A DNA stretch of 64,000 nt from Paremcibacter congregatus (GTDB taxonomy: Bacteria > Pseudomonadota > Alphaproteobacteria > Sphingomonadales > Emcibacteraceae): assembly GCF_006385135.1 (NCBI RefSeq), contig NZ_CP041025.1:434001-498000 (forward strand). The letters run 5' to 3'. This document shows positions 1-64,000 of this stretch, piece by piece. Every line of letters begins with the position of its first letter. The stretch's first letter is position 1. The notes under the pieces were generated by a model. That model did not search any database, had not been told where the DNA came from, and saw nothing but the letters and a program-made list of their open reading frames with translations. Made by a program: the position numbers and the translations under genes.

Positions 1-1427
1 GCCTCGGCGTCGACAATCATTTTGATCTGGTCGATAAACCAGGGATCATATTTGGCGATGGCATGTACATCTTCCGGGGTTACCCCGAGACGCAGGGCCT
101 GGGCCATGATCAGAAGCCGGTCATCGGTCGGGCTGGCCAGGGCGGCGCGCACGGCATTGATGTCGCCATGTTCGGGATCATAACCCGGAATGTCAATCTC
201 GTTGAGGCCGTTGAGCCCGGTTTCCATGGAGCGCAGGGCTTTTTGCAGGGATTCCGCAAAATTGCGACCAATGGCCATGGCTTCACCGACTGACTTCATG
301 GCGGTGGTCAGGGTCGGTTTGGTGCCGGGGAATTTCTCAAATGTAAAGCGCGGGATTTTGGTGACGACATAATCGATGGTGGGCTCGAAGGATACGGGCG
401 TCGCGCCGGTGATGTCATTCTGTAATTCGTCCAGCGTATAGCCGACCGCGAGCTTGGCGGCGACCTTGGCGATCGGGAAGCCGGTGGCTTTGGAGGCCAG
501 CGCCGAGGAGCGGCTGACCCGCGGGTTCATTTCAATGACAATCAGCTCTCCGTTTTCCGGATTGACCGAGAATTGCACGTTCGAGCCGCCCGTTTCCACA
601 CCAATCTCGCGCAGAACCGCAATCGAGGCGTTGCGCATGATCTGATATTCTTTATCGGTCAGGGTCAGGGCCGGAGCGACGGTGATGCTGTCGCCGGTAT
701 GGATGCCCATCGGGTCGAGATTTTCAATGGAGCAGATAATGATGCAATTGTCCGCATGGTCGCGCACCACTTCCATCTCATATTCTTTCCAGCCGAGCAC
801 CGACTGTTCCACCAGCACTTCTGTGGTGGGAGAGGCATCAAGGCCGCTGGTGACAATCTGCTCATATTCTTCCCGGTTATAGGCGATGCCGCCGCCGGTG
901 CCGCCCATGGTGAAACTCGGGCGGATGATGCTGGGCAGCTGGACATAGTCGAGCGCCTCGAGGGCTTCCTCCAGAGATTTGACCACACGGCTGCGCGGGG
1001 TACCGAGGCCGAGCTTGTCCATGGCGTCGCGGAACAGCTGCCGGTCTTCGGCTTTATTGATGGCCTCTTCGTTGGCGCCGATCAACTGGACATTATATTT
1101 GTCGAGGATGCCGCGTTTGGACAGTTCCAGCGCCGTATTGAGGCCGGTCTGGCCGCCCATGGTCGGCAGGATCGCATCGGGGCGTTCCTTTTCGATGATC
1201 TTTTCGACCATCTGCCAGGTGATCGGTTCGACATAAGTCGCGTCCGCCAGGTCGGGATCGGTCATGATGGTCGCCGGATTGCTGTTGACCAGGATCACCC
1301 GGTAGCCTTCCTCTTTCAGGGCCTTGCAGGCCTGAGTGCCGGAATAATCGAATTCACAGGCCTGACCGATAATGATCGGGCCGGCGCCAATGATGAGAAT
1401 GGAGTGTATGTCTGTACGTTTAGGCAT
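1..1427 (-). CDS. carB: Carbamoyl-phosphate synthase large subunit, partial (C-terminus beyond window)
   Basis: The large subunit makes carbamoyl phosphate from bicarbonate, ATP and glutamine-derived ammonia for pyrimidine and arginine synthesis. The minus-strand frame opens at 1427 with [18 protein letters not shown] and stays open to base 1, giving about 475 of the family's roughly 1,070-1,100 residues. Typical ATP-grasp segments are readable: [47 protein letters not shown] and [20 protein letters not shown], so the whole first carboxyphosphate domain and the start of the oligomerisation domain are present. The start codon overlaps the 3' end of carA by 8 bases, which indicates translational coupling of the two subunits. 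Confidence 0.96.
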
Positions 1428-2592
1428 GTTTTGCGATCAATTCCATAAAGCGGTCAAAGAGATAATGGCTGTCTTGGGGGCCTGGGCTGGCTTCGGGGTG
1501 GTGCTGGACAGAGAAGACGGGTTTGTCTTTCAGCTCAAATCCGCACAGCGTCTGGTCGAACAGCGAGATATGGCTGATCCGGGCGCTGTCGGGCAGGCTG
1601 TCTTTGTCGACCATAAAACCATGGTTCATGGAGGTGATCTCCACTTTGTTGGTATTAAAGTCCATCACCGGGTGATTGGCGCCGCGGTGGCCCTGGTGCA
1701 TCTTGCTGGTTTTGGCGCCGATGGCCAGCGCCAGCATCTGGTAGCCGAGGCAAATGCCAAACATGGGGATGTTGCTGTCCAGGAGTTTCCGGATCACCGG
1801 GATGGCGTATTCACCGGTTGCTGCCGGGTCGCCGGGGCCGTTGGACAGGAAGATGCCGTCAGGGTTCAACGCGAGAATATCTTCGGCCGTGGCGGTGGCC
1901 GGCACCACGGTGATGCGGGCGCCGACGGTCGCCAGGCAACGCAGGATATTACGCTTTACACCGTAATCAACGGCGACGATATGGGCCTTGGGGGTGTCGT
2001 TATTCTGATAACCGTTTTCCAGCGTCCAGCGTTTTTCGGACCATTGGTAGGTTTCAGTACAGGAAACTTCGGCCGCAAGATCCATGCCTTCTAGACCGGG
2101 CCAGCTTTGCGCCTGTTTCATCAGGGCGGGAATATCGAATGTGCCGTCCGGGCTGTGACAAATAACGCCGCTGGGGGCGCCCTGTTCACGGATGCGGCGG
2201 GTCAGACGGCGGGTGTCGATGCCGGAGATGCCTACCAGGCTACGGGCTGTGCACCAGTTCTGCAGCGTGGTGCGGTTGCGGAAATTCGAGGGGGCGGTGA
2301 TGTCTTCGCGAATGATCAGGCCGCGGGCGGCGGGAACGGTGCTTTCCAGATCCTGGTCGTTGGTGCCGACATTGCCGATATGGGGGAAGGTGAAGGTGAC
2401 AATCTGTCCGGCGTAAGACGGGTCGGTGAGAATTTCCTGATACCCGGTGATCGAGGTGTTGAAACAGACTTCCCCGACGATGGTGTCTGTGGCCCCGACA
2501 CCATAGCCCCAGAAGATGCTGCCATCGGCAAGCACAAGAGCGGCCGTGATGTTCTTGTGGGGCGGTATATGGTCTTTATTTTCTGTAATCAT
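1420..2592 (-). CDS. carA: Carbamoyl-phosphate synthase small subunit (glutamine amidotransferase)
   Basis: The 390-residue protein hydrolyses glutamine and passes ammonia to CarB. The N-terminal half carries the CPSase small-chain domain ([33 protein letters not shown]). The C-terminal half is a class I glutamine amidotransferase with the nucleophile elbow GICLGYQML and the His-Glu motif [13 protein letters not shown] near the end. The length is normal. The ATG at 2592 has no good upstream alternative. carA and carB overlap by 8 bases and form an operon transcribed away from yqeY. Confidence 0.96.
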
Positions 2593-2972
2593 AACAACTG
2601 TTCACTTTGTGGCGCATTTTCACCCTGGGCTGCAGGGGCGTGTGTCTGATCGAGGTCATAAGATTGGCCTGAGCAGACTATACAGGATCGCGGGCATTTC
2701 GGGAACAGACTTTCGGGACGGGAGTATCCGCCTGGAATCGCCTGTCAGAGCCAACTGACCTACACGTAAATTGACGGGAAGATAGGGGACGAGGCCCGAG
2801 AGGTCAAGTAAATCTTTAATAAATAAAATCGTTTAAAATCAACAGGTTACCAGATAATTAGCGGTTGCAATCTCCTGCGGTTTGCGATAGAGTCACTGCT
2901 TCCTGTTAGAAAGGCGGGCTGTGGGATAAAGCTCTGGGCCGGTAATCTTAATAAAAAGGATGTAAAAACAAA
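2593..2972. other. Intergenic region between divergent carA and yqeY
   Basis: About 380 bases hold the 5' ends of two divergent transcripts. The part next to yqeY (2800-2870) is AT-rich and is the likely promoter zone. I looked for a pyrimidine-type leader peptide or an attenuator hairpin upstream of carA and saw none that I can defend. Confidence 0.5.
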
Positions 2973-3428
2973 ATGTTGCGACAAGATCTGACCAGCGCCA
3001 TGAAGACGGCGATGAAGAATAAGGACAAACGTCGTCTGACGACCATCCGACTCATTCTGGCCGCAATCAAGGATCGGGACATTGCTTCCCGCACCGGAAA
3101 TGGTTCTGAGATGGACGAGGATGCGATGATTATCGAAATCCTGTCCAAGATGATCAAGCAGCGCAAGGAAAGCTTCGTCGTATACGAAGAGGCGGGCCGT
3201 CTGGAACTGGCGCAGCAGGAGCAGGAAGAGATCGAAATCATCTCTGAATTTCTCCCCCGTCAGATGCCGGATGATGAAATTGAAGCGGCCGTGAAGGAGG
3301 CGATCGCGGAAACAGAAGCCACCGGCCTGAAAGATATTGGCAAGGTGATGGCTATTCTGAAAGGCAAATATGCTGGCCAGATGGATTTCTCCAAAGCCAG
3401 CGCACAAGTGCGGGCTGCCCTGAGTTAA
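2973..3428 (+). CDS. GatB/YqeY-domain protein
   Basis: This 151-residue protein is a stand-alone YqeY-type protein, related to the tRNA-binding tail of the amidotransferase subunit GatB. The N-terminal MLRQDLTSAMKTAMKNKDK, the central helix RLTTIRLILAAIKDRDI and the C-terminal segment TGLKDIGKVMAILKGKYAGQMD match the family along its full length. It sits directly upstream of dnaG and rpoD, an arrangement common in alphaproteobacteria, and probably shares their transcription. Its biochemical role is not settled in the family, and nothing here adds to that. Confidence 0.9.
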   Translation: MLRQDLTSAMKTAMKNKDKRRLTTIRLILAAIKDRDIASRTGNGSEMDEDAMIIEILSKMIKQRKESFVVYEEAGRLELAQQEQEEIEIISEFLPRQMPDDEIEAAVKEAIAETEATGLKDIGKVMAILKGKYAGQMDFSKASAQVRAALS

Positions 3429-3518
3429 CCGGGCGAGGGGACAGTGCGGGGTGAAAAAAACACCGCCTGCACCAGATTGGATGCCCATCAGGTTTTAAGC
3501 AAAGTGTGACACAGAACA

Positions 3519-5597
3519 ATGGGGTTTACACCCGACTTTTTAGACGAAATTAGAAACCGGATCCCGGTCAGCGATATTGTCGGTCGCCGGGTCAAACTTA
3601 CCCGCAAGGGCCGCGAGCACGGCGGTCTGTGCCCCTTTCATAACGAGAAAACCCCCTCTTTTACGGTTAATGATGACAAGGGATTCTACCATTGCTTTGG
3701 CTGTGGCGCGCATGGGGATGTGATCAAATTCATCAGTGAGACCGAAGGTCTGAGTTTTCCTGAAACCGTTGAACGGCTGGCGGAGCAGGCGGGTCTGGCG
3801 TTGCCGGATTATTCACCGGAAGATAAAGAAAAGGCCAGCCAGAAAAAATCCCTGTACGAAGTGATGGAAACCGCGGCGAAATGGTTTGAAACCCAGCTGG
3901 TTTCCCAGGCGGGGACCGAAGGCCGGGATTATTTCGATCGTCGGGGACTGACGGCGGCAACGATCAAGACGTTTCGTCTGGGATTTTCGCCCGAAGGCCG
4001 GACGGCCCTGAAAGACGCCTTGTTGAGCCGGGACGGCATTACCGAAGATATGATGGTCGAGGCCGGCCTGCTGATCCGGCCGGAAGCCGAAGGGGGCGAT
4101 CCACGTCCCAGCTATGACCGGTTTCGTCATCGGGTGATGTTTCCGATCACGGATCGGCAAGGCCGGGTGGTGGCGTTTGGCGGTCGGGCGTTGAACAAGA
4201 ACGCCAAGGCGAAATATCTCAATTCCCCGGAAACGCCGTTGTTCCATAAAGGTCGCCTGCTGTATAATCTTGCCGGGGCGCGCAAGGCCGCCTATGACGA
4301 GGGCCGGGTGCTGGTGGCGGAGGGGTATATGGATGTTATCGCGATGGCCCAGGCGGGTTTCACCAACGCGGTGGCGCCCTTGGGAACGGCGGTGACCGAA
4401 GAACAGGTGCTGGAATTGTGGAAGCTTGCCCCGGAACCGCTGATGTGTTTTGACGGCGACAAGGCCGGGGTGCGCGCCGCTTATCGGGTGGCGGAAAGAA
4501 CCCTGCCGCTCTTAAAGGCCGGCCATTCCCTGCGCTTTGTGCATTTGCCGACCGACGAAGATCCGGACAGCTATCTTAGTGGTCAGGGCGAGGCCGCTTT
4601 CCGTGAACTGCTGGAACAGGGGCGGCCGTTGGTCGATCTGTTATGGGAGATGAAAACCCAGGGAGTGGACAGTGATACGCCGGAACAACGCGCCGGTCTG
4701 GAACAGAGCCTGTCGGAAACCTTGGGCGATATCAAAGACAAAACCATTCGTGGTTATTATGACAAGGCCTTTCAGGAACGCCTGATAAAGTTGCTGGGAA
4801 ATGCCTTTGTGCCGGATCATTCGCTTGCTGATATGGGGACGTCCCGTCGGCCGGGTCCGATGCACCATCATACGGACCAGAGATCGTCCCGGGATTCCGG
4901 CCAAAGATCGTCTGAAAGATATGCCCAGAGACCGGCCGAGAGACCGGCCCAGAGACCTTCTTCGGCGTCCTATAAAAAGAATCAGTCCGCTTATGGGGCA
5001 AAAGCTTACGGCAAAAAAAATAAATACGGGGCGTCGGAAGAACTTCCGGGGGTGAAAAGGCTACAGGACACCGGGATTTTCAGGGCCAGTGAAATGGCCT
5101 CGACAAAGCGGGAAAGGCTACTGATTCTCACGGTTTTGAACCATCCCTGGCTGCTGAAAAAGCATGATGAGGAATTTGCCACGACAATTTTCGAATCGGC
5201 AGAGCTTGACAAACTCCGTGGGGAGATAATAGATGTATGTCATCGCGAATCGGACCTTGAAAACGAACGCCTTTATAGCCACCTTGAAAGAAAAGGTTTC
5301 GGCAAGGCATTGGAAGTCATATTTAAACAAGGTGAATTTAAAGCCGAATGGTTCGCATGGCCTGGCGCTGCTCCCGAAGATGTGGAGCAGGGGTGGTTCC
5401 ATGTGGTCAATCGGTATCGGCGTGTTTCAGACCTTGAAAAAGAGCTGAAGGCGGCGGAACTGGAGCTGGCGGAAAATATGACGGAAGAGGTATATGCCCG
5501 GTTTCTGGCCCTGAAGGCAGAGCTGGAAAATGCCAAGGGCAACGAAGCCAGTATAGATGGATATGGATTAGCCTCAGGAAGAGAAAATCTTTCTTGA
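3519..5597 (+). CDS. dnaG: DNA primase
   Basis: DnaG makes RNA primers for replication. The 692-residue product has the CHC2 zinc-binding module at the N-terminus (C38, H41, C59, C62 in CPFHNEKTPSF and CFGCGAHGD). The TOPRIM catalytic domain follows, with VAEGYMDVIA around residues 266-275 and the metal-binding CFDGDKAG around 310-317. The C-terminal third is the DnaB-binding region. Between core and tail, around residues 445-500, there is a low-complexity linker rich in Arg, Ser, Gln and Pro, with near-repeats of QRP/ERPA. The gene lies between yqeY and rpoD, as in the macromolecular synthesis operon of many proteobacteria. Confidence 0.97.
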   Translation: MGFTPDFLDEIRNRIPVSDIVGRRVKLTRKGREHGGLCPFHNEKTPSFTVNDDKGFYHCFGCGAHGDVIKFISETEGLSFPETVERLAEQAGLALPDYSPEDKEKASQKKSLYEVMETAAKWFETQLVSQAGTEGRDYFDRRGLTAATIKTFRLGFSPEGRTALKDALLSRDGITEDMMVEAGLLIRPEAEGGDPRPSYDRFRHRVMFPITDRQGRVVAFGGRALNKNAKAKYLNSPETPLFHKGRLLYNLAGARKAAYDEGRVLVAEGYMDVIAMAQAGFTNAVAPLGTAVTEEQVLELWKLAPEPLMCFDGDKAGVRAAYRVAERTLPLLKAGHSLRFVHLPTDEDPDSYLSGQGEAAFRELLEQGRPLVDLLWEMKTQGVDSDTPEQRAGLEQSLSETLGDIKDKTIRGYYDKAFQERLIKLLGNAFVPDHSLADMGTSRRPGPMHHHTDQRSSRDSGQRSSERYAQRPAERPAQRPSSASYKKNQSAYGAKAYGKKNKYGASEELPGVKRLQDTGIFRASEMASTKRERLLILTVLNHPWLLKKHDEEFATTIFESAELDKLRGEIIDVCHRESDLENERLYSHLERKGFGKALEVIFKQGEFKAEWFAWPGAAPEDVEQGWFHVVNRYRRVSDLEKELKAAELELAENMTEEVYARFLALKAELENAKGNEASIDGYGLASGRENLS

Positions 5598-5664
5598 GAA
5601 TGGATCACTTGTTGCACCGGGCGCTGCCCGATGAACAGGTCAACGGGATTAGAGGTTATATATA

Positions 5665-7689
5665 ATGGCGGAAAACGCGGCCAAGACGGAACTGAAGTCT
5701 TCATCAAAGCAGGAAGAGGCGCCAGACCGTCCTTTGATTGAGTCGTCTCAGGATGTTGTCAAAAAGATGATCGCCGCCGCGAAAGAGCGCGGTTACATCA
5801 CCTATGAGGCCCTGAATGAGGCTCTGCCCCAGGATGAAATGTCCTCCGAGAAGATCGAAGACATCATGACCATGTTGTCTGAAATGGGCATCAATGTGGT
5901 GGAAGAAGGCGATACGGATGACGCCGATGAAACCTCCGAAAAGGAAACACCTTCCAAAGCCGACAAGGACGATGACGAGGAAAAGCCTGCTGCCAAGGTA
6001 GCGGCGGATCGTACCGATGATCCTGTCCGCATGTATTTGCGGGAAATGGGCAGTGTAGAGCTGCTGTCCCGTGAGGGCGAGATTGCCATCGCCAAGCGTA
6101 TTGAGGCCGGTCGCGAAACCATGATTGCCGGCTTGTGTGAAAGCCCGCTGACCTTCCGTGCTCTGGTCGAATGGGCCGAGATGTTGGAAGAAGAAGAAAT
6201 TCTCCTGCGCGACGTGATTGATCTGGACGCGATGTATGGCATTGATCCGTCCGATGAAACCGTGATCGCGCCGAAGGAAGACAGTTCCGCAGACACGCCC
6301 GCCAAACCGGTGGAAGAAAAACCGGAAGTCAAAAAAGTTGAAGGTGACGACGAGGACGGCGAAGAAACCAGTTCCGACGATGATGACGACGAAGATGATG
6401 ATTCCGATGATGCGGATAACACTGTATCCTTGGCGGTGATGGAAGAAGCTCTTGGGCCGCAGGTGCGCGAAATCTTTGACAATATACGTAAGGTCTACAA
6501 GAAATTCGCCAAATTGCAGGAATCCCGCCATGATGCGAGCCTTAAAAATGAAGAGCTGAGCGCCACTCACGAAAAACGCTACCGCAAGCTGAGCGATGAG
6601 CTGATCGTGCTGATGAAGAGCCTGCGTCTGAACAACAATCGCATTGATGCGCTGCTGGAACAGCTCTATTCCCTCAGCAAACGCCTGATGGCGCTGGAAG
6701 GCAAGATGTTCCGTCTGGCCGAACGCTACAAGATCAAGCGTGATGTCTATATTACCAATTATCAGGGCCGTGAGCTTGAACCCGGCTGGATTGATACCGT
6801 GGCGGACCTGCCCGGCAAGGGGTGGTCCGAATTCGCGGCCCGTGAACGCGACGTGATTACCAATATGCGCAGCCAGGTCGTGGATATCGCCCAGGAAGTC
6901 GGCCTGTCGGTCGGCGAATTCCGCACCATCGTCAATATGGTACAGAAGGGCGAAAAAGAAGCCCGCATCGCCAAGAAAGAAATGGTGGAAGCCAACCTGC
7001 GTCTGGTGATCTCCATCGCCAAGAAATACACCAACCGGGGTCTGCAGTTCCTTGATCTTATCCAGGAAGGCAACATCGGTCTGATGAAGGCGGTGGATAA
7101 ATTCGAATATCGCCGCGGGTATAAATTTTCGACCTATGCCACCTGGTGGATCAGGCAGGCGATCACCCGTTCGATCGCCGATCAGGCCCGCACCATCCGT
7201 ATCCCGGTGCATATGATCGAAACCATTAACAAGCTGGTGCGGACCGGCCGTCAGATGATGCATGAAATCGGCCGCGAGGCGACACCGGAAGAATTGGCGC
7301 AACGCCTGAGCATGCCGCTGGAAAAAGTCCGCAAAGTGATGAAAATCGCCAAGGAGCCCATCTCCCTCGAAACCCCGATCGGCGACGAGGAGGACAGCCA
7401 TCTCGGCGACTTCATCGAGGACAAGAATGCGATCCTGCCGGTGGACAGCGCCATTCAGGCCAATCTGCGCGATACCACGACCCGGGTTCTGGCGTCTCTG
7501 ACGCCGCGGGAAGAGCGGGTGTTGCGCATGCGCTTTGGCATCGGCATGAACACCGATCACACGTTGGAAGAGGTGGGGCAGCAATTCTCGGTTACCCGCG
7601 AACGTATCCGGCAGATCGAGGCGAAGGCCTTGCGTAAACTGAAGCACCCAAGTCGCTCGCGGCAATTGCGCAGCTTCCTGGACACCTGA
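5665..7689 (+). CDS. rpoD: RNA polymerase primary sigma factor (sigma-70)
   Basis: This is the housekeeping sigma factor, 674 residues. Region 1.1 is visible at the N-terminus ([12 protein letters not shown]). Region 1.2 follows ([22 protein letters not shown]). The non-conserved region carries a strongly acidic tract around residues 210-250. Region 2 ([27 protein letters not shown], then the aromatic-rich [15 protein letters not shown]) and region 4 ([19 protein letters not shown]) are canonical. The start at 5665 lies 67 bases after the dnaG stop. A 653-codon reading frame on the opposite strand is an artefact of the coding bias of this gene. Confidence 0.98.
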
Positions 7690-7710
7690 TACTGTAAAAG
7701 GGGATAAGAC

Positions 7711-7983
7711 ATGACATTATGGTCAATGATTGTGGCGGTGGTGGCGATCTCTGTGATTGGCGGCATCATCATGCAATATCTTAAAGGCAAGGAAAAAGGC
7801 GTCGATTACGATCTCGACGGTCTGGCGGAAAAGCTGGGTCTTGGCGATGGGGGTGGTATGAGCAAGAAAGCCCTGAAGCCTTATCTCGACCGCATTGATC
7901 AGCTGGAAGAGCGGGTCAGGGTTCTGGAACGCATTGCCACCGATAAAGGCCGCAGTCTCGCCGACGAAATTGACCAGCTGTAA
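7711..7983 (+). CDS. Small membrane protein with cytoplasmic coiled coil (unknown function)
   Basis: I do not recognise a named family with certainty. The 90-residue product begins with one hydrophobic span (LWSMIVAVVAISVIGGIIM), then a charged segment, then a coiled-coil-like tail (RIDQLEERVRVLERIATDKG). That topology is the same as in the phage shock protein PspB, and the tail is similar in character, but the length and the glycine-rich middle (GLGDGGGMSKK) are not typical and no PspA or PspC gene is nearby. An AAAAGGGG ribosome-binding site precedes the ATG. It follows rpoD by 21 bases and may be cotranscribed. Confidence 0.7.
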   Translation: MTLWSMIVAVVAISVIGGIIMQYLKGKEKGVDYDLDGLAEKLGLGDGGGMSKKALKPYLDRIDQLEERVRVLERIATDKGRSLADEIDQL

Positions 7984-8082
7984 GGGCGATTTGGCGGCGT
8001 TCAAAAAAAAGTGGCTGATCGGGCATTCTTCGCTGTATTCTTTGAAAATAATCTGGTATTTCCCTTATGTCTCCTTCGAGAA

Positions 8083-8159
8083 GGGTCTGTAGCTCAGTTG
8101 GTTAGAGCTAGCCGCTCATAACGGCTCGGTCGTAGGTTCGAGTCCTACCAGACCCACCA
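8083..8159 (+). tRNA. tRNA with CAT anticodon, probably tRNA-Ile2
   Basis: The 77 bases fold into a perfect cloverleaf: acceptor GGGTCTG/CAGACCC, D stem GCTC/GAGC, anticodon stem AGCCG/CGGCT around the loop CTCATAA, T stem GTAGG/CCTAC with TTCGAGT, and encoded CCA. The anticodon CAT reads Met, or Ile (ATA) after lysidine modification of C34 by TilS. The body resembles isoleucine tRNAs of proteobacteria more than the elongator Met tRNA, so Ile2 is favoured. It is not an initiator tRNA, because the acceptor 1-72 pair is intact and the anticodon stem lacks three G-C pairs next to the loop. Confidence 0.9.
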
Positions 8160-8285
8160 CTTCCCAAAAATAGCCTTGTAATGCACTGAAAATAAAAGAT
8201 TATTTTTTAGGTGCGGCAGTGGGCATTCGAGGAGTATATGAAGCGGTATTGAGGCTTGCGCAGTCAAGTGGAGCCCGCCGTCACC

Positions 8286-8753
8286 TCATGGGTCAAGACG
8301 TTCTGTGATGCGGGCATAGAGTGATTTCCGCTGCAGCGCCTTTTCCAGCTGTTCTAGCTTTCGTGTGACCTGTCCGGCTTCGGTATCAATCTGCAGCGCA
8401 ACCTCGTCGAATATATCCCACATCGGGCGCATGCGGGCGACCAGTGCGGTCCCTTCCGGTGACAGGGTCAGCACACGACGGCGAGAATCTGCCGGGTCCG
8501 GCGTGGACTGGATAAAGCCCGCCTTCTCAAGTGACCGGCGTGTTTCACTGACCGAGGCCTGGTTTATGCGCAATGCCTCAGCCAATGTGCTGACGCTCAT
8601 GGCGCCGTTGAGCGCCAGCTGATTGATCACGCCAAACCAGCGCTGCTCGAATTTTAACCCTTGAGCCTTGTACACCCGCCCCACATCCGCATCTATCATC
8701 GCACTCATTCGCCGGAGCCAGGCCCCCAGCATCACCCCATGCATGTCTGTCAT
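8286..8753 (-). CDS. MarR-family transcriptional regulator
   Basis: The 155-residue product has the winged-helix layout of MarR proteins: an N-terminal dimerisation helix, the DNA-binding helices in SVSTLAEALRINQASVSETRRSLEKAGFI, and the wing with the DSRRRVLTLSPEG signature (family pattern D.R...L.LT..G). The ATG at 8753 follows an AAGGTGG ribosome-binding site. It is divergent from the serine hydrolase at 8835, and the 81-base gap holds an inverted repeat typical of MarR operators, so it probably controls itself and the hydrolase. The inducing ligand cannot be told from sequence. Confidence 0.88.
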   Translation of the reverse strand: MTDMHGVMLGAWLRRMSAMIDADVGRVYKAQGLKFEQRWFGVINQLALNGAMSVSTLAEALRINQASVSETRRSLEKAGFIQSTPDPADSRRRVLTLSPEGTALVARMRPMWDIFDEVALQIDTEAGQVTRKLEQLEKALQRKSLYARITERLDP

Positions 8754-8783
8754 TTTCCACCTTTTATTTTTCTGTTGACTAAT

Positions 8784-8809
8784 AATATATAGGTGCCTAT
8801 CTATATATT
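8784..8809. promoter_or_regulatory. Inverted repeat, probable MarR operator
   Basis: AATATATAG and CTATATATT form a perfect 9-base inverted repeat separated by 8 bases, in the short gap between the divergent marR-like gene and the serine hydrolase. An inner AGG/CCT extends the symmetry. The position and AT-rich palindrome fit a MarR dimer site that covers the start region of both genes. The assignment is inferred from position. Confidence 0.6.
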
Positions 8810-8834
8810 CAAGCTTAATTCCGGAGATATGACA

Positions 8835-9995
8835 ATGCCACTGATGAAAAATGTTTACGGTTTAACAAGACGGCGCCTGCTTGGTGGTGTCGGGGCCGGT
8901 TTGGCACTGTCGCTTCTGCCGCGGGCGGCTCATGCGGCGGATGATCTTGATGATCTGATCCGAGAGCAAATGGCCGTGGCGCAGATTCCCGGTCTGGCGG
9001 TCGGCCTGGCCCGTGACGGCGAGGTCGCTTTCGCCCGGAGCTATGGTTTTGCCGATCTTGAGCAGCGTCGGCCGGTCACGCCGGATACCATGTTCCATAT
9101 TGCGTCAATCACCAAGACGGTTACGGCGACCGCCGTGATGATGTTGGTTGATGCGGGCCGGATCGAACTTGACCAACGGGTGGCGCCATATCTTGATTTC
9201 ACAATCGCGGGAGAGCAGGCGGCCACCATTACCTTCCGCCATCTGCTGATGCATACGGCGGGTATTTCCGAAGAGGTCTATTACCAGACTGATTTCCGCA
9301 CCCATGGCGCCGACGCCTCCCTGACGATCGACCAGCTGTTGCGGGATTATCTGGCCCCTGGTGGCCGCTATACCGGCACAGGGAATGTGAAGACTGTGCC
9401 GGGGACGCATTGGGCCTATAGCAATATCGGATATGGGCTGCTGGGATATCTTGCGGGGCGGATTGCCGGACAAGACATGCGCGTCTTCACGCGGGATCAT
9501 ATCTTCCGCCCGCTGGGGATGCGCCATACGGCCTGGACGATTGCTGATACGCCGGCAGATCTCGCCGTCACGCCCTATGACCTGGTTGATCAGGCGGTGG
9601 AGCCCGTTCCGCCCGTCGGTTTCCCTGATTGGTCAGCGGGAATGATGCGCGCCTCGATCAGGGATCTGACGCAATTTGTGGCGATGGTGGCCAATGGCGG
9701 GGTCGCGGGGGACGTGCGGGTGCTGAGTTCTGCCCATGCTGCGGAAATGTTGACGATGCAAACGCCCGAGGGATTGTCACCTTGGTTGAGCGGACAAGGA
9801 CTGGCCTGGCAACAATCATCGCTTGGCGGCGTGCCAAGCGCCAATCATTGGGGCGGGGATCCCGGCGTATTCACCATGGCTTATCTTGACCCGGCCCAGC
9901 GCAAGGGCGTGGTGCTTCTCTCAAATCTTTCAGCCACAGGCGAGAGCCGGGATGCGCTCAAATCAATCGCGGCCAAGGTTTTTGAAGCCAATTAG
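8835..9995 (+). CDS. Serine hydrolase of the beta-lactamase / D-alanyl-D-alanine peptidase (class C) fold, exported
   Basis: The protein belongs to the beta-lactamase-like serine hydrolases (family S12), which include esterases, peptidases and class C beta-lactamases. Motifs are complete: SxxK in HIASITKTVTATA (nucleophile serine), YxN in HWAYSNIGYGLLGY, and a C-terminal NHWGGDPGVF in place of KTG. The N-terminus has a twin-arginine-like signal, TRRRLLGGVGAGLALSLL, then an AHA cleavage site, so it is probably periplasmic. I chose the ATG at 8835 because GGAG lies 8 bases before it; ATGs at 8829 and 8793 are in frame but badly spaced. The lack of KTG argues against a classical AmpC; an esterase or peptidase role is more likely. 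Confidence 0.88.
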   Translation: MPLMKNVYGLTRRRLLGGVGAGLALSLLPRAAHAADDLDDLIREQMAVAQIPGLAVGLARDGEVAFARSYGFADLEQRRPVTPDTMFHIASITKTVTATAVMMLVDAGRIELDQRVAPYLDFTIAGEQAATITFRHLLMHTAGISEEVYYQTDFRTHGADASLTIDQLLRDYLAPGGRYTGTGNVKTVPGTHWAYSNIGYGLLGYLAGRIAGQDMRVFTRDHIFRPLGMRHTAWTIADTPADLAVTPYDLVDQAVEPVPPVGFPDWSAGMMRASIRDLTQFVAMVANGGVAGDVRVLSSAHAAEMLTMQTPEGLSPWLSGQGLAWQQSSLGGVPSANHWGGDPGVFTMAYLDPAQRKGVVLLSNLSATGESRDALKSIAAKVFEAN

Positions 9996-10366
9996 GGCGC
10001 GCCGCCTGATCAGTCAGCGTTACACCGTTACATAGGCCTGGTCTATGTCAGGGATTTGCTTGAGATTTTCGCCTTTAACGTTTTCGTGATTATCCATTAT
10101 GAAGCACGGTTTCTCTGAATTATCCTTCAGGGAAGTGTAAAATTGAGCGGAAAATTGGCCGAAACTGTCGGAATTTTTTACATGTCTTGTTCTCTATCGC
10201 GGGAGATGATTCAGATAAGTAGCACAAATGCGCGATTTCCGATGAGGTGGCATGTAAATTGCATGAATTAAAACAATTCTATCAAGCCTTCTTGAGGTTT
10301 TTTAAACATATAATGGAGCTTGCATCTGTTCTGCAAGAGAAACAACAAAAATAAGTGGAGATACTA
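9996..10366 (+). other. Intergenic region upstream of the PEP-CTERM gene
   Basis: About 370 bases without a credible gene. The second half (10140-10340) is AT-rich and should contain the promoter of the PEP-CTERM gene. I see no clear hairpin terminator after the hydrolase and no repeat. Confidence 0.45.
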
Positions 10367-10975
10367 ATGACCGTGTCAAATTTAGTTAAATCAGTAACCT
10401 TATTAAGTGCCGTAGGGCTGTTCTCGTCGCTTTCCGCTCAGGCGACAACCATAGACTTCGACAGTGCTGCGACAGCTAACTGTACGGCAATTGGTCCAGA
10501 TTCAGTTTCCGGGTTTACCCTGACGAATGGCGATTTTAATAACACCACTTCCTGTGCGGTCATTGCACCAACGGCGCATAGTGGCAATCAGTATATGCTG
10601 AACTATAACGATCGAATTGCAAGTTTCACCAGAGACAGTGGAACTTTTGATCTGGATAATTTGTGGATCCATGCTGATGCTCGGTCTGGCTCCACTACGG
10701 TAAGATTTCAGGGGCTTGATGCTTTGGGGGGAAATATTCTGAATACAATGGATATCGTGATCGATGCCGTTTGGCAGCAGATCAATTTCTCTGGATGGAA
10801 TAACATTAAGACCTTTACATGGGATTCGATCTCGCCGGCTTCCAGTAATATTGCGATTGACGATTTTACTTTTGATGTTGCGCGTCGGGTTCCTGAGCCT
10901 GCGACACTCGGTCTTCTCGGTCTTGGTCTGGTGGGGCTGGGGCTTGCCGGCCGCAGACGCAGAGCGGCCGTTTAA
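10367..10975 (+). CDS. PEP-CTERM sorted exported protein
   Basis: The product of about 202 residues begins with a signal peptide (VKSVTLLSAVGLFSSLSAQA) and ends with a PEP-CTERM sorting tail: VPEPATLGLLGLGLVGLGLAG followed by GRRRRAAV. Such tails direct proteins to exosortase for membrane anchoring or release, usually in species that make exopolysaccharide. The middle, with two cysteines and many Asn, Asp and Thr residues, resembles secreted beta-sandwich proteins, but I cannot name a function. The start at 10367 has GGAG 6 bases upstream; an earlier in-frame ATG at 10355 lies before that site. No exosortase gene is in the window. Confidence 0.85.
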   Translation: MTVSNLVKSVTLLSAVGLFSSLSAQATTIDFDSAATANCTAIGPDSVSGFTLTNGDFNNTTSCAVIAPTAHSGNQYMLNYNDRIASFTRDSGTFDLDNLWIHADARSGSTTVRFQGLDALGGNILNTMDIVIDAVWQQINFSGWNNIKTFTWDSISPASSNIAIDDFTFDVARRVPEPATLGLLGLGLVGLGLAGRRRRAAV

Positions 10976-11017
10976 CCGTTACTTATTCGGTTCGGTCAGT
11001 TTAGATTGATTGTATTT

Positions 11018-11052
11018 CCGGGTCATATTCAACAATGTTGAATATGACCCGG
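11018..11052. terminator. Perfect hairpin between convergent genes, probable bidirectional terminator
   Basis: A 16-base stem (CCGGGTCATATTCAAC and its exact complement) with a three-base loop AAT lies 42 bases after the PEP-CTERM stop and about 50 bases after the end of the cytochrome gene on the other strand. There is no clean T run directly after the stem, so intrinsic termination is likely but not certain. Confidence 0.6.
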
Positions 11053-11104
11053 TCTGATTCTGATCCATTATTTTATTTTGTTGGTGGCTGAGATGAAATA
11101 CGCC

Positions 11105-12217
11105 TTAATGACGGGCGCTTTCCTCGGTTTTGCCGACGCCCTCAATCTCGCCGCGCATCACGGGGTAGCCGAGGTTCATCCAGCCGAAAATGCCTTCATA
11201 GAGCACCGCCGTACGGTTAAATCCGCGCTCGCGCAGTTGGCCAACCACATGATCGGCGGCGGCCCGGGGGCAGGAGCAATAGGCGACAATCTGCACGTCT
11301 TTCGGCAGGTCGCCGACAACTTCATCCAGATCAGTATAATAGGGCAGTGGCACAGAGCCCTTGATATGGGCCCGTTGCCAGACGGAGGTGACGCGGGTAT
11401 CGAGCAGCACCATTTTCTGTCCCGCGGTGAGCGCGGCGAGCAGGTCGGCAGAGGAGACATACATGTCATCGGCGAGCGTAAAGTCGGGGTCTTTGCCGTC
11501 CGGGTTGATAATATAGTGATCCGGGGTGGGCAGGGCGCGCAAGATCGGCGTGCTGTCGTCCCAACCGCTGGCCCGGCTGCGCAGGAAGGCGGTGACATTG
11601 TCGATATCTTGCGGCGACAGTCTGTCCTTGAAGCCGACCATCGGGGTGTCCTGACGACCTTCCTGAATGGCGTAGCGGATGAATTCGTCGGTGTTATGGG
11701 CCAGCGCCGAGGCGTTGCCCAGCGCCGGAGCGGTGACGCCTTCACCGGCTGCCCCGTGGCAGCTGGCGCAATTTTCCTGATAAACGGCGGCGCCGCGGGT
11801 GACATCCCCGGGCACCGGATTGGTGCTGAATTTCAGACGGTCGACCCCGGCCTGTTCAAACAGCCAGTAGGTCAGGTCCCAGGTTTCATCCAGCGTCATC
11901 GGGCCGCCGACTTCATCAAGGTAACCACCCATGGCGGTGCCCTGACGTCCGTAAGACATCGGCCGGAGGATGGCGTGGGGCACGCCGGATTCAAACAGAC
12001 TGCGGCTGCGTAAGGAAGGGGCGTGGTCATTGACGTGGCCCTGACGGTCGGCGCCGTGACAGAGCGAACAATAGCGCTGATAATTGGTGGCGGCGACCTT
12101 GGCCTGTTCGGCGGTCAGGCTGCGCGGCGGGTCAATTTTCTCCCGCTCTGCGGCGGGGGCCGGGGTGGTGGTCAGCAGACTGAGGCTGCCGATCAGGGTG
12201 ATCAGGATATGTTTCAT
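11105..12217 (-). CDS. Two-haem cytochrome c fused to a rhodanese domain, exported
   Basis: The 370-residue product (start MKHILITLIGSLSLL at 12217, a clear signal peptide) has three parts. Cytochrome c domain 1 has the haem site CSLCH at residues 50-54, with candidate Met ligands at 87 or 96. Domain 2 has CASCH at 150-154 with probable ligand Met193. A rhodanese-like domain covers about 250-360, with the active loop CSCPRA at 314-319. The reading frame remains open upstream to 12406, but that extension has no signal sequence and poor codon use. The expected location is the periplasm or the inner-membrane face. The combination suggests transfer of electrons to or from a sulfane-sulfur reaction. 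No sox or cytochrome oxidase genes are adjacent, so the partner is unknown. Confidence 0.85.
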   Translation of the reverse strand: MKHILITLIGSLSLLTTTPAPAAEREKIDPPRSLTAEQAKVAATNYQRYCSLCHGADRQGHVNDHAPSLRSRSLFESGVPHAILRPMSYGRQGTAMGGYLDEVGGPMTLDETWDLTYWLFEQAGVDRLKFSTNPVPGDVTRGAAVYQENCASCHGAAGEGVTAPALGNASALAHNTDEFIRYAIQEGRQDTPMVGFKDRLSPQDIDNVTAFLRSRASGWDDSTPILRALPTPDHYIINPDGKDPDFTLADDMYVSSADLLAALTAGQKMVLLDTRVTSVWQRAHIKGSVPLPYYTDLDEVVGDLPKDVQIVAYCSCPRAAADHVVGQLRERGFNRTAVLYEGIFGWMNLGYPVMRGEIEGVGKTEESARH

Positions 12218-12479
12218 GAGAATTCCCACATTCGAGGCGTTTTTTGTGCCGTTTTTAATGATATCTTCCGTGGGCGAGAGTGTAGCACAGGCGTGGCGAA
12301 AAACCAGAAAGATGCGACGAACGGAGTTAGGGGCGGGATAAGGGAGCCGCCGGTGAGGTGCCTGAATCGGGACAAAAAAACGATTAATCTTGGATAAATA
12401 TTGCAACTGTTATAGAACCTCCTTTAGAGAGACGATCAGGTCGCGTGCAGAGGCCGGTAATAAAAAGGTAGAGGAATGT

Positions 12480-13958
12480 ATGTTGGTTAAAAAATATGGG
12501 GGCGTTTTGGCGGGGGCGATTTTTTCCTTGAGTATGTTATCGACAGCGGTCCAGGCGTCGCCCTGGGCGGCGGTGGGCGACATGCAGTTGCGCAATGATG
12601 TGGAGGTTCTGGCCCGTCACGGGGTGATTGCCGGTCCGGTCAATACCTGGCCGATTTCCTGGAAACAGATTACCCGCGGTCTGTCGCGCACCGGTGAGAT
12701 GGATTTGCCGGCTTATGTGCGCCTGGCGGCGATGCGGGTGAAGGAAAAAATTCCCGGCGAATTTCGCGCCGCGGCCCATCTGCAACTGACCAACAATCCG
12801 GCGATCGTGCGCGGTTTCGCCAAGACCGCCCGCAATGACCTCGATGCCTCGGCGACCCTCGAGTATAACAATGACGACAGCGGCACGACCGTGCATCTGG
12901 AAGGCGGATACCGCAAAGGCGACGGCGAGGATTACGCCCATCTGGACGGCAGTTACCTGTCCCAGGACTGGGGCAACTGGTCGGTTTATGCCGGCGCCTT
13001 TGACCGTTGGTGGGGCCCGGGTCGCGAGAGTACGCTGATTCTAAGCAACAACGCCCGCCCGATGCCGTCCGTGGGGTTGCGCCGGATTGAACCGAAGGCG
13101 TTCGAGAGCAAATGGCTCAGCTGGATCGGTCCATGGCAATGGGATATGTTTGTGGCCAAGATGGAAGAAGACCGTCATATCCCGAACGCCTTGGTGGCGG
13201 GCATGCGGCTGAGTTTCGAGCCGGTAGAAAATTTCGAAGTGGGCTTGTCGCGCACGATGCAATTGTGTGGCGATGGGCGGCCTTGCGGGTTTAATACCTG
13301 GACGAGAGCATTGATTTCCGTCGGGGATCTGGATAATACCGGGACCGCCAATGAGCCGGGGAACCAACTGGCGAGCATTGACTTGGCCTATAGTATGGCT
13401 GTTGGGGAGAGAACCTCACTTAAGCTTTATGCGGAAGGTACGGCCGAGGATCAGAATGTTGTCCTGCCATTTCAGTTTTCTCGGTTGATTGGAATCTCAG
13501 CATTTGGTGCCTATGGAGAGAGTGGTGCTTCCTGGAGAATGACAGCTGAAATTACAGATACAGCGGATACGTTGGTGTGGTTGTTTGGAACACGCAGGTT
13601 TAACGTTATGTATGAGCATTCTATATACGGAACCGGGTATCGATATCAAGGTCGTGCCGTAGGGCATAGCCTAGATAATGACAGCAAACTAATTAGTATT
13701 GTGTGGGAATATAAAGGCTTTAATGGTTGGGGATATACTGCCAAATACCACCGCGCTAGAATAAATGTTGATGGAACAGGAAACAACACAGTGTCTGTAT
13801 CTAATGAAAACATAGACGTTTTTGAAGTCTCGCTTCAAAGTGATCTGAGGATTGGAAATCTTACGGGTGATCTGAGGCATTCTAGTGATGGTGTAGCGAT
13901 ATTGGGAAAGAATGGTTCATTCACGAGTGTCGGTATAAAATGGATGTTACAATACTAA
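12480..13958 (+). CDS. Wzi-like capsule-assembly outer-membrane beta-barrel protein
   Basis: The 492-residue product resembles the capsule assembly Wzi family: a signal peptide (GGVLAGAIFSLSMLSTAVQA), an N-terminal helix-rich segment (LRNDVEVLARHGVI, WKQITRGLS), then alternating beta strands ending in an aromatic-terminated strand (VGIKWMLQY). The diagnostic DRWWGPGRESTLILSNNARP around residues 176-195 is typical of the family. The start at 12480 follows GAGG by 5 bases; a longer frame from 12390 lacks these features. From about 13380 on, the DNA becomes AT-rich and codon choice changes while the protein still reads as barrel. It lies at the edge of the polysaccharide locus and may help hold surface polysaccharide. 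Confidence 0.85.
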   Translation: MLVKKYGGVLAGAIFSLSMLSTAVQASPWAAVGDMQLRNDVEVLARHGVIAGPVNTWPISWKQITRGLSRTGEMDLPAYVRLAAMRVKEKIPGEFRAAAHLQLTNNPAIVRGFAKTARNDLDASATLEYNNDDSGTTVHLEGGYRKGDGEDYAHLDGSYLSQDWGNWSVYAGAFDRWWGPGRESTLILSNNARPMPSVGLRRIEPKAFESKWLSWIGPWQWDMFVAKMEEDRHIPNALVAGMRLSFEPVENFEVGLSRTMQLCGDGRPCGFNTWTRALISVGDLDNTGTANEPGNQLASIDLAYSMAVGERTSLKLYAEGTAEDQNVVLPFQFSRLIGISAFGAYGESGASWRMTAEITDTADTLVWLFGTRRFNVMYEHSIYGTGYRYQGRAVGHSLDNDSKLISIVWEYKGFNGWGYTAKYHRARINVDGTGNNTVSVSNENIDVFEVSLQSDLRIGNLTGDLRHSSDGVAILGKNGSFTSVGIKWMLQY

Positions 13959-14101
13959 ATAAGTTCTTTAAAAACACGGAATTAAATTAATCATGACACA
14001 TAATGATCTACCTATAATAAAGTATATTAGTTGAGATTTGATCTGACACACATCAAAATTGAAAGAGGTAACTTACATGTTAAATTGAGCCTATCCTATT
14101 C

Positions 14102-14554
14102 ACTGATCATGAAGACATGACACGCCGATCGAATGCTCAGCCGCCCCGCGCCAACAGTCCCCTTGGCCTTTTTTCGATGCAGAGACGGCCTTACCACTTT
14201 TTTGCCATGGCTTCCTTGATCACGTCATTCTGGAGTTGGACATCAGCATACATCTTCTTCAGACGGGTGTTCTCGGCTTCCAGTTCTTTCAGACGGGTTA
14301 TAAGCGACGCGTCCATGCCGCCACCCGAAGGGCAGCACGGATCAGCAAAATTTAGCGCGCTATTCGTAGAAGGCCGCGCTGCTTATGCCATGTTCACGAC
14401 AAAGCTCCACAACACGCGTACTGGCCTCGGTCTGCTTGAAAATACTGATATTCTGACTGTCCGAATAGCGTGACTTTTTCATGTAAAATCACCTGCGTTA
14501 TAATTACGAGAAAATTCTATCTCTGAATACCTTTATTTAACGTGGGTATTACCA
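14102..14554 (-). mobile_element. Decayed IS3-family element remnant (orfA with stop, orfB start)
   Basis: On the minus strand a reading frame starting at 14482 encodes MKKSRYSDSQNISIFKQTEA and then ELCREHGISSAAFYE before a stop codon, where the sister copy at 25867-26133 continues into WRAKYGGMDAS. The homology with that copy runs from about 14102 (ACTGATCATGAAGACATG) to an end reading GTATTACCA at 14546-14554, which matches the terminal sequence of the other copy. Only the orfA side and the first codons of orfB remain, so the element cannot move itself. Confidence 0.85.
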
Positions 14555-14833
14555 GGGAAATTCCATATTCGATGGCATCAGCGTTCTCACATCAGCGCGG
14601 GGATCTGGGGCATGGACGCGCTCTTCGAAGCCTCCCTGGCGAGCAATAATCCCGCCTCAATGACCACTGACGGCCTTGTGATTTCTGCTGGACTTGGCGC
14701 AACCATCAATATTACTGATCCAGACTGGGGCGTTTATGCACAAGCCTGGAACGTCATCGGCGACGGCATCGCTCTCGGCACAGCTAATGCCGCATGGGGA
14801 CCGTCCATACCATTACCTCTGTTCAAATATTAA
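14555..14833 (+). pseudogene. 3' fragment of an unknown gene cut by the IS remnant
   Basis: Immediately after the IS end the plus-strand frame is open for 92 codons to a stop at 14833 and has coding-like composition, with GC content higher than the surrounding DNA. An ATG exists at 14612, but the frame is open back to the IS boundary, so this looks like the tail of a larger gene. The segment ISAGLGATINITDPDWGVYAQ has an alternating pattern suggestive of an exported or beta-rich protein. I do not recognise the family. Confidence 0.35.
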
Positions 14834-15043
14834 TCGCAAGAACATTAATTCTTAAAAATTATGTTGTAGGTTCTGCGACTGCTGTGCTACCCATGAATTT
14901 ATTTTAATAAGTTAGTCTACAACTGGTAATATTATTGTGTTTTTGATGGAGAACGCTCTCATTTTGATTACAACTTTAATTCAATTAAAAAATATTAAGT
15001 TAATTGTATAATTTTTAGCTATTGGAGAATTAGGAGATAAAAA

Positions 15044-16165
15044 GTGCATTTTATTGATTTATTAGCACAACGTAGATATCTAGGCCACAGAATAGACACT
15101 GCAGTGATGTCGGCCATTAATAGCGGAAAATATATTATGGGGCCCGAGATAGAAGAGCTCGAGGTACAGCTTGCAGAATTCTGCGGTGTTAAGCATGTGA
15201 TCTCCTGTTCAAGTGGTACAGATGCATTACTACTACCATTAATGGCTTGGGATATCGGACCAGGGGATGCCGTTTTTGTTCCTGCCTTTACGTTTGTTGC
15301 GACAGCAGAGGTCGTCGCCTTAAGTGGTGCAACACCCATTTTTTGTGATGTTAACCCTAAAACATATAACATTGATATTGCAAGTGTCGAAAAGGGTATC
15401 GGAAAATCTATTGAGCTAGGCCTAAGGCCCAAAGCCATCATACCCGTAGATTTATTCGGCTTACCATCTGATTTCGATGCAATTCTTGCCTTAGCAGAAG
15501 AAAAGTCTCTTTTAGTTCTCGATGATGCTTGTCAGGGCTTTGGTGGTGTATACAAAGGGAAAACTATTGGATCAATTGGGGATGCGGCAGCAACAAGTTT
15601 TTTTCCAGCTAAACCACTCGGTTGCTATGGAGATGGCGGTGCGACATTCACTAATGATAGCGAACTGTATGAAAAAATGCTTTCCATCCGCGTCCACGGG
15701 CAAGGAGAAAATCGCTACCATAATGTAAGGTTAGGGCTGAACGCTCGAATGGATACTATTCAGGCCGCGATATTGTTAGAGAAGTTAGCAATTTTTCCGG
15801 AAGAGTTAAAGTCGCGTGATAGGGTCGCTCAAAAATATAATTCCGCTTTTAAAGGATTAGCCATTACACCTGTTGTACCCAAGGGATATTCCTCTGCTTG
15901 GGCTCAATACACGTTGTGCATTTCCAGTGGCGAGCGCGAACAAATTATTAAATCTTTAGCAGAACTAAATATTCCCACAGCGATCTATTACCCCATCCCA
16001 TTGCATCAGCAACCAGGATATGTGCATTATCCGCAAGCAACTGAGACTTTGCCCGTTTCTGAAGATCTCTCAGAAAGAGTATTTAGCCTTCCAATGCATC
16101 CCTATTTAGAAGATAGTGATCAACAACAAATTATTGATGCTGTTGTTTCAATTTTAAAGGGCTAA
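15044..16165 (+). CDS. DegT/DnrJ/EryC1-family aminotransferase, WbpE-like (3-amino uronate synthesis)
   Basis: The 373-residue PLP enzyme has the sugar-aminotransferase hallmarks: SSGTDALLLPLMA (phosphate binding), PAFTFVATAEVV, VLDDACQGFG with the pyridine-nitrogen Asp, and the Schiff-base lysine K190 in SFFPAKPLGCYGDGGA. The N-terminus HFIDLLAQRR is typical of the WbpE/WlbC group, which transfers an amino group to the 3-keto position of UDP-GlcNAc-3-ulosonate. It is followed after 4 bases by a WbpD-like acetyltransferase and then a Gfo/Idh dehydrogenase, the three steps expected for a 2,3-diacetamido uronic acid. UDP-GlcNAc 6-dehydrogenase (WbpA) is not in the window. Confidence 0.88.
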   Translation: MHFIDLLAQRRYLGHRIDTAVMSAINSGKYIMGPEIEELEVQLAEFCGVKHVISCSSGTDALLLPLMAWDIGPGDAVFVPAFTFVATAEVVALSGATPIFCDVNPKTYNIDIASVEKGIGKSIELGLRPKAIIPVDLFGLPSDFDAILALAEEKSLLVLDDACQGFGGVYKGKTIGSIGDAAATSFFPAKPLGCYGDGGATFTNDSELYEKMLSIRVHGQGENRYHNVRLGLNARMDTIQAAILLEKLAIFPEELKSRDRVAQKYNSAFKGLAITPVVPKGYSSAWAQYTLCISSGEREQIIKSLAELNIPTAIYYPIPLHQQPGYVHYPQATETLPVSEDLSERVFSLPMHPYLEDSDQQQIIDAVVSILKG

Positions 16166-16169
16166 GCTT

Positions 16170-16712
16170 ATGTTGAACGGAACAATCTATATTCACACTA
16201 CTGCTGAGGTGAGTGAAGATGCCAACCTTTCAGATGGCGTAAAGGTTTGGAATTGGTCTAAAGTACGAGAAGGCGCCCAGCTAGGTACAGACAGCATTGT
16301 CGGGCAATGCTGTTATATTGATTTTGATATTACTATTGGTGATCATTGCAAGATCCAAAATGGTGTTTCCTTGTACCATGGCTTAACAGTAGGAAATGAT
16401 GTTTTTATAGGCCCTAATGCAACTTTCACCAATGATTTAGTTCCGCGCGCTCACAATACTGACTGGAAGGTCACTTCTACCATTGTATCAGATGGGGCAA
16501 GTATTGGGGCTAATGCCACCATAGTGTGCGGAGTGACTTTGGGTAAAAACTGTATGGTAGCGGCAGGTGCGATTGTTACAAAGGATGTACCTGACAATGC
16601 TCTGGTTATGGGTAGCCCAGCCAAAATAATTGATTATGTAAACAAGAGTGGGGAAAGGCTCCATTGTGATGTTACATCGCCTTGCCCCCATCAAGATATC
16701 CTCGAAAAGTAA
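16170..16712 (+). CDS. WbpD-like N-acetyltransferase (left-handed beta helix)
   Basis: The 180-residue protein is built of hexapeptide repeats (TIGDHCKIQNGVSLYHGLTVGNDVFIGPNATF, then SIGANATIVCGVTLGKNCMVAAGAIVTKDVPDNALVMGSPAK in its second half). This matches WbpD/WlbB-type UDP-3-amino-glucuronate acetyltransferases, including the FTND.. loop near residues 86-90 and the tail GERL...CP. It should acetylate the amino group installed by the neighbouring aminotransferase. The stop codon lies inside the first copy of a tandem 20-base repeat that carries the ribosome-binding site of the next gene. Confidence 0.88.
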   Translation: MLNGTIYIHTTAEVSEDANLSDGVKVWNWSKVREGAQLGTDSIVGQCCYIDFDITIGDHCKIQNGVSLYHGLTVGNDVFIGPNATFTNDLVPRAHNTDWKVTSTIVSDGASIGANATIVCGVTLGKNCMVAAGAIVTKDVPDNALVMGSPAKIIDYVNKSGERLHCDVTSPCPHQDILEK

Positions 16713-16763
16713 GAGAAGAAGATGAAAAGTAAGAGAAGAAGATGAAAAGTAAGAGAAGAAGAT
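16704..16763. repeat. Three exact tandem copies of a 20-base unit
   Basis: The unit GAAAAGTAAGAGAAGAAGAT occurs three times head to tail (16704-16723, 16724-16743, 16744-16763). The first copy holds the stop of the acetyltransferase gene, and the last ends one base before the ATG of the dehydrogenase at 16765. Each copy contains the purine-rich AAGAGAAGAAG that can serve as ribosome-binding site, so the expansion lengthens the gap between the genes without changing their frames. Confidence 0.95.
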
Positions 16764-16764
16764 A

Positions 16765-17715
16765 ATGTCATTAGAACAAACAATTAAAGTAACTTTGCTT
16801 GGCCTTGGCAATATGGGGCGCAATCATTTGCGCATATTATCAATGTTGAAAAACATTGAGATTCATTACATCTTCGATGTAAACGAAGAAACCCTTAATA
16901 ATCTTTCCGCACAGTATGGCGTAAATTCTACAACTGATATCGACGTTGCACTGTCTGGTGCAGATGCAGCTGTCATTTGTTCCCCAACCAGCTTGCATTA
17001 TGACCATTTTATATTGGCTTCAAAATACGTAAAGTCTGTTTTTGTTGAAAAGCCGTTGGCTGACAGCTTGGAGAAAGCCAGGAAAATAAAAGATGTCGCA
17101 GAAAAGGAAAAAATTTTTGTTCAAACTGGTTTTATCGAACGCTTTAATCCAGCTGTTATGGAGCTAAAGAATATAATTTCAAAAGACAAAGCGATCAACG
17201 TTGACTTGACCCGTACAAATAAATTGAGCAGCCGCATCACAGATGTAGATGTCATCCTAGACTTGATGATTCACGATATTGATCTGGCATTATATTTAAA
17301 TGGCCCTATCTCGGATGTGAAGGCCTATGGACTAAAAGACAATGATTTAGTTGCCTTTGCAAGTGCTTTTTTTATACATGAAAATGGCGCATTTTCTCGT
17401 GTAATCGCCAGTAGGATAACAGATAAAAAGATAAGAAGCATACAAGTGACATGCGAGAACTCTTTTGTAAATAGTGATTTACTTAGAAAAGAAATCTCGG
17501 TCAGCATGCAGTCTCAAATGAAAAGAGATTCCAATGATGCTTATATTATTTCTTCTATAGAACACCAAGTCGAACTCCGGCCTCAAGAGGCCTTATTGGT
17601 TGAATTGCAATCTTTTATCCTGGGATGCGCTGGAAAAACAGTTTCTGTTCCAGGTGTAGATGCAGGACTTGATGCCTTAGTTGTCTGTGATAATATTCAG
17701 AGGCAAATTAAATGA
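16765..17715 (+). CDS. Gfo/Idh/MocA-family NAD(P)-dependent dehydrogenase (probable WbpB-type step)
   Basis: The 316-residue protein begins with a Rossmann fold (VTLLGLGNMGRNHLRIL) and carries the family motif EKPL (KSVFVEKPLADSLEKA) and the catalytic-domain histidine pair region LMIHDIDLALYL. By position next to WbpE- and WbpD-like genes it probably oxidises the 3-hydroxyl of UDP-GlcNAc-uronate before transamination. Its N-terminus differs from the WlbA/WbpB type (GAAGYIAPRH), so it may belong to another Gfo/Idh subgroup and the substrate is an inference. The 3' end overlaps the next gene by 4 bases (ATGA). Confidence 0.82.
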   Translation: MSLEQTIKVTLLGLGNMGRNHLRILSMLKNIEIHYIFDVNEETLNNLSAQYGVNSTTDIDVALSGADAAVICSPTSLHYDHFILASKYVKSVFVEKPLADSLEKARKIKDVAEKEKIFVQTGFIERFNPAVMELKNIISKDKAINVDLTRTNKLSSRITDVDVILDLMIHDIDLALYLNGPISDVKAYGLKDNDLVAFASAFFIHENGAFSRVIASRITDKKIRSIQVTCENSFVNSDLLRKEISVSMQSQMKRDSNDAYIISSIEHQVELRPQEALLVELQSFILGCAGKTVSVPGVDAGLDALVVCDNIQRQIK

Positions 17716-18680
17716 TAAGAGAAACGGTTCATGGTAAGACTGTACTCGTTACAGGTGGCGCCGGTTTTATAGGAAGCCACCTTTGTGACGCCATCCTGAA
17801 AGAATGTGCCAAAGAGCTTATCATTGTAGACAATCTCTTTTTAGGCTCCAAAGAAAATATTGAACAAGCCGTTGCAAAGGGCGCAACCTTTTATAATGAG
17901 GATATAGAATTTGAAACGTCAATGGCTTATATCTTTGAACGCCATAATGTTGATATCGTTTTCAATTGTGCCACAAAAGCTTTGAATTATTCATTTGTGA
18001 ACCCTGCTAATGCCTTTGATACGAATGTGAAGGGTATTCTTAATTTACTTGAACTACAGCGGAAGGGAAAGTTTAAGTCTCTTTGCCACTTCTCTACATC
18101 AGAAGTCTATGGCACCGCAATTTATGAACCAATGGATGAAAAGCATCCAAAAGCACCCACCACAACCTATGCTGCTGGTAAGGCAGCAGCAGATTTAGCC
18201 CTTGAAAGTTATGTCAATATGTTTGAATTGGACGCTTTCATTGTTCGGCCATTCAATAATTATGGTCCACGGCAGAATTTTAAAGGATTTATGGCGGGCA
18301 TTATCCCCATCACAGCACAGCGTATTTTAACAGGTAAAGCTCCGCCCGAAATTCATGGTGGCGGAAGCCAGAGCCGAGATTTTATCTACATTACAGATAC
18401 AGTGAATGCTGTAATGCAGCTCTTTCCCATTATGCCGACAGGGGAAAGCATTAACATTTCTACAGATAATTGTTTTACGATGTCAGAAGTGGTGCACAAG
18501 ATTTGCGCCTATTATAAATATGCGGGCGAAATCATCGAGAAGCCTGCACGTGGTGCAGATGTATTGTGTCATCTCGCAAGCAATGAAAAAGTAAAAACAA
18601 TGATATCCTATGAACTCACATCATTTGAAGAAGGGTTAGCAAATACTCTTACTTGGTATAAAGAGAATATCCCTCATTAA
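17712..18680 (+). CDS. NAD-dependent epimerase/dehydratase, LegB-like sugar 4,6-dehydratase
   Basis: The 322-residue protein is an extended short-chain dehydrogenase: TGGAGFIGSHL at the N-terminus, the catalytic region HFSTSEVYGTAIYEPMDEKHP, the Tyr-x3-Lys pair in TYAAGKAAADL, and RPFNNYGPRQ. The SEVYGTA..P.DEKHP stretch is what one sees in LegB-type UDP-GlcNAc 4,6-dehydratases, rather than the TDEVYG of RmlB or the STAAVYG of GalE. It starts inside the end of the dehydrogenase gene and is followed by a second aminotransferase, so the pair probably makes a 4-amino-4,6-dideoxy sugar. A simple C4 epimerase cannot be excluded. Confidence 0.8.
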   Translation: MIRETVHGKTVLVTGGAGFIGSHLCDAILKECAKELIIVDNLFLGSKENIEQAVAKGATFYNEDIEFETSMAYIFERHNVDIVFNCATKALNYSFVNPANAFDTNVKGILNLLELQRKGKFKSLCHFSTSEVYGTAIYEPMDEKHPKAPTTTYAAGKAAADLALESYVNMFELDAFIVRPFNNYGPRQNFKGFMAGIIPITAQRILTGKAPPEIHGGGSQSRDFIYITDTVNAVMQLFPIMPTGESINISTDNCFTMSEVVHKICAYYKYAGEIIEKPARGADVLCHLASNEKVKTMISYELTSFEEGLANTLTWYKENIPH

Positions 18681-18696
18681 AAAACCGGAGTATAAA

Positions 18697-19803
18697 ATGG
18701 ATAAAGTAAAATTAATTGAGCCCTATATTTCTTTTGACCAAGTAGAAGACGGACTAAAAGATATTTTTGAATCCGGCCAATTTACACGCGGAAGAAATGT
18801 GTTGAAGTTTTCCGAAGATTTGAAGGCATATACCTCAGCAAAACATGCCTTTTTAGTGACCTCCGCAACGACAGCCCTAACTATGTGCCTGAAAGCCCTT
18901 GGAATAGTGGAAGGCGACGATGTTTTGGTATCTGATTTTTCTTTTCCGGCTACTGCAAATGTCGTTGAGGATATGGGAGCGCGCCCCATTTTTGTTGACG
19001 TGCAGCGTGATTCTTTTAATATGTGCCCCGAAGATTTAAAAACTAAAATCACGGATAATATAAAGGCTCTTATCTTTGTAGATGCATTAGGTAGCCCTTC
19101 TGGCATTGAAGCTGTCATGGATATTTGTCGACAGCATAATATACCTGTTATTGAAGACGCCGCTTGCGCTATAGGCAGCAGCAGCAACGGCATTAAAACT
19201 GGTGCGATAGCTGATATGACATGCTTTAGTTTTCATCCGCGAAAATTACTGTGCACGGGTGAAGGTGGCGCTATTTTGACAAATTTAGATAAATATGCCG
19301 ATTTCCTAGAAAGTAAACTTATGCATGGTGCCAAAGGTACAAGAGGACTCGGTATGGACTTTTTAACATATGGTTATAACTACCGTATGAGTGAAATTCA
19401 GGCCCTGCTGGGCCACACACAACTTGCTGAGCTAGATAACATTGTTCGAGACCGACAGAAAATGTATGAGGCCTATTGCGAGCAACTCATCCCCCTAGGT
19501 TTCAAAGCTCAGAAGATCAATGCATTTTGTGAGCATAATATTCAGTCAGCAGTATTTACTTTACCGGAAGCTTTCGAACAAGTGCAATTTGCTAAATATC
19601 TCGGTGAAAATGGTATCGAGGCAACATTGGGGACATATTGCTTGAGTGGTACAACATATTACAAAAATAAATATGATGATGTTCAGCCCAATGCTTGGTG
19701 GCTTGAGAGCAATACAATTACATTACCTTGTCATAATAATGTTGATGTTGGGATTGTATGTGATGTTATTATTTCTTACTTAGCTATATTAAAAACAGTG
19801 TAA
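18697..19803 (+). CDS. DegT/DnrJ/EryC1-family sugar aminotransferase (second copy, divergent)
   Basis: The 368-residue PLP enzyme has TSATTALTMCLKAL, DFSFPATANVVEDMGARPIFVD in its large domain, EDAACAIGS with the PLP-binding Asp, and the lysine K183 in CFSFHPRKLLCTGEGGAI. It is only distantly similar to the aminotransferase at 15044, so it acts on a different substrate. It follows the LegB-like dehydratase by 16 bases, and a 4-keto-6-deoxy sugar is the natural candidate. The AT-rich codon use matches its neighbours. Confidence 0.85.
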   Translation: MDKVKLIEPYISFDQVEDGLKDIFESGQFTRGRNVLKFSEDLKAYTSAKHAFLVTSATTALTMCLKALGIVEGDDVLVSDFSFPATANVVEDMGARPIFVDVQRDSFNMCPEDLKTKITDNIKALIFVDALGSPSGIEAVMDICRQHNIPVIEDAACAIGSSSNGIKTGAIADMTCFSFHPRKLLCTGEGGAILTNLDKYADFLESKLMHGAKGTRGLGMDFLTYGYNYRMSEIQALLGHTQLAELDNIVRDRQKMYEAYCEQLIPLGFKAQKINAFCEHNIQSAVFTLPEAFEQVQFAKYLGENGIEATLGTYCLSGTTYYKNKYDDVQPNAWWLESNTITLPCHNNVDVGIVCDVIISYLAILKTV

Positions 19804-19853
19804 ATTTTATAGCGTTTCAATAATTTTATCATTTCATTTGGAATATTTCGTTT

Positions 19854-20474
19854 ATGATAGCTATAGTAGATTATGGAATTGGCAATTTAGGCTCAATTGC
19901 AAATATGCTCAAAAAAGTAGGGGCCAAATGCTATTTTGCCAGATCGATAATAGACATCAAAAAAGCTGAAAAAATCATTCTACCGGGTGTAGGTCATTTT
20001 AGTAGTGGTATGAAAGCACTACAACAAAGTAAGCTAATTCCTGTAATCGAAGATAGGATATTTAATGATAACATACCTATTTTAGGTATTTGTTTAGGCA
20101 TGCAACTCATGTCGGATTCAAGCGAAGAAAGCAATGAAAAGGGCCTGGGCTGGATTCCAGGAAAAGTAAAACGATTTTCAAATCTATATGAAGATATTTC
20201 TATTCGTGTCCCACATATGGGCTGGAACAGAGTTGAGGCTCAAAAAGACAGCCCTCTGATCAATGACTTTGAAGAGAAATCAAAGTTTTATTTCGTACAT
20301 TCTTACTACTATGAATGTAAAAATCAAAAAGATGTATTATTGACTACACAATATGGGGTGGAATTTGCGTCTGCTATTCAAAAAGGGAATATAATGGGAG
20401 CTCAATTCCATCCAGAAAAGAGTCATAAATACGGAATGAAGCTAATGAAAAATTTTTCAGGTTTGGGTAATTAA
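19854..20474 (+). CDS. HisH-like glutamine amidotransferase of a sugar amidotransferase system
   Basis: The 206-residue class I glutaminase has the HisH start MIAIVDYGIGNLGSI, oxyanion segment PGVGHF, nucleophile C80 in ILGICLGMQL, and H186/E188 in QFHPEKSH, so it should release ammonia from glutamine. It abuts a HisF-like gene, and an N-acetyl sugar amidotransferase lies at 22092. This trio matches the accessory HisH2/HisF2/WbpG set of Pseudomonas aeruginosa O-antigen loci, where ammonia goes to the sugar rather than to histidine synthesis. No other his genes are present. Confidence 0.87.
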   Translation: MIAIVDYGIGNLGSIANMLKKVGAKCYFARSIIDIKKAEKIILPGVGHFSSGMKALQQSKLIPVIEDRIFNDNIPILGICLGMQLMSDSSEESNEKGLGWIPGKVKRFSNLYEDISIRVPHMGWNRVEAQKDSPLINDFEEKSKFYFVHSYYYECKNQKDVLLTTQYGVEFASAIQKGNIMGAQFHPEKSHKYGMKLMKNFSGLGN

Positions 20475-21254
20475 ATGCTCCAGACGCGTGTTATGCCTTG
20501 TCTCCTTCTAGATGAAGGTAGGTTAGTAAAAACAACTCAATTCAAAAAGCCGCGCTATGTTGGCGATCCGATAAATGCCGTAAGAATATATAACGAAAAA
20601 GAAGTTGATGAAATTATAATTTTAGACATAACTGCATCAGAGAAAAATAAATCAATTAATTTTGAATTATTAGAACAAATTACGAGTGAATGTTTTATCC
20701 CCGTAACATATGGTGGTGGCGTTAAGTCAGTTGATGATTTTAAAAAATTATATAAGATTGGAATTGAAAAAGTTTCAATCAATTCTGCAGCTATAAAAGA
20801 CGCTAGCCTAATTCCAAAAGCGGTAAATATATTTGGTTCACAGAGCGTAATGGTTACCATGGATATAAAAAGGAGACTTATATCCAAAAAATATTCCGTT
20901 TATAAATCTAGAGGTAAAAAAGCTTTAAAAATATCCCCTATTGAGTATGCTAAAAAGGTGCAAGATCTTGGAGCCGGTGAGTTGATGATAAACTTCATCG
21001 AATCTGAGGGAACATGGTCAGGGTTTGATATCGACATTCTTTCTCAAATAACGCAGGCAATAAATATTCCTGTTATTGCTGTGGGGGGAGCTGGTAACAA
21101 TCAACACATTCAAGAGGCCGTCATAAAGGGCGGTGCTTCAGCTATTGCAATTGGAAGCATTGCAGTGTTCCAAGGAAAGGATTTGGGTGTCCTAATACGT
21201 TTTCCAAAACAAAAAGAATTAGAATATCTTTTCCATGTCAAGGACAATGAGTGA
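20475..21254 (+). CDS. HisF-like barrel, probable ammonia-channel partner of the sugar amidotransferase
   Basis: The 259-residue beta/alpha barrel aligns without gaps to the start of HisF: MLQTRVMPCLLLDEGRLVKT. The catalytic aspartate of true HisF (position 11 in the CLDV motif) is leucine here, while the second aspartate is kept (D128 in VTMDIKR). TYGGGVKSVDDF and AVGGAGNNQHI phosphate-binding loops are present. The start codon directly follows the hisH stop. Loss of the first catalytic acid suggests it no longer cyclises the histidine precursor and instead channels ammonia to the WbpG-like protein; that role is inferred from context. Confidence 0.85.
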   Translation: MLQTRVMPCLLLDEGRLVKTTQFKKPRYVGDPINAVRIYNEKEVDEIIILDITASEKNKSINFELLEQITSECFIPVTYGGGVKSVDDFKKLYKIGIEKVSINSAAIKDASLIPKAVNIFGSQSVMVTMDIKRRLISKKYSVYKSRGKKALKISPIEYAKKVQDLGAGELMINFIESEGTWSGFDIDILSQITQAINIPVIAVGGAGNNQHIQEAVIKGGASAIAIGSIAVFQGKDLGVLIRFPKQKELEYLFHVKDNE

Positions 21255-21260
21255 TTTACC

Positions 21261-21830
21261 TCAACGATCCTTGTTAAGAACTAATTTCTCAAGTTCCATA
21301 ATCCGTTTTTCTAGTTTAGTGATTGTATTTTTTTGTTTATAAAAATCTCTGTACGGCGTGTAAGTACTGTTATCGGGCAAATCGTTATAGACAACGCTCA
21401 AGGGCCCTATAATGCATGAGTCACCTATTGTAACTCCAGGCATAATAACACTATGTCCAGCAATAAAACAATTATTCCCAATCTTTGTAGCGCGGCGTTT
21501 TATCCTATGGTTATCTTCTCTCGAATTATCTCCATCTATATTCATCAGATGGCTATCATGTGTCCAAACGAATACGGAAAGTCCTATTGAAGTACTACTT
21601 CCAACTTCCAACCCCCCCGAGGCATCTAAAATAGCATTTTCTCCTATCCAACAATTGGTACCTATAGATAGCTTTTCTTGTGATATTATTTTTGCTCCCT
21701 CCCTTATTCGGCACCCCTCAGGCAACCCCAACACATTCGCTCTTTCTGAATCCGCCATTGTTGCAGTTGAATGATAAAGTAAAATTTGTTGTCTCAGTAA
21801 TGGGTCTATTTCATCACTAAAAGGGTGCAT
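21261..21830 (-). CDS. Hexapeptide-repeat acyltransferase (CapG/WbbJ type)
   Basis: The 189-residue protein has left-handed beta-helix repeats (GTNCWIGENAILDASGGLEVG, IGNNCFIAGHSVIMPGVTIGDSCIIGPLSVV) and the acetyl-CoA enzyme signature VFVWTHDSH with the catalytic His. A short coiled coil ends it (ITKLEKRIMELEKLVLNKD). It is probably an O-acetyltransferase acting on a sugar of the polymer. It is inserted in the opposite orientation between the hisF-like and wbpG-like genes, which normally work together; AAGGA precedes its ATG at 21830. Confidence 0.82.
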   Translation of the reverse strand: MHPFSDEIDPLLRQQILLYHSTATMADSERANVLGLPEGCRIREGAKIISQEKLSIGTNCWIGENAILDASGGLEVGSSTSIGLSVFVWTHDSHLMNIDGDNSREDNHRIKRRATKIGNNCFIAGHSVIMPGVTIGDSCIIGPLSVVYNDLPDNSTYTPYRDFYKQKNTITKLEKRIMELEKLVLNKDR

Positions 21831-22091
21831 ATAATATTTTCCTTAGTCAATTTAGATTGTTTAGAAGATATATATTAGACGGCATTATCTACGATTTATA
21901 TAATCAGCCCTCGACAACCCATCTTGTCCTTTTTATTCTTCACTTGCTCTGGTATTTGAATTATAAAGATTCAATGATGCAAATTCAAGTTTTTAAGGTA
22001 TTATGAACTAGAAATTTTCTTTCTAATTCATACTATTACAACGCTAAATGCCCGATAACCAATTTCCAAGAATATAAGGAACTGAGTAATA

Positions 22092-23237
22092 ATGACTAAG
22101 CAGATTTGTACACGGTGTATTTATGATAATACTCTCCCTAATATTTCTTTTAATGAAAAAGGTGTGTGCAATTATTGTCATGAAATTGATGAATTAGCAG
22201 CCATATACCCCAATGGTGAAGAAGGCAGCATTGAACTCAAAAAAGTCATATCTAATATAAAAAAGGCCGGCAAAGGTAAGAAGTATGATGCTATTATTGG
22301 CGTTAGCGGTGGCTGCGATTCCTCTTACTTACTTCATTACCTAACAACCGAGCATAATTTGCGACTTCTTGCTGTTCATTTCGATAATACATACAATTCT
22401 ACAATTGCCACTGAAAATATCAATGCCCTGCTAAGCAAATTAAATATCGACTTATTTACCATTGTCGTTGACAACAATGAATACGATGACCTTCTATTAG
22501 CTCACTTGAAAGCCGGCGTTAAAGAAATTGACAACCCAACCGACGTTGGCCTTGCTGCTACGATGAATATTGCTGCAGCGAAATATGGCATTAAATATAA
22601 GATCGACGGACATTGCTTCAGAACAGAGGGCTCCGCGCCTACCGGATGGGTATATATTGACGGTAAATATGTTGCCAGTGTTCATGCCCAATTCGGTACA
22701 GGAAAATTAAAAACATTTCCCAATTTATGGTTATCAAAACAACTTAAATGGATGCTATTTAATCAAATCAAATCAATTCGGCCCTTATATTATCTGAATT
22801 ACAACAAAGAAGAAGCAAAACAAATGCTGACCGAAACCTATGGTTGGCAATGGTATGGTGGACACCACTTGGAGAACAGGACAGCAAGTTTTGTACATAG
22901 CTATTTCTTCCCAAAACGCTGGGGTATTGATTTTCGCATTGCCGGCTACTCGGCCTATTGTCGGGATGGACGCATGACCCGGCAAGAAGCTTTAGAGCTT
23001 ATGAAACAAGACCCACATATAGAAGACGGATTGTTGGACTATATGAAAACGAGGCTTAAATTAACGGATGAAGGTTTAGAAGCTCTTATGCGGCTTCCTA
23101 AAAAGGATTATACAGACTTCAAAACCTACAAGCGGACATTCGAAATTTTGAGGCCATTTTTCTATTTGATGGCAAAAATGGATCTTATTCCTATGAGTTT
23201 CTATTTAAAATATACGATTAAGCAAGATAAAGAATAA
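22092..23237 (+). CDS. N-acetyl sugar amidotransferase (WbpG/PseA-like)
   Basis: The 381-residue enzyme has an N-terminal four-cysteine site (CTRC at 6-9 and CNYC at 26-29) and a PP-loop ATP-pyrophosphatase motif VSGGCDSSY at 71-79, both typical of the N-acetyl sugar amidotransferase family. These enzymes adenylate an acetamido carbonyl and replace it with ammonia to give an acetamidino group. The HisH/HisF-like pair upstream would supply the ammonia. The likely target is the diacetamido uronic acid made by the WbpE/WbpD-like enzymes of the same locus. Length is normal. Confidence 0.88.
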   Translation: MTKQICTRCIYDNTLPNISFNEKGVCNYCHEIDELAAIYPNGEEGSIELKKVISNIKKAGKGKKYDAIIGVSGGCDSSYLLHYLTTEHNLRLLAVHFDNTYNSTIATENINALLSKLNIDLFTIVVDNNEYDDLLLAHLKAGVKEIDNPTDVGLAATMNIAAAKYGIKYKIDGHCFRTEGSAPTGWVYIDGKYVASVHAQFGTGKLKTFPNLWLSKQLKWMLFNQIKSIRPLYYLNYNKEEAKQMLTETYGWQWYGGHHLENRTASFVHSYFFPKRWGIDFRIAGYSAYCRDGRMTRQEALELMKQDPHIEDGLLDYMKTRLKLTDEGLEALMRLPKKDYTDFKTYKRTFEILRPFFYLMAKMDLIPMSFYLKYTIKQDKE

Positions 23238-23247
23238 TGAGATTTTC

Positions 23248-24165
23248 ATGAATCAAACCTCTCAGGTAAATACTCAAGAACCCACAAATGAGCTTAATTT
23301 AGCTGATATATGGATAATCTGCACTCGATATAAATTGATTATACTAATGGTCACTATTTTAGGGCTGTCCATTGGGGGTATAAGTGCCACCTTTTTGCCA
23401 ACATATTATGTGTCCGATATGCTCATAAAGCCACGAAGTGAAGATCGTTCAGGAATTCCTTCATCAGGATTAGCTAGCTTAGGTGCATTAACCGGGGGAC
23501 TCATTAACTCTGGCGGCGGGGAAAATGATGCATTACTAATGCATATCACATCACGTACTTTTATTCTTTCTTTTATAGAAAAGAACAACTTATCCGCTCA
23601 AATTTATGCTACTAAAGGTTGGGACCCTAAAACTTCGGAGCTCATTTTTGATACAGATATTTATGATCCCATTCACAAAAAATGGATAGACCATTCAGCT
23701 AAACCAAAGCCAATCATTGTATATAAAAAATTTATGAAAGACTTTTTTTCTATTCAGCCTGACATAAAAAATAATACCCTTATTTTACAGATCCAATATT
23801 ACGATCCCTCTCTGGCATATAAATGGCTTCAAGATTTATCTAAAGAGATTAACAATTATCTGAAAACACGCTCACAAATAACCACAAACAAACGATTGAG
23901 TTATTTGTATAAAACTCTTGACGCTACAAGTAATAATACGATGAAAAATCTTATTGGAGACCTGATCAAAGAACAGATGCGTAGCCTCATGATGACGAGT
24001 TTTAATGAAGGATTTGCTTTTGAGGTTATTGACCCTCCTATGCTAGCAAATAGACCGGCCAGCTCAAAAATACCTTTATTTATATTTTTGGGCGGAATTT
24101 TAGGCTTTATTACTGCCATATTTGGAGTGCTTTTTTTAAGCATGACTAGAAAAAAAATATCATGA
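23248..24165 (+). CDS. Wzz-like polysaccharide chain-length determinant
   Basis: The 305-residue protein has the Wzz topology: a short cytoplasmic N-terminus with LNLADIWIICTRYK, a first membrane span (LIILMVTILGLSIGGISATFL), a periplasmic domain of about 220 residues, and a second span preceded by a Pro-rich stretch (PASSKIPLFIFLGGILGFI). No C-terminal kinase domain is attached, so it is the polysaccharide co-polymerase type used for O-antigen. It precedes the polymerase gene by 22 bases. Confidence 0.85.
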   Translation: MNQTSQVNTQEPTNELNLADIWIICTRYKLIILMVTILGLSIGGISATFLPTYYVSDMLIKPRSEDRSGIPSSGLASLGALTGGLINSGGGENDALLMHITSRTFILSFIEKNNLSAQIYATKGWDPKTSELIFDTDIYDPIHKKWIDHSAKPKPIIVYKKFMKDFFSIQPDIKNNTLILQIQYYDPSLAYKWLQDLSKEINNYLKTRSQITTNKRLSYLYKTLDATSNNTMKNLIGDLIKEQMRSLMMTSFNEGFAFEVIDPPMLANRPASSKIPLFIFLGGILGFITAIFGVLFLSMTRKKIS

Positions 24166-24187
24166 CACGGGTGAGTTAAAAATATAA

Positions 24188-25360
24188 ATGAAATATTATT
24201 CATGGAAAAAATTCAAAGCTTATACGTTCATGATAATTCTTATCAGTCCCGTCTTCATTGGTTACAGTCTGGGTGAAGGGATAGTATTTGATAGCACGCC
24301 TTTTAACCGATACATGACGCCTTCTTTGCCTATCGGCATTTTTACCGTTTTTATTTTATTTTTATTCCATTTAAGACAAATAAAACTACCTATATCTCAT
24401 TTTATGGCCCTACTCGTATTATTAGGTTATTTATTGTTATCCATATCGACACCGCTGATAATGAGAAGTATACCATTGTTCCTAGGTATGGTGGTTCCAA
24501 TTTGTAATTATTATCTAGTCAAACACAAAATAGAAAATTCACAGCCTGATTTCAATTACTATAGAATATTCAAACATGTATGCTGGGCCTTAATATGGAT
24601 GAAATTTCTAACTGACATCCTATTTTTTAAAACAATTGTGACAGAATTTTTGATATCTGATGCAATTGCCATTTATAATTTTTATGATTATTTCCCTTTT
24701 TTTTATTGCCTGTCGCTTTTCATTATTGTTAATGATGCCATAAATGATGAGAAAATTTCTATTTTCAAAGTACTGACGGCTTTAATTTGTTTTGCCGCAA
24801 CGTTTAATGCATATTCCCGCGTATTTCAGGCAATAATAATTATTGGCCCATGCCTAATAGTGTATTTCAAAATTGTCCCATTTAATATAAAAACCCTATC
24901 ATATACCTTGATCTCCTTACTAGCTGTGCTCACTGTAGTTATAGGTATTTACTTTTATGATAATTTCAGCTCAGATGCCTCTCTAACTCTCCGTTTTGGA
25001 CATTGGCATGAGTTTTTTCTGGCTACATCTTTACAAAATATATTTCTCCCACTTCTAAACCCATATAGGCAGCTTCTCAATTTTGGAACAACTCATAATG
25101 AGTTGCTGGAAATTTATAGCTTATTCGGCTTAGGTTTCTTTTTCTTCGTTAAGGTTTTTACTGACTTTTTTGAAAAAGGTGCAGAAAATACCCATGCATT
25201 GAGAACGACGATATTGGCCTCCTTATTATTGGGTGCATTTATCCAACTTAATATTACTAATCCACACTTAGGAATATTATGGTCCACATTAGTAGCGCTC
25301 ACAAGTAATATAAAAACAGCTGCACAAACATCCTCGGTATCTAGGGTCAGGATCTATTAA
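24188..25360 (+). CDS. Polytopic membrane protein, probable O-antigen polymerase (Wzy-like)
   Basis: The 390-residue protein has about ten predicted membrane spans and a periplasmic loop with LTLRFGHWHEFFLATSLQN near residues 262-280, followed by FGTTHNELLEIYSLFGLGFF. The THNE..E motif resembles the second large loop of Wzy/ligase proteins (H.E.L). Wzy proteins are too variable for certainty; the placement next to wzz and the presence of a wzx in the same locus support the call. Confidence 0.75.
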   Translation: MKYYSWKKFKAYTFMIILISPVFIGYSLGEGIVFDSTPFNRYMTPSLPIGIFTVFILFLFHLRQIKLPISHFMALLVLLGYLLLSISTPLIMRSIPLFLGMVVPICNYYLVKHKIENSQPDFNYYRIFKHVCWALIWMKFLTDILFFKTIVTEFLISDAIAIYNFYDYFPFFYCLSLFIIVNDAINDEKISIFKVLTALICFAATFNAYSRVFQAIIIIGPCLIVYFKIVPFNIKTLSYTLISLLAVLTVVIGIYFYDNFSSDASLTLRFGHWHEFFLATSLQNIFLPLLNPYRQLLNFGTTHNELLEIYSLFGLGFFFFVKVFTDFFEKGAENTHALRTTILASLLLGAFIQLNITNPHLGILWSTLVALTSNIKTAAQTSSVSRVRIY

Positions 25361-25420
25361 TTTAGGGGTTCCGGTAATGGTAATACCCCCCTTTTTAGGG
25401 GGCTTCAGAAGTAGAACCAG

Positions 25421-25681
25421 TTAAGCGGCTATGGATTGCATAGCCAATTTTTGCATTGGCGTTATACCGCCGAGAGCCATATTGGGCCGTTCATTGTTAT
25501 ATGTCCAGAGCCATTTTGTCGTGGCGTCCTGCACCTCCTCAATTGTTTTAAAGATAAATTGGTTGAGCCAATGATATCTGACGGTGCGGTTATAGCGCTC
25601 CACATAAGCGTTTTGCTGCGGGTTCCCGGGCTGAATGAATCGAAGGCCGGTGCCCTGGTCCTCAGCCCATATGCCGAGCAA
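25421..25681 (-). pseudogene. IS3-family transposase OrfB, C-terminal fragment
   Basis: The 86-residue frame contains the end of an rve integrase core: QPGNPQQNAYVERYNRTVRYHWL with the third catalytic acid (E in AYVERYN), then WLWTYNNERPNMALGGITPMQKL. The first two catalytic acids are absent because the central part of orfB is deleted. Confidence 0.9.
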
Positions 25682-25866
25682 ATGGCTAATATATTCTGGA
25701 CACTACCAACTCAGTAACCAGTCCGCAATCAACATATTCTCATCATTTAGCTTGGGCTGATAGCGATAGCATGTCTAACTGATCATGAAGACATGGCACG
25801 CCGCCCTGATACTCAGCCGCCCCGCGCCAACAGCCCCCTTGGCCATCTTACGACGTTGGGACGGCC

Positions 25867-26133
25867 TTACCACTTTTTTGCCATGGCTTCCTTGATGACA
25901 TCATTCTGGAGTTGGACATTAGCATACATCTTCTTCAGACGGGTGTTTTCCGCCTCCAATTCCTTCATCCGGGTCATGAGCGACGCGTCCATGCCGCCGT
26001 ATTTGGCGCGCCATTTGTAAAAGGATGCACTGCTCATGCCGTGTTCACGGCAAAGTTCCGGTACCGGCGTACCGGCCTCGGCTTGCTTCAAAATACTGAT
26101 AATCTGACTGTCTGAATAGCGTGACTTCTTCAA
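25867..26133 (-). CDS. IS3-family transposase OrfA (intact frame in a defective element)
   Basis: The 88-residue product has the helix-turn-helix of IS3 OrfA proteins (SDSQIISILKQAEAGTPVPE, then CREHGMSSASFYKWRAKYGG) followed by a leucine-zipper-like helix (RMKELEAENTRLKKMYANVQL). The frame is complete, but the partner orfB is broken. The remnant at 14102-14554 is the same element type. Confidence 0.9.
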   Translation of the reverse strand: MKKSRYSDSQIISILKQAEAGTPVPELCREHGMSSASFYKWRAKYGGMDASLMTRMKELEAENTRLKKMYANVQLQNDVIKEAMAKKW

Positions 26134-26210
26134 GTAAAATCTCCTGCGTTATTGTCGCGAGAAAATTCTACCTCTGAATCCATCACCTTTATTTAACAGG
26201 AGTATTACCG

Positions 26211-26283
26211 GATGGCGATCAATATAGGTTTCTAGAACTTTAAAAGGCACCTCATTTAGTTCAAAAATTATTGTTTTTTGCAT
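26211..26283 (-). pseudogene. 5' remnant of a second phosphatase-like gene cut by the IS element
   Basis: Reading minus from the ATG at 26283, the sequence gives MQKTIIFELNEVPFKVLETY then IDRHP. This matches the start of the protein encoded at 36985 (MRKLVFFELNEVPFRVLNTY, VDRHP) position by position before the frame enters the IS element and stops. A good ribosome-binding site (AAGGAG, 7 bases before the ATG) is still present. The remainder of the gene is gone, so IS insertion plus deletion destroyed a paralogue of the 35558-36985 gene. Confidence 0.85.
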
Positions 26284-26368
26284 TTACCGCTCCTTACAAA
26301 GTCTAAAACCACAAAACTTCATTTTAGTTCTTTAAATATCTGTAGATTTTAAAATAAATAGACATACC

Positions 26369-27637
26369 TTAGCTGCGCCTTGTAGCTCGCCAAAAAACCG
26401 CCCAACAGCCTAAAAGTGTAAGTGTAGCAGCAATCATTTGAGCAATAATAATTCCATAAATATCCCAAATAGGGAAAAATAAGTATCCCAAAATAATTCC
26501 CGTCGGTGTTGTAATAAGAGCTAAGTAGAACCCTTCTTTAAAACGCCCCAACCCAACCAAGGAAGCCCCCACAACAGCAAAACATGACCAAATTAAAAAG
26601 CGACCAGATATTCCTAATACAAAATCAGGTAACTCTGCATATTCCTCGCCAAGGTAATACCTCGTTAGCAGAATAGCCCCCCCATAAAGACCTGTTGCAA
26701 TAAATATGGAAAATATAAAACTCAGCAATTGATAGTAACATGTTTTTACCCACACCCACTCTTTATTGTCCTGACGTTCACTAATATAAGGCGACACAAT
26801 AGATTGTACAGTATTAACCACTACCATTCCCGCTTGTAAAAAGAGGATTGAATATGAATATACGCCTAATCGGTCATCCGGCACCTTCAGAAAATCAAGT
26901 AAATATAAGTCCGCATATTGTCCGATTGTTGTAACCACTACACCAAAAAATGTGAAATAGGCATAATGATTTATTTGATCCTTTCTGTTGGTTTCTCCGA
27001 CACCTTCAAATATTGCAAGTGGGATAAATAGAGCAAAAGGAAAAATGCCCACAAAATAAGAAATAATAGTCGAAAGTACAAAACCAATAAATCCAAAAAA
27101 ATATGTAGCTAGTATAATTAAAAATAAAAAAGTAAGTCGTACAATTACTTGCGCTTTTGCAACATCTTTAATTCTTTTCTGCGACTGCAGGTAAGCAGTT
27201 AAACAATATACAATTGCCGCAAAAGGGATAACAACCCCATAAATCGGCATCCATTGACCAAGAACTTCATTCACGCCCCGTATATAGAAAAAATTAACTA
27301 CTAAGAGGCTGACATAGGAAATAATTGAAAAGAAAAATGTACGGTATAGACAATATTTAAAGACTTCCGCCTTCTCTTCTCGTGTAATATTTTCAGCACA
27401 TACCTTCAATAACGCAACATTATAGCCAAAGGTACCAATTAAGATAAAAAGTACGCTATAAGATTGTAATAAGCGCGCATTTCCAATTTCACTTGGGCTC
27501 AGAACAGATGGCAAGAAAAGTATTACCCCAAAACCTAAGAATTGGACTGCAAAGTTAGAGGATAATAGGTGAAAAAAACCTTTATCGGACACAGAGCGTG
27601 TAATATTTTTCATTCGGGCAACGTTAGGAGATTTCAT
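26369..27637 (-). CDS. Wzx-like polysaccharide flippase
   Basis: The 422-residue protein has about twelve membrane spans in the pattern of the MATE-like polysaccharide exporters (start KGFFHLLSSNFAVQFLGFGVILFLPSVL, then many hydrophobic blocks separated by short basic loops). It should flip the lipid-linked repeat unit across the inner membrane for Wzy polymerisation. It overlaps the upstream glycosyltransferase gene by 14 bases, so the two are translated together. Sequence identity within this family is low; the call rests on topology and context. Confidence 0.82.
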   Translation of the reverse strand: MKSPNVARMKNITRSVSDKGFFHLLSSNFAVQFLGFGVILFLPSVLSPSEIGNARLLQSYSVLFILIGTFGYNVALLKVCAENITREEKAEVFKYCLYRTFFFSIISYVSLLVVNFFYIRGVNEVLGQWMPIYGVVIPFAAIVYCLTAYLQSQKRIKDVAKAQVIVRLTFLFLIILATYFFGFIGFVLSTIISYFVGIFPFALFIPLAIFEGVGETNRKDQINHYAYFTFFGVVVTTIGQYADLYLLDFLKVPDDRLGVYSYSILFLQAGMVVVNTVQSIVSPYISERQDNKEWVWVKTCYYQLLSFIFSIFIATGLYGGAILLTRYYLGEEYAELPDFVLGISGRFLIWSCFAVVGASLVGLGRFKEGFYLALITTPTGIILGYLFFPIWDIYGIIIAQMIAATLTLLGCWAVFWRATRRS

Positions 27638-28673
27638 TATATATGCCTATCAAGTCGTCACAAACGACCAATAGGTCATGGTACTTCTCAACATATGATC
27701 TACTCGCCAAACCTATCTCATGCCGCATTGAATGTGACATAATTAGCCCCCTCATAACGTCATAAATAGTTTCAGGGTTAGCATTCACGATCGGAAGCTC
27801 CTTCGGAAACTTATCGACTAAATCTTCTCGTATATAAGTAATGGTTGGTTTACCACTCGCCATTGTCTCAACAGCTGTCACCCCATGTGATCCACATTTC
27901 AGCTCATCAATATAGACATCACAATGTTGGATTTCATTATAAACTTCCTGCTGAGTCAACTGTCGTTTCAATCTAAACTCAAAATGGAATCCATCCTCTT
28001 TTAATTGCTTCACAGCTGCAACGATTTCCTCAGTTCCCTTCACCTTTGGTTCTGTCGGAATATGAAGAAAAATAGGGTAATCATTTTCTTTAGCAGGCAC
28101 ATTGCAAGTTATTTCTGTAAGGTCTACAGGCTGTCGAAAGGGAAATATTTTTTCGAAATATGGCATTGCATAATCAGTCATTTCTGGATCTGTAGCGGCG
28201 TATTTAATATTTTTAGACCATGAAAAATATCTAGCCGAAATAATAAAGTCTTTTACTATATTGGGTTCCTTATAAAAAAACCTATTTTTGTTATTCGCAA
28301 TTTTTAGAGGCCTAGCATCTCCACCACCAAAGGACAACAGCATAGGAATCTCCGCACGTGTAAACTTTCTGCCCTCATATAACCAATGCAATTCTCGGTA
28401 GAAAATATTAGAACTATGATAATGAATGAGACTACACTCAGTCGTTGCTTTTTCAATAAAATCGACAATTGTTTTGAATTTATGAAATTTTCCCGAGTTC
28501 ACGTCACACAAAGCTTCGTCATATGGTAATTTTCGATTAAGATCATGAACATCTCTATCATGTAAAATGATATTCTTACTTGCTACCCCTTTTTTCCGCA
28601 GCCCTTTCGCTATCTTGTATGGCCACCCAGCTAAACTACCATATTGCAATATGTATTTTTCTTGTTTATTCAT
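27624..28673 (-). CDS. GT-B-fold glycosyltransferase
   Basis: The product (349 residues from the ATG at 28673, which has AAGG 6 bases upstream; the frame extends to a TTG at 28697) reads as a glycosyltransferase. The C-terminal nucleotide-sugar motif is GSHGVTAVETMASGKPTITY, the E-x7-E-like region of GT4 enzymes, and HIPTEPKVKGTEEIVAAV is the inter-domain K-x-T region. The N-terminal half (ILQYGSLAGWPYKIAKGLRKKG) is the acceptor side. Donor and acceptor cannot be deduced. Confidence 0.75.
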   Translation of the reverse strand: MNKQEKYILQYGSLAGWPYKIAKGLRKKGVASKNIILHDRDVHDLNRKLPYDEALCDVNSGKFHKFKTIVDFIEKATTECSLIHYHSSNIFYRELHWLYEGRKFTRAEIPMLLSFGGGDARPLKIANNKNRFFYKEPNIVKDFIISARYFSWSKNIKYAATDPEMTDYAMPYFEKIFPFRQPVDLTEITCNVPAKENDYPIFLHIPTEPKVKGTEEIVAAVKQLKEDGFHFEFRLKRQLTQQEVYNEIQHCDVYIDELKCGSHGVTAVETMASGKPTITYIREDLVDKFPKELPIVNANPETIYDVMRGLIMSHSMRHEIGLASRSYVEKYHDLLVVCDDLIGIYNEIS

Positions 28674-28798
28674 TTTGACCTTAATTTTATAATTCAAACC
28701 TTAACTATACCGAATATACTGTTATCAATTCTAAATCATAACTAAAAATTTTCATATTGCATGCTTTCACTCTCATGTATATTAATTTTTTTATTATA

Positions 28799-28894
28799 AC
28801 CTGAATAGCCCCCGGGTTATTGTCACCGATAGAATTTGAACGACAACAAAAATGGAAGCTCAAGGGTGTCTAACAAACCGGGGGCTATTCAACC
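28799..28894. repeat. Short inverted-repeat element, possible MITE
   Basis: TGAATAGCCCCCGG (28802-28815) and its exact complement (28878-28891) enclose 62 bases, and the trinucleotide ACC flanks both sides (28799-28801 and 28892-28894), as after transposition. The element lies between two genes that point away from each other, so a terminator role is unlikely. Confidence 0.55.
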
Positions 28895-28942
28895 AATACA
28901 AATAAAAACAATGATTAAGTGTATATTTGAAAGCCATAAAAA

Positions 28943-30253
28943 ATGAAAGTTAAGGTATTTATTAAGAATACAGTATCTCAGATGCCATACAGCATCGGGA
29001 AAGTTTTTACTCACATCCCCTTTTCATGGCGACTAGGTAACAGCTATACCTCAACACAAAATAGCATCCATAAATTCAATGCCCTGTCAGATGACGAACG
29101 GGCTTCTTATCTAGTCACTAAGCTAAATAGGATTATTAAACATGCCACTAGTTCATTTGATTTTTATACAAAACTTTATGATAAGCATAACCTTTTGGGG
29201 ACTTCCCTAAAGTATCTTGATGATTTCAAACAATTCCCAATTATCACTAAAGAATTACTTAGGACACATATTGATCAATTCAATGGCGCATTAACAATGA
29301 ACACTGGGGGGACTACCGGAGAGCCTTTTAGTTTCTTTCTAGACAAGCAAGCATTCTCCAGGGAGTGGGCGCATATGCACTACATCTGGAAAAATAAAAA
29401 TTATGTAAAGACCGATATTAAAATTACGTTACGCGGAAAAAATCTTGGAAATAAAAATATTATATACAACCCAGTTCACAACGAGTTTATAATTAATACC
29501 TATAAGAGCATTAAATCCTTTAAAGGTGAGATATTACATCTAATTCAAAAGCATAAAATAAAATTTGTGCATGGTTACCCCTCTGCAATTTATGAGTTTT
29601 TTAAGGAACTAGATACAATCACTAGCTATGAAGAAAAGGTCATTATAAAGAACAACCTTCAATGCTGTTTTCTTGGCTCAGAATTCCCCGTACAATATAT
29701 GGTGAATTATCTAAAGACAACATGGAATCTTGATTATATATCTTGGTATGGGCATAGTGAAATGGCAATTTTAGCCGTTGATAAAGAAAAGAGTAATATA
29801 TATTCTCCTTTTATGACATATGGTTATGCAGAAATAGATTGCGGCAAGTTAATCGGAACTTCATACAATAATTTTGACATGCCAATGATACGTTATGATA
29901 CTGGAGATAAGGCTGAGGGGACTTCTGACAAAAATGGTATTCTAAAGAATTTTTCCATAACGGAGGGTCGTGAAGGAGACTATATTATTGACAAAGGGGG
30001 CAAAAAAATTCCTCTCACAGCACTCGTTTTTGGGCGACATCATAGAATATTTGATAAGGCTGACTTTATTCAAGTCGGCCAGGAAGAAAATGGTTTCGTC
30101 ATTTTTTATGTTACCTTCAAGAGTCCACATGATATAGATGAAGATAATTTGGGACATTACTTCGATCTAAGTAATGTAGATATAAACTTTAAATTCAAAA
30201 TTATTAATAGTCCAATTCGGTCCACAATGGGGAAAATAAGATTAAAAATATAA
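28943..30253 (+). CDS. CapK/PaaK-like adenylate-forming enzyme
   Basis: The 436-residue protein resembles the phenylacetate-CoA ligase-like proteins found in capsule loci (CapK family). It has the phosphate-binding loop MNTGGTTGEPFSFFLD around residues 118-133, a second motif WYGHSEMAILA, and MIRYDTGDKAEG near the C-terminal hinge. These belong to the ANL adenylating superfamily, so activation of a carboxylic acid by AMP is expected. In polysaccharide loci the acid could be an amino acid or acyl group attached to a sugar, but the substrate is unknown. Confidence 0.78.
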   Translation: MKVKVFIKNTVSQMPYSIGKVFTHIPFSWRLGNSYTSTQNSIHKFNALSDDERASYLVTKLNRIIKHATSSFDFYTKLYDKHNLLGTSLKYLDDFKQFPIITKELLRTHIDQFNGALTMNTGGTTGEPFSFFLDKQAFSREWAHMHYIWKNKNYVKTDIKITLRGKNLGNKNIIYNPVHNEFIINTYKSIKSFKGEILHLIQKHKIKFVHGYPSAIYEFFKELDTITSYEEKVIIKNNLQCCFLGSEFPVQYMVNYLKTTWNLDYISWYGHSEMAILAVDKEKSNIYSPFMTYGYAEIDCGKLIGTSYNNFDMPMIRYDTGDKAEGTSDKNGILKNFSITEGREGDYIIDKGGKKIPLTALVFGRHHRIFDKADFIQVGQEENGFVIFYVTFKSPHDIDEDNLGHYFDLSNVDINFKFKIINSPIRSTMGKIRLKI

Positions 30254-30520
30254 TTATCTGCTGTATTTCAAAGCCATCTAGATAAATGTACCCCCCCTAT
30301 TTCTAACGCTACAATATTTTGAACAATCAATAAATCAGCCCGAAGGCGACAAAAAAGCTTCGTAATAAGGAATATTCTATCCTACATTCATTCGTTCAAA
30401 TACCTTTGTAAATCCACTTTTACGATTGAGAGTTTAATAGTATTTCCCGAATTATAATGTTACTACCTATTCATTTACAATCATCTGAGTTAATACTAAA
30501 AAGTTAAAAGACATAAATTT

Positions 30521-32656
30521 ATGAAACAAGTTCTCCAAGATCTCGCCAAGGGTACCTCAATCATCGCCGATGTCCCTCGCCCTCGTTGTAAAAAAGGACA
30601 TGTTCTTATTCAAACAGCTCAGTCCCTCATCTCAGCGGGTACTGAACGCATGCTTGTTGATTTTGGACGCTCTAGTTATATTGAAAAAGCCCGCCAACAG
30701 CCTGAAAAAGTAAAGATGGTTTTAGATAAAGTAAAGGCTGATGGTTTGCTTCCCACAATTGATGCCGTCAAGTCAAAATTAAACCAACCTCTGCCTATGG
30801 GTTATTCGAATGTGGGTACGGTGATAGAAATAGGAACTGGTGTTTCAAATTTCAAAATTGGTGACCGAGTTCTCTCAAATGGGCACCATGCAGAAGTGGT
30901 CTGTGTGCCTAAAAACCTTTGCGCAAAAATTCCCGATACAGTATCGGATGAAGAGGCAGTATTCACTGTTGTTGGTGCTATTGGTCTACAGGGTATTCGC
31001 TTAGCTAATCCGACACTTGGTGAATGTTTTATTGTCACAGGACTTGGTCTCATTGGTTTAATGGTTGTGCAAATTCTTCGCGCCAATGGCTGCCGTGTTC
31101 TTGGCCTAGATTTTGATCCGGCAAAGCTTGAACTAGCGCGCCAATATGGTGCTGAAACCGTGAACTTGGCGGAAATTCAAGACCCTATTTCCACAGCAGA
31201 TGCATTTTCACGCGGACGTGGTGTCGATGGTGTGATCATAACAGCATCCACAAAAAGTAATGAACCAATGCATCAAGCAGCCACCATGTGCCGTAAAAAA
31301 GGCCGTGTGGTATTGGTTGGCGTTGTTGGCTTAGAACTTCAACGCTCTGATTTTTTTGAAAAAGAAATTTCTTTCCATGTTTCTTGTTCCTATGGCCCCG
31401 GTCGATATGATTCTAGTTACGAGGACCACGGTAATGATTATCCTGTTGGATATGTCAGGTGGACAGAACAACGAAACTTTGAAGCAATCCTTGACATGAT
31501 GGCCATCGGTGCTATCGACACGGACGACTTAAGAACCAAAACATTCGAGATTGAAAATGCGCCCAAGGCCTATGACCTACTGATGGCAGAGAAAGGGGCT
31601 CTTGGTGTTCTCTTATCTTATAAGGCTGATATTAAAGCTAGTGCCACACGGACTCTGGCCATTGGTGAAAATACTTCCAATACATCAGAGCAAGTCATTA
31701 TAGGTGCAATTGGTGCTGGCAATTATGCAGGTCGTATTCTTCTACCTGCCTTTAAGAGAACCGGCGCAAGACTAAAAACAATTGCAACCTCCCAAGGCGT
31801 TTCAGGTACACATCATGGCAAAAAATTGGGGTTTGAATTCAACACAACAAATAGTAATGAAATGCTAGCGGATCGTGAAGTTAATACCATTGTTATTGGC
31901 ACGCAACATAGTACGCATTCTCACTTTGTGGAACAAGCACTAGCTGCAGGTAAGAATGTATTTGTTGAAAAACCACTCGCCCTTACAAACAAACAACTTG
32001 ATAAGATCGATGAAGCCTATCGAGCGGCTTATGACCGAGGAGAGAATCCTAAGTTAATGGTCGGCTTTAATCGCCGTTACGCTCCACTTATGCAAAAACT
32101 CAAAAAGCAAGTTGAGAAATCCACTGACCCCATGAGCATTATGTATACGTGCAATGCTGGAGCAATTCCTGCTGATACATGGGTTCAAGATTCAGAAGCT
32201 GGAGGCGGCCGTATTATTGGCGAAGCCTGCCACTTCATCGATATTGTCCGCTTCTTGTGCGGTTGTCCTATAGTTGATATTCAGGCAGCTTCCATGAAAA
32301 TGCCTGAAGGCGTTACTGATTGCCATGACACAGCATCTATCATGCTCCGTTTTAAAAATGGCTCTCTTGCCACTATTCACTATTTTGCCAATGGTCATCA
32401 ATCTTTTCCAAAAGAAAGAATTGAAGTATTCCAAAACGGAAACATAATGATTCTTAATAACTTCCGACGCTTAACAGGCTTTGGCAACAAGTCGATTAAC
32501 TGTAAAACCTTTAAACAAAATAAGGGACAACAGGAATGCTGCAATAACTTCGTAGAAAGTCTAAGAAATGGAGAGAACACACCTATTCCTTATGAAGAAA
32601 TTATGGAGGTATCACGTGTCGCGATCAAGGCTTGGGACCAATTATTGGTACAATAA
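30521..32656 (+). CDS. Two-domain oxidoreductase: zinc-less alcohol dehydrogenase fold fused to Gfo/Idh/MocA
   Basis: The 711-residue protein joins two dehydrogenase modules. Residues 1-370 are a medium-chain dehydrogenase fold (GYSNVGTVIEIGTGVSNFKIGDRVL, Rossmann TGLGLIGLMVVQILRANGC). Residues 385-711 are a Gfo/Idh module (IGAIGAGNYAGRILLPAF, FVEKPLALTNKQL, IGEACHFIDIVRFL). Such fusions recur in bacterial polysaccharide loci next to heparinase-like genes, as here. A role in making or modifying an unusual sugar by paired oxidation and reduction is plausible but unproven. Confidence 0.85.
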   Translation: MKQVLQDLAKGTSIIADVPRPRCKKGHVLIQTAQSLISAGTERMLVDFGRSSYIEKARQQPEKVKMVLDKVKADGLLPTIDAVKSKLNQPLPMGYSNVGTVIEIGTGVSNFKIGDRVLSNGHHAEVVCVPKNLCAKIPDTVSDEEAVFTVVGAIGLQGIRLANPTLGECFIVTGLGLIGLMVVQILRANGCRVLGLDFDPAKLELARQYGAETVNLAEIQDPISTADAFSRGRGVDGVIITASTKSNEPMHQAATMCRKKGRVVLVGVVGLELQRSDFFEKEISFHVSCSYGPGRYDSSYEDHGNDYPVGYVRWTEQRNFEAILDMMAIGAIDTDDLRTKTFEIENAPKAYDLLMAEKGALGVLLSYKADIKASATRTLAIGENTSNTSEQVIIGAIGAGNYAGRILLPAFKRTGARLKTIATSQGVSGTHHGKKLGFEFNTTNSNEMLADREVNTIVIGTQHSTHSHFVEQALAAGKNVFVEKPLALTNKQLDKIDEAYRAAYDRGENPKLMVGFNRRYAPLMQKLKKQVEKSTDPMSIMYTCNAGAIPADTWVQDSEAGGGRIIGEACHFIDIVRFLCGCPIVDIQAASMKMPEGVTDCHDTASIMLRFKNGSLATIHYFANGHQSFPKERIEVFQNGNIMILNNFRRLTGFGNKSINCKTFKQNKGQQECCNNFVESLRNGENTPIPYEEIMEVSRVAIKAWDQLLVQ

Positions 32657-32669
32657 TGACAACCGGTAA

Positions 32670-34265
32670 ATGAAAAAATTAAAGAAAGCAGGCCTTTACT
32701 GGCGGACATTACGCCATTTAAAAGCTATCCAAATAACCAACCGGATTAAGCGCAAGCTATTTCCGGTAAAAATTAATAATTCAACCGCGCTCAGTTTGCG
32801 GGGCCTTTCAGTCGATAGTTTTTATGCGATACCAAGGTCCAAATCTATTTTATGGACAGATACATTTCTATTTCTCAACAAAAAAGAAAAACTGACATTC
32901 CCAAGCGGATGGAATGATCAATCTTTATCAAAGCTATGGCTTTATAATCTTCATTACTTTGAAGGACTTATGAATAAGAAAACAACTGTTGAACTTAAGC
33001 AACAGTTGATTGAGCAATGGATTGCTGAAAACCCAATAGAGCATGGAAATGGTTGGGAGCCATATCCAATTAGCCTTAGGATAACCAACTGGATAAAGTG
33101 GGCTCTTAGTGGAAACACCTTATCTCAAAATGCCCTTCATAGTCTGGCTGTTCAAACACGGTACTTAATGAAAACCATTGAATTTCACCTTCTTGGGAAT
33201 CATCTTTTTGCTAATGCTAAAGCTCTAGTTTTTGCGGGGATTTTTTTTAAAGGACCCGAACCAGAAAGGTGGCTTTCAAGAGGACTTAAAATTTTAGAAG
33301 AGCAAATTCCCGAACAATTTCTTGACGATGGCGGCCATTTTGAACTGAGTACAACTTACCAGGCCCTTTTGGTTGAAGATTTACTTGATATTCTATATCT
33401 GCTCCAGGTGGGGGAGCGGGGCATTCCGGAAGAATGGAAATATAAAGCTAAAAAAGCTGTTGAATGGCTTGTGATCATGACGAGGCCAGATGGATTGCCC
33501 CCACTCTTTAATGATTCAGCTTACGGAATTACACCTTCGTTACAGGATATAACATCTCTGAGCTCATCTGTTGGGCTTGAAGTAGCCAAAAATTTTCCAG
33601 ATGGGCTGACGGATCTGCCTAATAGTGGTTATTTCAGGTATGAGACTGGAAAATACGCCTTCTTTGGGGACGCGGGGCAGGTGGGGCCGGATTACATCCC
33701 TGGGCATGCCCACTGTGATATGGCCAACTATGAACTATTTGCGGCTGATCAACCGATTATTGTTGATACTGGTGTCAGCACATACGAGAATTCTGCAAGG
33801 CGCCACTTGGAAAGGTCAACAGTTTCTCATAATACCGTTCAGATTGCGGGTGAAGAGCAAAGTGAAATCTGGGGCGCGTTCCGGATTGGCAGGCGGGCAA
33901 AAATCAAAAAGCGAGTAGTTATCGGAGATAAAGCCACTGTTTCTTATGTTGGTTATGGTCACTCAAGGTATGAGCACCAAAGAACTTTCTCCTTCGAGCC
34001 CAGTAAAATTTTAATATCGGATGAAATTTTCTGCAAACGCCTAATGGCTGGGGCGTCCATTTCTCGCATACATTTTCATCCGAATGTTGACGTTGAGGTC
34101 AGAGAAAACACCGTCCAAGCAGGCCCTTTGTTGATAAGATTTGAAGGTGCAAAAAGAATTGATTTAACAAGATACTGTTACGCTCCAGAATTTAATACAC
34201 TCGTCTCTGCTCATGTGATTGAGATCGCTTTTGATACAAACTTGGAAACCACAATTACATTATGA
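32670..34265 (+). CDS. Heparinase II/III-like protein, probably cytoplasmic
   Basis: The 531-residue protein has the (alpha/alpha) toroid N-terminal part (WLYNLHYFEGLMNK, GNGWEPYPISLRITNWIKW, LGNHLFANAKALVFAG) and the beta-sandwich C-terminal part with HAHCDMANYELFAADQPIIVDTG and SHNTVQIAGEEQSE, which carries the typical catalytic-domain His residues. There is no signal peptide (it begins MKKLKKAGLYWRTLRHLK), unlike degradative lyases, so a role in polymer synthesis or proofreading is possible. It lies 13 bases after the two-domain oxidoreductase and overlaps the next glycosyltransferase by 4 bases. Confidence 0.85.
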   Translation: MKKLKKAGLYWRTLRHLKAIQITNRIKRKLFPVKINNSTALSLRGLSVDSFYAIPRSKSILWTDTFLFLNKKEKLTFPSGWNDQSLSKLWLYNLHYFEGLMNKKTTVELKQQLIEQWIAENPIEHGNGWEPYPISLRITNWIKWALSGNTLSQNALHSLAVQTRYLMKTIEFHLLGNHLFANAKALVFAGIFFKGPEPERWLSRGLKILEEQIPEQFLDDGGHFELSTTYQALLVEDLLDILYLLQVGERGIPEEWKYKAKKAVEWLVIMTRPDGLPPLFNDSAYGITPSLQDITSLSSSVGLEVAKNFPDGLTDLPNSGYFRYETGKYAFFGDAGQVGPDYIPGHAHCDMANYELFAADQPIIVDTGVSTYENSARRHLERSTVSHNTVQIAGEEQSEIWGAFRIGRRAKIKKRVVIGDKATVSYVGYGHSRYEHQRTFSFEPSKILISDEIFCKRLMAGASISRIHFHPNVDVEVRENTVQAGPLLIRFEGAKRIDLTRYCYAPEFNTLVSAHVIEIAFDTNLETTITL

Positions 34266-35497
34266 ATATTCTCTTCCTTTCCGATAATTTTCCGCCCGAA
34301 GGTAATGCCCCTGCGACAAGGTTGTTTGAACATGCGACCCGCTGGATTGAAAAGGGCCACCAAGTGACTGTTATCACTTGCGTGCCAAATTTCCCAGAGG
34401 GCAAGGTTTTTGAGGGATATAAAAACCGGTTGTATCAGGTCGAAATGATGTCGGGCATCAAAGTCGTGCGGGTCAAGACATATATTACTGCAAACGAAGG
34501 TTTTCTCAAAAGGACGCTGGATTATATCTCCTTTATGTTTATGGGTTTCTTTGCAGGCCTGTTCCAGAAAAGGCCGGATATTATTGTGGCCACGTCGCCA
34601 CAGTTCTTTTGCGCGATAGGCGGGTGGATGTTATCGGTGGTGCGCCGAAGGCCTTTTATCTTTGAATTGCGTGATTTATGGCCAGCGTCGATCAAGGCTG
34701 TTGGCGCAATGGAAGACAGTCTGTTGATCCGGGTTTTTGAAAGAATAGAACTGTTCCTCTATCACAGATCGGATCGGATCATTTCTGTCACACATGCCTT
34801 TAAAAAGGAACTCGTTGAAAGAGGGGTTTTGGCCGAGAAAATAGATGTTATTACCAATGGTGTAGATCTGACTAAATATGCACCAGCAGATGAAAAAGAT
34901 CCGGAGTTGGCTGAGCAATATAACCTTAAGGACAAGTTTGTCGTGGGTTATGTCGGCACTCATGGCATGGCCCACGCTTTGGATAAGGTTGTGGATACCG
35001 CCGAACTCCTACAACATGAGAAAGATATTGTCATCCTCTTCGCTGGGGGCGGCGCGGCGCGTACCGCTATCGAGGAGCAGGTTGCGGCAAAGAAACTCAA
35101 AAATGTTTGCTTGATCCCTAGGCAGCCAAAGGAGATGATGCCGAGGCTTTGGAGCCTGTGTGACGTTTCTTTGATCCATTTGAAAAATAACCCTGTATTT
35201 AAAACTGTCATTCCCTCAAAACTTTTTGAATCCATGGGTATGGGCTTGCCTGTCCTCGTTGGTGTGCCGGAGGGAGAGATTACGGGTATTGTGGAAAAAT
35301 GTGACTGTGGAATCAACATTGAACCAGAAAACGCACAGCAGATGTCGCAAGCCATTTTAGATTTGTATAGGAACCCTGGTTTGATGGCGAACTATCGGAA
35401 AAACAGTTTAAGTTGCGCCCCCAAATATTCCCGAGAAGCACTCGCGCATGACATGCTGATCTCTTTTGAGGCAGCATTAGAGGGAAGTGTTGAGTAA
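34262..35497 (+). CDS. Glycosyltransferase family 4 (WbuB-like)
   Basis: The 411-residue enzyme starts MNILFLSDNFPPEGNAPATR, typical of WbuB-type enzymes, with ELRDLWPASI in the middle, the hinge VITNGVDLTKY and VGYVGTHGMAHALD, and the donor-binding PSKLFESMGMGLPVLVGVPEGE (E-x7-E type). WbuB-type enzymes often add an N-acetylated deoxy sugar such as FucNAc, but the donor here is open. The ATGA overlap with the heparinase-like gene indicates coupling. GC content is visibly higher than in the core of the locus. Confidence 0.87.
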   Translation: MNILFLSDNFPPEGNAPATRLFEHATRWIEKGHQVTVITCVPNFPEGKVFEGYKNRLYQVEMMSGIKVVRVKTYITANEGFLKRTLDYISFMFMGFFAGLFQKRPDIIVATSPQFFCAIGGWMLSVVRRRPFIFELRDLWPASIKAVGAMEDSLLIRVFERIELFLYHRSDRIISVTHAFKKELVERGVLAEKIDVITNGVDLTKYAPADEKDPELAEQYNLKDKFVVGYVGTHGMAHALDKVVDTAELLQHEKDIVILFAGGGAARTAIEEQVAAKKLKNVCLIPRQPKEMMPRLWSLCDVSLIHLKNNPVFKTVIPSKLFESMGMGLPVLVGVPEGEITGIVEKCDCGINIEPENAQQMSQAILDLYRNPGLMANYRKNSLSCAPKYSREALAHDMLISFEAALEGSVE

Positions 35498-35557
35498 TTA
35501 TATTTTCTTGAGATGTTTATTCAGTTTTGGTTCTCTAAGAGCCAGATATTTTCTTAG

Positions 35558-36985
35558 TCACGGAGTTTGGCGGTTAATCAGGCTAGATGATAACTTCTTC
35601 ATGTATTCTGGGACGGAGACATCAAAGTGTGAAAGCACTGCAGGGGCAATTTCGCGGGTGTCGATTTCTGTTTGAATATTTTGTTTATTCATATTTTTTG
35701 GATCATAGCTGATCCACATACCTGTTGGTATATGGTATCCTGATGACCCTGATTGGTCTTCGATAACAGTATTTTCCAAACCGGCTTCTTCCAATGTAAA
35801 TTTTTGATTTCCTATCTCTACGTAGGCCATATCATCCGTAACATTTTCCATGCCGAAATGAAACATATGGTAGTCGTTGGCCCGCTCTTCGTGTCGAACA
35901 GGTTGGCCTGCGACTTTTAGAGTCGAGGAAAGTTGCCGTATAAGTTCTGATTTTTGAGGAGTTGTAATAAATGCAAAGCGTGGCAACATGACGCGACGCC
36001 GTTGCCACTCATCGGGTTCCACATTCAGTTTTTGCAGGAAAGTCTCGGCATCCTTAATATATATTTGACGAGCGATAGATTTCCCTAGGTTTGCACCTTG
36101 CCCCATGCTTGTGGTTAAAACGATTGTATATTCAGGATTCTTATGGGCAAATATCATAAGCTTTTCGAGCATATCATCTGCTTGTGTCATTGCAAAATCG
36201 ATTTCATCAGCATAGGTTCTTACCCAGTCTGGATCAAAATCATTTTGTTTAAAGTCTTCGGCATAACTTGAAGCCCAGTAGCGGTGCATACTTGATGCAA
36301 CATGATTGGAGAAAAATGTTGTATACTGTGGCTTTTTACTCTTTAGCTGTTGAAAGAAAACATCAAATGCTAAAACACCTTGCAAGATACGCCGACGGCC
36401 TTTTCGGATGGGATTCTGACGTTCAGCAATCAATTGCCCGATAATCTTTTTTGCCGTACTAAGCGTGAAACCGAGTTTTAACAAATGAGGCAAGAGTGCA
36501 ATAGCCTTGCCGCCAGAGATGCCAGTCGATACGTTTCTTGCTGATTTATCAACCATGTTTAGATTGAAGTCTTGGAATTTGGCTACTTCAGGAGGGAAGC
36601 CTTGTGCATCACTTGCAAAAGTGTCAGGTAAGAAGAAATCATATTGTGAAAGGTCTGCGGGCATGGGCCAACTATTCAAGGAGCCTCCAATTCCAATCCG
36701 CACGCCTTGATTGGCAAGAATTTTCCATAAGGGGGGAAATTCAATGTCAACATCCTCTAAGTTTTGGCTTAGATTGGTTAGCATATGCTTTTCTGTATCC
36801 ACACCGCGGTGCACAGTGGCCCAAGTACACCACGGATGTAGCCATTTTGAATCTGGTGATACTGTTTTCGCGATAGTAGATTTTTGTAAAAGCTTACTGA
36901 ATGCCGAGTCTGGATGACGATCTACATAAGTATTCAATACTCTAAATGGCACTTCATTTAATTCGAAAAATACTAATTTTCTCAT
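35558..36985 (-). CDS. Alkaline-phosphatase-superfamily-like protein of unknown function
   Basis: The 475-residue protein resembles type I phosphodiesterase/phosphatase-fold proteins seen in polysaccharide loci. Near the N-terminus FFELNEVPFRVL takes the place of the first metal-binding strand, and HPWCTWATVHRGVDTEKH around residues 50-67 corresponds to the catalytic threonine block. The segment TIVLTTSMGQGANLGKS sits where active members have SDHG, so the Asp-His metal ligands appear missing. HYHMFHFGMENV near residue 375 could supply a metal ligand. No signal peptide is seen. It may be degenerate, non-enzymatic or a distinct subtype. A cut paralogue lies at 26211-26283. Confidence 0.65.
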   Translation of the reverse strand: MRKLVFFELNEVPFRVLNTYVDRHPDSAFSKLLQKSTIAKTVSPDSKWLHPWCTWATVHRGVDTEKHMLTNLSQNLEDVDIEFPPLWKILANQGVRIGIGGSLNSWPMPADLSQYDFFLPDTFASDAQGFPPEVAKFQDFNLNMVDKSARNVSTGISGGKAIALLPHLLKLGFTLSTAKKIIGQLIAERQNPIRKGRRRILQGVLAFDVFFQQLKSKKPQYTTFFSNHVASSMHRYWASSYAEDFKQNDFDPDWVRTYADEIDFAMTQADDMLEKLMIFAHKNPEYTIVLTTSMGQGANLGKSIARQIYIKDAETFLQKLNVEPDEWQRRRVMLPRFAFITTPQKSELIRQLSSTLKVAGQPVRHEERANDYHMFHFGMENVTDDMAYVEIGNQKFTLEEAGLENTVIEDQSGSSGYHIPTGMWISYDPKNMNKQNIQTEIDTREIAPAVLSHFDVSVPEYMKKLSSSLINRQTP

Positions 36986-37346
36986 TTTTATCCTATTTAA
37001 AGTTGGAATGATTGATGTATCGTCTGAATGTCTGTTCGCTTACAGCTTTATAGAAGAAGTCCAAGGTAGTTTTGTATCTAATTATTGCGGGAAGCGCAAG
37101 TGGTTAGAAGGTAAGATGCACAAAATACTTTTGTTTCACACAAATAATTAAGGCACGTTTTCTCTGAAAAGACCTCCCTATTTTCCAGTTGATTTTTCCC
37201 TTGTGAATTTACGTAATACACTCTTGGGTCACGTTTGATACTGTATGGGTGACAGGCTATTCGTTTTTATAAAACGAGTTGCTGAATGAATATTGCCTTT
37301 ATGAAAAAAGAGCAATCAACTCTGCTCTAAAAAACATTGTACGAAG
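36986..37346. other. Intergenic region between the polysaccharide locus and the decayed alpha-glucosidase
   Basis: About 360 AT-rich bases. The promoter of the 36985 gene (reading left, AGGAT before the ATG) should be here. No open frame of coding character, repeat or convincing terminator was found. Confidence 0.45.
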
Positions 37347-38545
37347 TTAAAGTAAGAGCTTCATCTCTAAAGGGGGGGGGGCAGGGCTTGGGCGGTCTTG
37401 CAAGTTCGTTATTTTTGTACTTTCAGGTCGCGGTATCATTATAGACCTATTCGTCAAATTAAACACCGCCAGCATGCTCTCCCGTTTATACGTCCGCACA
37501 AAGGCCAAGGTGCCGTCCGGGCTGTCGAGGAATTTGATATCGCCGTGCAATAGAGCCGGGTGGGATTTGCGCCAGCTTAGAAAATTCTTAAAGGCATTCA
37601 GCACCGAGTTCAGATCTCTTTCCTGCGCCTCTACGCTTATGGCCAGATGATCTGTCGGCACCGGTAGCCATGGGACGGCGTCACTGAAGCCCGCATGGGG
37701 GGCGTCAGCCGTCCAGGGCATAGGCGTGCGACATCCGTCGCGGCCCTTGAAGTCGGGCCAGAATCTGATGCCGAAAGGATCTTGAAGGTCCGCGTGGGCA
37801 ATATTCGCTTCGTTCAGGCCGAGTTCCTCGTCTTGATAGGTATACATATCGTGCCCGGTAGGCTGCAGAGCAGGGCGGTCAGCATCTTGGCCATCCCCGG
37901 CGACGGATTGTCGCCGCCCCACCGGCTCAAGACCCGTTTGACATCATGATTACTGATCGCCCAGCAGGGTTGAGCGCCATTCAGGTGAGCCATCTGTTGC
38001 TCCACCGTTTCACGGATATGGCGGGCGGAAAAATCATCCACCAACAGCTCAAAACTATAGCCCATATGCAGGCGTTTGTTGTCGGCGGTATAGTCGGCGA
38101 TGGATTTGAGCGAATCCTCTGTATTGATCTCGCCCACCTATAGACATCACGCCGGGATAGCGGTCGAGGAGCGCGCGCAGCTCTTCGAGGAAGGCCAGCG
38201 TCTCCGGCCGGTCATTGCCATAGACATGACATTGCGCGGCATAAGGATTATCGGGACTGAAGCCGCGGCCGCGGCGTTCCGCCATGGGTTTTGCGGGATT
38301 GTCGCGCAGTTCGGCGTCATGGTAACAGAAATTGATCGCGTCAAGGCGAAAACCATCGACGCCACGCTTCAGCCAAAATTCGACTTCCTGCAGGATCTGG
38401 GCGCCGCCATCGGCGCGGGCGTCGGCCCAGACGTACCAGTCGGCCTTGGCATTTTCACGACCCTGACGGCTTTCCTGAAACCAGGCGTGCTGGTCGGAGG
38501 TGTGGCTGAGCACCTGATCAATGACCACTTTCAGGCCGCCGCCAC
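37347..38545 (-). pseudogene. Decayed GH13 alpha-glucosidase (truncated, frameshifted, internal deletion)
   Basis: Three minus-strand frames together spell an oligo-1,6-/alpha-glucosidase. 38545-38055 gives KVVIDQVLSHTSDQHAWF, then WADARADGG joined directly to AQILQEVEFWLKRGVDGFRLD (about 40 residues of the barrel deleted), ending NDRPETLAFLEELRALLDRYPG. 38137-37814 gives GEINTEDSLKSIADYTADNK and WAISNHDVKRVLSRWGGDN. 37922-37347 gives TYQDEELGLNEANIAHADL, CRTPMPWTADAPHAGFSD. At least two frameshifts separate them, the N-terminal 100 or so residues are missing, and the 5' end is fused to the 3' end of lacI-1. A run of ten G lies at 37372-37381. It cannot give a working enzyme. Confidence 0.9.
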
Positions 38546-39583
38546 GGTCTCCCGCAGCATCAGTTGATACTCGAGGATATTTTCCAGATTTTGCTCCGGC
38601 GGGGTTTCCATCTCTTGCTCCGTCTCGGGCTTCTTCTTCAGCGCATCAATCAACAGGTCGGTCGCGCGTTCGGCCATTTCCAGAATGGGTTGGCGCACCG
38701 TGGTCAGGGACGGCCATATGGCTGACGCGATCGGCGCATCATCAAACCCCACCACGGACAGCATGCTCGGCACCTGAAGATGATGTTTCTGGGCCGCCGA
38801 AATGGTCGCGGCCGCCATGTCGTCACTGCTGGCGAAAATAGCCGTCGGCGGGTCAGCCAGCGTCACCAGGTTCACCGCCGCCTGAAAGCCGGACCGGTAG
38901 GTGAACAGACCCTGCTGGATATAGTCGTCACGTATGTCAATGTGATGCTTTTCAAGCGCCCGCTTATATCCTTCATAACGCAGATGGCTGCCGCTATGGT
39001 CCGGATGACCCTGGATAAAGCCGATCTTGCGATGGCCCTGGGTGATCAGATGTTCGGTGATGTCAAAAGCGGCCTGAGCCTCGTCCATGCACACAAAGGG
39101 AAAAGGGTGGTCATCCCGTTGCGGCGAAATGCGCACCGCGGGAATATTGAGCGCCATCAGGATATCGAGAACCCGCTGTGAATCCGACAGGGGCGGCGGC
39201 AGGATGATGCCTTCGATCTTGTTGCGCCGCACCAGGGCTTTCAGCGCGGTTTCCACATCGTCGGTGGTTTCGTCCAGGGAACTGACCACCAGATTATAGC
39301 CCCGCGACTGGCTCTTGCTCAGGGCGCCGATCAGCAGCTGCCCGACATAGCCTTCACTGGGGTTCTGGTAAAACAGGGCAATCAGATGGGACTTGGCGCT
39401 GGCCAGACTGCGGGCGGACAGGTTGGGCTGATAGTCGAGCTCCTCAATGGCCGCCATCACCTTGTCGCGGGTCTTGTCCCGGACCTTGGCCTCGTTGCTG
39501 ATCACCCGTGAAACGGTCATCATCGAGACGCCGGCCAGTTTGGCGACATCCTGCATGGTGGCGGTCTTCATTTTCTGAATCAT
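38531..39583 (-). CDS. LacI-family transcriptional regulator (LacI-1)
   Basis: The 350-residue protein has the LacI helix-turn-helix near the N-terminus (TMQDVAKLAGVSMMTVSRVI, with VRDKTRDKVMAAIEELDYQPN as hinge) and a periplasmic-binding-protein-like effector domain (GYNLVVSSLDE, GFIQGHPDHSGSHLRYEGY, AIFASSDDMAAATISAA, SVVGFDDAPIASAIWPSLTT). It diverges from the sodium/sugar symporter at 39854, whose upstream region holds a LacI-type palindrome. The last codons overlap sequence derived from the decayed alpha-glucosidase, so a deletion joint lies at its 3' end, but the effector domain is complete. The effector is probably a gluco-oligosaccharide or glucose derivative. Confidence 0.92.
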   Translation of the reverse strand: MIQKMKTATMQDVAKLAGVSMMTVSRVISNEAKVRDKTRDKVMAAIEELDYQPNLSARSLASAKSHLIALFYQNPSEGYVGQLLIGALSKSQSRGYNLVVSSLDETTDDVETALKALVRRNKIEGIILPPPLSDSQRVLDILMALNIPAVRISPQRDDHPFPFVCMDEAQAAFDITEHLITQGHRKIGFIQGHPDHSGSHLRYEGYKRALEKHHIDIRDDYIQQGLFTYRSGFQAAVNLVTLADPPTAIFASSDDMAAATISAAQKHHLQVPSMLSVVGFDDAPIASAIWPSLTTVRQPILEMAERATDLLIDALKKKPETEQEMETPPEQNLENILEYQLMLRETVAAA

Positions 39584-39780
39584 CCCATAGCCTTGTTGGT
39601 TCTAGAGCGTGCCAGAGAGACTAGAAGATGTTCGCGGACGTGGCAATGATTAATGAACCGAGTTTTTTGGTGGGCCAGTAAACTATTGTAAGGTAACGGA
39701 TTTTATGGCCCGGAATATAGAAAAAGACCACATTGTGATGCCATGTAAAGGGAAACTAGATTGACAGAATGTGCTATAAA

Positions 39781-39794
39781 TGATAGCGCTAACA
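39781..39794. promoter_or_regulatory. LacI-type operator upstream of the symporter
   Basis: TGATAGCGCTAACA is a palindrome around the central CGCG-type core AGCGCT with one mismatched pair, the usual shape of LacI-family sites. It lies between divergent lacI-1 and the symporter, 60 bases before the symporter ATG. It differs from the TGACAGCGCTGTCA sites further on, fitting a different recognition helix (SMMTVSRV in LacI-1 against SIKTVSRV in LacI-2). Confidence 0.65.
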
Positions 39795-39853
39795 TTATAA
39801 AAATATAAAAATGGGCTCAAAATATTGAAAACGGGAAGGCTGGGCGTAGCGTT

Positions 39854-41416
39854 ATGGAATTAGCGAATCTGGATATCGGGGTTTTTGTTGTTTATGTGGT
39901 TGGTCTTATCGGGCTGGCCTATTGGGTGTCGCGTGAAAAGCCGGGCCACGAGAAAAATGCGGAGGATTATTTTCTCGCTGGCAAGTCTTTGCCCTGGTGG
40001 GCGATCGGGGCGTCGTTGATTGCGGCCAATATTTCCGCCGAACAGATCATCGGCATGTCCGGGTCGGGTTATGCCATCGGTCTTGCGATTGCGTCTTACG
40101 AATGGATGGCGGCGATCACCCTGATCATTGTCGGGAAATATTTCCTGCCGATCTTCCTGAAAAACGGCATCTATACCATGCCGCAGTTTTTGGAACAGCG
40201 CTATGACCATCGGGTACGCACCATCATGGCGATCTTCTGGCTTGGCGTATATGTCTTTGTCAACCTGACGGCCATTCTGTGGCTCGGCGCCTTGGCCATC
40301 CATACGGTGACGGGCGTTGATTTGATGTATGGCCTGTTGTTCCTCGGCGCGTTCGCCGCCGCTTATTCTCTCTACGGCGGGCTGAAGGCCGTGGCCTTTA
40401 CCGACATTATTCAGGTGGTGTTGCTGGTGTTCGGCGGGTTGTTCCTGTCCTATGTCACCCTGGATGCGATCGGGGCCGGAGAAGGCATCATTGCCGGTTT
40501 TGCGGAACTGACCGCCCAGGCGCCGGAAAAATTCGACATGATCCTGAGCAAGGATAACCCGCATTATGCCAGCCTGCCGGGCCTCAGTGTCCTGATTGGT
40601 GGCATGTGGATCATGAATCTGTCCTATTGGGGCTTTAACCAATATATCATTCAGCGCGCCCTGGCGGCGAAGAACCTGGGGGAAGCCCAAAAGGGGATTT
40701 GCTTTGCCGCGTTCCTTAAGCTTCTGATGCCGGTGATTGTGGTGTTGCCCGGGATTGCCGCCGTGGTGTTGGCGCCTGACCTGGCGTCGCCGGATCAGGC
40801 CTATCCCGAACTGATGAAGATGATGCCGGTGGGCATGAAAGGGCTGGTTTTTGCCGCGTTGGTGGCGGCGATTGTCTCCTCGCTTGGGTCAATGACCAAC
40901 AGTATTTCAACGATCTTCACCATGGATATTTACAGCTACTACCAGAAGAACCGCAGTCAGGCGCATTATGTGTTTATCGGCCGTCTGGTGAGCTTCTCTT
41001 CACTGGTGATCGCCATGATCTGCGCCAAGCCGTTGCTCGGCCAGTTCGATCAGGCGTTTCAGTATATTCAGGAATTTACCGGCTTTTTCACCCCGGGCAT
41101 CGTGGTGATCTTCCTGCTGGGGATGTTCTGGAACCGGACGACAGCTCACGGGGCGCTGACTGCCGCGATTGGCTCTGCGGTGCTGTCCTTTGCCCTGAAA
41201 ATGTTGTGGCCGTCGTTGCCCTTCATTGATCGGGTGGGGATTGTCTTCCTCAGTTGTTTGGCGCTGGGTATTATCGTCACCCTGATGGAGAAACGCGGCG
41301 TGCAGAAGAATGCGGTCGATCTGGAGGGTATCGATTTTACCACCGGCCGGTCTTACAATATATCCACCATCGCGGTGGTGCTGATCCTGACGGCGCTTTA
41401 CGCCACCTGGTGGTAA
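39854..41416 (+). CDS. Sodium/solute symporter of the SGLT type (probable glucose or galactose uptake)
   Basis: The 520-residue protein has about fourteen membrane spans and matches the SSS family, sugar branch: DYFLAGKSLPWWAIGASLIAANISAEQ near the N-terminus, GIYTMPQFLEQRYDHRVRT, AAYSLYGGLKAVAFTDIIQ, and AALVAAIVSSLGSMTNSISTIFTMD with the Na2-site serines. vSGLT is the model for these features. It should bring a hexose across the inner membrane with Na+. It diverges from lacI-1 and precedes the first Entner-Doudoroff operon, with a terminator between them. Confidence 0.92.
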   Translation: MELANLDIGVFVVYVVGLIGLAYWVSREKPGHEKNAEDYFLAGKSLPWWAIGASLIAANISAEQIIGMSGSGYAIGLAIASYEWMAAITLIIVGKYFLPIFLKNGIYTMPQFLEQRYDHRVRTIMAIFWLGVYVFVNLTAILWLGALAIHTVTGVDLMYGLLFLGAFAAAYSLYGGLKAVAFTDIIQVVLLVFGGLFLSYVTLDAIGAGEGIIAGFAELTAQAPEKFDMILSKDNPHYASLPGLSVLIGGMWIMNLSYWGFNQYIIQRALAAKNLGEAQKGICFAAFLKLLMPVIVVLPGIAAVVLAPDLASPDQAYPELMKMMPVGMKGLVFAALVAAIVSSLGSMTNSISTIFTMDIYSYYQKNRSQAHYVFIGRLVSFSSLVIAMICAKPLLGQFDQAFQYIQEFTGFFTPGIVVIFLLGMFWNRTTAHGALTAAIGSAVLSFALKMLWPSLPFIDRVGIVFLSCLALGIIVTLMEKRGVQKNAVDLEGIDFTTGRSYNISTIAVVLILTALYATWW

Positions 41417-41465
41417 GGCGTGGGTGGATCAATGTTAAATTTATGGATGTGAATTAGTCCAACTT

Positions 41466-41515
41466 CAGGGGTGTTGTCCTCACGAAACTGTTGCAACACC
41501 CCTGACTTTTTTTTT
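41466..41515 (+). terminator. Rho-independent terminator after the symporter
   Basis: CAGGGGTGTTG (41466-41476) pairs exactly with CAACACCCCTG (41494-41504) across a 17-base loop and is followed by nine T. It separates the symporter from zwf-1. Confidence 0.88.
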
Positions 41516-41571
41516 GAATAACCTGTTAAACTATATGTGAATGAGATTTTCCGGATGGGAAAGAAAATAAA

Positions 41572-43014
41572 ATGACGGCTCTGGATATTGTTTTTTTTGG
41601 CGGCACGGGCGATTTATGTCTGCGGAAATTGATGCCCGCCCTGTATTTCCTCTATCGGGACGGGAAACTGCCGATGGGCAGTCGTATTCTCGGCCTGTCC
41701 CGGGGCCATGTCAGCCGGGCGGATTATCAGTACCAGGTGTTGGAAAAGCTGAAATTGTATCTCGGTGAAAAATATGACGGCGAGGTTGGGCGAACGTTTG
41801 CCACGTTGCTTGATTATCGTGAATTGGATATTCCCGATCAGAAGTCCTGGGCGACGCTGAAAGATTATCTGGCGCCAGTCGGGGCGCGGGAGATCATTTA
41901 TTACATGGCGGTGCCGCCGACTTTATTTGGCACGGTGTGCGCGCAGCTCAAGCAGCATGACCTCAACCCGATCAACAGCCGCCTGGTGGTGGAAAAACCG
42001 CTCGGGGAAGATGAGCAAAGCGCCGAAGCGGTGAATGACATTCTCTCCACCAGCTTTGAAGAAAGCCAGATTTACCGGATTGATCATTATCTCGGCAAGG
42101 AGGCGGTGCAAAATATCCTGCCTTTCCGCTTCGCCAACCGCATGATGGAGGCGATCTGGAACCGGGATCATATTGACCACGTGGAAATCACCGTCGCGGA
42201 GACCGTTGGTGTCGAGGGCCGGGCGGCCTTTCTTGACCGGGCGGGCATATTGCGCGACATGATTCAGAACCATCTGATGCAGGTTTTGTGCTTTGTTGCC
42301 ATGGATGCGCCGACAGATGGCAGCGCCGACAGCATTCGCGACCAGAAGGTTCGGGTGGTGGACGCCTTGCGTCCGGTGACACTGGATAATATTCACGATC
42401 ATGTGGTGCGGGCGCAATATGGTCCGGGAAATGCGCAGCCGGGCTATCGGCAAGAAATCGCGGATCAGGACATTGCCGGCACTGGCGAGACCTATGTCGC
42501 GGTAAAAGCACTGATTGACAGTGAACGCTGGCAGGGGGTTCCCTTTTACCTGCGCACCGGAAAGCGCCTGTCGGCGCGTTACGCCGAAGTGGTGGTAACC
42601 TTCAAGGCGCCGGAAAGTACCGCTTATGCGGGTGCGCCCGCCAACCGGATTATCATTGGCCTGCAACCAGATATGACTATTTCCTGTTCGATGGCGATGA
42701 AGCAGGTGCTGAAATCTGCCGATGATCTGGGCCACCATAATTTCACCGACGATATGTTGGCGGGGGAGGCCGTACGTATCCCTGACGCCTACGAAAAACT
42801 GCTCGGCGATGTCATGCAGGGTCATCAGGCCTATTTTGTCCGTCATGATGAAATTATCGCCTCGTGGAAATGGATTGATGGCATCCGCAAGGCCTGGGTC
42901 GCGGCTGACCTGCCCCTGCACAGTTACGAGGCCGGCAGCATGGGGCCTGAGGCCAGCGATGCGCTGCTCGCCGCCGACGGTCACACTTGGTACAGCAAAG
43001 AGAAAGAAATTTAA
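41572..43014 (+). CDS. zwf: Glucose-6-phosphate 1-dehydrogenase, copy 1
   Basis: First enzyme of the Entner-Doudoroff operon: it oxidises glucose-6-phosphate to 6-phosphogluconolactone with NAD(P)+. The 480-residue product has the N-terminal coenzyme fold (FFGGTGDLCLRKLMPALY) and the active-site motif RIDHYLGKEAVQN around residues 169-181 with the catalytic His, plus EKPLGED and RTGKRL. One base separates it from pgl-1. It is clearly different in sequence from the copy at 57890-59299. Confidence 0.96.
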   Translation: MTALDIVFFGGTGDLCLRKLMPALYFLYRDGKLPMGSRILGLSRGHVSRADYQYQVLEKLKLYLGEKYDGEVGRTFATLLDYRELDIPDQKSWATLKDYLAPVGAREIIYYMAVPPTLFGTVCAQLKQHDLNPINSRLVVEKPLGEDEQSAEAVNDILSTSFEESQIYRIDHYLGKEAVQNILPFRFANRMMEAIWNRDHIDHVEITVAETVGVEGRAAFLDRAGILRDMIQNHLMQVLCFVAMDAPTDGSADSIRDQKVRVVDALRPVTLDNIHDHVVRAQYGPGNAQPGYRQEIADQDIAGTGETYVAVKALIDSERWQGVPFYLRTGKRLSARYAEVVVTFKAPESTAYAGAPANRIIIGLQPDMTISCSMAMKQVLKSADDLGHHNFTDDMLAGEAVRIPDAYEKLLGDVMQGHQAYFVRHDEIIASWKWIDGIRKAWVAADLPLHSYEAGSMGPEASDALLAADGHTWYSKEKEI

Positions 43015-43015
43015 G

Positions 43016-43714
43016 ATGAACAATATTCGGGTGATCAAAAAAGACAGCCGTGATGCGTTGTTGACCACGCTGTTGGCCGACATTATGGCGGGCCTGTCCA
43101 ATGCGGTGGCAACCCGGGATCAGGCCAGCATGCTGTTGTCCGGTGGCACCTCGCCGGGGGCGCTCTATCAAATGATGGCGCAGCAGGAATTCGACTGGGA
43201 CAAGGTTTGGTTCGGCCTCAGCGATGAACGCTGGGTCGCGCCCGATCATGCGGACAGCAATGAAAAGCTGGTGCATGACACCCTGTTGCGGCAAAAGGCG
43301 GCGGCGGCGCATTTCATCGGCCTGAAAAGCCTGGAGGAGGATATTGTCAAGGGCGCGGATTTGAGCAACCATGCGCTGGAAGATCTGCCCAGTCCCTATG
43401 ACATTACCCTGCTTGGCATGGGGCTTGACGGCCATACCGCCTCGTTATTTCCGGATTCTCCTGACACACCGGCAGCATTGGCGGCGGACGCCCTGTCGCT
43501 GTGCCACCCGATCCGGCGCGGTGCGGGCGAGACACCCCGGATCAGCATGACCCGAAACGCCCTGCTCAACAGCGGGGAAATCAAACTGTTGATCTATGGT
43601 GATGAGAAATGGGCGGTTTTTGAACAGGCCCGCCAACAGATCAGCAATCATCAGCCGGTCAGCCATATCTTGAACCAGACGCAGACGCCGGTGACCCTCT
43701 ATTGGGCGCCGTGA
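43016..43714 (+). CDS. pgl: 6-phosphogluconolactonase, copy 1
   Basis: This 232-residue enzyme hydrolyses 6-phosphogluconolactone. Motifs [36 protein letters not shown] and [18 protein letters not shown] are the classical DevB/SOL-type Pgl signatures. I chose the ATG at 43016, directly after the zwf stop; the reading frame is open further upstream but that part is a shadow of zwf. Confidence 0.94.
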
Positions 43715-43725
43715 AGGACTTTGAC

Positions 43726-45528
43726 ATGACACCTGAATTACAGAAGATCACCGACCGCATTATCGCCCGCAGCTGCGACAGTCGCGCAGCCTATCTCGCC
43801 AAGATCACTGCGGCCCGAGGGCAGGGCCGGACACGCGGCGCACTGGCTTGCGGTAATCTCGCCCATGCCTTTGCCGCCTGTGATGCGCAGGACAAAGCGG
43901 ATTTGAGCGGTGATGTGAAAGCCAATTACGCCATTGTTTCTGCCTATAACGACATGCTGTCGGCCCATCAGCCGTTCCAGACCTTCCCCGATCTGATCAA
44001 AGAAACCGCCCGGGCCCAGGGTGCGGTGGCCCAGTTTGCCGGGGGCGTGCCGGCCATGTGCGACGGTGTGACGCAAGGCCGGGCCGGCATGGAACTGTCG
44101 TTGTTCAGTCGTGATGTCATTGCCATGGCGACGGCGATTGCCCTTAGCCATGATATGTTCGACGGGGCTTTTTACCTCGGGGTTTGCGACAAGATTGTTC
44201 CGGGTCTGTTGATCGGGGCGTTGAGTTTTGGTCATCTGCCGGGAATATTTGTCCCCGCCGGTCCCATGACGTCAGGCCTGTCCAATGCCGAGAAAGCCCG
44301 CATCCGCCAGCTTTACGCGCAGGGAAAAATTGGCCGCGCCGAACTGTTGAAGGCCGAGAGCGCGTCTTATCACAGCCCCGGCACCTGTACTTTTTACGGC
44401 ACCGCCAATTCAAACCAGATGCTGATGGAAATCATGGGCCTGCATCTGCCGGGCAGCAGTTTTATCAATCCGGGCACCGACATGCGCGACGCCATGACCC
44501 GCGCGGCGGTGGTGCAACTGGCCGAGGCCCCGGCGCTGGGCGAGATTATTGACGAGAAGGCGATGGTCAACGGCATGGTCGGCCTGCTCGCCACCGGCGG
44601 ATCGACAAATCATACCCTGCATCTGATGGCCATCGGCCGGGCGGCGGGGGTCAAGCTTACCTGGCAGGACCTGTCGGATCTGTCGGACGTGGTGCCGTCC
44701 CTGACCCGGATTTACCCCAATGGTCTGGCGGACGTCAATCATTTCCATGCGGCGGGGGGTATGGCTTACCTCATGCGTGAGCTGCGCGATGCCGGGCTGC
44801 TGCATGACGATGTTCAAACCGTAATGGGCAGGGGCCTTGAGGCTTACTGCAAGGACGCCTTCTTTGAGGCGGGCGAGGTGGTATGGAAAGACGGCGCGGC
44901 GATCAGTCATGACCGGGATATCCTGCGGCCGGTGGCGGAGCCCTTCAGCAAGGACGGCGGCCTGAAACTGCTCGGCGGCAATCTTGGCCGGGCGGTGATC
45001 AAAACCTCTGCGGTCAAGGAAAAACATCGCCATATCACGGCGCCGGCGATCGTCTTTCATTCACAGGACGAGATGCTGGAGGCCTATCAGCGCGGCGAGC
45101 TGGAAAAAGATTTTGTCGCCGTGATCCGTTTTCAGGGCCCCAAAGCCAATGGCATGCCGGAGCTGCATAAGCTGACCCCGTCCCTGGGCGTGCTGCAGGA
45201 TAAGGGGTTTCATGTGGCGCTGGTCACCGACGGGCGCATGTCCGGCGCCTCGGGCAAGGTCCCGGCGGCGATCCATCTGACACCGGAAGCCCTCGACGGC
45301 GGCCCCATCGGCCGTATTGAAGACGGTGATATTATCGAACTTGATGCGGAACATGGCACCTTGCAGGTCAAGGTCGCGGACAACATTCTGGCGCAGCGGG
45401 CGCAAGCCACGGCCGATCTGACCACCAGCCATCAGGGCATGGGGCGGGAACTTTTCTCGGCCTTCCGGCAACTGGTCGGCACTGCCGAAAATGGCGCCGG
45501 GGTTTTTGGCGAGGATGACGTTACATGA
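43726..45528 (+). CDS. edd: Phosphogluconate dehydratase, copy 1
   Basis: Edd dehydrates 6-phosphogluconate to KDPG and uses an iron-sulfur cluster. The product of 600 residues has the IlvD/Edd signatures [33 protein letters not shown] and [20 protein letters not shown] with the cluster-binding cysteines, and [18 protein letters not shown] near the C-terminus. The start at 43726 has AAGGA about 8 bases before it. The gene overlaps glk-1 by 4 bases. Confidence 0.96.
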
Positions 45529-46493
45529 CGCAGACAAAAACCACTCTGGTGGCGGACATTGGCGGCACCAACGCCCGCTTCGCGCTCGCCCGGGGTACTG
45601 AAGATATTGCGATTGATCAGTTGATGATCCTGCCGACCGCCGATTACGCCAGTCTGCAGGAGGCGGCGGAATCCTATCTGGCGCAAATTGACGGTCAGCG
45701 GCCGACAGTGGCCGCCATTGCCATCGCCGGCCCGGTGGTCGGGCGGCAGGTGACCATGACCAACTGTGCCTGGACATTCTGCCGCGAGAAGCTCGCCGCC
45801 GATCTCGGTATGGCGGAGGTCCTTGTCCTCAATGATTTCGAAGCCATTGCCTGCGCCCTGCCTTATCTGCATGCGGCGGATCTGTTGAAAATTGGCGGCG
45901 GGGAAATTCAGGACAACGGGACAAAAATTGTTCTCGGTCCCGGCACCGGTATTGGCCTTGCGGCCCTGACCTCGGTGGGAGACGGCTGGAAAGTCCTGAC
46001 CAGTGAAGGCGGCCATGTGGGCTTCGCGCCAGCGGATGAGCTGGAACGGCAGATTTTGCAGACGGTGAAATATAAGTATCCCCGGGTATCGGTGGAGCGG
46101 GTGATTTCCGGTTCGGGGTTCAGCACGCTGTATCAGGCGATCTGCAGCTTGCAGGGCGCCGAGGCCGAGCCCCTCAGCCCCCGGGAAATTACCCAGCGGG
46201 CGCTGGAAAATCCTGAGGGCCGCTGTGGCCAGGCTGTGGATATCTTCTGCGGCATTCTCGGCAGCTATGCCGGGGATATGGCGGTGACCTTCAACGCCAC
46301 GGGCGGAGTTTATCTCGCCGGTGGGATTCTTCCCAAAATTCAGGATTTCTTCATCAACAGCCGCTTCCGCGAGCGCTTTGAGAACAAGGGACGCCTGACC
46401 TATGTGCGGGATATTCCCACCCTGCAAATCCTGCAGAAACAACCGGCCCTGATTGGCGCTGCGGCGCGTATCCGGGGTCATTTTATCGCCTGA
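45525..46493 (+). CDS. glk: Glucokinase, copy 1
   Basis: The 322-residue ATP-dependent glucokinase (hexokinase/Glk family) begins [16 protein letters not shown], the phosphate-binding loop, and has [14 protein letters not shown] with the catalytic Asp, [12 protein letters not shown] and [15 protein letters not shown]. It makes glucose-6-phosphate from cytosolic glucose delivered by the symporter. An ATGA overlap with edd-1 indicates coupled translation. Confidence 0.95.
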
Positions 46494-46511
46494 CCAGAAA
46501 AGAGACCCCTT

Positions 46512-47075
46512 ATGAGCCATCAAAATTTGAAATTCGAAAGCCTTCTTGCCGGAACCAATGTGATCCCGGTGATGGTGATCAAGGACATCGCCCAGGCGGT
46601 GCCCCTGGCGCGGGAACTGGTGAAATCGGGCATGAAGGTGCTGGAAATCACGCTGCGCACCGACTGCGCCCTGCAGGCGATCAAGGAGATCATCGTTCAT
46701 GTGCCGGAGGCCATTGTCGGCGTCGGCACGGTGACGACGCCGCAACAACTGCGCGACGCCCAGGCCGCCGGGGCCACCTTTGCGGTCAGCCCGGGATCGA
46801 CAGACGATCTGATCGCGGTGGCGGACGAGACTGGTTTGCCTCTGTTACCGGGGGTGGCGACCGCCAGCGAAGCCATGAAATTGCAGGCGTTGGGCTATCG
46901 TTATCTGAAACTCTTCCCGGCCGAGGCCGTTGGCGGACGGGCATTGTTGAAATCGCTGCAGGGACCGTTGCCAGACCTGAAATTCTGTCCGACCGGGGGG
47001 ATCACGTCCGACAGCGCAGCGGACTACCTGGCGCTCGGCAATGTGGTTTGCGTCGGCGGCTCCTGGATGATCTAG
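46512..47075 (+). CDS. eda: KDPG aldolase, copy 1, ended early by an amber codon
   Basis: Eda cleaves KDPG to pyruvate and glyceraldehyde-3-phosphate. The frame has all catalytic features: EITLRT with the general-base Glu45, and the Schiff-base lysine K133 in YLKLFPAEAVGG, plus FCPTGGI and CVGGSWMI. It then stops at a TAG (47073-47075) after 187 residues, where the family, including copy 2 here, continues about 22 residues. Downstream the same frame is open for exactly 23 codons (AKVVAHKKFLWAAGRRAASI...) to a TAA at 47145, which would give the normal length of about 211. A nonsense mutation in the last helix is the simplest reading. A palindrome CACAAGAA-A-TTCTTGTG lies in this tail at 47091-47107. 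Confidence 0.9.
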   Translation: MSHQNLKFESLLAGTNVIPVMVIKDIAQAVPLARELVKSGMKVLEITLRTDCALQAIKEIIVHVPEAIVGVGTVTTPQQLRDAQAAGATFAVSPGSTDDLIAVADETGLPLLPGVATASEAMKLQALGYRYLKLFPAEAVGGRALLKSLQGPLPDLKFCPTGGITSDSAADYLALGNVVCVGGSWMI

Positions 47076-47472
47076 GCCAAGGTCGTTGCGCACAAGAAAT
47101 TCTTGTGGGCGGCGGGCAGGAGGGCCGCCAGTATTTGGTCAATATAACATTCTCTGCGCACCTTGATGCCGCGGGCCGTCTGCTTTTTGCCTATGAAGAA
47201 TGCGATGGCCGGGCGCGTTCCTATGTGGAGAAGTCTCCTTAATTCATTGTTATAGAATAATTTAATATGATTATTGCTGGCGCCATACTGAAATATGGCG
47301 GGGCCGGGCGTATGAACGATCCTTTAAAAAATATTATTGACAGCGCTGTCAAAAAGAGTATTATCCACAATTGAAGATCAATAGCTTTTGTTGATACCGA
47401 GGCGTTCGGGACAAAATAAAACGGTTATTCGTCTTAGGGAATCTAGGGAAAATATCATGGAGAGGAAAATTA
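47076..47472 (+). other. Region between eda-1 and the TonB receptor
   Basis: It holds the former eda-1 tail up to 47147, a frame of 64 codons ending at 47242 that I take as spurious, a 7-base stem hairpin at 47281-47300 (CGCCATA/TATGGCG) that could end the ED-1 transcript, and the operator-promoter of the TonB receptor at 47337-47364. Confidence 0.5.
47337..47364 (+). promoter_or_regulatory. Operator overlapping the promoter of the TonB receptor gene
   Basis: The perfect 16-base palindrome TTGACAGCGCTGTCAA (47337-47352) contains a consensus -35 (TTGACA), and TATTAT follows 16 bases on as -10 (47359-47364). A repressor bound here would block RNA polymerase directly. The same architecture recurs at 52425, 59353 and 60689. 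Confidence 0.82.
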
Positions 47473-50013
47473 ATGCGTTCTAGAAAATCAATATTATTAG
47501 GCAGTGTCGGCGCTTTGGTCGTCATGAGCGGCCCTGCGGCGATTTCCGCCGCGTCGGCTCAGGAAGAGGTGACGGAACTGGAAGAAGTTGTGGTCACCGG
47601 TATTCGGGGCGGGTTGAAGCAGGCGTTGAATGTAAAGCGTAACAGCAACGCGATTGTGGATGTCATCTCATCTGAAGATATCGGGAAATTTCCTGATAAA
47701 AACGTGGCCGAATCTCTACAGCGGGTGACCGGCGTTGCGATTGCGCGCCAATTTGGTGAAGGTGCCGGGGTTGCCATTCGCGGTGCCAGTCAGAATATGA
47801 CCTTGACGTTGTTGAACGGTCAGAATGTGGCGTCAACTGGTTGGTTCGTACTTGAACCCGCCCGTCGTAGCTTCAATTATTCTTTGCTGCCTTCAGAACT
47901 GGTGGGCAACATTGAAGTGTATAAATCTGCGCAGGCTAATATCGCGGAAGGCGGCATTGGCGGTACGGTTATTATCCATACACGCAAACCTTTGGAAATG
48001 AATGACCTGAGTGTCTATGCCTCTGCTGAAGGCACGCACACCAACGATTCTGGCAAAATCAATCCGCAGCTTTCCGGTCTGGTGAGCTGGAAGAATGAGC
48101 AGGGCAACCTTGGGGTTCTGGTCTCCGGCGTGTATCAACGCCGTCAGATGGAACGCCAGGGCGATGAAGCTTTTTGGGCATGGGGCGCCGGTCCGGTCGC
48201 ATTCGAACAGGATCGTAAGCGGTCCGCCATCAATGCAACAGTGCAGTTCCAGCCGAATGAGAACCTTGACCTGACGGTGAATTACCTGCGCATGAAAATG
48301 CGGGCGGATAATACCAACTATGCCTTATTCCTGACACGTGGGCCTGACGCGGGAACAACAAAATCATTGAATGGGTCTCCTGTTGCTGGTGCGTTGAATG
48401 TTGGTTTCTACCAGGCGCGTCCTCGGGAAGCGACCATGAACTCAAATGTTTATGACTTTGACGCAACCTACTCAGGCGACGATTTCGTGGTGGACTTTCA
48501 GGCTGGTTTGACAGAGTCCACGGGTGGTACTGATTTCGAAATGGTGTTGAATGATGGTACCGTGCCCGATATTTCAGGCAGTACCTATGATTTTTCCAGT
48601 GGCCATATGAAATGGAACTTGAACGAGATCGGCTTTGATTGGGACCCGGGCACCCTTGATATGGGGACAGGGTCGAACTTTAACCGCACACCCAAGAGCG
48701 ACAAAGAACATTATGCTCAGTTTGATGTCTCCCGCGACGTGTCTTGGGGGCCGATTACGACCTATAAATTTGGTATGAAATATTCAGGCCATGACACGAA
48801 GAGCCGCCGATATGAGTATATTCAGGCGGAGGGTTTTAACCCGTCGTTCGCGACAAGTACGATCAACAACGGCTTGATTAAGGCTGGTGTGGATCAGCAT
48901 GAAATTTTGCGCATTGACTTTAATGCCGCGAAAGATCTGGCAAAAGCGAGTATTATCGGAGAGACCGAAGATCTGGGCGCTTATAGCGAACTTGATGAAA
49001 AAACGGTTGCCGCTTATGGTATGGTTGAATTCGAAGGGGATGGCTACCGCGGTAATGCCGGGGTACGTTATACCCATACAAGTGCGACATCGACATTTTA
49101 TGTGAATGGCGAACAGCGTACTCAAAATGCCAAAGATTCTCAATTCCTGCCAAGTTTCAATATTGCGATGGATCTGGCGGATGACTTGGTTCTACGTACT
49201 TCTGGCGCGCGTGTAATGACCCGCCCTCAGTATGTTGATCTTTATGTTAATCCGGATGTTCGGGGGGCAAATGATGATGTTGATGATAATCAATTCTGGA
49301 TCGTCGGTAATATCGGGTTGAAGCCCTTTATCTCTGATCAATTTGATATTGCTCTTGAATGGTATTTCGCCGAAGGCTCCATTTTGTCCTCTACAGTATT
49401 CATGAAAGATGTGAAGAATTTTGTTAGTCAGAATGAGCGTCACGCTAATAATAGTGAGATTCCTTTCAATGGCACCATTCGCCCTGAAGAAGCCGCCGAA
49501 GGGTGGACATTCCAGGAACGTATAAACGGCAAAGCCGCTACTATTAAAGGCGTTGAACTGCAGTATCAGCAGGATTTCGGCAACGGTTTCGGTTTGGTGT
49601 TGAATTATACCTATACAGACTCCGGGTCTGATGATGCGGATACATTCACGGATGGCCAGAAGGTTCTGAGTGATGCATCCAAACATTCTGCCAACGCAAC
49701 GGCATATTATGAATCTGAACGTTTCCAGGTTCGCGGCGCTTACAACTACCGTAGCGCCTACATGCTGCGGGAAACAGGAGCGTATGGTAACCGACTTCAC
49801 GAAGCTTTCGGCAGCGTTGATCTAAGTGCGGCCTATTTTATCACAGATGAAATTACCGTTAATCTAGATGTGAATAATCTGTTTGAAGAAACGTCGAAAC
49901 AGATTGGCAACAACGCGCAAAACACGCCGAATAGCGGGTTCACACCTGACTTCCCTGTGTTTGAATATAATACGGCCCGGAGAATTACCCTCGGCGTAAG
50001 CTATAAGTTCTAA
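47473..50013 (+). CDS. TonB-dependent receptor (carbohydrate uptake type)
   Basis: The 846-residue outer-membrane receptor has a signal peptide (MRSRKSILLGSVGALVVMSG...), a TonB box (LEEVVVTG), the plug domain (KNVAESLQRVTGVAIAR, GGIGGTVIIHTRKP) and a long 22-strand barrel ending in YKF. The plug wording SSEDIGKFPDKNVAESLQR is typical of the large Xanthomonas/Caulobacter group that imports oligosaccharides. It is controlled by the palindromic operator just upstream and followed by SapC and a halogenase-like gene, a conserved combination in glycan-using alphaproteobacteria. Confidence 0.95.
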   Translation: MRSRKSILLGSVGALVVMSGPAAISAASAQEEVTELEEVVVTGIRGGLKQALNVKRNSNAIVDVISSEDIGKFPDKNVAESLQRVTGVAIARQFGEGAGVAIRGASQNMTLTLLNGQNVASTGWFVLEPARRSFNYSLLPSELVGNIEVYKSAQANIAEGGIGGTVIIHTRKPLEMNDLSVYASAEGTHTNDSGKINPQLSGLVSWKNEQGNLGVLVSGVYQRRQMERQGDEAFWAWGAGPVAFEQDRKRSAINATVQFQPNENLDLTVNYLRMKMRADNTNYALFLTRGPDAGTTKSLNGSPVAGALNVGFYQARPREATMNSNVYDFDATYSGDDFVVDFQAGLTESTGGTDFEMVLNDGTVPDISGSTYDFSSGHMKWNLNEIGFDWDPGTLDMGTGSNFNRTPKSDKEHYAQFDVSRDVSWGPITTYKFGMKYSGHDTKSRRYEYIQAEGFNPSFATSTINNGLIKAGVDQHEILRIDFNAAKDLAKASIIGETEDLGAYSELDEKTVAAYGMVEFEGDGYRGNAGVRYTHTSATSTFYVNGEQRTQNAKDSQFLPSFNIAMDLADDLVLRTSGARVMTRPQYVDLYVNPDVRGANDDVDDNQFWIVGNIGLKPFISDQFDIALEWYFAEGSILSSTVFMKDVKNFVSQNERHANNSEIPFNGTIRPEEAAEGWTFQERINGKAATIKGVELQYQQDFGNGFGLVLNYTYTDSGSDDADTFTDGQKVLSDASKHSANATAYYESERFQVRGAYNYRSAYMLRETGAYGNRLHEAFGSVDLSAAYFITDEITVNLDVNNLFEETSKQIGNNAQNTPNSGFTPDFPVFEYNTARRITLGVSYKF

Positions 50014-50030
50014 TTAGCTGCTATTTGGGA

Positions 50031-50062
50031 AAAAGGGGAGTTTCATTAACTCCCCTTTTTTT
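50031..50062 (+). terminator. Rho-independent terminator after the TonB receptor
   Basis: AAAAGGGGAGTT pairs exactly with AACTCCCCTTTT around the loop TCATT, followed by more T. It lies 17 bases after the receptor stop and before SapC, so the two genes may be expressed at different levels. Confidence 0.9.
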
Positions 50063-50121
50063 CATTCTAAATATGTTATGCTCCAATTTTACAAAGAGTT
50101 AAAACTTCACGGGAGACTTCG

Positions 50122-50829
50122 ATGCCATCAAATTTTGTACCGCTGAATCCAGTTGATCACGGGTTGCTCAAAATTCGCGCGCGGAAAGATTTTAGGCTGA
50201 TGAAGGACGCACATGTCATTCCATTGGGGGTGCATGAATTTTTTCAGGCAAGTGCTGAATATCCTGTTGTTTTTGTTAAAAATTCTGAAAATGGTCAATT
50301 CATACCGGTTGCCATGATGGGTCTGAAGCCTGGCGAGAATCTATTTGTCGGACCCGAAGGGTGGGAGGGTCTGTATATCCCCATGGCTATTCGCAATCAT
50401 CCTTTTCACTTAATGCGTAATCCACAGGATGAAGAAAAAGTGATGGTGGCGATAGATGAGAAAAGTACCACCCTTAGCCTTGATGAGGGGGCTCGCTTAT
50501 TCAAAGACGATGGGAGTAGAAGCGATATTCTAGAGGAGCGCATGCAGGATCTGAGAAATCATTTCGAAAGCAGTCAGCTCACAGAAAGTTTTACAGCGTT
50601 GGTGACGGGCCTTGACCTTCTGGCGCAAAGAAACCTGACAGTTGAGGTTAGTGGGGAAACGATTGATCTGGAAGGTATTTATTTTATCGACGAAGTTAAA
50701 TTGAATGCAGTGCCCGATGATCAGTTTTTGGACTTGCGTCAGCATGGCTTTTTACCGTTGCTCTATGCCCAGATGGTATCGGTACATCAAATCCGATGTC
50801 TGGCAAGTCTTCAGGCGCAACGCAAATAG
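50122..50829 (+). CDS. SapC-family protein
   Basis: The 235-residue product matches the SapC family along its length: FVPLNPVDHGLLKIR at the start, FQASAEYPVVFVKN, LFVGPEGWEGLYIPMAIRNHPF and the later GIYFIDEVKLNAVPDD. The family was named from a Campylobacter S-layer locus, but in alphaproteobacteria it recurs beside TonB receptors and tryptophan-halogenase-like genes in glycan loci; its function is unknown. No signal peptide is present, so it should be cytoplasmic. Confidence 0.88.
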   Translation: MPSNFVPLNPVDHGLLKIRARKDFRLMKDAHVIPLGVHEFFQASAEYPVVFVKNSENGQFIPVAMMGLKPGENLFVGPEGWEGLYIPMAIRNHPFHLMRNPQDEEKVMVAIDEKSTTLSLDEGARLFKDDGSRSDILEERMQDLRNHFESSQLTESFTALVTGLDLLAQRNLTVEVSGETIDLEGIYFIDEVKLNAVPDDQFLDLRQHGFLPLLYAQMVSVHQIRCLASLQAQRK

Positions 50830-50839
50830 TGAGGGTATC

Positions 50840-52399
50840 TTGAGAGCCGACACCGCGATTAAATCAATTGTCATTGTTGGCGGCGGGACTGCCGGGTGGT
50901 TGGCGGCGAATTATCTCGCCCGCTGTCTGAAGGCCGGACCGGGCGATGATTTTTCCATCACGTTGATTGAATCGCCGGATATTCCGACCATCGGCGTGGG
51001 GGAAGGCACGGTGCCGTCCATGCGGCAGACCTTGAAGTTCCTCGGCATTAGTGAAACAGAGTTTATCCGGGAATGTGACGCGACCTTCAAACAGTCCATT
51101 GAGTTTGTCGACTGGCTGCATGTACCAAAAGACGGGAAACATCACCGCTATTATCACCTGTTTGATGATCCGATCCGGCAAGATTTTGATCTGACGCCTT
51201 ATTGGCTGAAAGGGTGCGCCGGCGCGACAAATTATGCTGATGCGGTATCAATGCAAAGCCTGTTCTGTGATCAGAGCCGCGGCCCAAAGCACATCACCAC
51301 ACCGGAATATGAGGGCGCGAGCGGTTATGCCTATCATCTGGATGCGGTGAAATTCGCCAAACTGTTGACCCGGCACGCTACCGAGCGTCACAGTGTGCGG
51401 CATTTGCTCGGGAATGTTACCCAGGTGGTGGTGAAAGACAATGGCCATGTGGATTATCTTGACACGGACCGCTGTGGCAGGCTTCAGGCGGATTTTTATG
51501 TGGATTGCAGCGGGTTTGCTTCTCTTCTGGTCGGCGGGGCGCTTGGGGTGCCTTTTATCGACAAAGGGGGCGAGCTTTTCGTCGATCATGCGGTGGCGAT
51601 TCAGGTGCCTTATGCCGATCCGGAGGGACCGATCGCCAGTCAGACCATTTCCACGGCGCGGGACGCCGGCTGGATCTGGGATATCGGCCTGTCGGCCCGG
51701 CGCGGCACCGGTTATGTTTATTCCAGTAAATATACCGATCATGACACGGCAGAACAGGTCATCCGTGATTATATCGGCCCGGCGGCGGATGAACTGCCTT
51801 GTCGCAAGATCCCTATGCGCATCGGCTATCGAGAGACATTCTGGCAAGGCAACTGCGTTGCCATTGGCCTGTCCCAGGGCTTTATCGAGCCACTGGAGGC
51901 GACGGCTTTACTGATGGTGGATGGGGCCTGCCGTATGCTGGCAGAACAGTTCCCGACCGATAGTGCGGCGCTTGACGGGGCGGCGAAACGTTATAACCGG
52001 TTGTTGCGCTATGGCTATGACCGGGTGATTGATTTCATCAAATTGCATTATTACCTGAGCCGTCGCGACGACAGCGCGTTCTGGATTGATAATCGTCGGG
52101 CAGAGACTGTTTCGGATCACCTGCTGGAGCGGCTGGACCAGTGGCGATATGCCCCGCCGAGCGCCTATGATTTCTTCAGCAAGTTTGAAGTCTTCAACCT
52201 GGAAAACTATCTCTATGTGCTTTATGGCATGGACTTTGTGACCGATATGGCGTCGCACGGCGCCAGATATCCTGAAGACGAGGCCGCCAGAAGGCTGTTT
52301 GACCAGATCCGGCAGGCCCGGAATAATGCAGCGGTCCAGATGCCGGACCACCGGGGCCTTATTGATAAAATTCACAAGTTTGGATTGCAAAAAACATAA
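50840..52399 (+). CDS. Tryptophan-halogenase-like flavoprotein
   Basis: The product of 519 residues is a flavin-dependent halogenase-family protein: FAD-binding VIVGGGTAGWLAANYL, PTIGVGEGTVPSMRQTL, an active-site lysine candidate K84 in ATFKQSIEFVDW, the WxWxI-type motif in AGWIWDIGLSARRG near residue 277, and SQGFIEPLEATAL with the catalytic Glu region. I take the TTG at 50840 as start because GAGG lies 5 bases before it and the FAD fold begins at once; the frame is open upstream only inside sapC. No other natural-product genes are nearby. The partner SapC and TonB receptor suggest a role in carbohydrate use, with the substrate unknown. Confidence 0.88.
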   Translation: MRADTAIKSIVIVGGGTAGWLAANYLARCLKAGPGDDFSITLIESPDIPTIGVGEGTVPSMRQTLKFLGISETEFIRECDATFKQSIEFVDWLHVPKDGKHHRYYHLFDDPIRQDFDLTPYWLKGCAGATNYADAVSMQSLFCDQSRGPKHITTPEYEGASGYAYHLDAVKFAKLLTRHATERHSVRHLLGNVTQVVVKDNGHVDYLDTDRCGRLQADFYVDCSGFASLLVGGALGVPFIDKGGELFVDHAVAIQVPYADPEGPIASQTISTARDAGWIWDIGLSARRGTGYVYSSKYTDHDTAEQVIRDYIGPAADELPCRKIPMRIGYRETFWQGNCVAIGLSQGFIEPLEATALLMVDGACRMLAEQFPTDSAALDGAAKRYNRLLRYGYDRVIDFIKLHYYLSRRDDSAFWIDNRRAETVSDHLLERLDQWRYAPPSAYDFFSKFEVFNLENYLYVLYGMDFVTDMASHGARYPEDEAARRLFDQIRQARNNAAVQMPDHRGLIDKIHKFGLQKT

Positions 52400-52424
52400 A
52401 GGGGTCCGGGGATGAAAAATAATA

Positions 52425-52453
52425 TTGACAGCGCTGTCAAAATGACTTATAAA
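52425..52453 (+). promoter_or_regulatory. Operator overlapping a promoter upstream of the DUF5009 gene
   Basis: TTGACAGCGCTGTCAA (52425-52440) carries the -35 TTGACA, and TATAAA lies exactly 17 bases further (52448-52453), the best promoter of the four sites. Transcription should start near 52460, which places the hairpin at 52477 in the leader. Confidence 0.82.
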
Positions 52454-52476
52454 AAGGGCGATATCATTAGTCCTTA

Positions 52477-52513
52477 GCCGTTATGTTGTTTTTCAGCATA
52501 ACGGCATTTTTTT
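52477..52513 (+). terminator. Intrinsic terminator between operator-promoter and DUF5009 gene
   Basis: GCCGTTATG pairs with CATAACGGC, the stem continues inward by three more pairs (one G-T) to a TTTTT loop, and it is followed by A and seven T. It may terminate the halogenase transcript, but it lies downstream of the promoter at 52425-52453, so it would also stop that transcript after about 50 bases unless it is attenuated. Confidence 0.85.
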
Positions 52514-52587
52514 GCACTGAAGTCGGCAGAACCAAGCGTATCGGGGTGTTCTGTAAAAACAAAAATAAACGGGTATAAGGAGTAAAG

Positions 52588-53694
52588 ATGTCACAGCACA
52601 GGTTATTATCTCTCGATGTTCTGCGGGGGCTGACGGTTATTGGCATGGTGGTGGTCAACAGTGCCGCGATGTTTTCTGTTGAAGGGGAGCGGGATGCCTA
52701 TGCCCTGCTGCTGCATGCGTCCTGGAACGGGGCGACGTTGGCGGATATGGTCTTTCCCTTTTTCCTGCTGATTGTCGGGGTATCGATCCCTTTCGCATTA
52801 TCTTCATTGAAAGAACGCCAAGGGCTTGAGCGCAAGGTATTTCTGAGGCTCCTGTGGCGCGGCAGTCTGCTGTTTCTGATTGGCGTGGTTCTGGCGGCTT
52901 ATTTCTTCGATCCTGACGGGGAAAGGCAATTCCGCATCATGGGGGTATTGCAACGTATCGGCATTGTGTTTTTTGCCGCTGCGGTGATCTTCATGGTGAC
53001 CGGCTGGCGGGCGCAACTGATGATTACGGCGGCGCTTTTGCTGGGCTATTGGGGAATGTGCTTGTTGCCCTTCCCGGATGGGGGAACGGATCTCGGCGTG
53101 CCGGGGCAGAATTTTGTCCATTGGGTGGATCGTTTGATCCTCGGGCAGCGTCTTTATGTGACCGAGGGCCCTTATCCTTATGATCCTGAAGGATTGCTCA
53201 GTAGCCTGCCGGGCATTGCCCAGGCCCTGATCGGGGTTCTGGTGGGACAGGTGATCCGCCGTAAAGGGGCGATGGAAAGTCACTTGGGAACCCTGTTCAT
53301 CGCCGGGGGGCTGATGGCGCTAGCGGGCTGGGGCTGGTCCTACGTTTATCCGCTGAACAAGGCATTGTGGAGCAGTAGTTTTGTTCTCTATACTTCAGGC
53401 CTTGGAATTCTGTTATTGGCGCTGCTGATTTATGTGATTGATGTCCGGGGCTGGAAAGCTGGCTGGACACCGCCTTGTGCGGCTTTTGGACTTAACGCCA
53501 TCACGGCTTATGTCTGGCATGCCTTTGCCACCAGCATTGTGCTTTATGGCATAATTGGCGAGACGGCATATACGTTTGGGTTGAGTTTTCTTGATCCCAA
53601 AGCCGCAATGGCGTTGCCGATCCTGGCGGCGGTGATCCTGACCTGGATCCCCATCGCCGTGTTGCAGTGGCGCGGAATAGTGATCAAGGTTTAA
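52588..53694 (+). CDS. DUF5009 / NagX-like membrane acyltransferase-family protein
   Basis: The 368-residue protein has about ten membrane spans and the HGSNAT/NagX-type start: LLSLDVLRGLTVIGMVVVNS, then WNGATLADMVFPFFLLIVGVSIPFAL, with LGYWGMCLLPFPDGGTDLG and RQFRIMGVLQRIGI. Relatives are acetyl-CoA:glucosaminide transferases of the lysosomal HGSNAT type and bacterial NagX, so a role in amino-sugar handling is likely and would fit the GH20 hexosaminidase at the end of the window. AAGGAG precedes the ATG by 6 bases. Confidence 0.85.
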   Translation: MSQHRLLSLDVLRGLTVIGMVVVNSAAMFSVEGERDAYALLLHASWNGATLADMVFPFFLLIVGVSIPFALSSLKERQGLERKVFLRLLWRGSLLFLIGVVLAAYFFDPDGERQFRIMGVLQRIGIVFFAAAVIFMVTGWRAQLMITAALLLGYWGMCLLPFPDGGTDLGVPGQNFVHWVDRLILGQRLYVTEGPYPYDPEGLLSSLPGIAQALIGVLVGQVIRRKGAMESHLGTLFIAGGLMALAGWGWSYVYPLNKALWSSSFVLYTSGLGILLLALLIYVIDVRGWKAGWTPPCAAFGLNAITAYVWHAFATSIVLYGIIGETAYTFGLSFLDPKAAMALPILAAVILTWIPIAVLQWRGIVIKV

Positions 53695-53721
53695 ACCTAT
53701 CAAGGGTTAACGCCATTAAGT

Positions 53722-54354
53722 TTAAAAACGGGCGGCCGCACGGGCGAGGGTTTCGATCTTCGCCCAGTCCCTGTTGGCAATGTCCTGGGCGGAAACCATC
53801 CAGGAGCCGCCGACACAAACCACATTGGGCAGACTGAGATAAGAAGGGGCGAGATCCGGACTGATGCCGCCTGTAGGGCAGAATTTGGCGTGGGCCAGGG
53901 GGCCGGAGAAGGATTTCAACAATTCACGGCCGCCGATGGCTTCAGCAGGAAACAGCTTCAACATGCTGTAGCCCCGCTCCATAAGATGCATCACTTCGCT
54001 GGCGGTGGCGACACCGGGAAGAAGCGGGGTCAGGCTGTTCTCGGCGGCATCAAGCAGGCGGTCGGTGTGGCCGGGACTGACGGCAAAACGCGCCCCGGCA
54101 TCTGTGACTTGTGTCAACAGTTCCGGCGTATTCACTGTACCGGCCCCGATGATGGCTTCGGGGATTTCAGCTGCGATCAGGCGCAAGGCTTCCAGCGCGA
54201 CAGGGGTGCGCAGCGTTAATTCGAGCACGTTTAGACCACCCTTGACCAGAGCCTCTGCCAGGGGCAGGGCGTCTTCTATATGTGAAATGGTCAAGACCGG
54301 GATCACCGCGCAGCCGTCAAGCAGAGCGGGCAGAGACGCATTTGTATGGGGCAT
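53722..54354 (-). CDS. eda: KDPG aldolase, copy 2
   Basis: The full-length 210-residue aldolase has the general-base region LELTLRT, Schiff-base K133 in MLKLFPAEAIGG, FCPTGGISPD and CVGGSWMVSAQDIANRDW followed by a complete last helix. It is the final gene of the second ED operon and overlaps glk-2 by one base. Because copy 1 is cut by an amber codon, this is probably the main KDPG aldolase. Confidence 0.95.
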   Translation of the reverse strand: MPHTNASLPALLDGCAVIPVLTISHIEDALPLAEALVKGGLNVLELTLRTPVALEALRLIAAEIPEAIIGAGTVNTPELLTQVTDAGARFAVSPGHTDRLLDAAENSLTPLLPGVATASEVMHLMERGYSMLKLFPAEAIGGRELLKSFSGPLAHAKFCPTGGISPDLAPSYLSLPNVVCVGGSWMVSAQDIANRDWAKIETLARAAARF

Positions 54355-55358
54355 TACATATCCTCGTGATAAAGCGCAGGTGACACCGCCCAGGCGGCCG
54401 CGCCGATCAGGGCCGGCTGCTGTTCCAGAATCTGATAGGTGGGGATGGCCTTGACATAAGTCAGACGTCCCTTGCTTTCGAAAGAGTCGCGAAATCCGCT
54501 GTTGCGGAAATAATCCTCGATCCGGGGCAGGATGCCGCCGGCAAGATAAATGCCGCCGGTGGCGTTGAACACCAGGGCCATGTCACTGGCGAAACGTCCA
54601 AGAAGCGCGCTGAAAAGATCAAGGGTCTTGGTGCAGGTCTGGTCGCTGTTCTCCAGCGCCTTGCGGGTGATTTCTTCCGGTGTCAGGCTGGCGGGGGGCA
54701 TTTTATCAAGATGCGCGAGGGCGCGGTACAGCGCCACCAGTCCCTGACCCGAGAGGAGCCGTTCGACTGAAACCCGCGGGTGTTGCTGTTTGATGATTTC
54801 CATAACCTCGAATTCAAGACGATTGGTGGGCGCGAAACAGATGTTGCCGCCCTCGCTGGAGAAGATCTTCCATTTATCATCCAGAGGGGTCAGCGCCGCC
54901 ATGCCGAGGCCTGTGCCGGGGCCGACAACGACGGCGGGACCGGAGGCGACCTTTTGCCCGCCACCAATCTGGAAGAACTGGTCATCGGACAAATGCGGTA
55001 TGGCGCAGGCGATGGCGGCAAAATCATTCATGATCTGCACGTCCTGCATTTTCAGGGCCTTTTTCATGCTGTCGCCGGAAAAACTCCAGGGATAATCGAC
55101 CAGCTGAATATTGTCTTCGACCACCGGTGCGGCGGCGGCAATGACGGCGCGCTGTGGTTTTTCCCCCGTGGTGGCGGACAGGTAACTGGAAAAAACCGCC
55201 TCAGGGGTATCAAAACTTGCGGTGGGCAGGATGACAAGATTGTGCAGTTCCACATGTAATGCCCGGGTCTCATCCTGATCCACATGAGCCAGGGCAATGC
55301 GGGTATTGGTTCCGCCAATATCGGCGACCAGAAGCGGTGCGTTGGTCAATCGTGTCAT
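54354..55358 (-). CDS. glk: Glucokinase, copy 2
   Basis: The 334-residue kinase has [44 protein letters not shown] and [17 protein letters not shown], the same family as copy 1 but clearly divergent in sequence. It overlaps edd-2 by 4 bases (ATGA), preserving the gene order and coupling seen in the first operon. Confidence 0.95.
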
Positions 55359-57190
55359 AAATCTTCATCCCAAGTGAATAGTGAAGCGCCCTGTTCTGCT
55401 GAACTAGCACTATTGCGCAACATTGAAAAGAGCTCTCGGCCCATTCCCGTATTATTTTGTGTTAAATTTGCGGCAGCGGCCGGTCGGGCAGAAAAAATCT
55501 CTTCCGGGACCTCGATATGCAGTCGGCTGTTCCGGCCACCAATGGTGATAATATCACCATCTTCAATCCGGGCGATGGGCCCGTCGGCCATGGCTTCCGG
55601 GGTCAGGTGAATGGCGGCGGGAATCTTGCCGGATGCGCCCGACATGCGGCCATCGGTCACCAGACCGACCTGATATCCCTTGTCCTGCAGGATGCCAAGG
55701 ATCGGGGTCAGTTTATGCAATTCCGGCATGCCGTTGGCCCGGGGGCCCTGAAACCGGATCACGGCGATAAAGTCCCGGTTGAGGGCGCCGCTTTCAAACA
55801 GGCCCTGCAGGTCATTCTGATCAGACAGGGTGATGGCCGGGGCGGTGACGGTCATATGTTTGTCTTTCAAGGCCGAGGTCTTAATCACCGCGCTGCCAAG
55901 GTTTCCGGTAAGATGCTGCAGTCCGCCATCAGCGCGGAAAGGGGTGGTTACCGGGCGCAGGACCATATCGTCCAGACTGTTTTCCGGGGCGTCGCGCCAG
56001 GCGAGGCGCCCGTCTTCCAGAAACGGTTCCTTGGTATAGGCAGACAGGCCGCCGTCGCCCAGAACAGTTTTGACATCGTGATGCAGCAACCCGCTTTCGA
56101 GCAGACTGCTGATTAAAAAGCCCATGCCGCCTGCCGCCTGGAAATGATTGACATCGGCCAGGCCGTTGGGATAGATGCGACACAGCAACGGCACCAGATC
56201 AGACAGGGCGGCGAGATCCTGCCATGTCAATCTGATCCCCGCCGCCCGGCCAATGGCCATCAGATGCAGGGTATGATTTGTCGACCCTCCGGTTGCCAGA
56301 AGGCCGACCATGCCATTGACCAGTGTTTTGACGGTGACGATATCGGCAAGGGGGGTGGGGCTGTTTTCCGTTGTACAGCGCAGCAGGCGGGCGACGGCAT
56401 GGGTGTTCAGGGCGGCGCGCAAAGGGGTACCGGGATTGACAAAACTGCTGCCCGGCAATTGCAGGCCCATGATTTCCATCAGCATCTGATTGGTGTTGGC
56501 CGTGCCGTAAAACGTACAGGTTCCTGGGCTGTGATAGGATTGACTTTCGGCTTTCAGCAATTCCGGACGTCCGACCTTGCCTTCGGCAAAAAGCTGCCGC
56601 ACTTCGGCCTTTCTGGCGTTGGGCAGGCCGGATGGCATTGGTCCGGCGGGCATGAAGATCGCCGGAAGATGGCCAAAAGACAAAGCTCCCAGCAGCAGTC
56701 CGGGTACGATCTTGTCACAAATGCCCAGATGGATAACGCCGTCAAAGACATTATGGCTGAGGGCAACCGCTGTCGCCATGGCGATGACGTCGCGGCTGAA
56801 CAGGGACAATTCCATGCCGGTCTGTCCCTGGGTGATGCCGTCGCACATGGCAGGCACGCCGCCGGCAACCTGGGCCACGGCCCCGAGGGCCGCCGCCGCT
56901 TTCTTGATTTCCGCCGGATAATCGCTATAGGGGGCATGGGCCGACAGCATATCATTGTAGGCGGTGACAATCCCCAGGTTGGCGACCGTGTCGGAAGACA
57001 GGGCCGTTTTGTCGCCGGCGCTGCAGGCGGCGAAGGCGTGGGCGAGGTTGCCGCAGGAAATTGTGCTGCGTTTTGGTTTGTCTTGTTGCGCGCGGCGGAT
57101 TTTAGCGCGATAGGCGGCGCGTGTTGTCTTGCTCCGTTCGGCGATGCGGTTGGTGATGGCCTGTAGTGTGGGGTGGATTTTTTGTGTCAT
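55355..57190 (-). CDS. edd: Phosphogluconate dehydratase, copy 2
   Basis: The 611-residue dehydratase shows [53 protein letters not shown] and [19 protein letters not shown], with the same iron-sulfur cysteines as copy 1. Many other positions differ, so the two copies are not a recent duplication. The gap to pgl-2 is 4 bases. Confidence 0.96.
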
Positions 57191-57194
57191 GGAA

Positions 57195-57893
57195 TTACGG
57201 GCACCAGTATATTTCGACAGGAGTTTGATCTTGATGCAGGATATGGCTCACTGGCCAGGTGAAGGCGGTATCATGGAGCGCATCCTGATAAACGGCCCAT
57301 TTTTCGACGCCGAAAAACAGGAGCGTCACTTGCGCTACATTCAACAGACTATTGACGGTCATACTGATGCGCGGGTAATCACCCCCCGGATTGCGGATAT
57401 ACTGGCAGATGTTCTTGTTGGCCGGGTCAAGGCCTCTGGCGGTATCCTCTGCCGTGGGAATCAAGGACGCCACATGGCCATCCAGCCCCATGCCAAGTAA
57501 CACCATATCAAAAGGTTGCGGCATCTGGCGCAGGCTGTCCAGCGTTATGGCATAACCGTCCATGAGCGCATCGGGGGGTGACTTCAGCGGAAAGAAACGG
57601 GCCGTGGCCGCCCTGTTCTGCATCAGGGTTTGACGAACGAGATATTCGCAACTGGCCGGATTGGTAGCGGGCACCCAGCGCTCATCGGTGACGCTGAGAC
57701 AGATTTTATCCCATGGGATATCGGCATGGGACAGCACATCGTAAAAACTGCCGGGGGTGGTGCCGCCCGACAGCAATACAGAAGCCATATCTTTTTCCGC
57801 GACGGCTTTCTGCAGGCGGGTTGTGGTGTCCTGAAACAGTTGGTCAAACAGAGCCTGCTTGCGGGTGAATTTTTTTTCCGTAATCTGTGTCAT
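57195..57893 (-). CDS. pgl: 6-phosphogluconolactonase, copy 2
   Basis: The 232-residue enzyme has [40 protein letters not shown] and [19 protein letters not shown], the family signatures. It overlaps zwf-2 by 4 bases. Confidence 0.94.
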
Positions 57894-59299
57894 TCTTTGT
57901 CTACTCTGTTGCTGTACCAGTATTTTCCGTCCTGCCGGGGCAGAAGATGGCTTGAAATTGGGCCGTTTGTGCCGGGGGCATATGACTGCATGGGAACATT
58001 CACTTTCTGCCGGGCGTGACTGATCTGATCAATCCAGCGCCAGGAGGCCTCAATTTCATCCCAATGGACAAAGAAGGTCTGGTCGTTCTGGATAACGTCC
58101 TGCAGCAGTTTTTCGTAAGCATCCTGAATCCGGGTGTTTTCCCCCTCCGCCAGAGGATTGTGTAAGGTCAGGGGCAGGTCGGAAAGGATATTCTGATCGG
58201 GATGGATTTCAATCATCAACCGTCGGGGTCGTTCATTGGCGTCTGGGGAAGCGCTACGGGGCTTGAAGGTGATGACAATTTCACCACAGCGCTGTCGCAA
58301 TCTTTTGCCGGTTCGCAGATAAACAGGCACCCCGGCCCAGCGGTCGGTGTCAATAAAGATGCGCAGCGCGACAAACATCTCACCGGTGCCGGCAGAGGCG
58401 GAAATTTCTTCCTGATAGCCGGACACGGTCTGACCTCCAAGTGTTCCGGCGCGATATTGTCCGATTACCATATTGGACAGGATGCTGTCTTCTGTAATCG
58501 GTCGCAGAGATTGCAGGACCTCGATCTTGCCCCGGCGGATCTGGCTGGCGGTCAGATTTTGTGGCAGATCCATGGTCAGAAGCGCCACGGTTTGCAACAT
58601 ATGATTCTGGACCATGTCCTTCAGCGTTCCGATGCGGTCGAGCAATTCTGTACGGCCTTCCACCCCGACAGTTTCGGTAAGGGTGATCTGGATGTTATCT
58701 ATGCTGTCCGCGTGCCACAGGGCCTCAAGGCCCGGGTTCTGTATCCGCAGGGGCAGGATATTCTGCAGCGCGGTTTTGCCGAGATAATGATCAATACGGA
58801 AGATCTGGGTCTCCGCGAATGTTTCCGATATGACGCCGTTGATTTCTGCTGCGCTTGTCAGGTCCTCGCCGAGCGGTTTTTCCACGACAATGCGGGACTG
58901 GGGCGGGTTCAGATTATGCTGACGAATTTTCCGGCAGAGGGAGGCAAATAAAAATGATGGCACGGCAAAATAGTAAATGATGTCGCGGTCGTTTGCTGGC
59001 GACAGCCAGTCCGACAGGCTGCGCCAGGCGTCTTCTGCTCTCAGATCAAGGGACATGACGTCCATGCGACGCATCAACCGGTCAAGCTGTTCTGGGGTGG
59101 TCTCGCTGAGATGGGGGGCAATGCGGGCGGCGAAGGCGGTGCGAAATTCTTGATCATCCCGAACATCCTGGGCGGCGATCAGAAGGCGACTGTGATCAAG
59201 CAAATCACTATTCTGCATAATATGGGCCAGGGCGGGGATCAACTTGCGGGTGGCCAGGTCGCCACTGCCGCCAAATAAGATTATGTCGAGCTGTCTCAT
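57890..59299 (-). CDS. zwf: Glucose-6-phosphate 1-dehydrogenase, copy 2
   Basis: The 469-residue dehydrogenase starts MRQLDIILFGGSGDLATRKL and has RIDHYLGKTALQNILPLR, VEKPLGEDL and RTGKRLRQRC. It opens the second ED operon. Its promoter overlaps the palindrome at 59349-59372: on the minus strand TTGACA and TATCCT are 17 bases apart. Confidence 0.96.
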   Translation of the reverse strand: MRQLDIILFGGSGDLATRKLIPALAHIMQNSDLLDHSRLLIAAQDVRDDQEFRTAFAARIAPHLSETTPEQLDRLMRRMDVMSLDLRAEDAWRSLSDWLSPANDRDIIYYFAVPSFLFASLCRKIRQHNLNPPQSRIVVEKPLGEDLTSAAEINGVISETFAETQIFRIDHYLGKTALQNILPLRIQNPGLEALWHADSIDNIQITLTETVGVEGRTELLDRIGTLKDMVQNHMLQTVALLTMDLPQNLTASQIRRGKIEVLQSLRPITEDSILSNMVIGQYRAGTLGGQTVSGYQEEISASAGTGEMFVALRIFIDTDRWAGVPVYLRTGKRLRQRCGEIVITFKPRSASPDANERPRRLMIEIHPDQNILSDLPLTLHNPLAEGENTRIQDAYEKLLQDVIQNDQTFFVHWDEIEASWRWIDQISHARQKVNVPMQSYAPGTNGPISSHLLPRQDGKYWYSNRVDKE

Positions 59300-59339
59300 A
59301 TTGTCTATGCCTTAATCGGATATCGCCAAAATCACCGGC

Positions 59340-59372
59340 AGGATAGTCATTATTGACAGCGCTGTCAATAAT
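59340..59372 (-). promoter_or_regulatory. Operator-promoter between zwf-2 and lacI-2
   Basis: A perfect 24-base palindrome (59349-59372) is centred on AGCGCT and includes TTGACAGCGCTGTCAA. Toward zwf-2 it gives -35 TTGACA (59368-59363) and -10 TATCCT (59345-59340) with 17-base spacing. Toward lacI-2 the same symmetry supplies TTGACA with only a weak -10 (TACGGC, 59376). It therefore should control the second ED operon and also lacI-2 itself. Confidence 0.85.
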
Positions 59373-59497
59373 TTGTACGGCAGGATATCTTTTTACAAAA
59401 AGAAATCGAGAAATTGATTTATCTTGGTTCCGGTTACGGCTAATCTAAGGATCGTAACAGGCAGATCACGCATCTGGCAGCTAAATAGGGATTTTCT

Positions 59498-60553
59498 GTG
59501 CTGGAAAAAAAACGCAGTAGAGCGACGATCGATGATGTGGCGGAACGTGCGAGCGTGTCCATAAAAACCGTTTCACGGGTGATGAACCAGGAACCCAATG
59601 TGCGGGAAAAAACCCGTGACAAGGTGTTGAAGGCGGCGAAGGAGTTGAATTATCAACCCAACCTGTCGGCGCGGATGCTGGCGGGCGACCGATCTTACCT
59701 GCTGGGGATGCTTTATGATACGCCCAGTAACTATAATAATGACATTCAGGTCGGGGCGTTGGCCCGCTGCCGGGAAGGCGGCTATAATCTGGTGGTGGAT
59801 CAATGTGACCCGGAAACCGATGACGTGGCCCAGAAGGTTGATCAGATGCTGGCCCAGTCGAATCTTGACGGGGTGATCCTGACCGCACCCTTGTGTGATC
59901 ATCAGCCTCTGCTCGATATTCTGAACGGTCGGGGGGTGCCCTTTGTCCGCGTCACGCCAATGATCAATCTTGAACAAGGCCCCTGTGTCTATATGGATGA
60001 CTACCAGGCGGCGTACGATATGACCTCCTATCTGGTTTCTCTTGGCCATAAAGATATCGGTTTTATCAAGGGCCATCCGGGTCATGGCTCGGCGGCGATG
60101 CGCTACAAAGGCTTTTGCGATGCGCTGAAGGCGCATGGGTTGCGCTTGAAAGAAGATTTCGTCAAGCAGGGGTTTTATTCCTACCGCTCCGGCATGGCGG
60201 CGGCAGAGGAAATCTTCGCGGATGCGCCACACCCGACGGCGGTCTTTGCCTCGGACGATGATATGGCGGCCGGGGTTGAGGCGGCGGCCCATAAATATGG
60301 TCTGGAAATTCCCGCTCAGTTGTCTGTGGTGGGCTTCGATGATACGCCGATCGCCGAGGTGATCTGGCCCCAGCTCACCACTATCCGTCAACCAATCCCC
60401 GAGATGGCCGGGGCGGCGGTGCAATTGCTGATCGAAGGCAAAAGCCGCAAGGGGGGCGCCAAGTCCGATAACGCCACGCAGAATATTCTGATCGATTTCG
60501 AACTGGTGGAACGGGAATCCAGCAGTGCGCCCGCCATAGCGTCATCATCCTGA
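59498..60553 (+). CDS. LacI-family transcriptional regulator (LacI-2), probable regulator of the ED/glycan regulon
   Basis: The 351-residue protein has the N-terminal helix-turn-helix (TIDDVAERASVSIKTVSRVM), the hinge VREKTRDKVLKAAKELNYQP, and the effector domain (LLGMLYDTPSNYNNDIQVGA, GFIKGHPGHGSAAMRYKGF, AVFASDDDMAAGVEAAA, VVGFDDTPIAEVIWPQLTT). It is divergent from zwf-2 with the 24-base palindrome between them, and the same site occurs before the TonB receptor, the DUF5009 gene and pgi. A glucose-catabolism intermediate such as KDPG or 6-phosphogluconate is a sensible inducer, but that is inference. Confidence 0.92.
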   Translation: MLEKKRSRATIDDVAERASVSIKTVSRVMNQEPNVREKTRDKVLKAAKELNYQPNLSARMLAGDRSYLLGMLYDTPSNYNNDIQVGALARCREGGYNLVVDQCDPETDDVAQKVDQMLAQSNLDGVILTAPLCDHQPLLDILNGRGVPFVRVTPMINLEQGPCVYMDDYQAAYDMTSYLVSLGHKDIGFIKGHPGHGSAAMRYKGFCDALKAHGLRLKEDFVKQGFYSYRSGMAAAEEIFADAPHPTAVFASDDDMAAGVEAAAHKYGLEIPAQLSVVGFDDTPIAEVIWPQLTTIRQPIPEMAGAAVQLLIEGKSRKGGAKSDNATQNILIDFELVERESSSAPAIASSS

Positions 60554-60859
60554 ATTTAAGTCAGAACCCACGATGTTATCAAGAGCCATAATCTCAAGAT
60601 GGGGCTCTCGCATGATATCGACATGGATCCTGGACCCAGGTCCGGGGGAACAAGTGTAGACTTTTAGGATAGCCGCTTTCCATCTTCATTGACAGCGCTG
60701 TCATTTTAAACTATCGTCCGGAAAAATCATCAGAACACGGGCTGGTGCTGAACAGACTTGAGACTGCATGAGACAGACCGGGTCCTGTTTTTTACCAGAG
60801 AACCTGATGGTGCCAAAAGGGCAGCGTTCGCCGATCATTGAGCCAGGAGAAAACAGGTT
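60554..60859 (+). other. Intergenic region with pgi operator and leader
   Basis: About 306 bases. A 6-base stem (AGAGCC/GGCTCT, 60582-60608) after lacI-2 is a weak terminator candidate. The operator-promoter lies at 60689-60717, and the leader to pgi is about 140 bases with an imperfect hairpin before a T run near 60783-60794. Confidence 0.5.
60689..60717 (+). promoter_or_regulatory. Operator-promoter of pgi
   Basis: TGACAGCGCTGTCA (60690-60703) is a perfect 14-base palindrome; TTGACA (60689-60694) and TATCGT (60712-60717) are 17 bases apart. It is the fourth copy of the site in the window. Confidence 0.8.
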
Positions 60860-62530
60860 ATGTCAGATATCACGAAAAGTAAAAGCTGGCGCGCGCTCGC
60901 GGCGCAGGGGGCGGAGATGAAAAATCGTCATCTCAATGATCTGTTCCGCGCCGACCCGGATCGTTTCGCCAAATTCTCCATAGAGATGCAAGATATCCTG
61001 TTCGATTATTCCAAGAATCTGGTCACCGAACAGACCATCGACGGTCTGCTGGATCTGGCGCGCGAGGTGGATGTGGAAGCCTGGCGGGCCCGGATGTTCT
61101 CCGGCGCCCAGGTCAATATGACCGAAGACCGCGCGGTGTTGCATGTGGCCCTGCGTAACCGGTCGAATGAACCGATCCTGGTCGATGGCGCGGATGTCAT
61201 GCCGCAGATCAAGGCGGAACTCGCCGCCATGAAAAGCTTTGTCGAGCGGGTGCGCGGCGGGGACTGGCGCGGCTATTCCGGCAAACGCATCACCGATGTG
61301 GTCAGCATCGGCATCGGCGGCTCCCATCTTGGGCCGCAAATGGTCACCGAAGCCCTGAAAGGCAGCAAGAACAACCCCATGCGGGTGCATTATATTTCCA
61401 ATGTCGACGGCACCCAGATCGCCGATGTGCTGCGGCCGCTCAACCCGGAGCAGGTGCTGTTTGTCATCTCCTCGAAGACCTTCACCACCTATGAAACCCT
61501 GACCAACATGCGCACCGCCATGAACTGGCTGGTGGCGTCTTCCTTCGATCAGAGCGTGTTGGACAAGCATTTCGTCGCCGTCACCGCCAGACCGGAAAAT
61601 GCAGAAAAGGAAGGTTTTCCGGCGGAGAATATTTTCCAGATATGGGATTGGGTCGGCGGGCGTTTCTCGCTCTGGTCGGCCATTGGTCTGCCGATCGCGC
61701 TTTATCTCGGGTTTGACAGTTTCGAGGAATTGCTCGACGGCGCCCATGACATGGATCAGCATTTCCAAAACGCGCCTCTGGGTGAGAACGCCCCGGTGAT
61801 GCTCGCCCTGGTCGGGGTGTGGAACAGCACCTTTCTGGAGGCCCAGACCCAGGCGATCCTGCCTTATGATCAGTCATTGCATATGTTCTCGGCCTATATG
61901 CAGCAGGCGGAAATGGAAAGCAACGGCAAGTCGGTCAACTGGGACGGGGCCGATGTGCCCTATCAAACCGGCGCAATCATCTGGGGCCAGTTGGGCATCA
62001 ATGGTCAACACGCCTTCTATCAATATCTGCATCAGGGCAAGAATATCGTGCCCTGTGATTTTATCGGCTCCATTGAGAGCAATACCCCGGTCAAGGGCCA
62101 TCATGAATATCTTATGGCCAATTTCTTCGCCCAGACCCAGGCTCTGATGATCGGCATTGACGAGGAGGAGGTGCGGGCCGAACTGCGCCGCAAGGGCAAG
62201 TCGGAACGTTATATCGAACGGCTGGTGTCGCACAAGATTCACAAAGGCAATCGCCCGACCAACACATTGTTGTTGAGCCGTATATCGCCGCGCACCCTCG
62301 GCAGCCTGATCGCGCTCTATGAACATAAGATTTTTGTTCAGGGCATCATCTGGCAGGTTTGTTCCTTTGACCAATGGGGCGTTGAACTGGGCAAGCAACT
62401 GGCGATGAATATTCAGGGCGAACTGGCCCCAAAAGCCGCCACCGGCCCGCATGACAGTTCGACCACTGGTCTGATTGACTATTTCAAGCAACAGCGAGAT
62501 ACGCCCCCGCCGCCGTCATCCCGCACGTGA
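60860..62530 (+). CDS. pgi: Glucose-6-phosphate isomerase
   Basis: The 556-residue isomerase interconverts glucose-6-phosphate and fructose-6-phosphate. Family signatures are VVSIGIGGSHLGPQMVTEAL, FVISSKTFTTYETLTN, DWVGGRFSLWSAIGLPIAL and GSIESNTPVKGHHEYL, the last around residues 403-418. It lets fructose-6-phosphate, for example from amino sugars or gluconeogenesis, feed the ED path. Expression should follow the upstream palindrome. Confidence 0.96.
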   Translation: MSDITKSKSWRALAAQGAEMKNRHLNDLFRADPDRFAKFSIEMQDILFDYSKNLVTEQTIDGLLDLAREVDVEAWRARMFSGAQVNMTEDRAVLHVALRNRSNEPILVDGADVMPQIKAELAAMKSFVERVRGGDWRGYSGKRITDVVSIGIGGSHLGPQMVTEALKGSKNNPMRVHYISNVDGTQIADVLRPLNPEQVLFVISSKTFTTYETLTNMRTAMNWLVASSFDQSVLDKHFVAVTARPENAEKEGFPAENIFQIWDWVGGRFSLWSAIGLPIALYLGFDSFEELLDGAHDMDQHFQNAPLGENAPVMLALVGVWNSTFLEAQTQAILPYDQSLHMFSAYMQQAEMESNGKSVNWDGADVPYQTGAIIWGQLGINGQHAFYQYLHQGKNIVPCDFIGSIESNTPVKGHHEYLMANFFAQTQALMIGIDEEEVRAELRRKGKSERYIERLVSHKIHKGNRPTNTLLLSRISPRTLGSLIALYEHKIFVQGIIWQVCSFDQWGVELGKQLAMNIQGELAPKAATGPHDSSTTGLIDYFKQQRDTPPPPSSRT

Positions 62531-62562
62531 TGCGGGGTCACAGGGATGCGAAATTTGGGGGA

Positions 62563-62580
62563 GGGGGCGATGACGCCCCC
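62563..62580. terminator. GC-rich hairpin between convergent pgi and GH20 genes
   Basis: GGGGGCG and CGCCCCC pair around ATGA, with one more A-T pair outside. There is no T run on either side, so it may be a weak bidirectional terminator. Confidence 0.45.
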
Positions 62581-62587
62581 TTGTCCC

Positions 62588-64000
62588 TTACTGCACGATA
62601 ATTTCGTCAATGAAGATCGATACCGGCACCATCTTTTCATATTGCGCACTGAGGACTTTGTCGTTCTTGGTGGCGATGATCTTGATATAGCGGGCCTTCT
62701 GCGCCGGGAAGGGCAGAGAGACGGTCGGGCCGCTGGCGCGGATTTTGGCCTCATTCAGCTGGGCCACAGTCCGCCAGGTCTTGTTGTCCGCTGACGTCAT
62801 GACGCTGATCGACTTGGGTGGATGCAGGCGGCGATATTGCCCGGCCTCAACGCCGAGCCGCACTTCCGACACCGCGGTCATTTTTTCCAGATCAATCACG
62901 GCTTCCAGATCCGTGTCATACCACTGGCTCCATTCGGCGAGCTGGAAAATCCGGTCCGTTGCCCGCAACCCGTCAATCAGGGTTGCCTGGGGGTGCGCAT
63001 TCTCCCCGACAATTGGCGCGGAGGCAAAGGTGATTTTCCGGCCCATGGCCTTATGAGGCTCGAAGCTCTGGCGATAGTCGCCGTAAAGCGCGCCGGTGGT
63101 GATATTCTGCCCGACCGCCCGTACAGTGACTTTCTGATCCAGGGTCAGGGGCCCGGTATAGAGCGGTGACCGGGCGGTGGGTTTGCTGCCATCCAGGGTA
63201 TAGCGGATCGCATGATCATGGCCTTCCACCTTCAGGGTCAGGGACAGCGTCCGTCCCGTAACCACCGGTTCGCCATAGACTTTATAGGTCGCGTGCGAGG
63301 CGTTGATCCCCATCAGGTCGAGCCGCTGGAAATAACGATCAAGACGGGTCAGATAATCCGGCCAGGATTGCTGATCCTTCGGCGTCCAGGTGATTTCCGA
63401 CAGGGCCGACAGACGCGGGAACAGGGCATATTCCACCCGGCGCGGGCTGCGCAGATATTCGGTCCAGATATGGCCTTGCGCACCGAGGATATGCTTCTGC
63501 TGCTCCGGGGTGAGTTCCGCCGGCATGGGATCATAATGATAGACCTCATGCAGGGGCGTGATCGAATGGATCGATTGCGGCTCATCGAGATTGAGCGATT
63601 CATACTGATCGAAATAGATATGGCGGCTCGGGGCCATGATCACGTCATGCCCGGCCTGGGCCGCCTCGATCCCGGCTTGCGTGCCGGTCCAGGAATAGAT
63701 GATGGCGCTCGGGTTGATGCCGCCGTCGAGGATCTCGTTCCAGCCGGCCATCTGCTTGCCGTGTTTCTGCACCAGCTTCTCGACCCGTTTGATGAAATAG
63801 CTTTGCAGGCCGTGATAATCCTCCAGATTTTCCCGTTTTATGATTTCTGTACAGGGGGCGCAATCCTGCCATTGGTCGAACAGGATTTCATCGCCGCCGA
63901 TATGCAGGACCGGGCCGGGGAACAGCTCGACCATCTCGGCAAAGATATTATCGAGGAAGGCGAAGGCTTCTTCTGTCGGACAGACATTATCAAGGAAAAC
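62588..64000 (-). CDS. GH20 beta-N-acetylhexosaminidase, partial (N-terminus beyond window)
   Basis: The minus-strand frame is open from the window end to a stop at 62588, about 470 residues. Reading from 64000 it gives VFLDNVCPTEEAFAFLDNIF, then VLHIGGDEILFDQW with the catalytic Asp-Glu pair of GH20, then the substrate-binding tryptophans in GWNEILDGG and SWTGTQAG. After the barrel come a chitobiase-type FN3-like domain (SLTLKVEGHDHAIRYTLDGS) and a C-terminal galactose-binding-like domain (WSQWYDTDLEAVIDLEKMTA). The enzyme removes terminal GlcNAc or GalNAc from glycans. The signal peptide, if any, is outside the window. Confidence 0.94.
   Translation of the reverse strand, partial: VFLDNVCPTEEAFAFLDNIFAEMVELFPGPVLHIGGDEILFDQWQDCAPCTEIIKRENLEDYHGLQSYFIKRVEKLVQKHGKQMAGWNEILDGGINPSAIIYSWTGTQAGIEAAQAGHDVIMAPSRHIYFDQYESLNLDEPQSIHSITPLHEVYHYDPMPAELTPEQQKHILGAQGHIWTEYLRSPRRVEYALFPRLSALSEITWTPKDQQSWPDYLTRLDRYFQRLDLMGINASHATYKVYGEPVVTGRTLSLTLKVEGHDHAIRYTLDGSKPTARSPLYTGPLTLDQKVTVRAVGQNITTGALYGDYRQSFEPHKAMGRKITFASAPIVGENAHPQATLIDGLRATDRIFQLAEWSQWYDTDLEAVIDLEKMTAVSEVRLGVEAGQYRRLHPPKSISVMTSADNKTWRTVAQLNEAKIRASGPTVSLPFPAQKARYIKIIATKNDKVLSAQYEKMVPVSIFIDEIIVQ

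What the first reader, a model, noticed from the sequence alone, without database searches (positions are those of the whole stretch)
28943..35497. CapK-like / two-domain oxidoreductase / heparinase-like / GT4 cassette
An adenylate-forming enzyme, a fused alcohol-dehydrogenase plus Gfo/Idh protein, a signal-less heparinase II/III-like protein and a glycosyltransferase follow one another, the last two overlapping. The heparinase-like protein looks cytoplasmic, which is odd for a lyase and fits a biosynthetic or editing role, for example epimerising or trimming a uronic-acid intermediate. I know of no established pathway for this set, so it is the best candidate here for an uncharacterised system.
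Basis: partly seen in the sequence, partly recalled or inferred. Interest (0 to 1): 0.62.

Follow-up and report, generated by a model that had tools for sequence, protein, structure and literature searches.

The report
Cytoplasmic heparinase-like sugar-acid cassette
A gene for an enzyme that looks like a heparin-cutting enzyme but carries no export signal sits, with a double-headed oxidoreductase and a sugar transferase, in surface-polysaccharide gene clusters of many bacteria, and probably flips or otherwise alters acidic sugars while the polymer is being built; its exact job still has to be tested.

Summary
The four genes are real and at the stated coordinates. Three of them, the fused MDR-Gfo/Idh oxidoreductase (BiDom), the heparinase-like protein (Hep) and the GT4, form a recurring cassette: 41 of 48 Hep loci with enough flank carry both partners. 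BiDom and Hep share genomes far above chance (11 of 15 BiDom genomes, p 3e-8). The CapK-like gene is an occasional member: found in 3 of 80 named loci and 1 of 8 Vibrio Hep loci, in those four directly upstream of BiDom.

Hep models as a full PL12 (heparinase III) fold with the catalytic Asn/Tyr/His present; 0 of 80 loci show a signal-like N-terminus. wecB lies near in 30 and wecC in 16 of 48 loci. The E. coli loci opened have wecB-wecC-Hep-GT4 without BiDom.

Best reading: a cytoplasmic uronate-C5 enzyme, more likely epimerase than lyase, acting on HexNAcA in lipid-linked repeat units; CapK an optional carboxyl-amide ligase. Against: four vps-type clusters, a cluster type whose V. cholerae polymer holds GulNAcA, lack Hep. 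Epimerase versus lyase is untested. My searches found no paper on the cassette.

The parts
28943..30253 (+). CapK/PaaK-like adenylate-forming protein (ANL superfamily); optional member; proposed uronate carboxyl-amide ligase
   Evidence: phenylacetate-CoA ligase 9s3l E 1.6e-7; motifs TGGTTG, RYDTGD, GKIR read in the alignment
30521..32656 (+). Bi-domain oxidoreductase: MDR/ADH-like N half plus Gfo/Idh/MocA C half
   Evidence: two nucleotide-binding domains; no invariant Cys in the ADH half among 53 relatives
32670..34265 (+). PL12-fold heparinase-like protein without signal; N177, Y230, H346 match Asn240, Tyr294, His424 of Pedobacter HepC
32670..32777 (+). within Hep: basic N-terminal stretch, residues 1-36 (12 K/R, no D/E), two helices; possible membrane contact (inference)
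   Evidence: helices 2-16 and 19-30 in the model; charge and hydrophobic moment
34262..35497 (+). GT4 glycosyltransferase, WcaI type
   Evidence: a GT4 hit within 300 b of Hep in 44 of 48 loci
15044..20474 (+). context: DegT, hexapeptide acetyltransferase, UDP-GlcNAc 3-dehydrogenase-like Gfo, LegB/RmlB-like, LegC-like DegT, HisH
20475..21254 (+). context: AglZ/HisF2 acetamidino-modification protein; in other loci such a gene lies just upstream of BiDom
   Evidence: over cut-off
22092..23237 (+). context: WbuX/WbpG-type N-acetyl sugar amidotransferase
   Evidence: over cut-off
23248..24165 (+). context: Wzz-like chain-length protein (weak, below cut-off)
26369..27637 (-). context: Wzx-type flippase
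   Evidence: Polysacc_synt
27624..28697 (-). context: probable glycosyltransferase (Glycos_transf_1, below cut-off)

Best explanation
BiDom-Hep-GT4 is a conserved module for a 2-acetamido-hexuronic acid (HexNAcA) residue in Wzx/Wzy-type polysaccharide assembly. WecB/WecC-type or TviB-type enzymes supply UDP-HexNAcA. A glycosyltransferase places the residue on the undecaprenyl-linked repeat unit. Hep, held at the inner face of the membrane by its basic N-terminal helices, removes the C5 proton of the uronate with its Tyr/His pair while Asn neutralises the carboxylate, and reprotonates the other face. This is C5 epimerisation, for example D-ManNAcA to L-GulNAcA. The adjacent GT4 then extends that residue and Wzx exports the unit. 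BiDom, with two separate nucleotide-binding domains, makes an accessory redox change on the same sugar, perhaps a redox-neutral inversion. CapK, where present, activates the uronate carboxylate as an adenylate for amidation. Shown here: gene order, modelled fold, conserved catalytic residues, absence of a signal, neighbours. Inferred: substrate, lipid-linked stage, membrane contact, epimerase rather than lyase, and the roles of BiDom, GT4 and CapK.
For: Fold: model pLDDT 92.6; heparinase III entries at Z 26.7-29.2, a PL39 alginate lyase at 26.9, and human dermatan-sulfate epimerase 1, a C5 epimerase, at Z 21.4. Active site: N177, Y230, H346 align with Asn240, Tyr294, His424 of HepC (roles from Table 4 of PMC12088678); invariant in 67 sequences; present in 76 of 83 ORFs of the named set, the other 7 being short ORFs that do not cover the Asn, and in 5 of 5 plasmid/E. 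coli ones. No signal: 0 of 80. Neighbours: BiDom within 5 kb in 42, a GT4 hit within 300 b in 44, wecB in 30, wecC in 16 of 48 loci; wecB-wecC...Hep-GT4 without BiDom in the E. coli and Citrobacter loci opened; BiDom-Hep-wecC-wecB in Parabacteroides. Hep distances track GT4 (r 0.60), BiDom (0.44) and wecB (0.40), 0 of 2000 permutations each. Own genome has a nucleotide-sugar dehydrogenase nearest TviB (below its cut-off) and wecB genes. CapK-like genes lie in 4 of 4 vps-type clusters, and V. cholerae VPS carries glycine amidated to GulNAcA (PMC3901696).
Against: The 4 vps-type clusters have no Hep (hmmsearch --max, best E 1.5), although V. cholerae VPS holds GulNAcA, so C5 inversion can apparently be done without Hep. 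18 of 48 loci show no wecB and 32 no wecC within the flanks held; the window cluster itself has neither. The same fold and residues serve lyases, and nothing here separates lyase from epimerase. Of 37 class genomes with a Hep hit, 26 lack a BiDom hit. Hep-asnB (104 of 2000) and BiDom-wecC (343 of 2000) distances do not track each other. Three Vibrio Heps beside BiDom align with Pro at position 346, and 12 of 21 class-sample rows lack the residue set. No solved polymer from a BiDom-Hep locus was found.
Confidence: 0.42

Rival explanations
1. Hep is a true lyase used for editing: it beta-eliminates uronate-linked lipid-linked oligosaccharides or stray polymer in the cytoplasm, trimming or clearing wrong intermediates.
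For: Closest relatives by sequence and fold are lyases; the lyase residue set is conserved.
Against: A lyase in the compartment where the unit is built would destroy product (argument, not a result); the close, co-directional GT4 and BiDom partners suggest a building step. No test here separates the two.
Confidence: 0.2
2. Hep performs a different C5-carbanion step, for example elimination to a 4,5-unsaturated uronate that BiDom then reduces, giving an unusual sugar; BiDom and Hep are consecutive steps of one pathway.
For: BiDom within 5 kb of Hep in 42 of 48 loci, both in 11 of 15 BiDom genomes; BiDom has two redox domains.
Against: The E. coli and Citrobacter loci opened and two of eight Vibrio loci have Hep without BiDom in the stretch read; BiDom occurs without a Hep hit in 4 of 15 class genomes (E<=1e-20) and 5 of 6 BiDom plasmids (E<=1e-40).
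Confidence: 0.15
3. Hep is exported by an unrecognised route and degrades polymer at release, like the periplasmic alginate lyase AlgL.
For: AlgL-type lyases are known in export machines (recalled).
Against: No signal-like stretch in 80 of 80 loci; ORF overlap with a GT4 in the window; a basic N-terminus instead.
Confidence: 0.05
4. The four genes are unrelated polysaccharide genes shuffled together, and the grouping says little.
For: CapK found in only 3 of 80 named loci and differs in G+C from the other three.
Against: The other three recur in 41 of 48 loci from several phyla; Fisher p 3.4e-8 for BiDom and Hep.
Confidence: 0.08

Closest known systems
PL12 heparinase III (HepC, PDB 4mmh/4mmi; BT4657 5jmd)
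   Same: fold over model residues 36-531, Asn/Tyr/His active-site residues
   Different: 17-18% identity, no signal peptide, lies in biosynthetic loci; far below the NCBIfam HepC cut-off (59 of 600 bits)
Dermatan sulfate epimerase 1 (6hzn)
   Same: same two-domain fold (Z 21.4, 447 residues aligned); C5 chemistry on a uronate in a growing glycan
   Different: eukaryotic, 13% identity; activity of Hep unknown
P. aeruginosa-type wbp loci with acetamidino sugars (gene order recalled)
   Same: WbpG/HisH/HisF genes in the window and just upstream of BiDom in several other loci
   Different: the PAO1 locus, as recalled, has no BiDom or Hep; not tested
Vibrio vps cluster
   Same: wecB-wecC plus a CapK-like gene in 4 of 4; V. 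cholerae VPS contains GulNAcA, most probably L, with a glycine amide (PMC3901696)
   Different: no Hep, and no BiDom among blastp best hits, in 4 of 4 clusters
WbpS/AsnB-type amidotransferases of O-antigen loci (function recalled)
   Same: asnB-like genes in 17 of 48 Hep loci; would make a carboxamide on a uronic acid
   Different: different enzyme class from CapK

Membership tests
PL12 heparinase III-like fold family | (alpha/alpha) toroid plus antiparallel beta-sandwich | tested here: met
   (heparinase III entries Z 26.7-29.2)
PL12 heparinase III-like fold family | Asn neutraliser, Tyr and His acid/base | tested here: met
PL12 heparinase III (HepC equivalog) | NCBIfam HepC score over cut-off | tested here: not met
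   59.2 of 600 and 47.4 of 700 bits
PL12 heparinase III (HepC equivalog) | exported enzyme with signal peptide (recalled) | tested here: not met
   0 of 80 loci by hydropathy, read to the preceding stop; no trained signal predictor was available
PL12 heparinase III (HepC equivalog) | beta-eliminative cleavage of heparan sulfate | not testable with these tools
   needs enzyme assay
DSE-type uronate C5 epimerase | shared fold | tested here: met
   6hzn Z 21.4, rmsd 4.0, 447 aligned
DSE-type uronate C5 epimerase | catalytic residues at matching places (Tyr261 and others) | not tested
   no residue-level superposition was made; PMC11848413 states Tyr261 is orthologous to the PL33 Tyr (passage)
DSE-type uronate C5 epimerase | epimerase activity | not testable with these tools
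   needs 3H or deuterium exchange assay
AlgG/AlgE mannuronan epimerase | right-handed parallel beta-helix (recalled) | tested here: not met
   the model is a helical toroid plus beta-sandwich
ANL (PaaK/CapK) adenylate-forming enzymes, for 28943-30253 | P-loop, RYxTGD and C-terminal GK motifs (list recalled) | tested here: met
   read by eye in the alignment (TGGTTG, RYDTGD, GKIR)
ANL (PaaK/CapK) adenylate-forming enzymes, for 28943-30253 | Pfam AMP-binding or an NCBIfam equivalog over cut-off | tested here: not met
   no Pfam family at E<=0.001; NCBIfam best 53.5 of 300 bits
Zinc-dependent alcohol dehydrogenase, for BiDom N half | conserved Cys ligands of catalytic zinc | tested here: inconclusive
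   no invariant Cys in the ADH half among 53; ligand positions not superposed

The most novel reading that the evidence does not exclude
Hep founds a widespread class of cytoplasmic, membrane-edge PL12-fold C5 epimerases, with members in Pseudomonadota, Bacteroidota and haloarchaea, that turn D-HexNAcA into L-HexNAcA on lipid-linked repeat units before export. CapK-like enzymes of some of these loci and of vps clusters would be the missing ligases that amidate the uronate carboxyl with amino acids such as glycine.
Probability: 0.25. Interest if true: 0.75.

Novelty: new variant of a known kind. Interest (0 to 1): 0.55.

Why it matters
How L-configured amino-uronic acids are made in bacterial polymers is only partly known: for VPS, the passages read infer C5 inversion of D-ManNAcA without a proven enzyme and call the glycine-adding enzyme unknown (PMC3901696, PMC4432689). 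A lyase-fold enzyme that works inside the cell, on the building side, could make such sugars in other polymers and would be a cytoplasmic counterpart of the human DS epimerase. It would also warn annotators: these genes are now labelled 'alginate lyase family' or 'heparinase', which suggests breakdown. The CapK lead makes the glycine question testable.

Tried and rejected
Rejected: (1) CapK as a core member (the CapK profile was built from the very loci it then found, and found no further ones among the 80). (2) vps as a Hep-positive benchmark with known GulNAcA: the clusters have no Hep, a result against my reading that I keep. (3) The WbgZ/L-AltNAcA route of Plesiomonas O17 as a Hep precedent: the passages read in PMC9723277 and PMC6467956 name WbgZ, and the word 'lyase' does not occur in either main text. 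(4) The phosphoesterase-like gene 35558-36985 as part of the cassette: no tblastn hit to it at E<=1e-8 among the 80 loci.

Led nowhere: the VpsF family search in the class sample gave 8 of 289 genomes, 7 over the cut-off; the 7 regions fetched (judged non-Vibrio by G+C and gene content) hold one Hep (L155, with wecC) and no BiDom. The LuxQ search in the class sample gave only weak hits, so no Vibrio there. I first took that sample to be Gammaproteobacteria; it is unnamed and the report calls it only 'the class'. The more distant Hep hits of the class sample (about 25% identity, several beside a WbpL-like gene) do not show the residue set in my alignment (12 of 21 rows lack it): another subfamily, or the alignment fails. 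They are not part of the claims. Promoter and terminator scans were at chance level.

Mended on checking: the first signal test (67 rows) included 11 rows cut at an internal ATG; I repeated it over all 80 named loci up to the preceding stop. Only the second N-terminal helix is clearly amphipathic (moment 0.69; the first, 0.36, is reached by 15% of Hep 15-mers), so 'basic' is shown and membrane contact is inference. L058 has a stop inside its Hep match.

Rows dropped before counts: 32 of 80 named loci for short flanks; 11 of 77 Hep ORFs and 4 of 56 BiDom ORFs for length before A3/A4. Distance correlations are not corrected for species relatedness.

Literature: searches found no paper on the cassette; the library holds only open-licence PMC papers. 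Papers seen as passages: PMC3901696, PMC4432689, PMC11848413, PMC12088678, PMC9723277, PMC6467956; all others as search listings only.

Recalled, not from a call: the accessions NF038256 and PF09308 before use, AlgL/AlgG/WbpS facts, PAO1 wbp order, ANL motif list, that PL12 enzymes are exported.
Full report
OBSERVATION. Pfam and NCBIfam give an adenylate-forming PaaK/CapK-like protein (weak hits only), a fused zinc-type alcohol dehydrogenase plus Gfo/Idh/MocA protein (BiDom), Hepar_II_III_N plus Hepar_II_III_C (Hep) and a WcaI-type GT4. Around them lies a Wzx/Wzy-type locus: sugar-nucleotide genes, HisH, an AglZ/HisF2 acetamidino protein and a WbuX-type amidotransferase (15044-23237), a weak Wzz, and a Wzx flippase and probable GT on the other strand. 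An ORF at 24188 has no Pfam family and may be Wzy (inference).

THE CASSETTE RECURS. A scan of named genomes with a Hep alignment kept the best 80 of 473 confirmed stretches, titled alpha-, beta- and gammaproteobacteria, desulfobacteria, Planctomycetes, Spirochaetes, Nitrospirae and others, many of them MAGs. Of the 48 with at least 4.5 kb upstream and 2 kb downstream, BiDom lies within 5 kb in 42, a GT4 hit within 300 bases in 44, both in 41; wecB is in 30, wecC in 16, asnB in 17, WbpG in 9, HisF in 8. In 289 genomes of the window's class, its own included, Hep (E<=1e-20) is in 37 and BiDom (E<=1e-50) in 15, both in 11, Fisher p 3.4e-8; in 7 of the 11 the two lie within 1.2 kb on one contig, in 4 on different contigs (positions). 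In 118 Vibrio genomes 8 have a Hep; 6 of the 8 have BiDom directly upstream; the other two have wecC (one also wecB) and no BiDom in the stretch read, and one of them has two Heps. Distances among Hep sequences track those of GT4 (r 0.60), BiDom (0.44) and wecB (0.40), 0 of 2000 permutations each; wecB-wecC as yardstick gives 0.71; Hep-asnB (104 of 2000) and BiDom-wecC (343 of 2000) do not track (no species-tree correction).

CAPK IS OPTIONAL BUT PLACED. The window CapK finds no relative at E<=1e-10 in the other 288 class genomes. A CapK profile, built from these loci themselves, matches ORFs in 3 of the 80 named loci (L037, L060, L091) and 1 of 8 Vibrio Hep loci (L175); in all four, as in the window, it sits directly upstream of BiDom on the same strand. 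One exception: on a Sulfitobacter plasmid a CapK-like ORF stands before wecB-Hep-GT4 with no BiDom listed (L122). Its G+C (0.338) matches the flanking Wzy-like, Wzx and GT genes (0.33-0.365), while BiDom, Hep and GT4 are 0.43, 0.415 and 0.464.

HEP ITSELF. AlphaFold2 with 67 sequences gives pLDDT 92.6. Foldseek and VIA-align place it with heparinase III (Z 26.7-29.2) and a PL39 alginate lyase (26.9), then PL17, PL35 and PL33 lyases, heparinase II and human dermatan-sulfate epimerase 1 (Z 21.4, 447 residues). In the phmmer alignment N177, Y230 and H346 fall on chain residues 216, 270 and 400 of HepC; with a constant shift of 24 these are the Asn240, Tyr294 and His424 that Table 4 of PMC12088678 lists as neutraliser and acid/base (passage). 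They are invariant in 67 sequences and present in 76 of 83 ORFs of the named set (the other 7 are short ORFs that do not cover the Asn) and 5 of 5 plasmid/E. coli ORFs; three Vibrio Heps align with Pro at 346; 12 of 21 class-sample rows lack the set. PMC11848413 (passages) argues that this fold and apparatus can take protons from D- and L-uronates and is shared with DS-epi1. No N-terminus has a signal-like hydrophobic stretch: 0 of 80 named loci, read to the preceding stop, maximum 15-residue Kyte-Doolittle mean 1.48 (an earlier count on 67 rows, held 11 rows cut at an internal ATG). The window N-terminus is basic instead (12 K/R, no D/E in 36 residues); its second helix is amphipathic, the first hardly. 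Contact with the membrane surface is inference.

THE SUGAR. In E. coli the locus is galF-wecB-wecC-GT-GT-...-Hep-GT4-cpsG-gnd in two chromosomes opened of four that matched, and wecB-wecC-...-Hep-GT4 between IS26 copies on a plasmid; 9 of 5426 complete E. coli genomes match at DNA level, 5 on plasmids and 4 on chromosomes. No BiDom is annotated in the stretches opened. Fifteen plasmid records carry Hep at E<=1e-40; by organism and identity they make seven distinct loci, one of each opened. A nucleotide-sugar dehydrogenase is listed nearby in five (E. coli, Citrobacter, Sulfitobacter, Haladaptatus, Parabacteroides) and not in Haloarcula or Halobellus; Hep abuts a GT4 in five (not in Haladaptatus or Parabacteroides). 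As background, 83 of 72,556 plasmids have a WecC at E<=1e-60. Parabacteroides has BiDom-Hep-wecC-wecB in a row. At least three of six BiDom plasmids also hold a WecC (Sphingobium AntQ-1, Parabacteroides, Streptomyces HUAS 15-9, in the last directly beside BiDom), two of them without a Hep hit. The window's genome has one full nucleotide-sugar dehydrogenase, nearest TviB but below that model's cut-off, and two WecB-type genes over the cut-off, all outside the window. The common thread is an N-acetylated uronic acid, but 18 of 48 loci show no wecB and 32 no wecC.

A TEST THAT WENT PARTLY AGAINST ME. V. cholerae VPS contains GulNAcA, most probably L, amidated with glycine, and its authors infer C5 inversion of D-ManNAcA (PMC3901696, passages); a 2015 review says the glycine enzyme is unknown (PMC4432689, passages). 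Vibrio vps-type clusters (VpsF present in 4 of 50 unnamed Vibrio genomes) have wecB-wecC in 4 of 4 but no Hep (best E 1.5). GulNAcA therefore does not seem to require Hep. The same clusters hold a CapK-like gene in 4 of 4, which suggests that CapK-like enzymes in such loci are carboxyl-amide ligases. That is a lead, not a proof; that these unnamed strains make the same polymer is an assumption.

MECHANISM AND RANK. I rank C5 epimerisation on lipid-linked units first (0.42), editing lyase second (0.20), another C5-carbanion step shared with BiDom third (0.15). For BiDom, two separate nucleotide-binding domains and no invariant Cys in the ADH half fit a redox-neutral inversion at a ring carbon, but its substrate is unknown.

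NOVELTY. I found no paper on the cassette (open-licence library only). The parts are known families and the combination and cell compartment are the new thing, hence 'new variant of a known kind'.

Noticed in passing
   Followed up: partly
window 26149-26283 (-) and 35558-36985 (-): The start of a second copy of the 475-aa gene (FELNEVPF...TYIDRHP) stands beside the IS remnant; the full copy lies just past the GT4. It has no Pfam or NCBIfam family at E<=0.001; 'phosphoesterase-like' is my reading.
   Followed up: partly
window 37347-37922 (-): Only the C-terminal part of an alpha-amylase catalytic domain (profile positions 346-446) is in this ORF: possible pseudogene.
   Followed up: no
window 39854-47075 (+): SSF symporter, glucose-6-phosphate dehydrogenase, Edd, glucokinase, Eda: an Entner-Doudoroff gene set beside the polysaccharide locus.
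   Followed up: no
G000:C1:502328-506221 (L120), 4-8 kb past the window: NeuB-like and NeuC-like genes and an ORF that looks like a second HisF (by eye): with LegB/LegC-like genes in the window this suggests a nonulosonate pathway.
   Followed up: partly
G000:C1:4123983-4127708 (L001, 508-2250): A second heparinase-like gene in the same genome, 580 aa, Hepar_II_III_C only, no signal evident by eye.
   Followed up: partly
L121 (E. coli pCRE10.2) 2604-15054: A polysaccharide cluster with Hep between two IS26 copies on a conjugative IncC plasmid; Enterobacter hormaechei plasmids carry the same wecC and Hep.
   Followed up: partly
L181 8994-13451 (Vibrio): Two different heparinase-like genes in one locus, with wecB and wecC and no BiDom.
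   Followed up: no
L191, L193 (Haloarcula, Halobellus plasmids): Hep directly behind a GT4 in haloarchaea, so the pair reaches Archaea.
   Followed up: partly
L187-L190: CapK-like gene in each of four vps-type Vibrio clusters: candidate for the unknown enzyme that adds glycine to VPS.
   Followed up: partly
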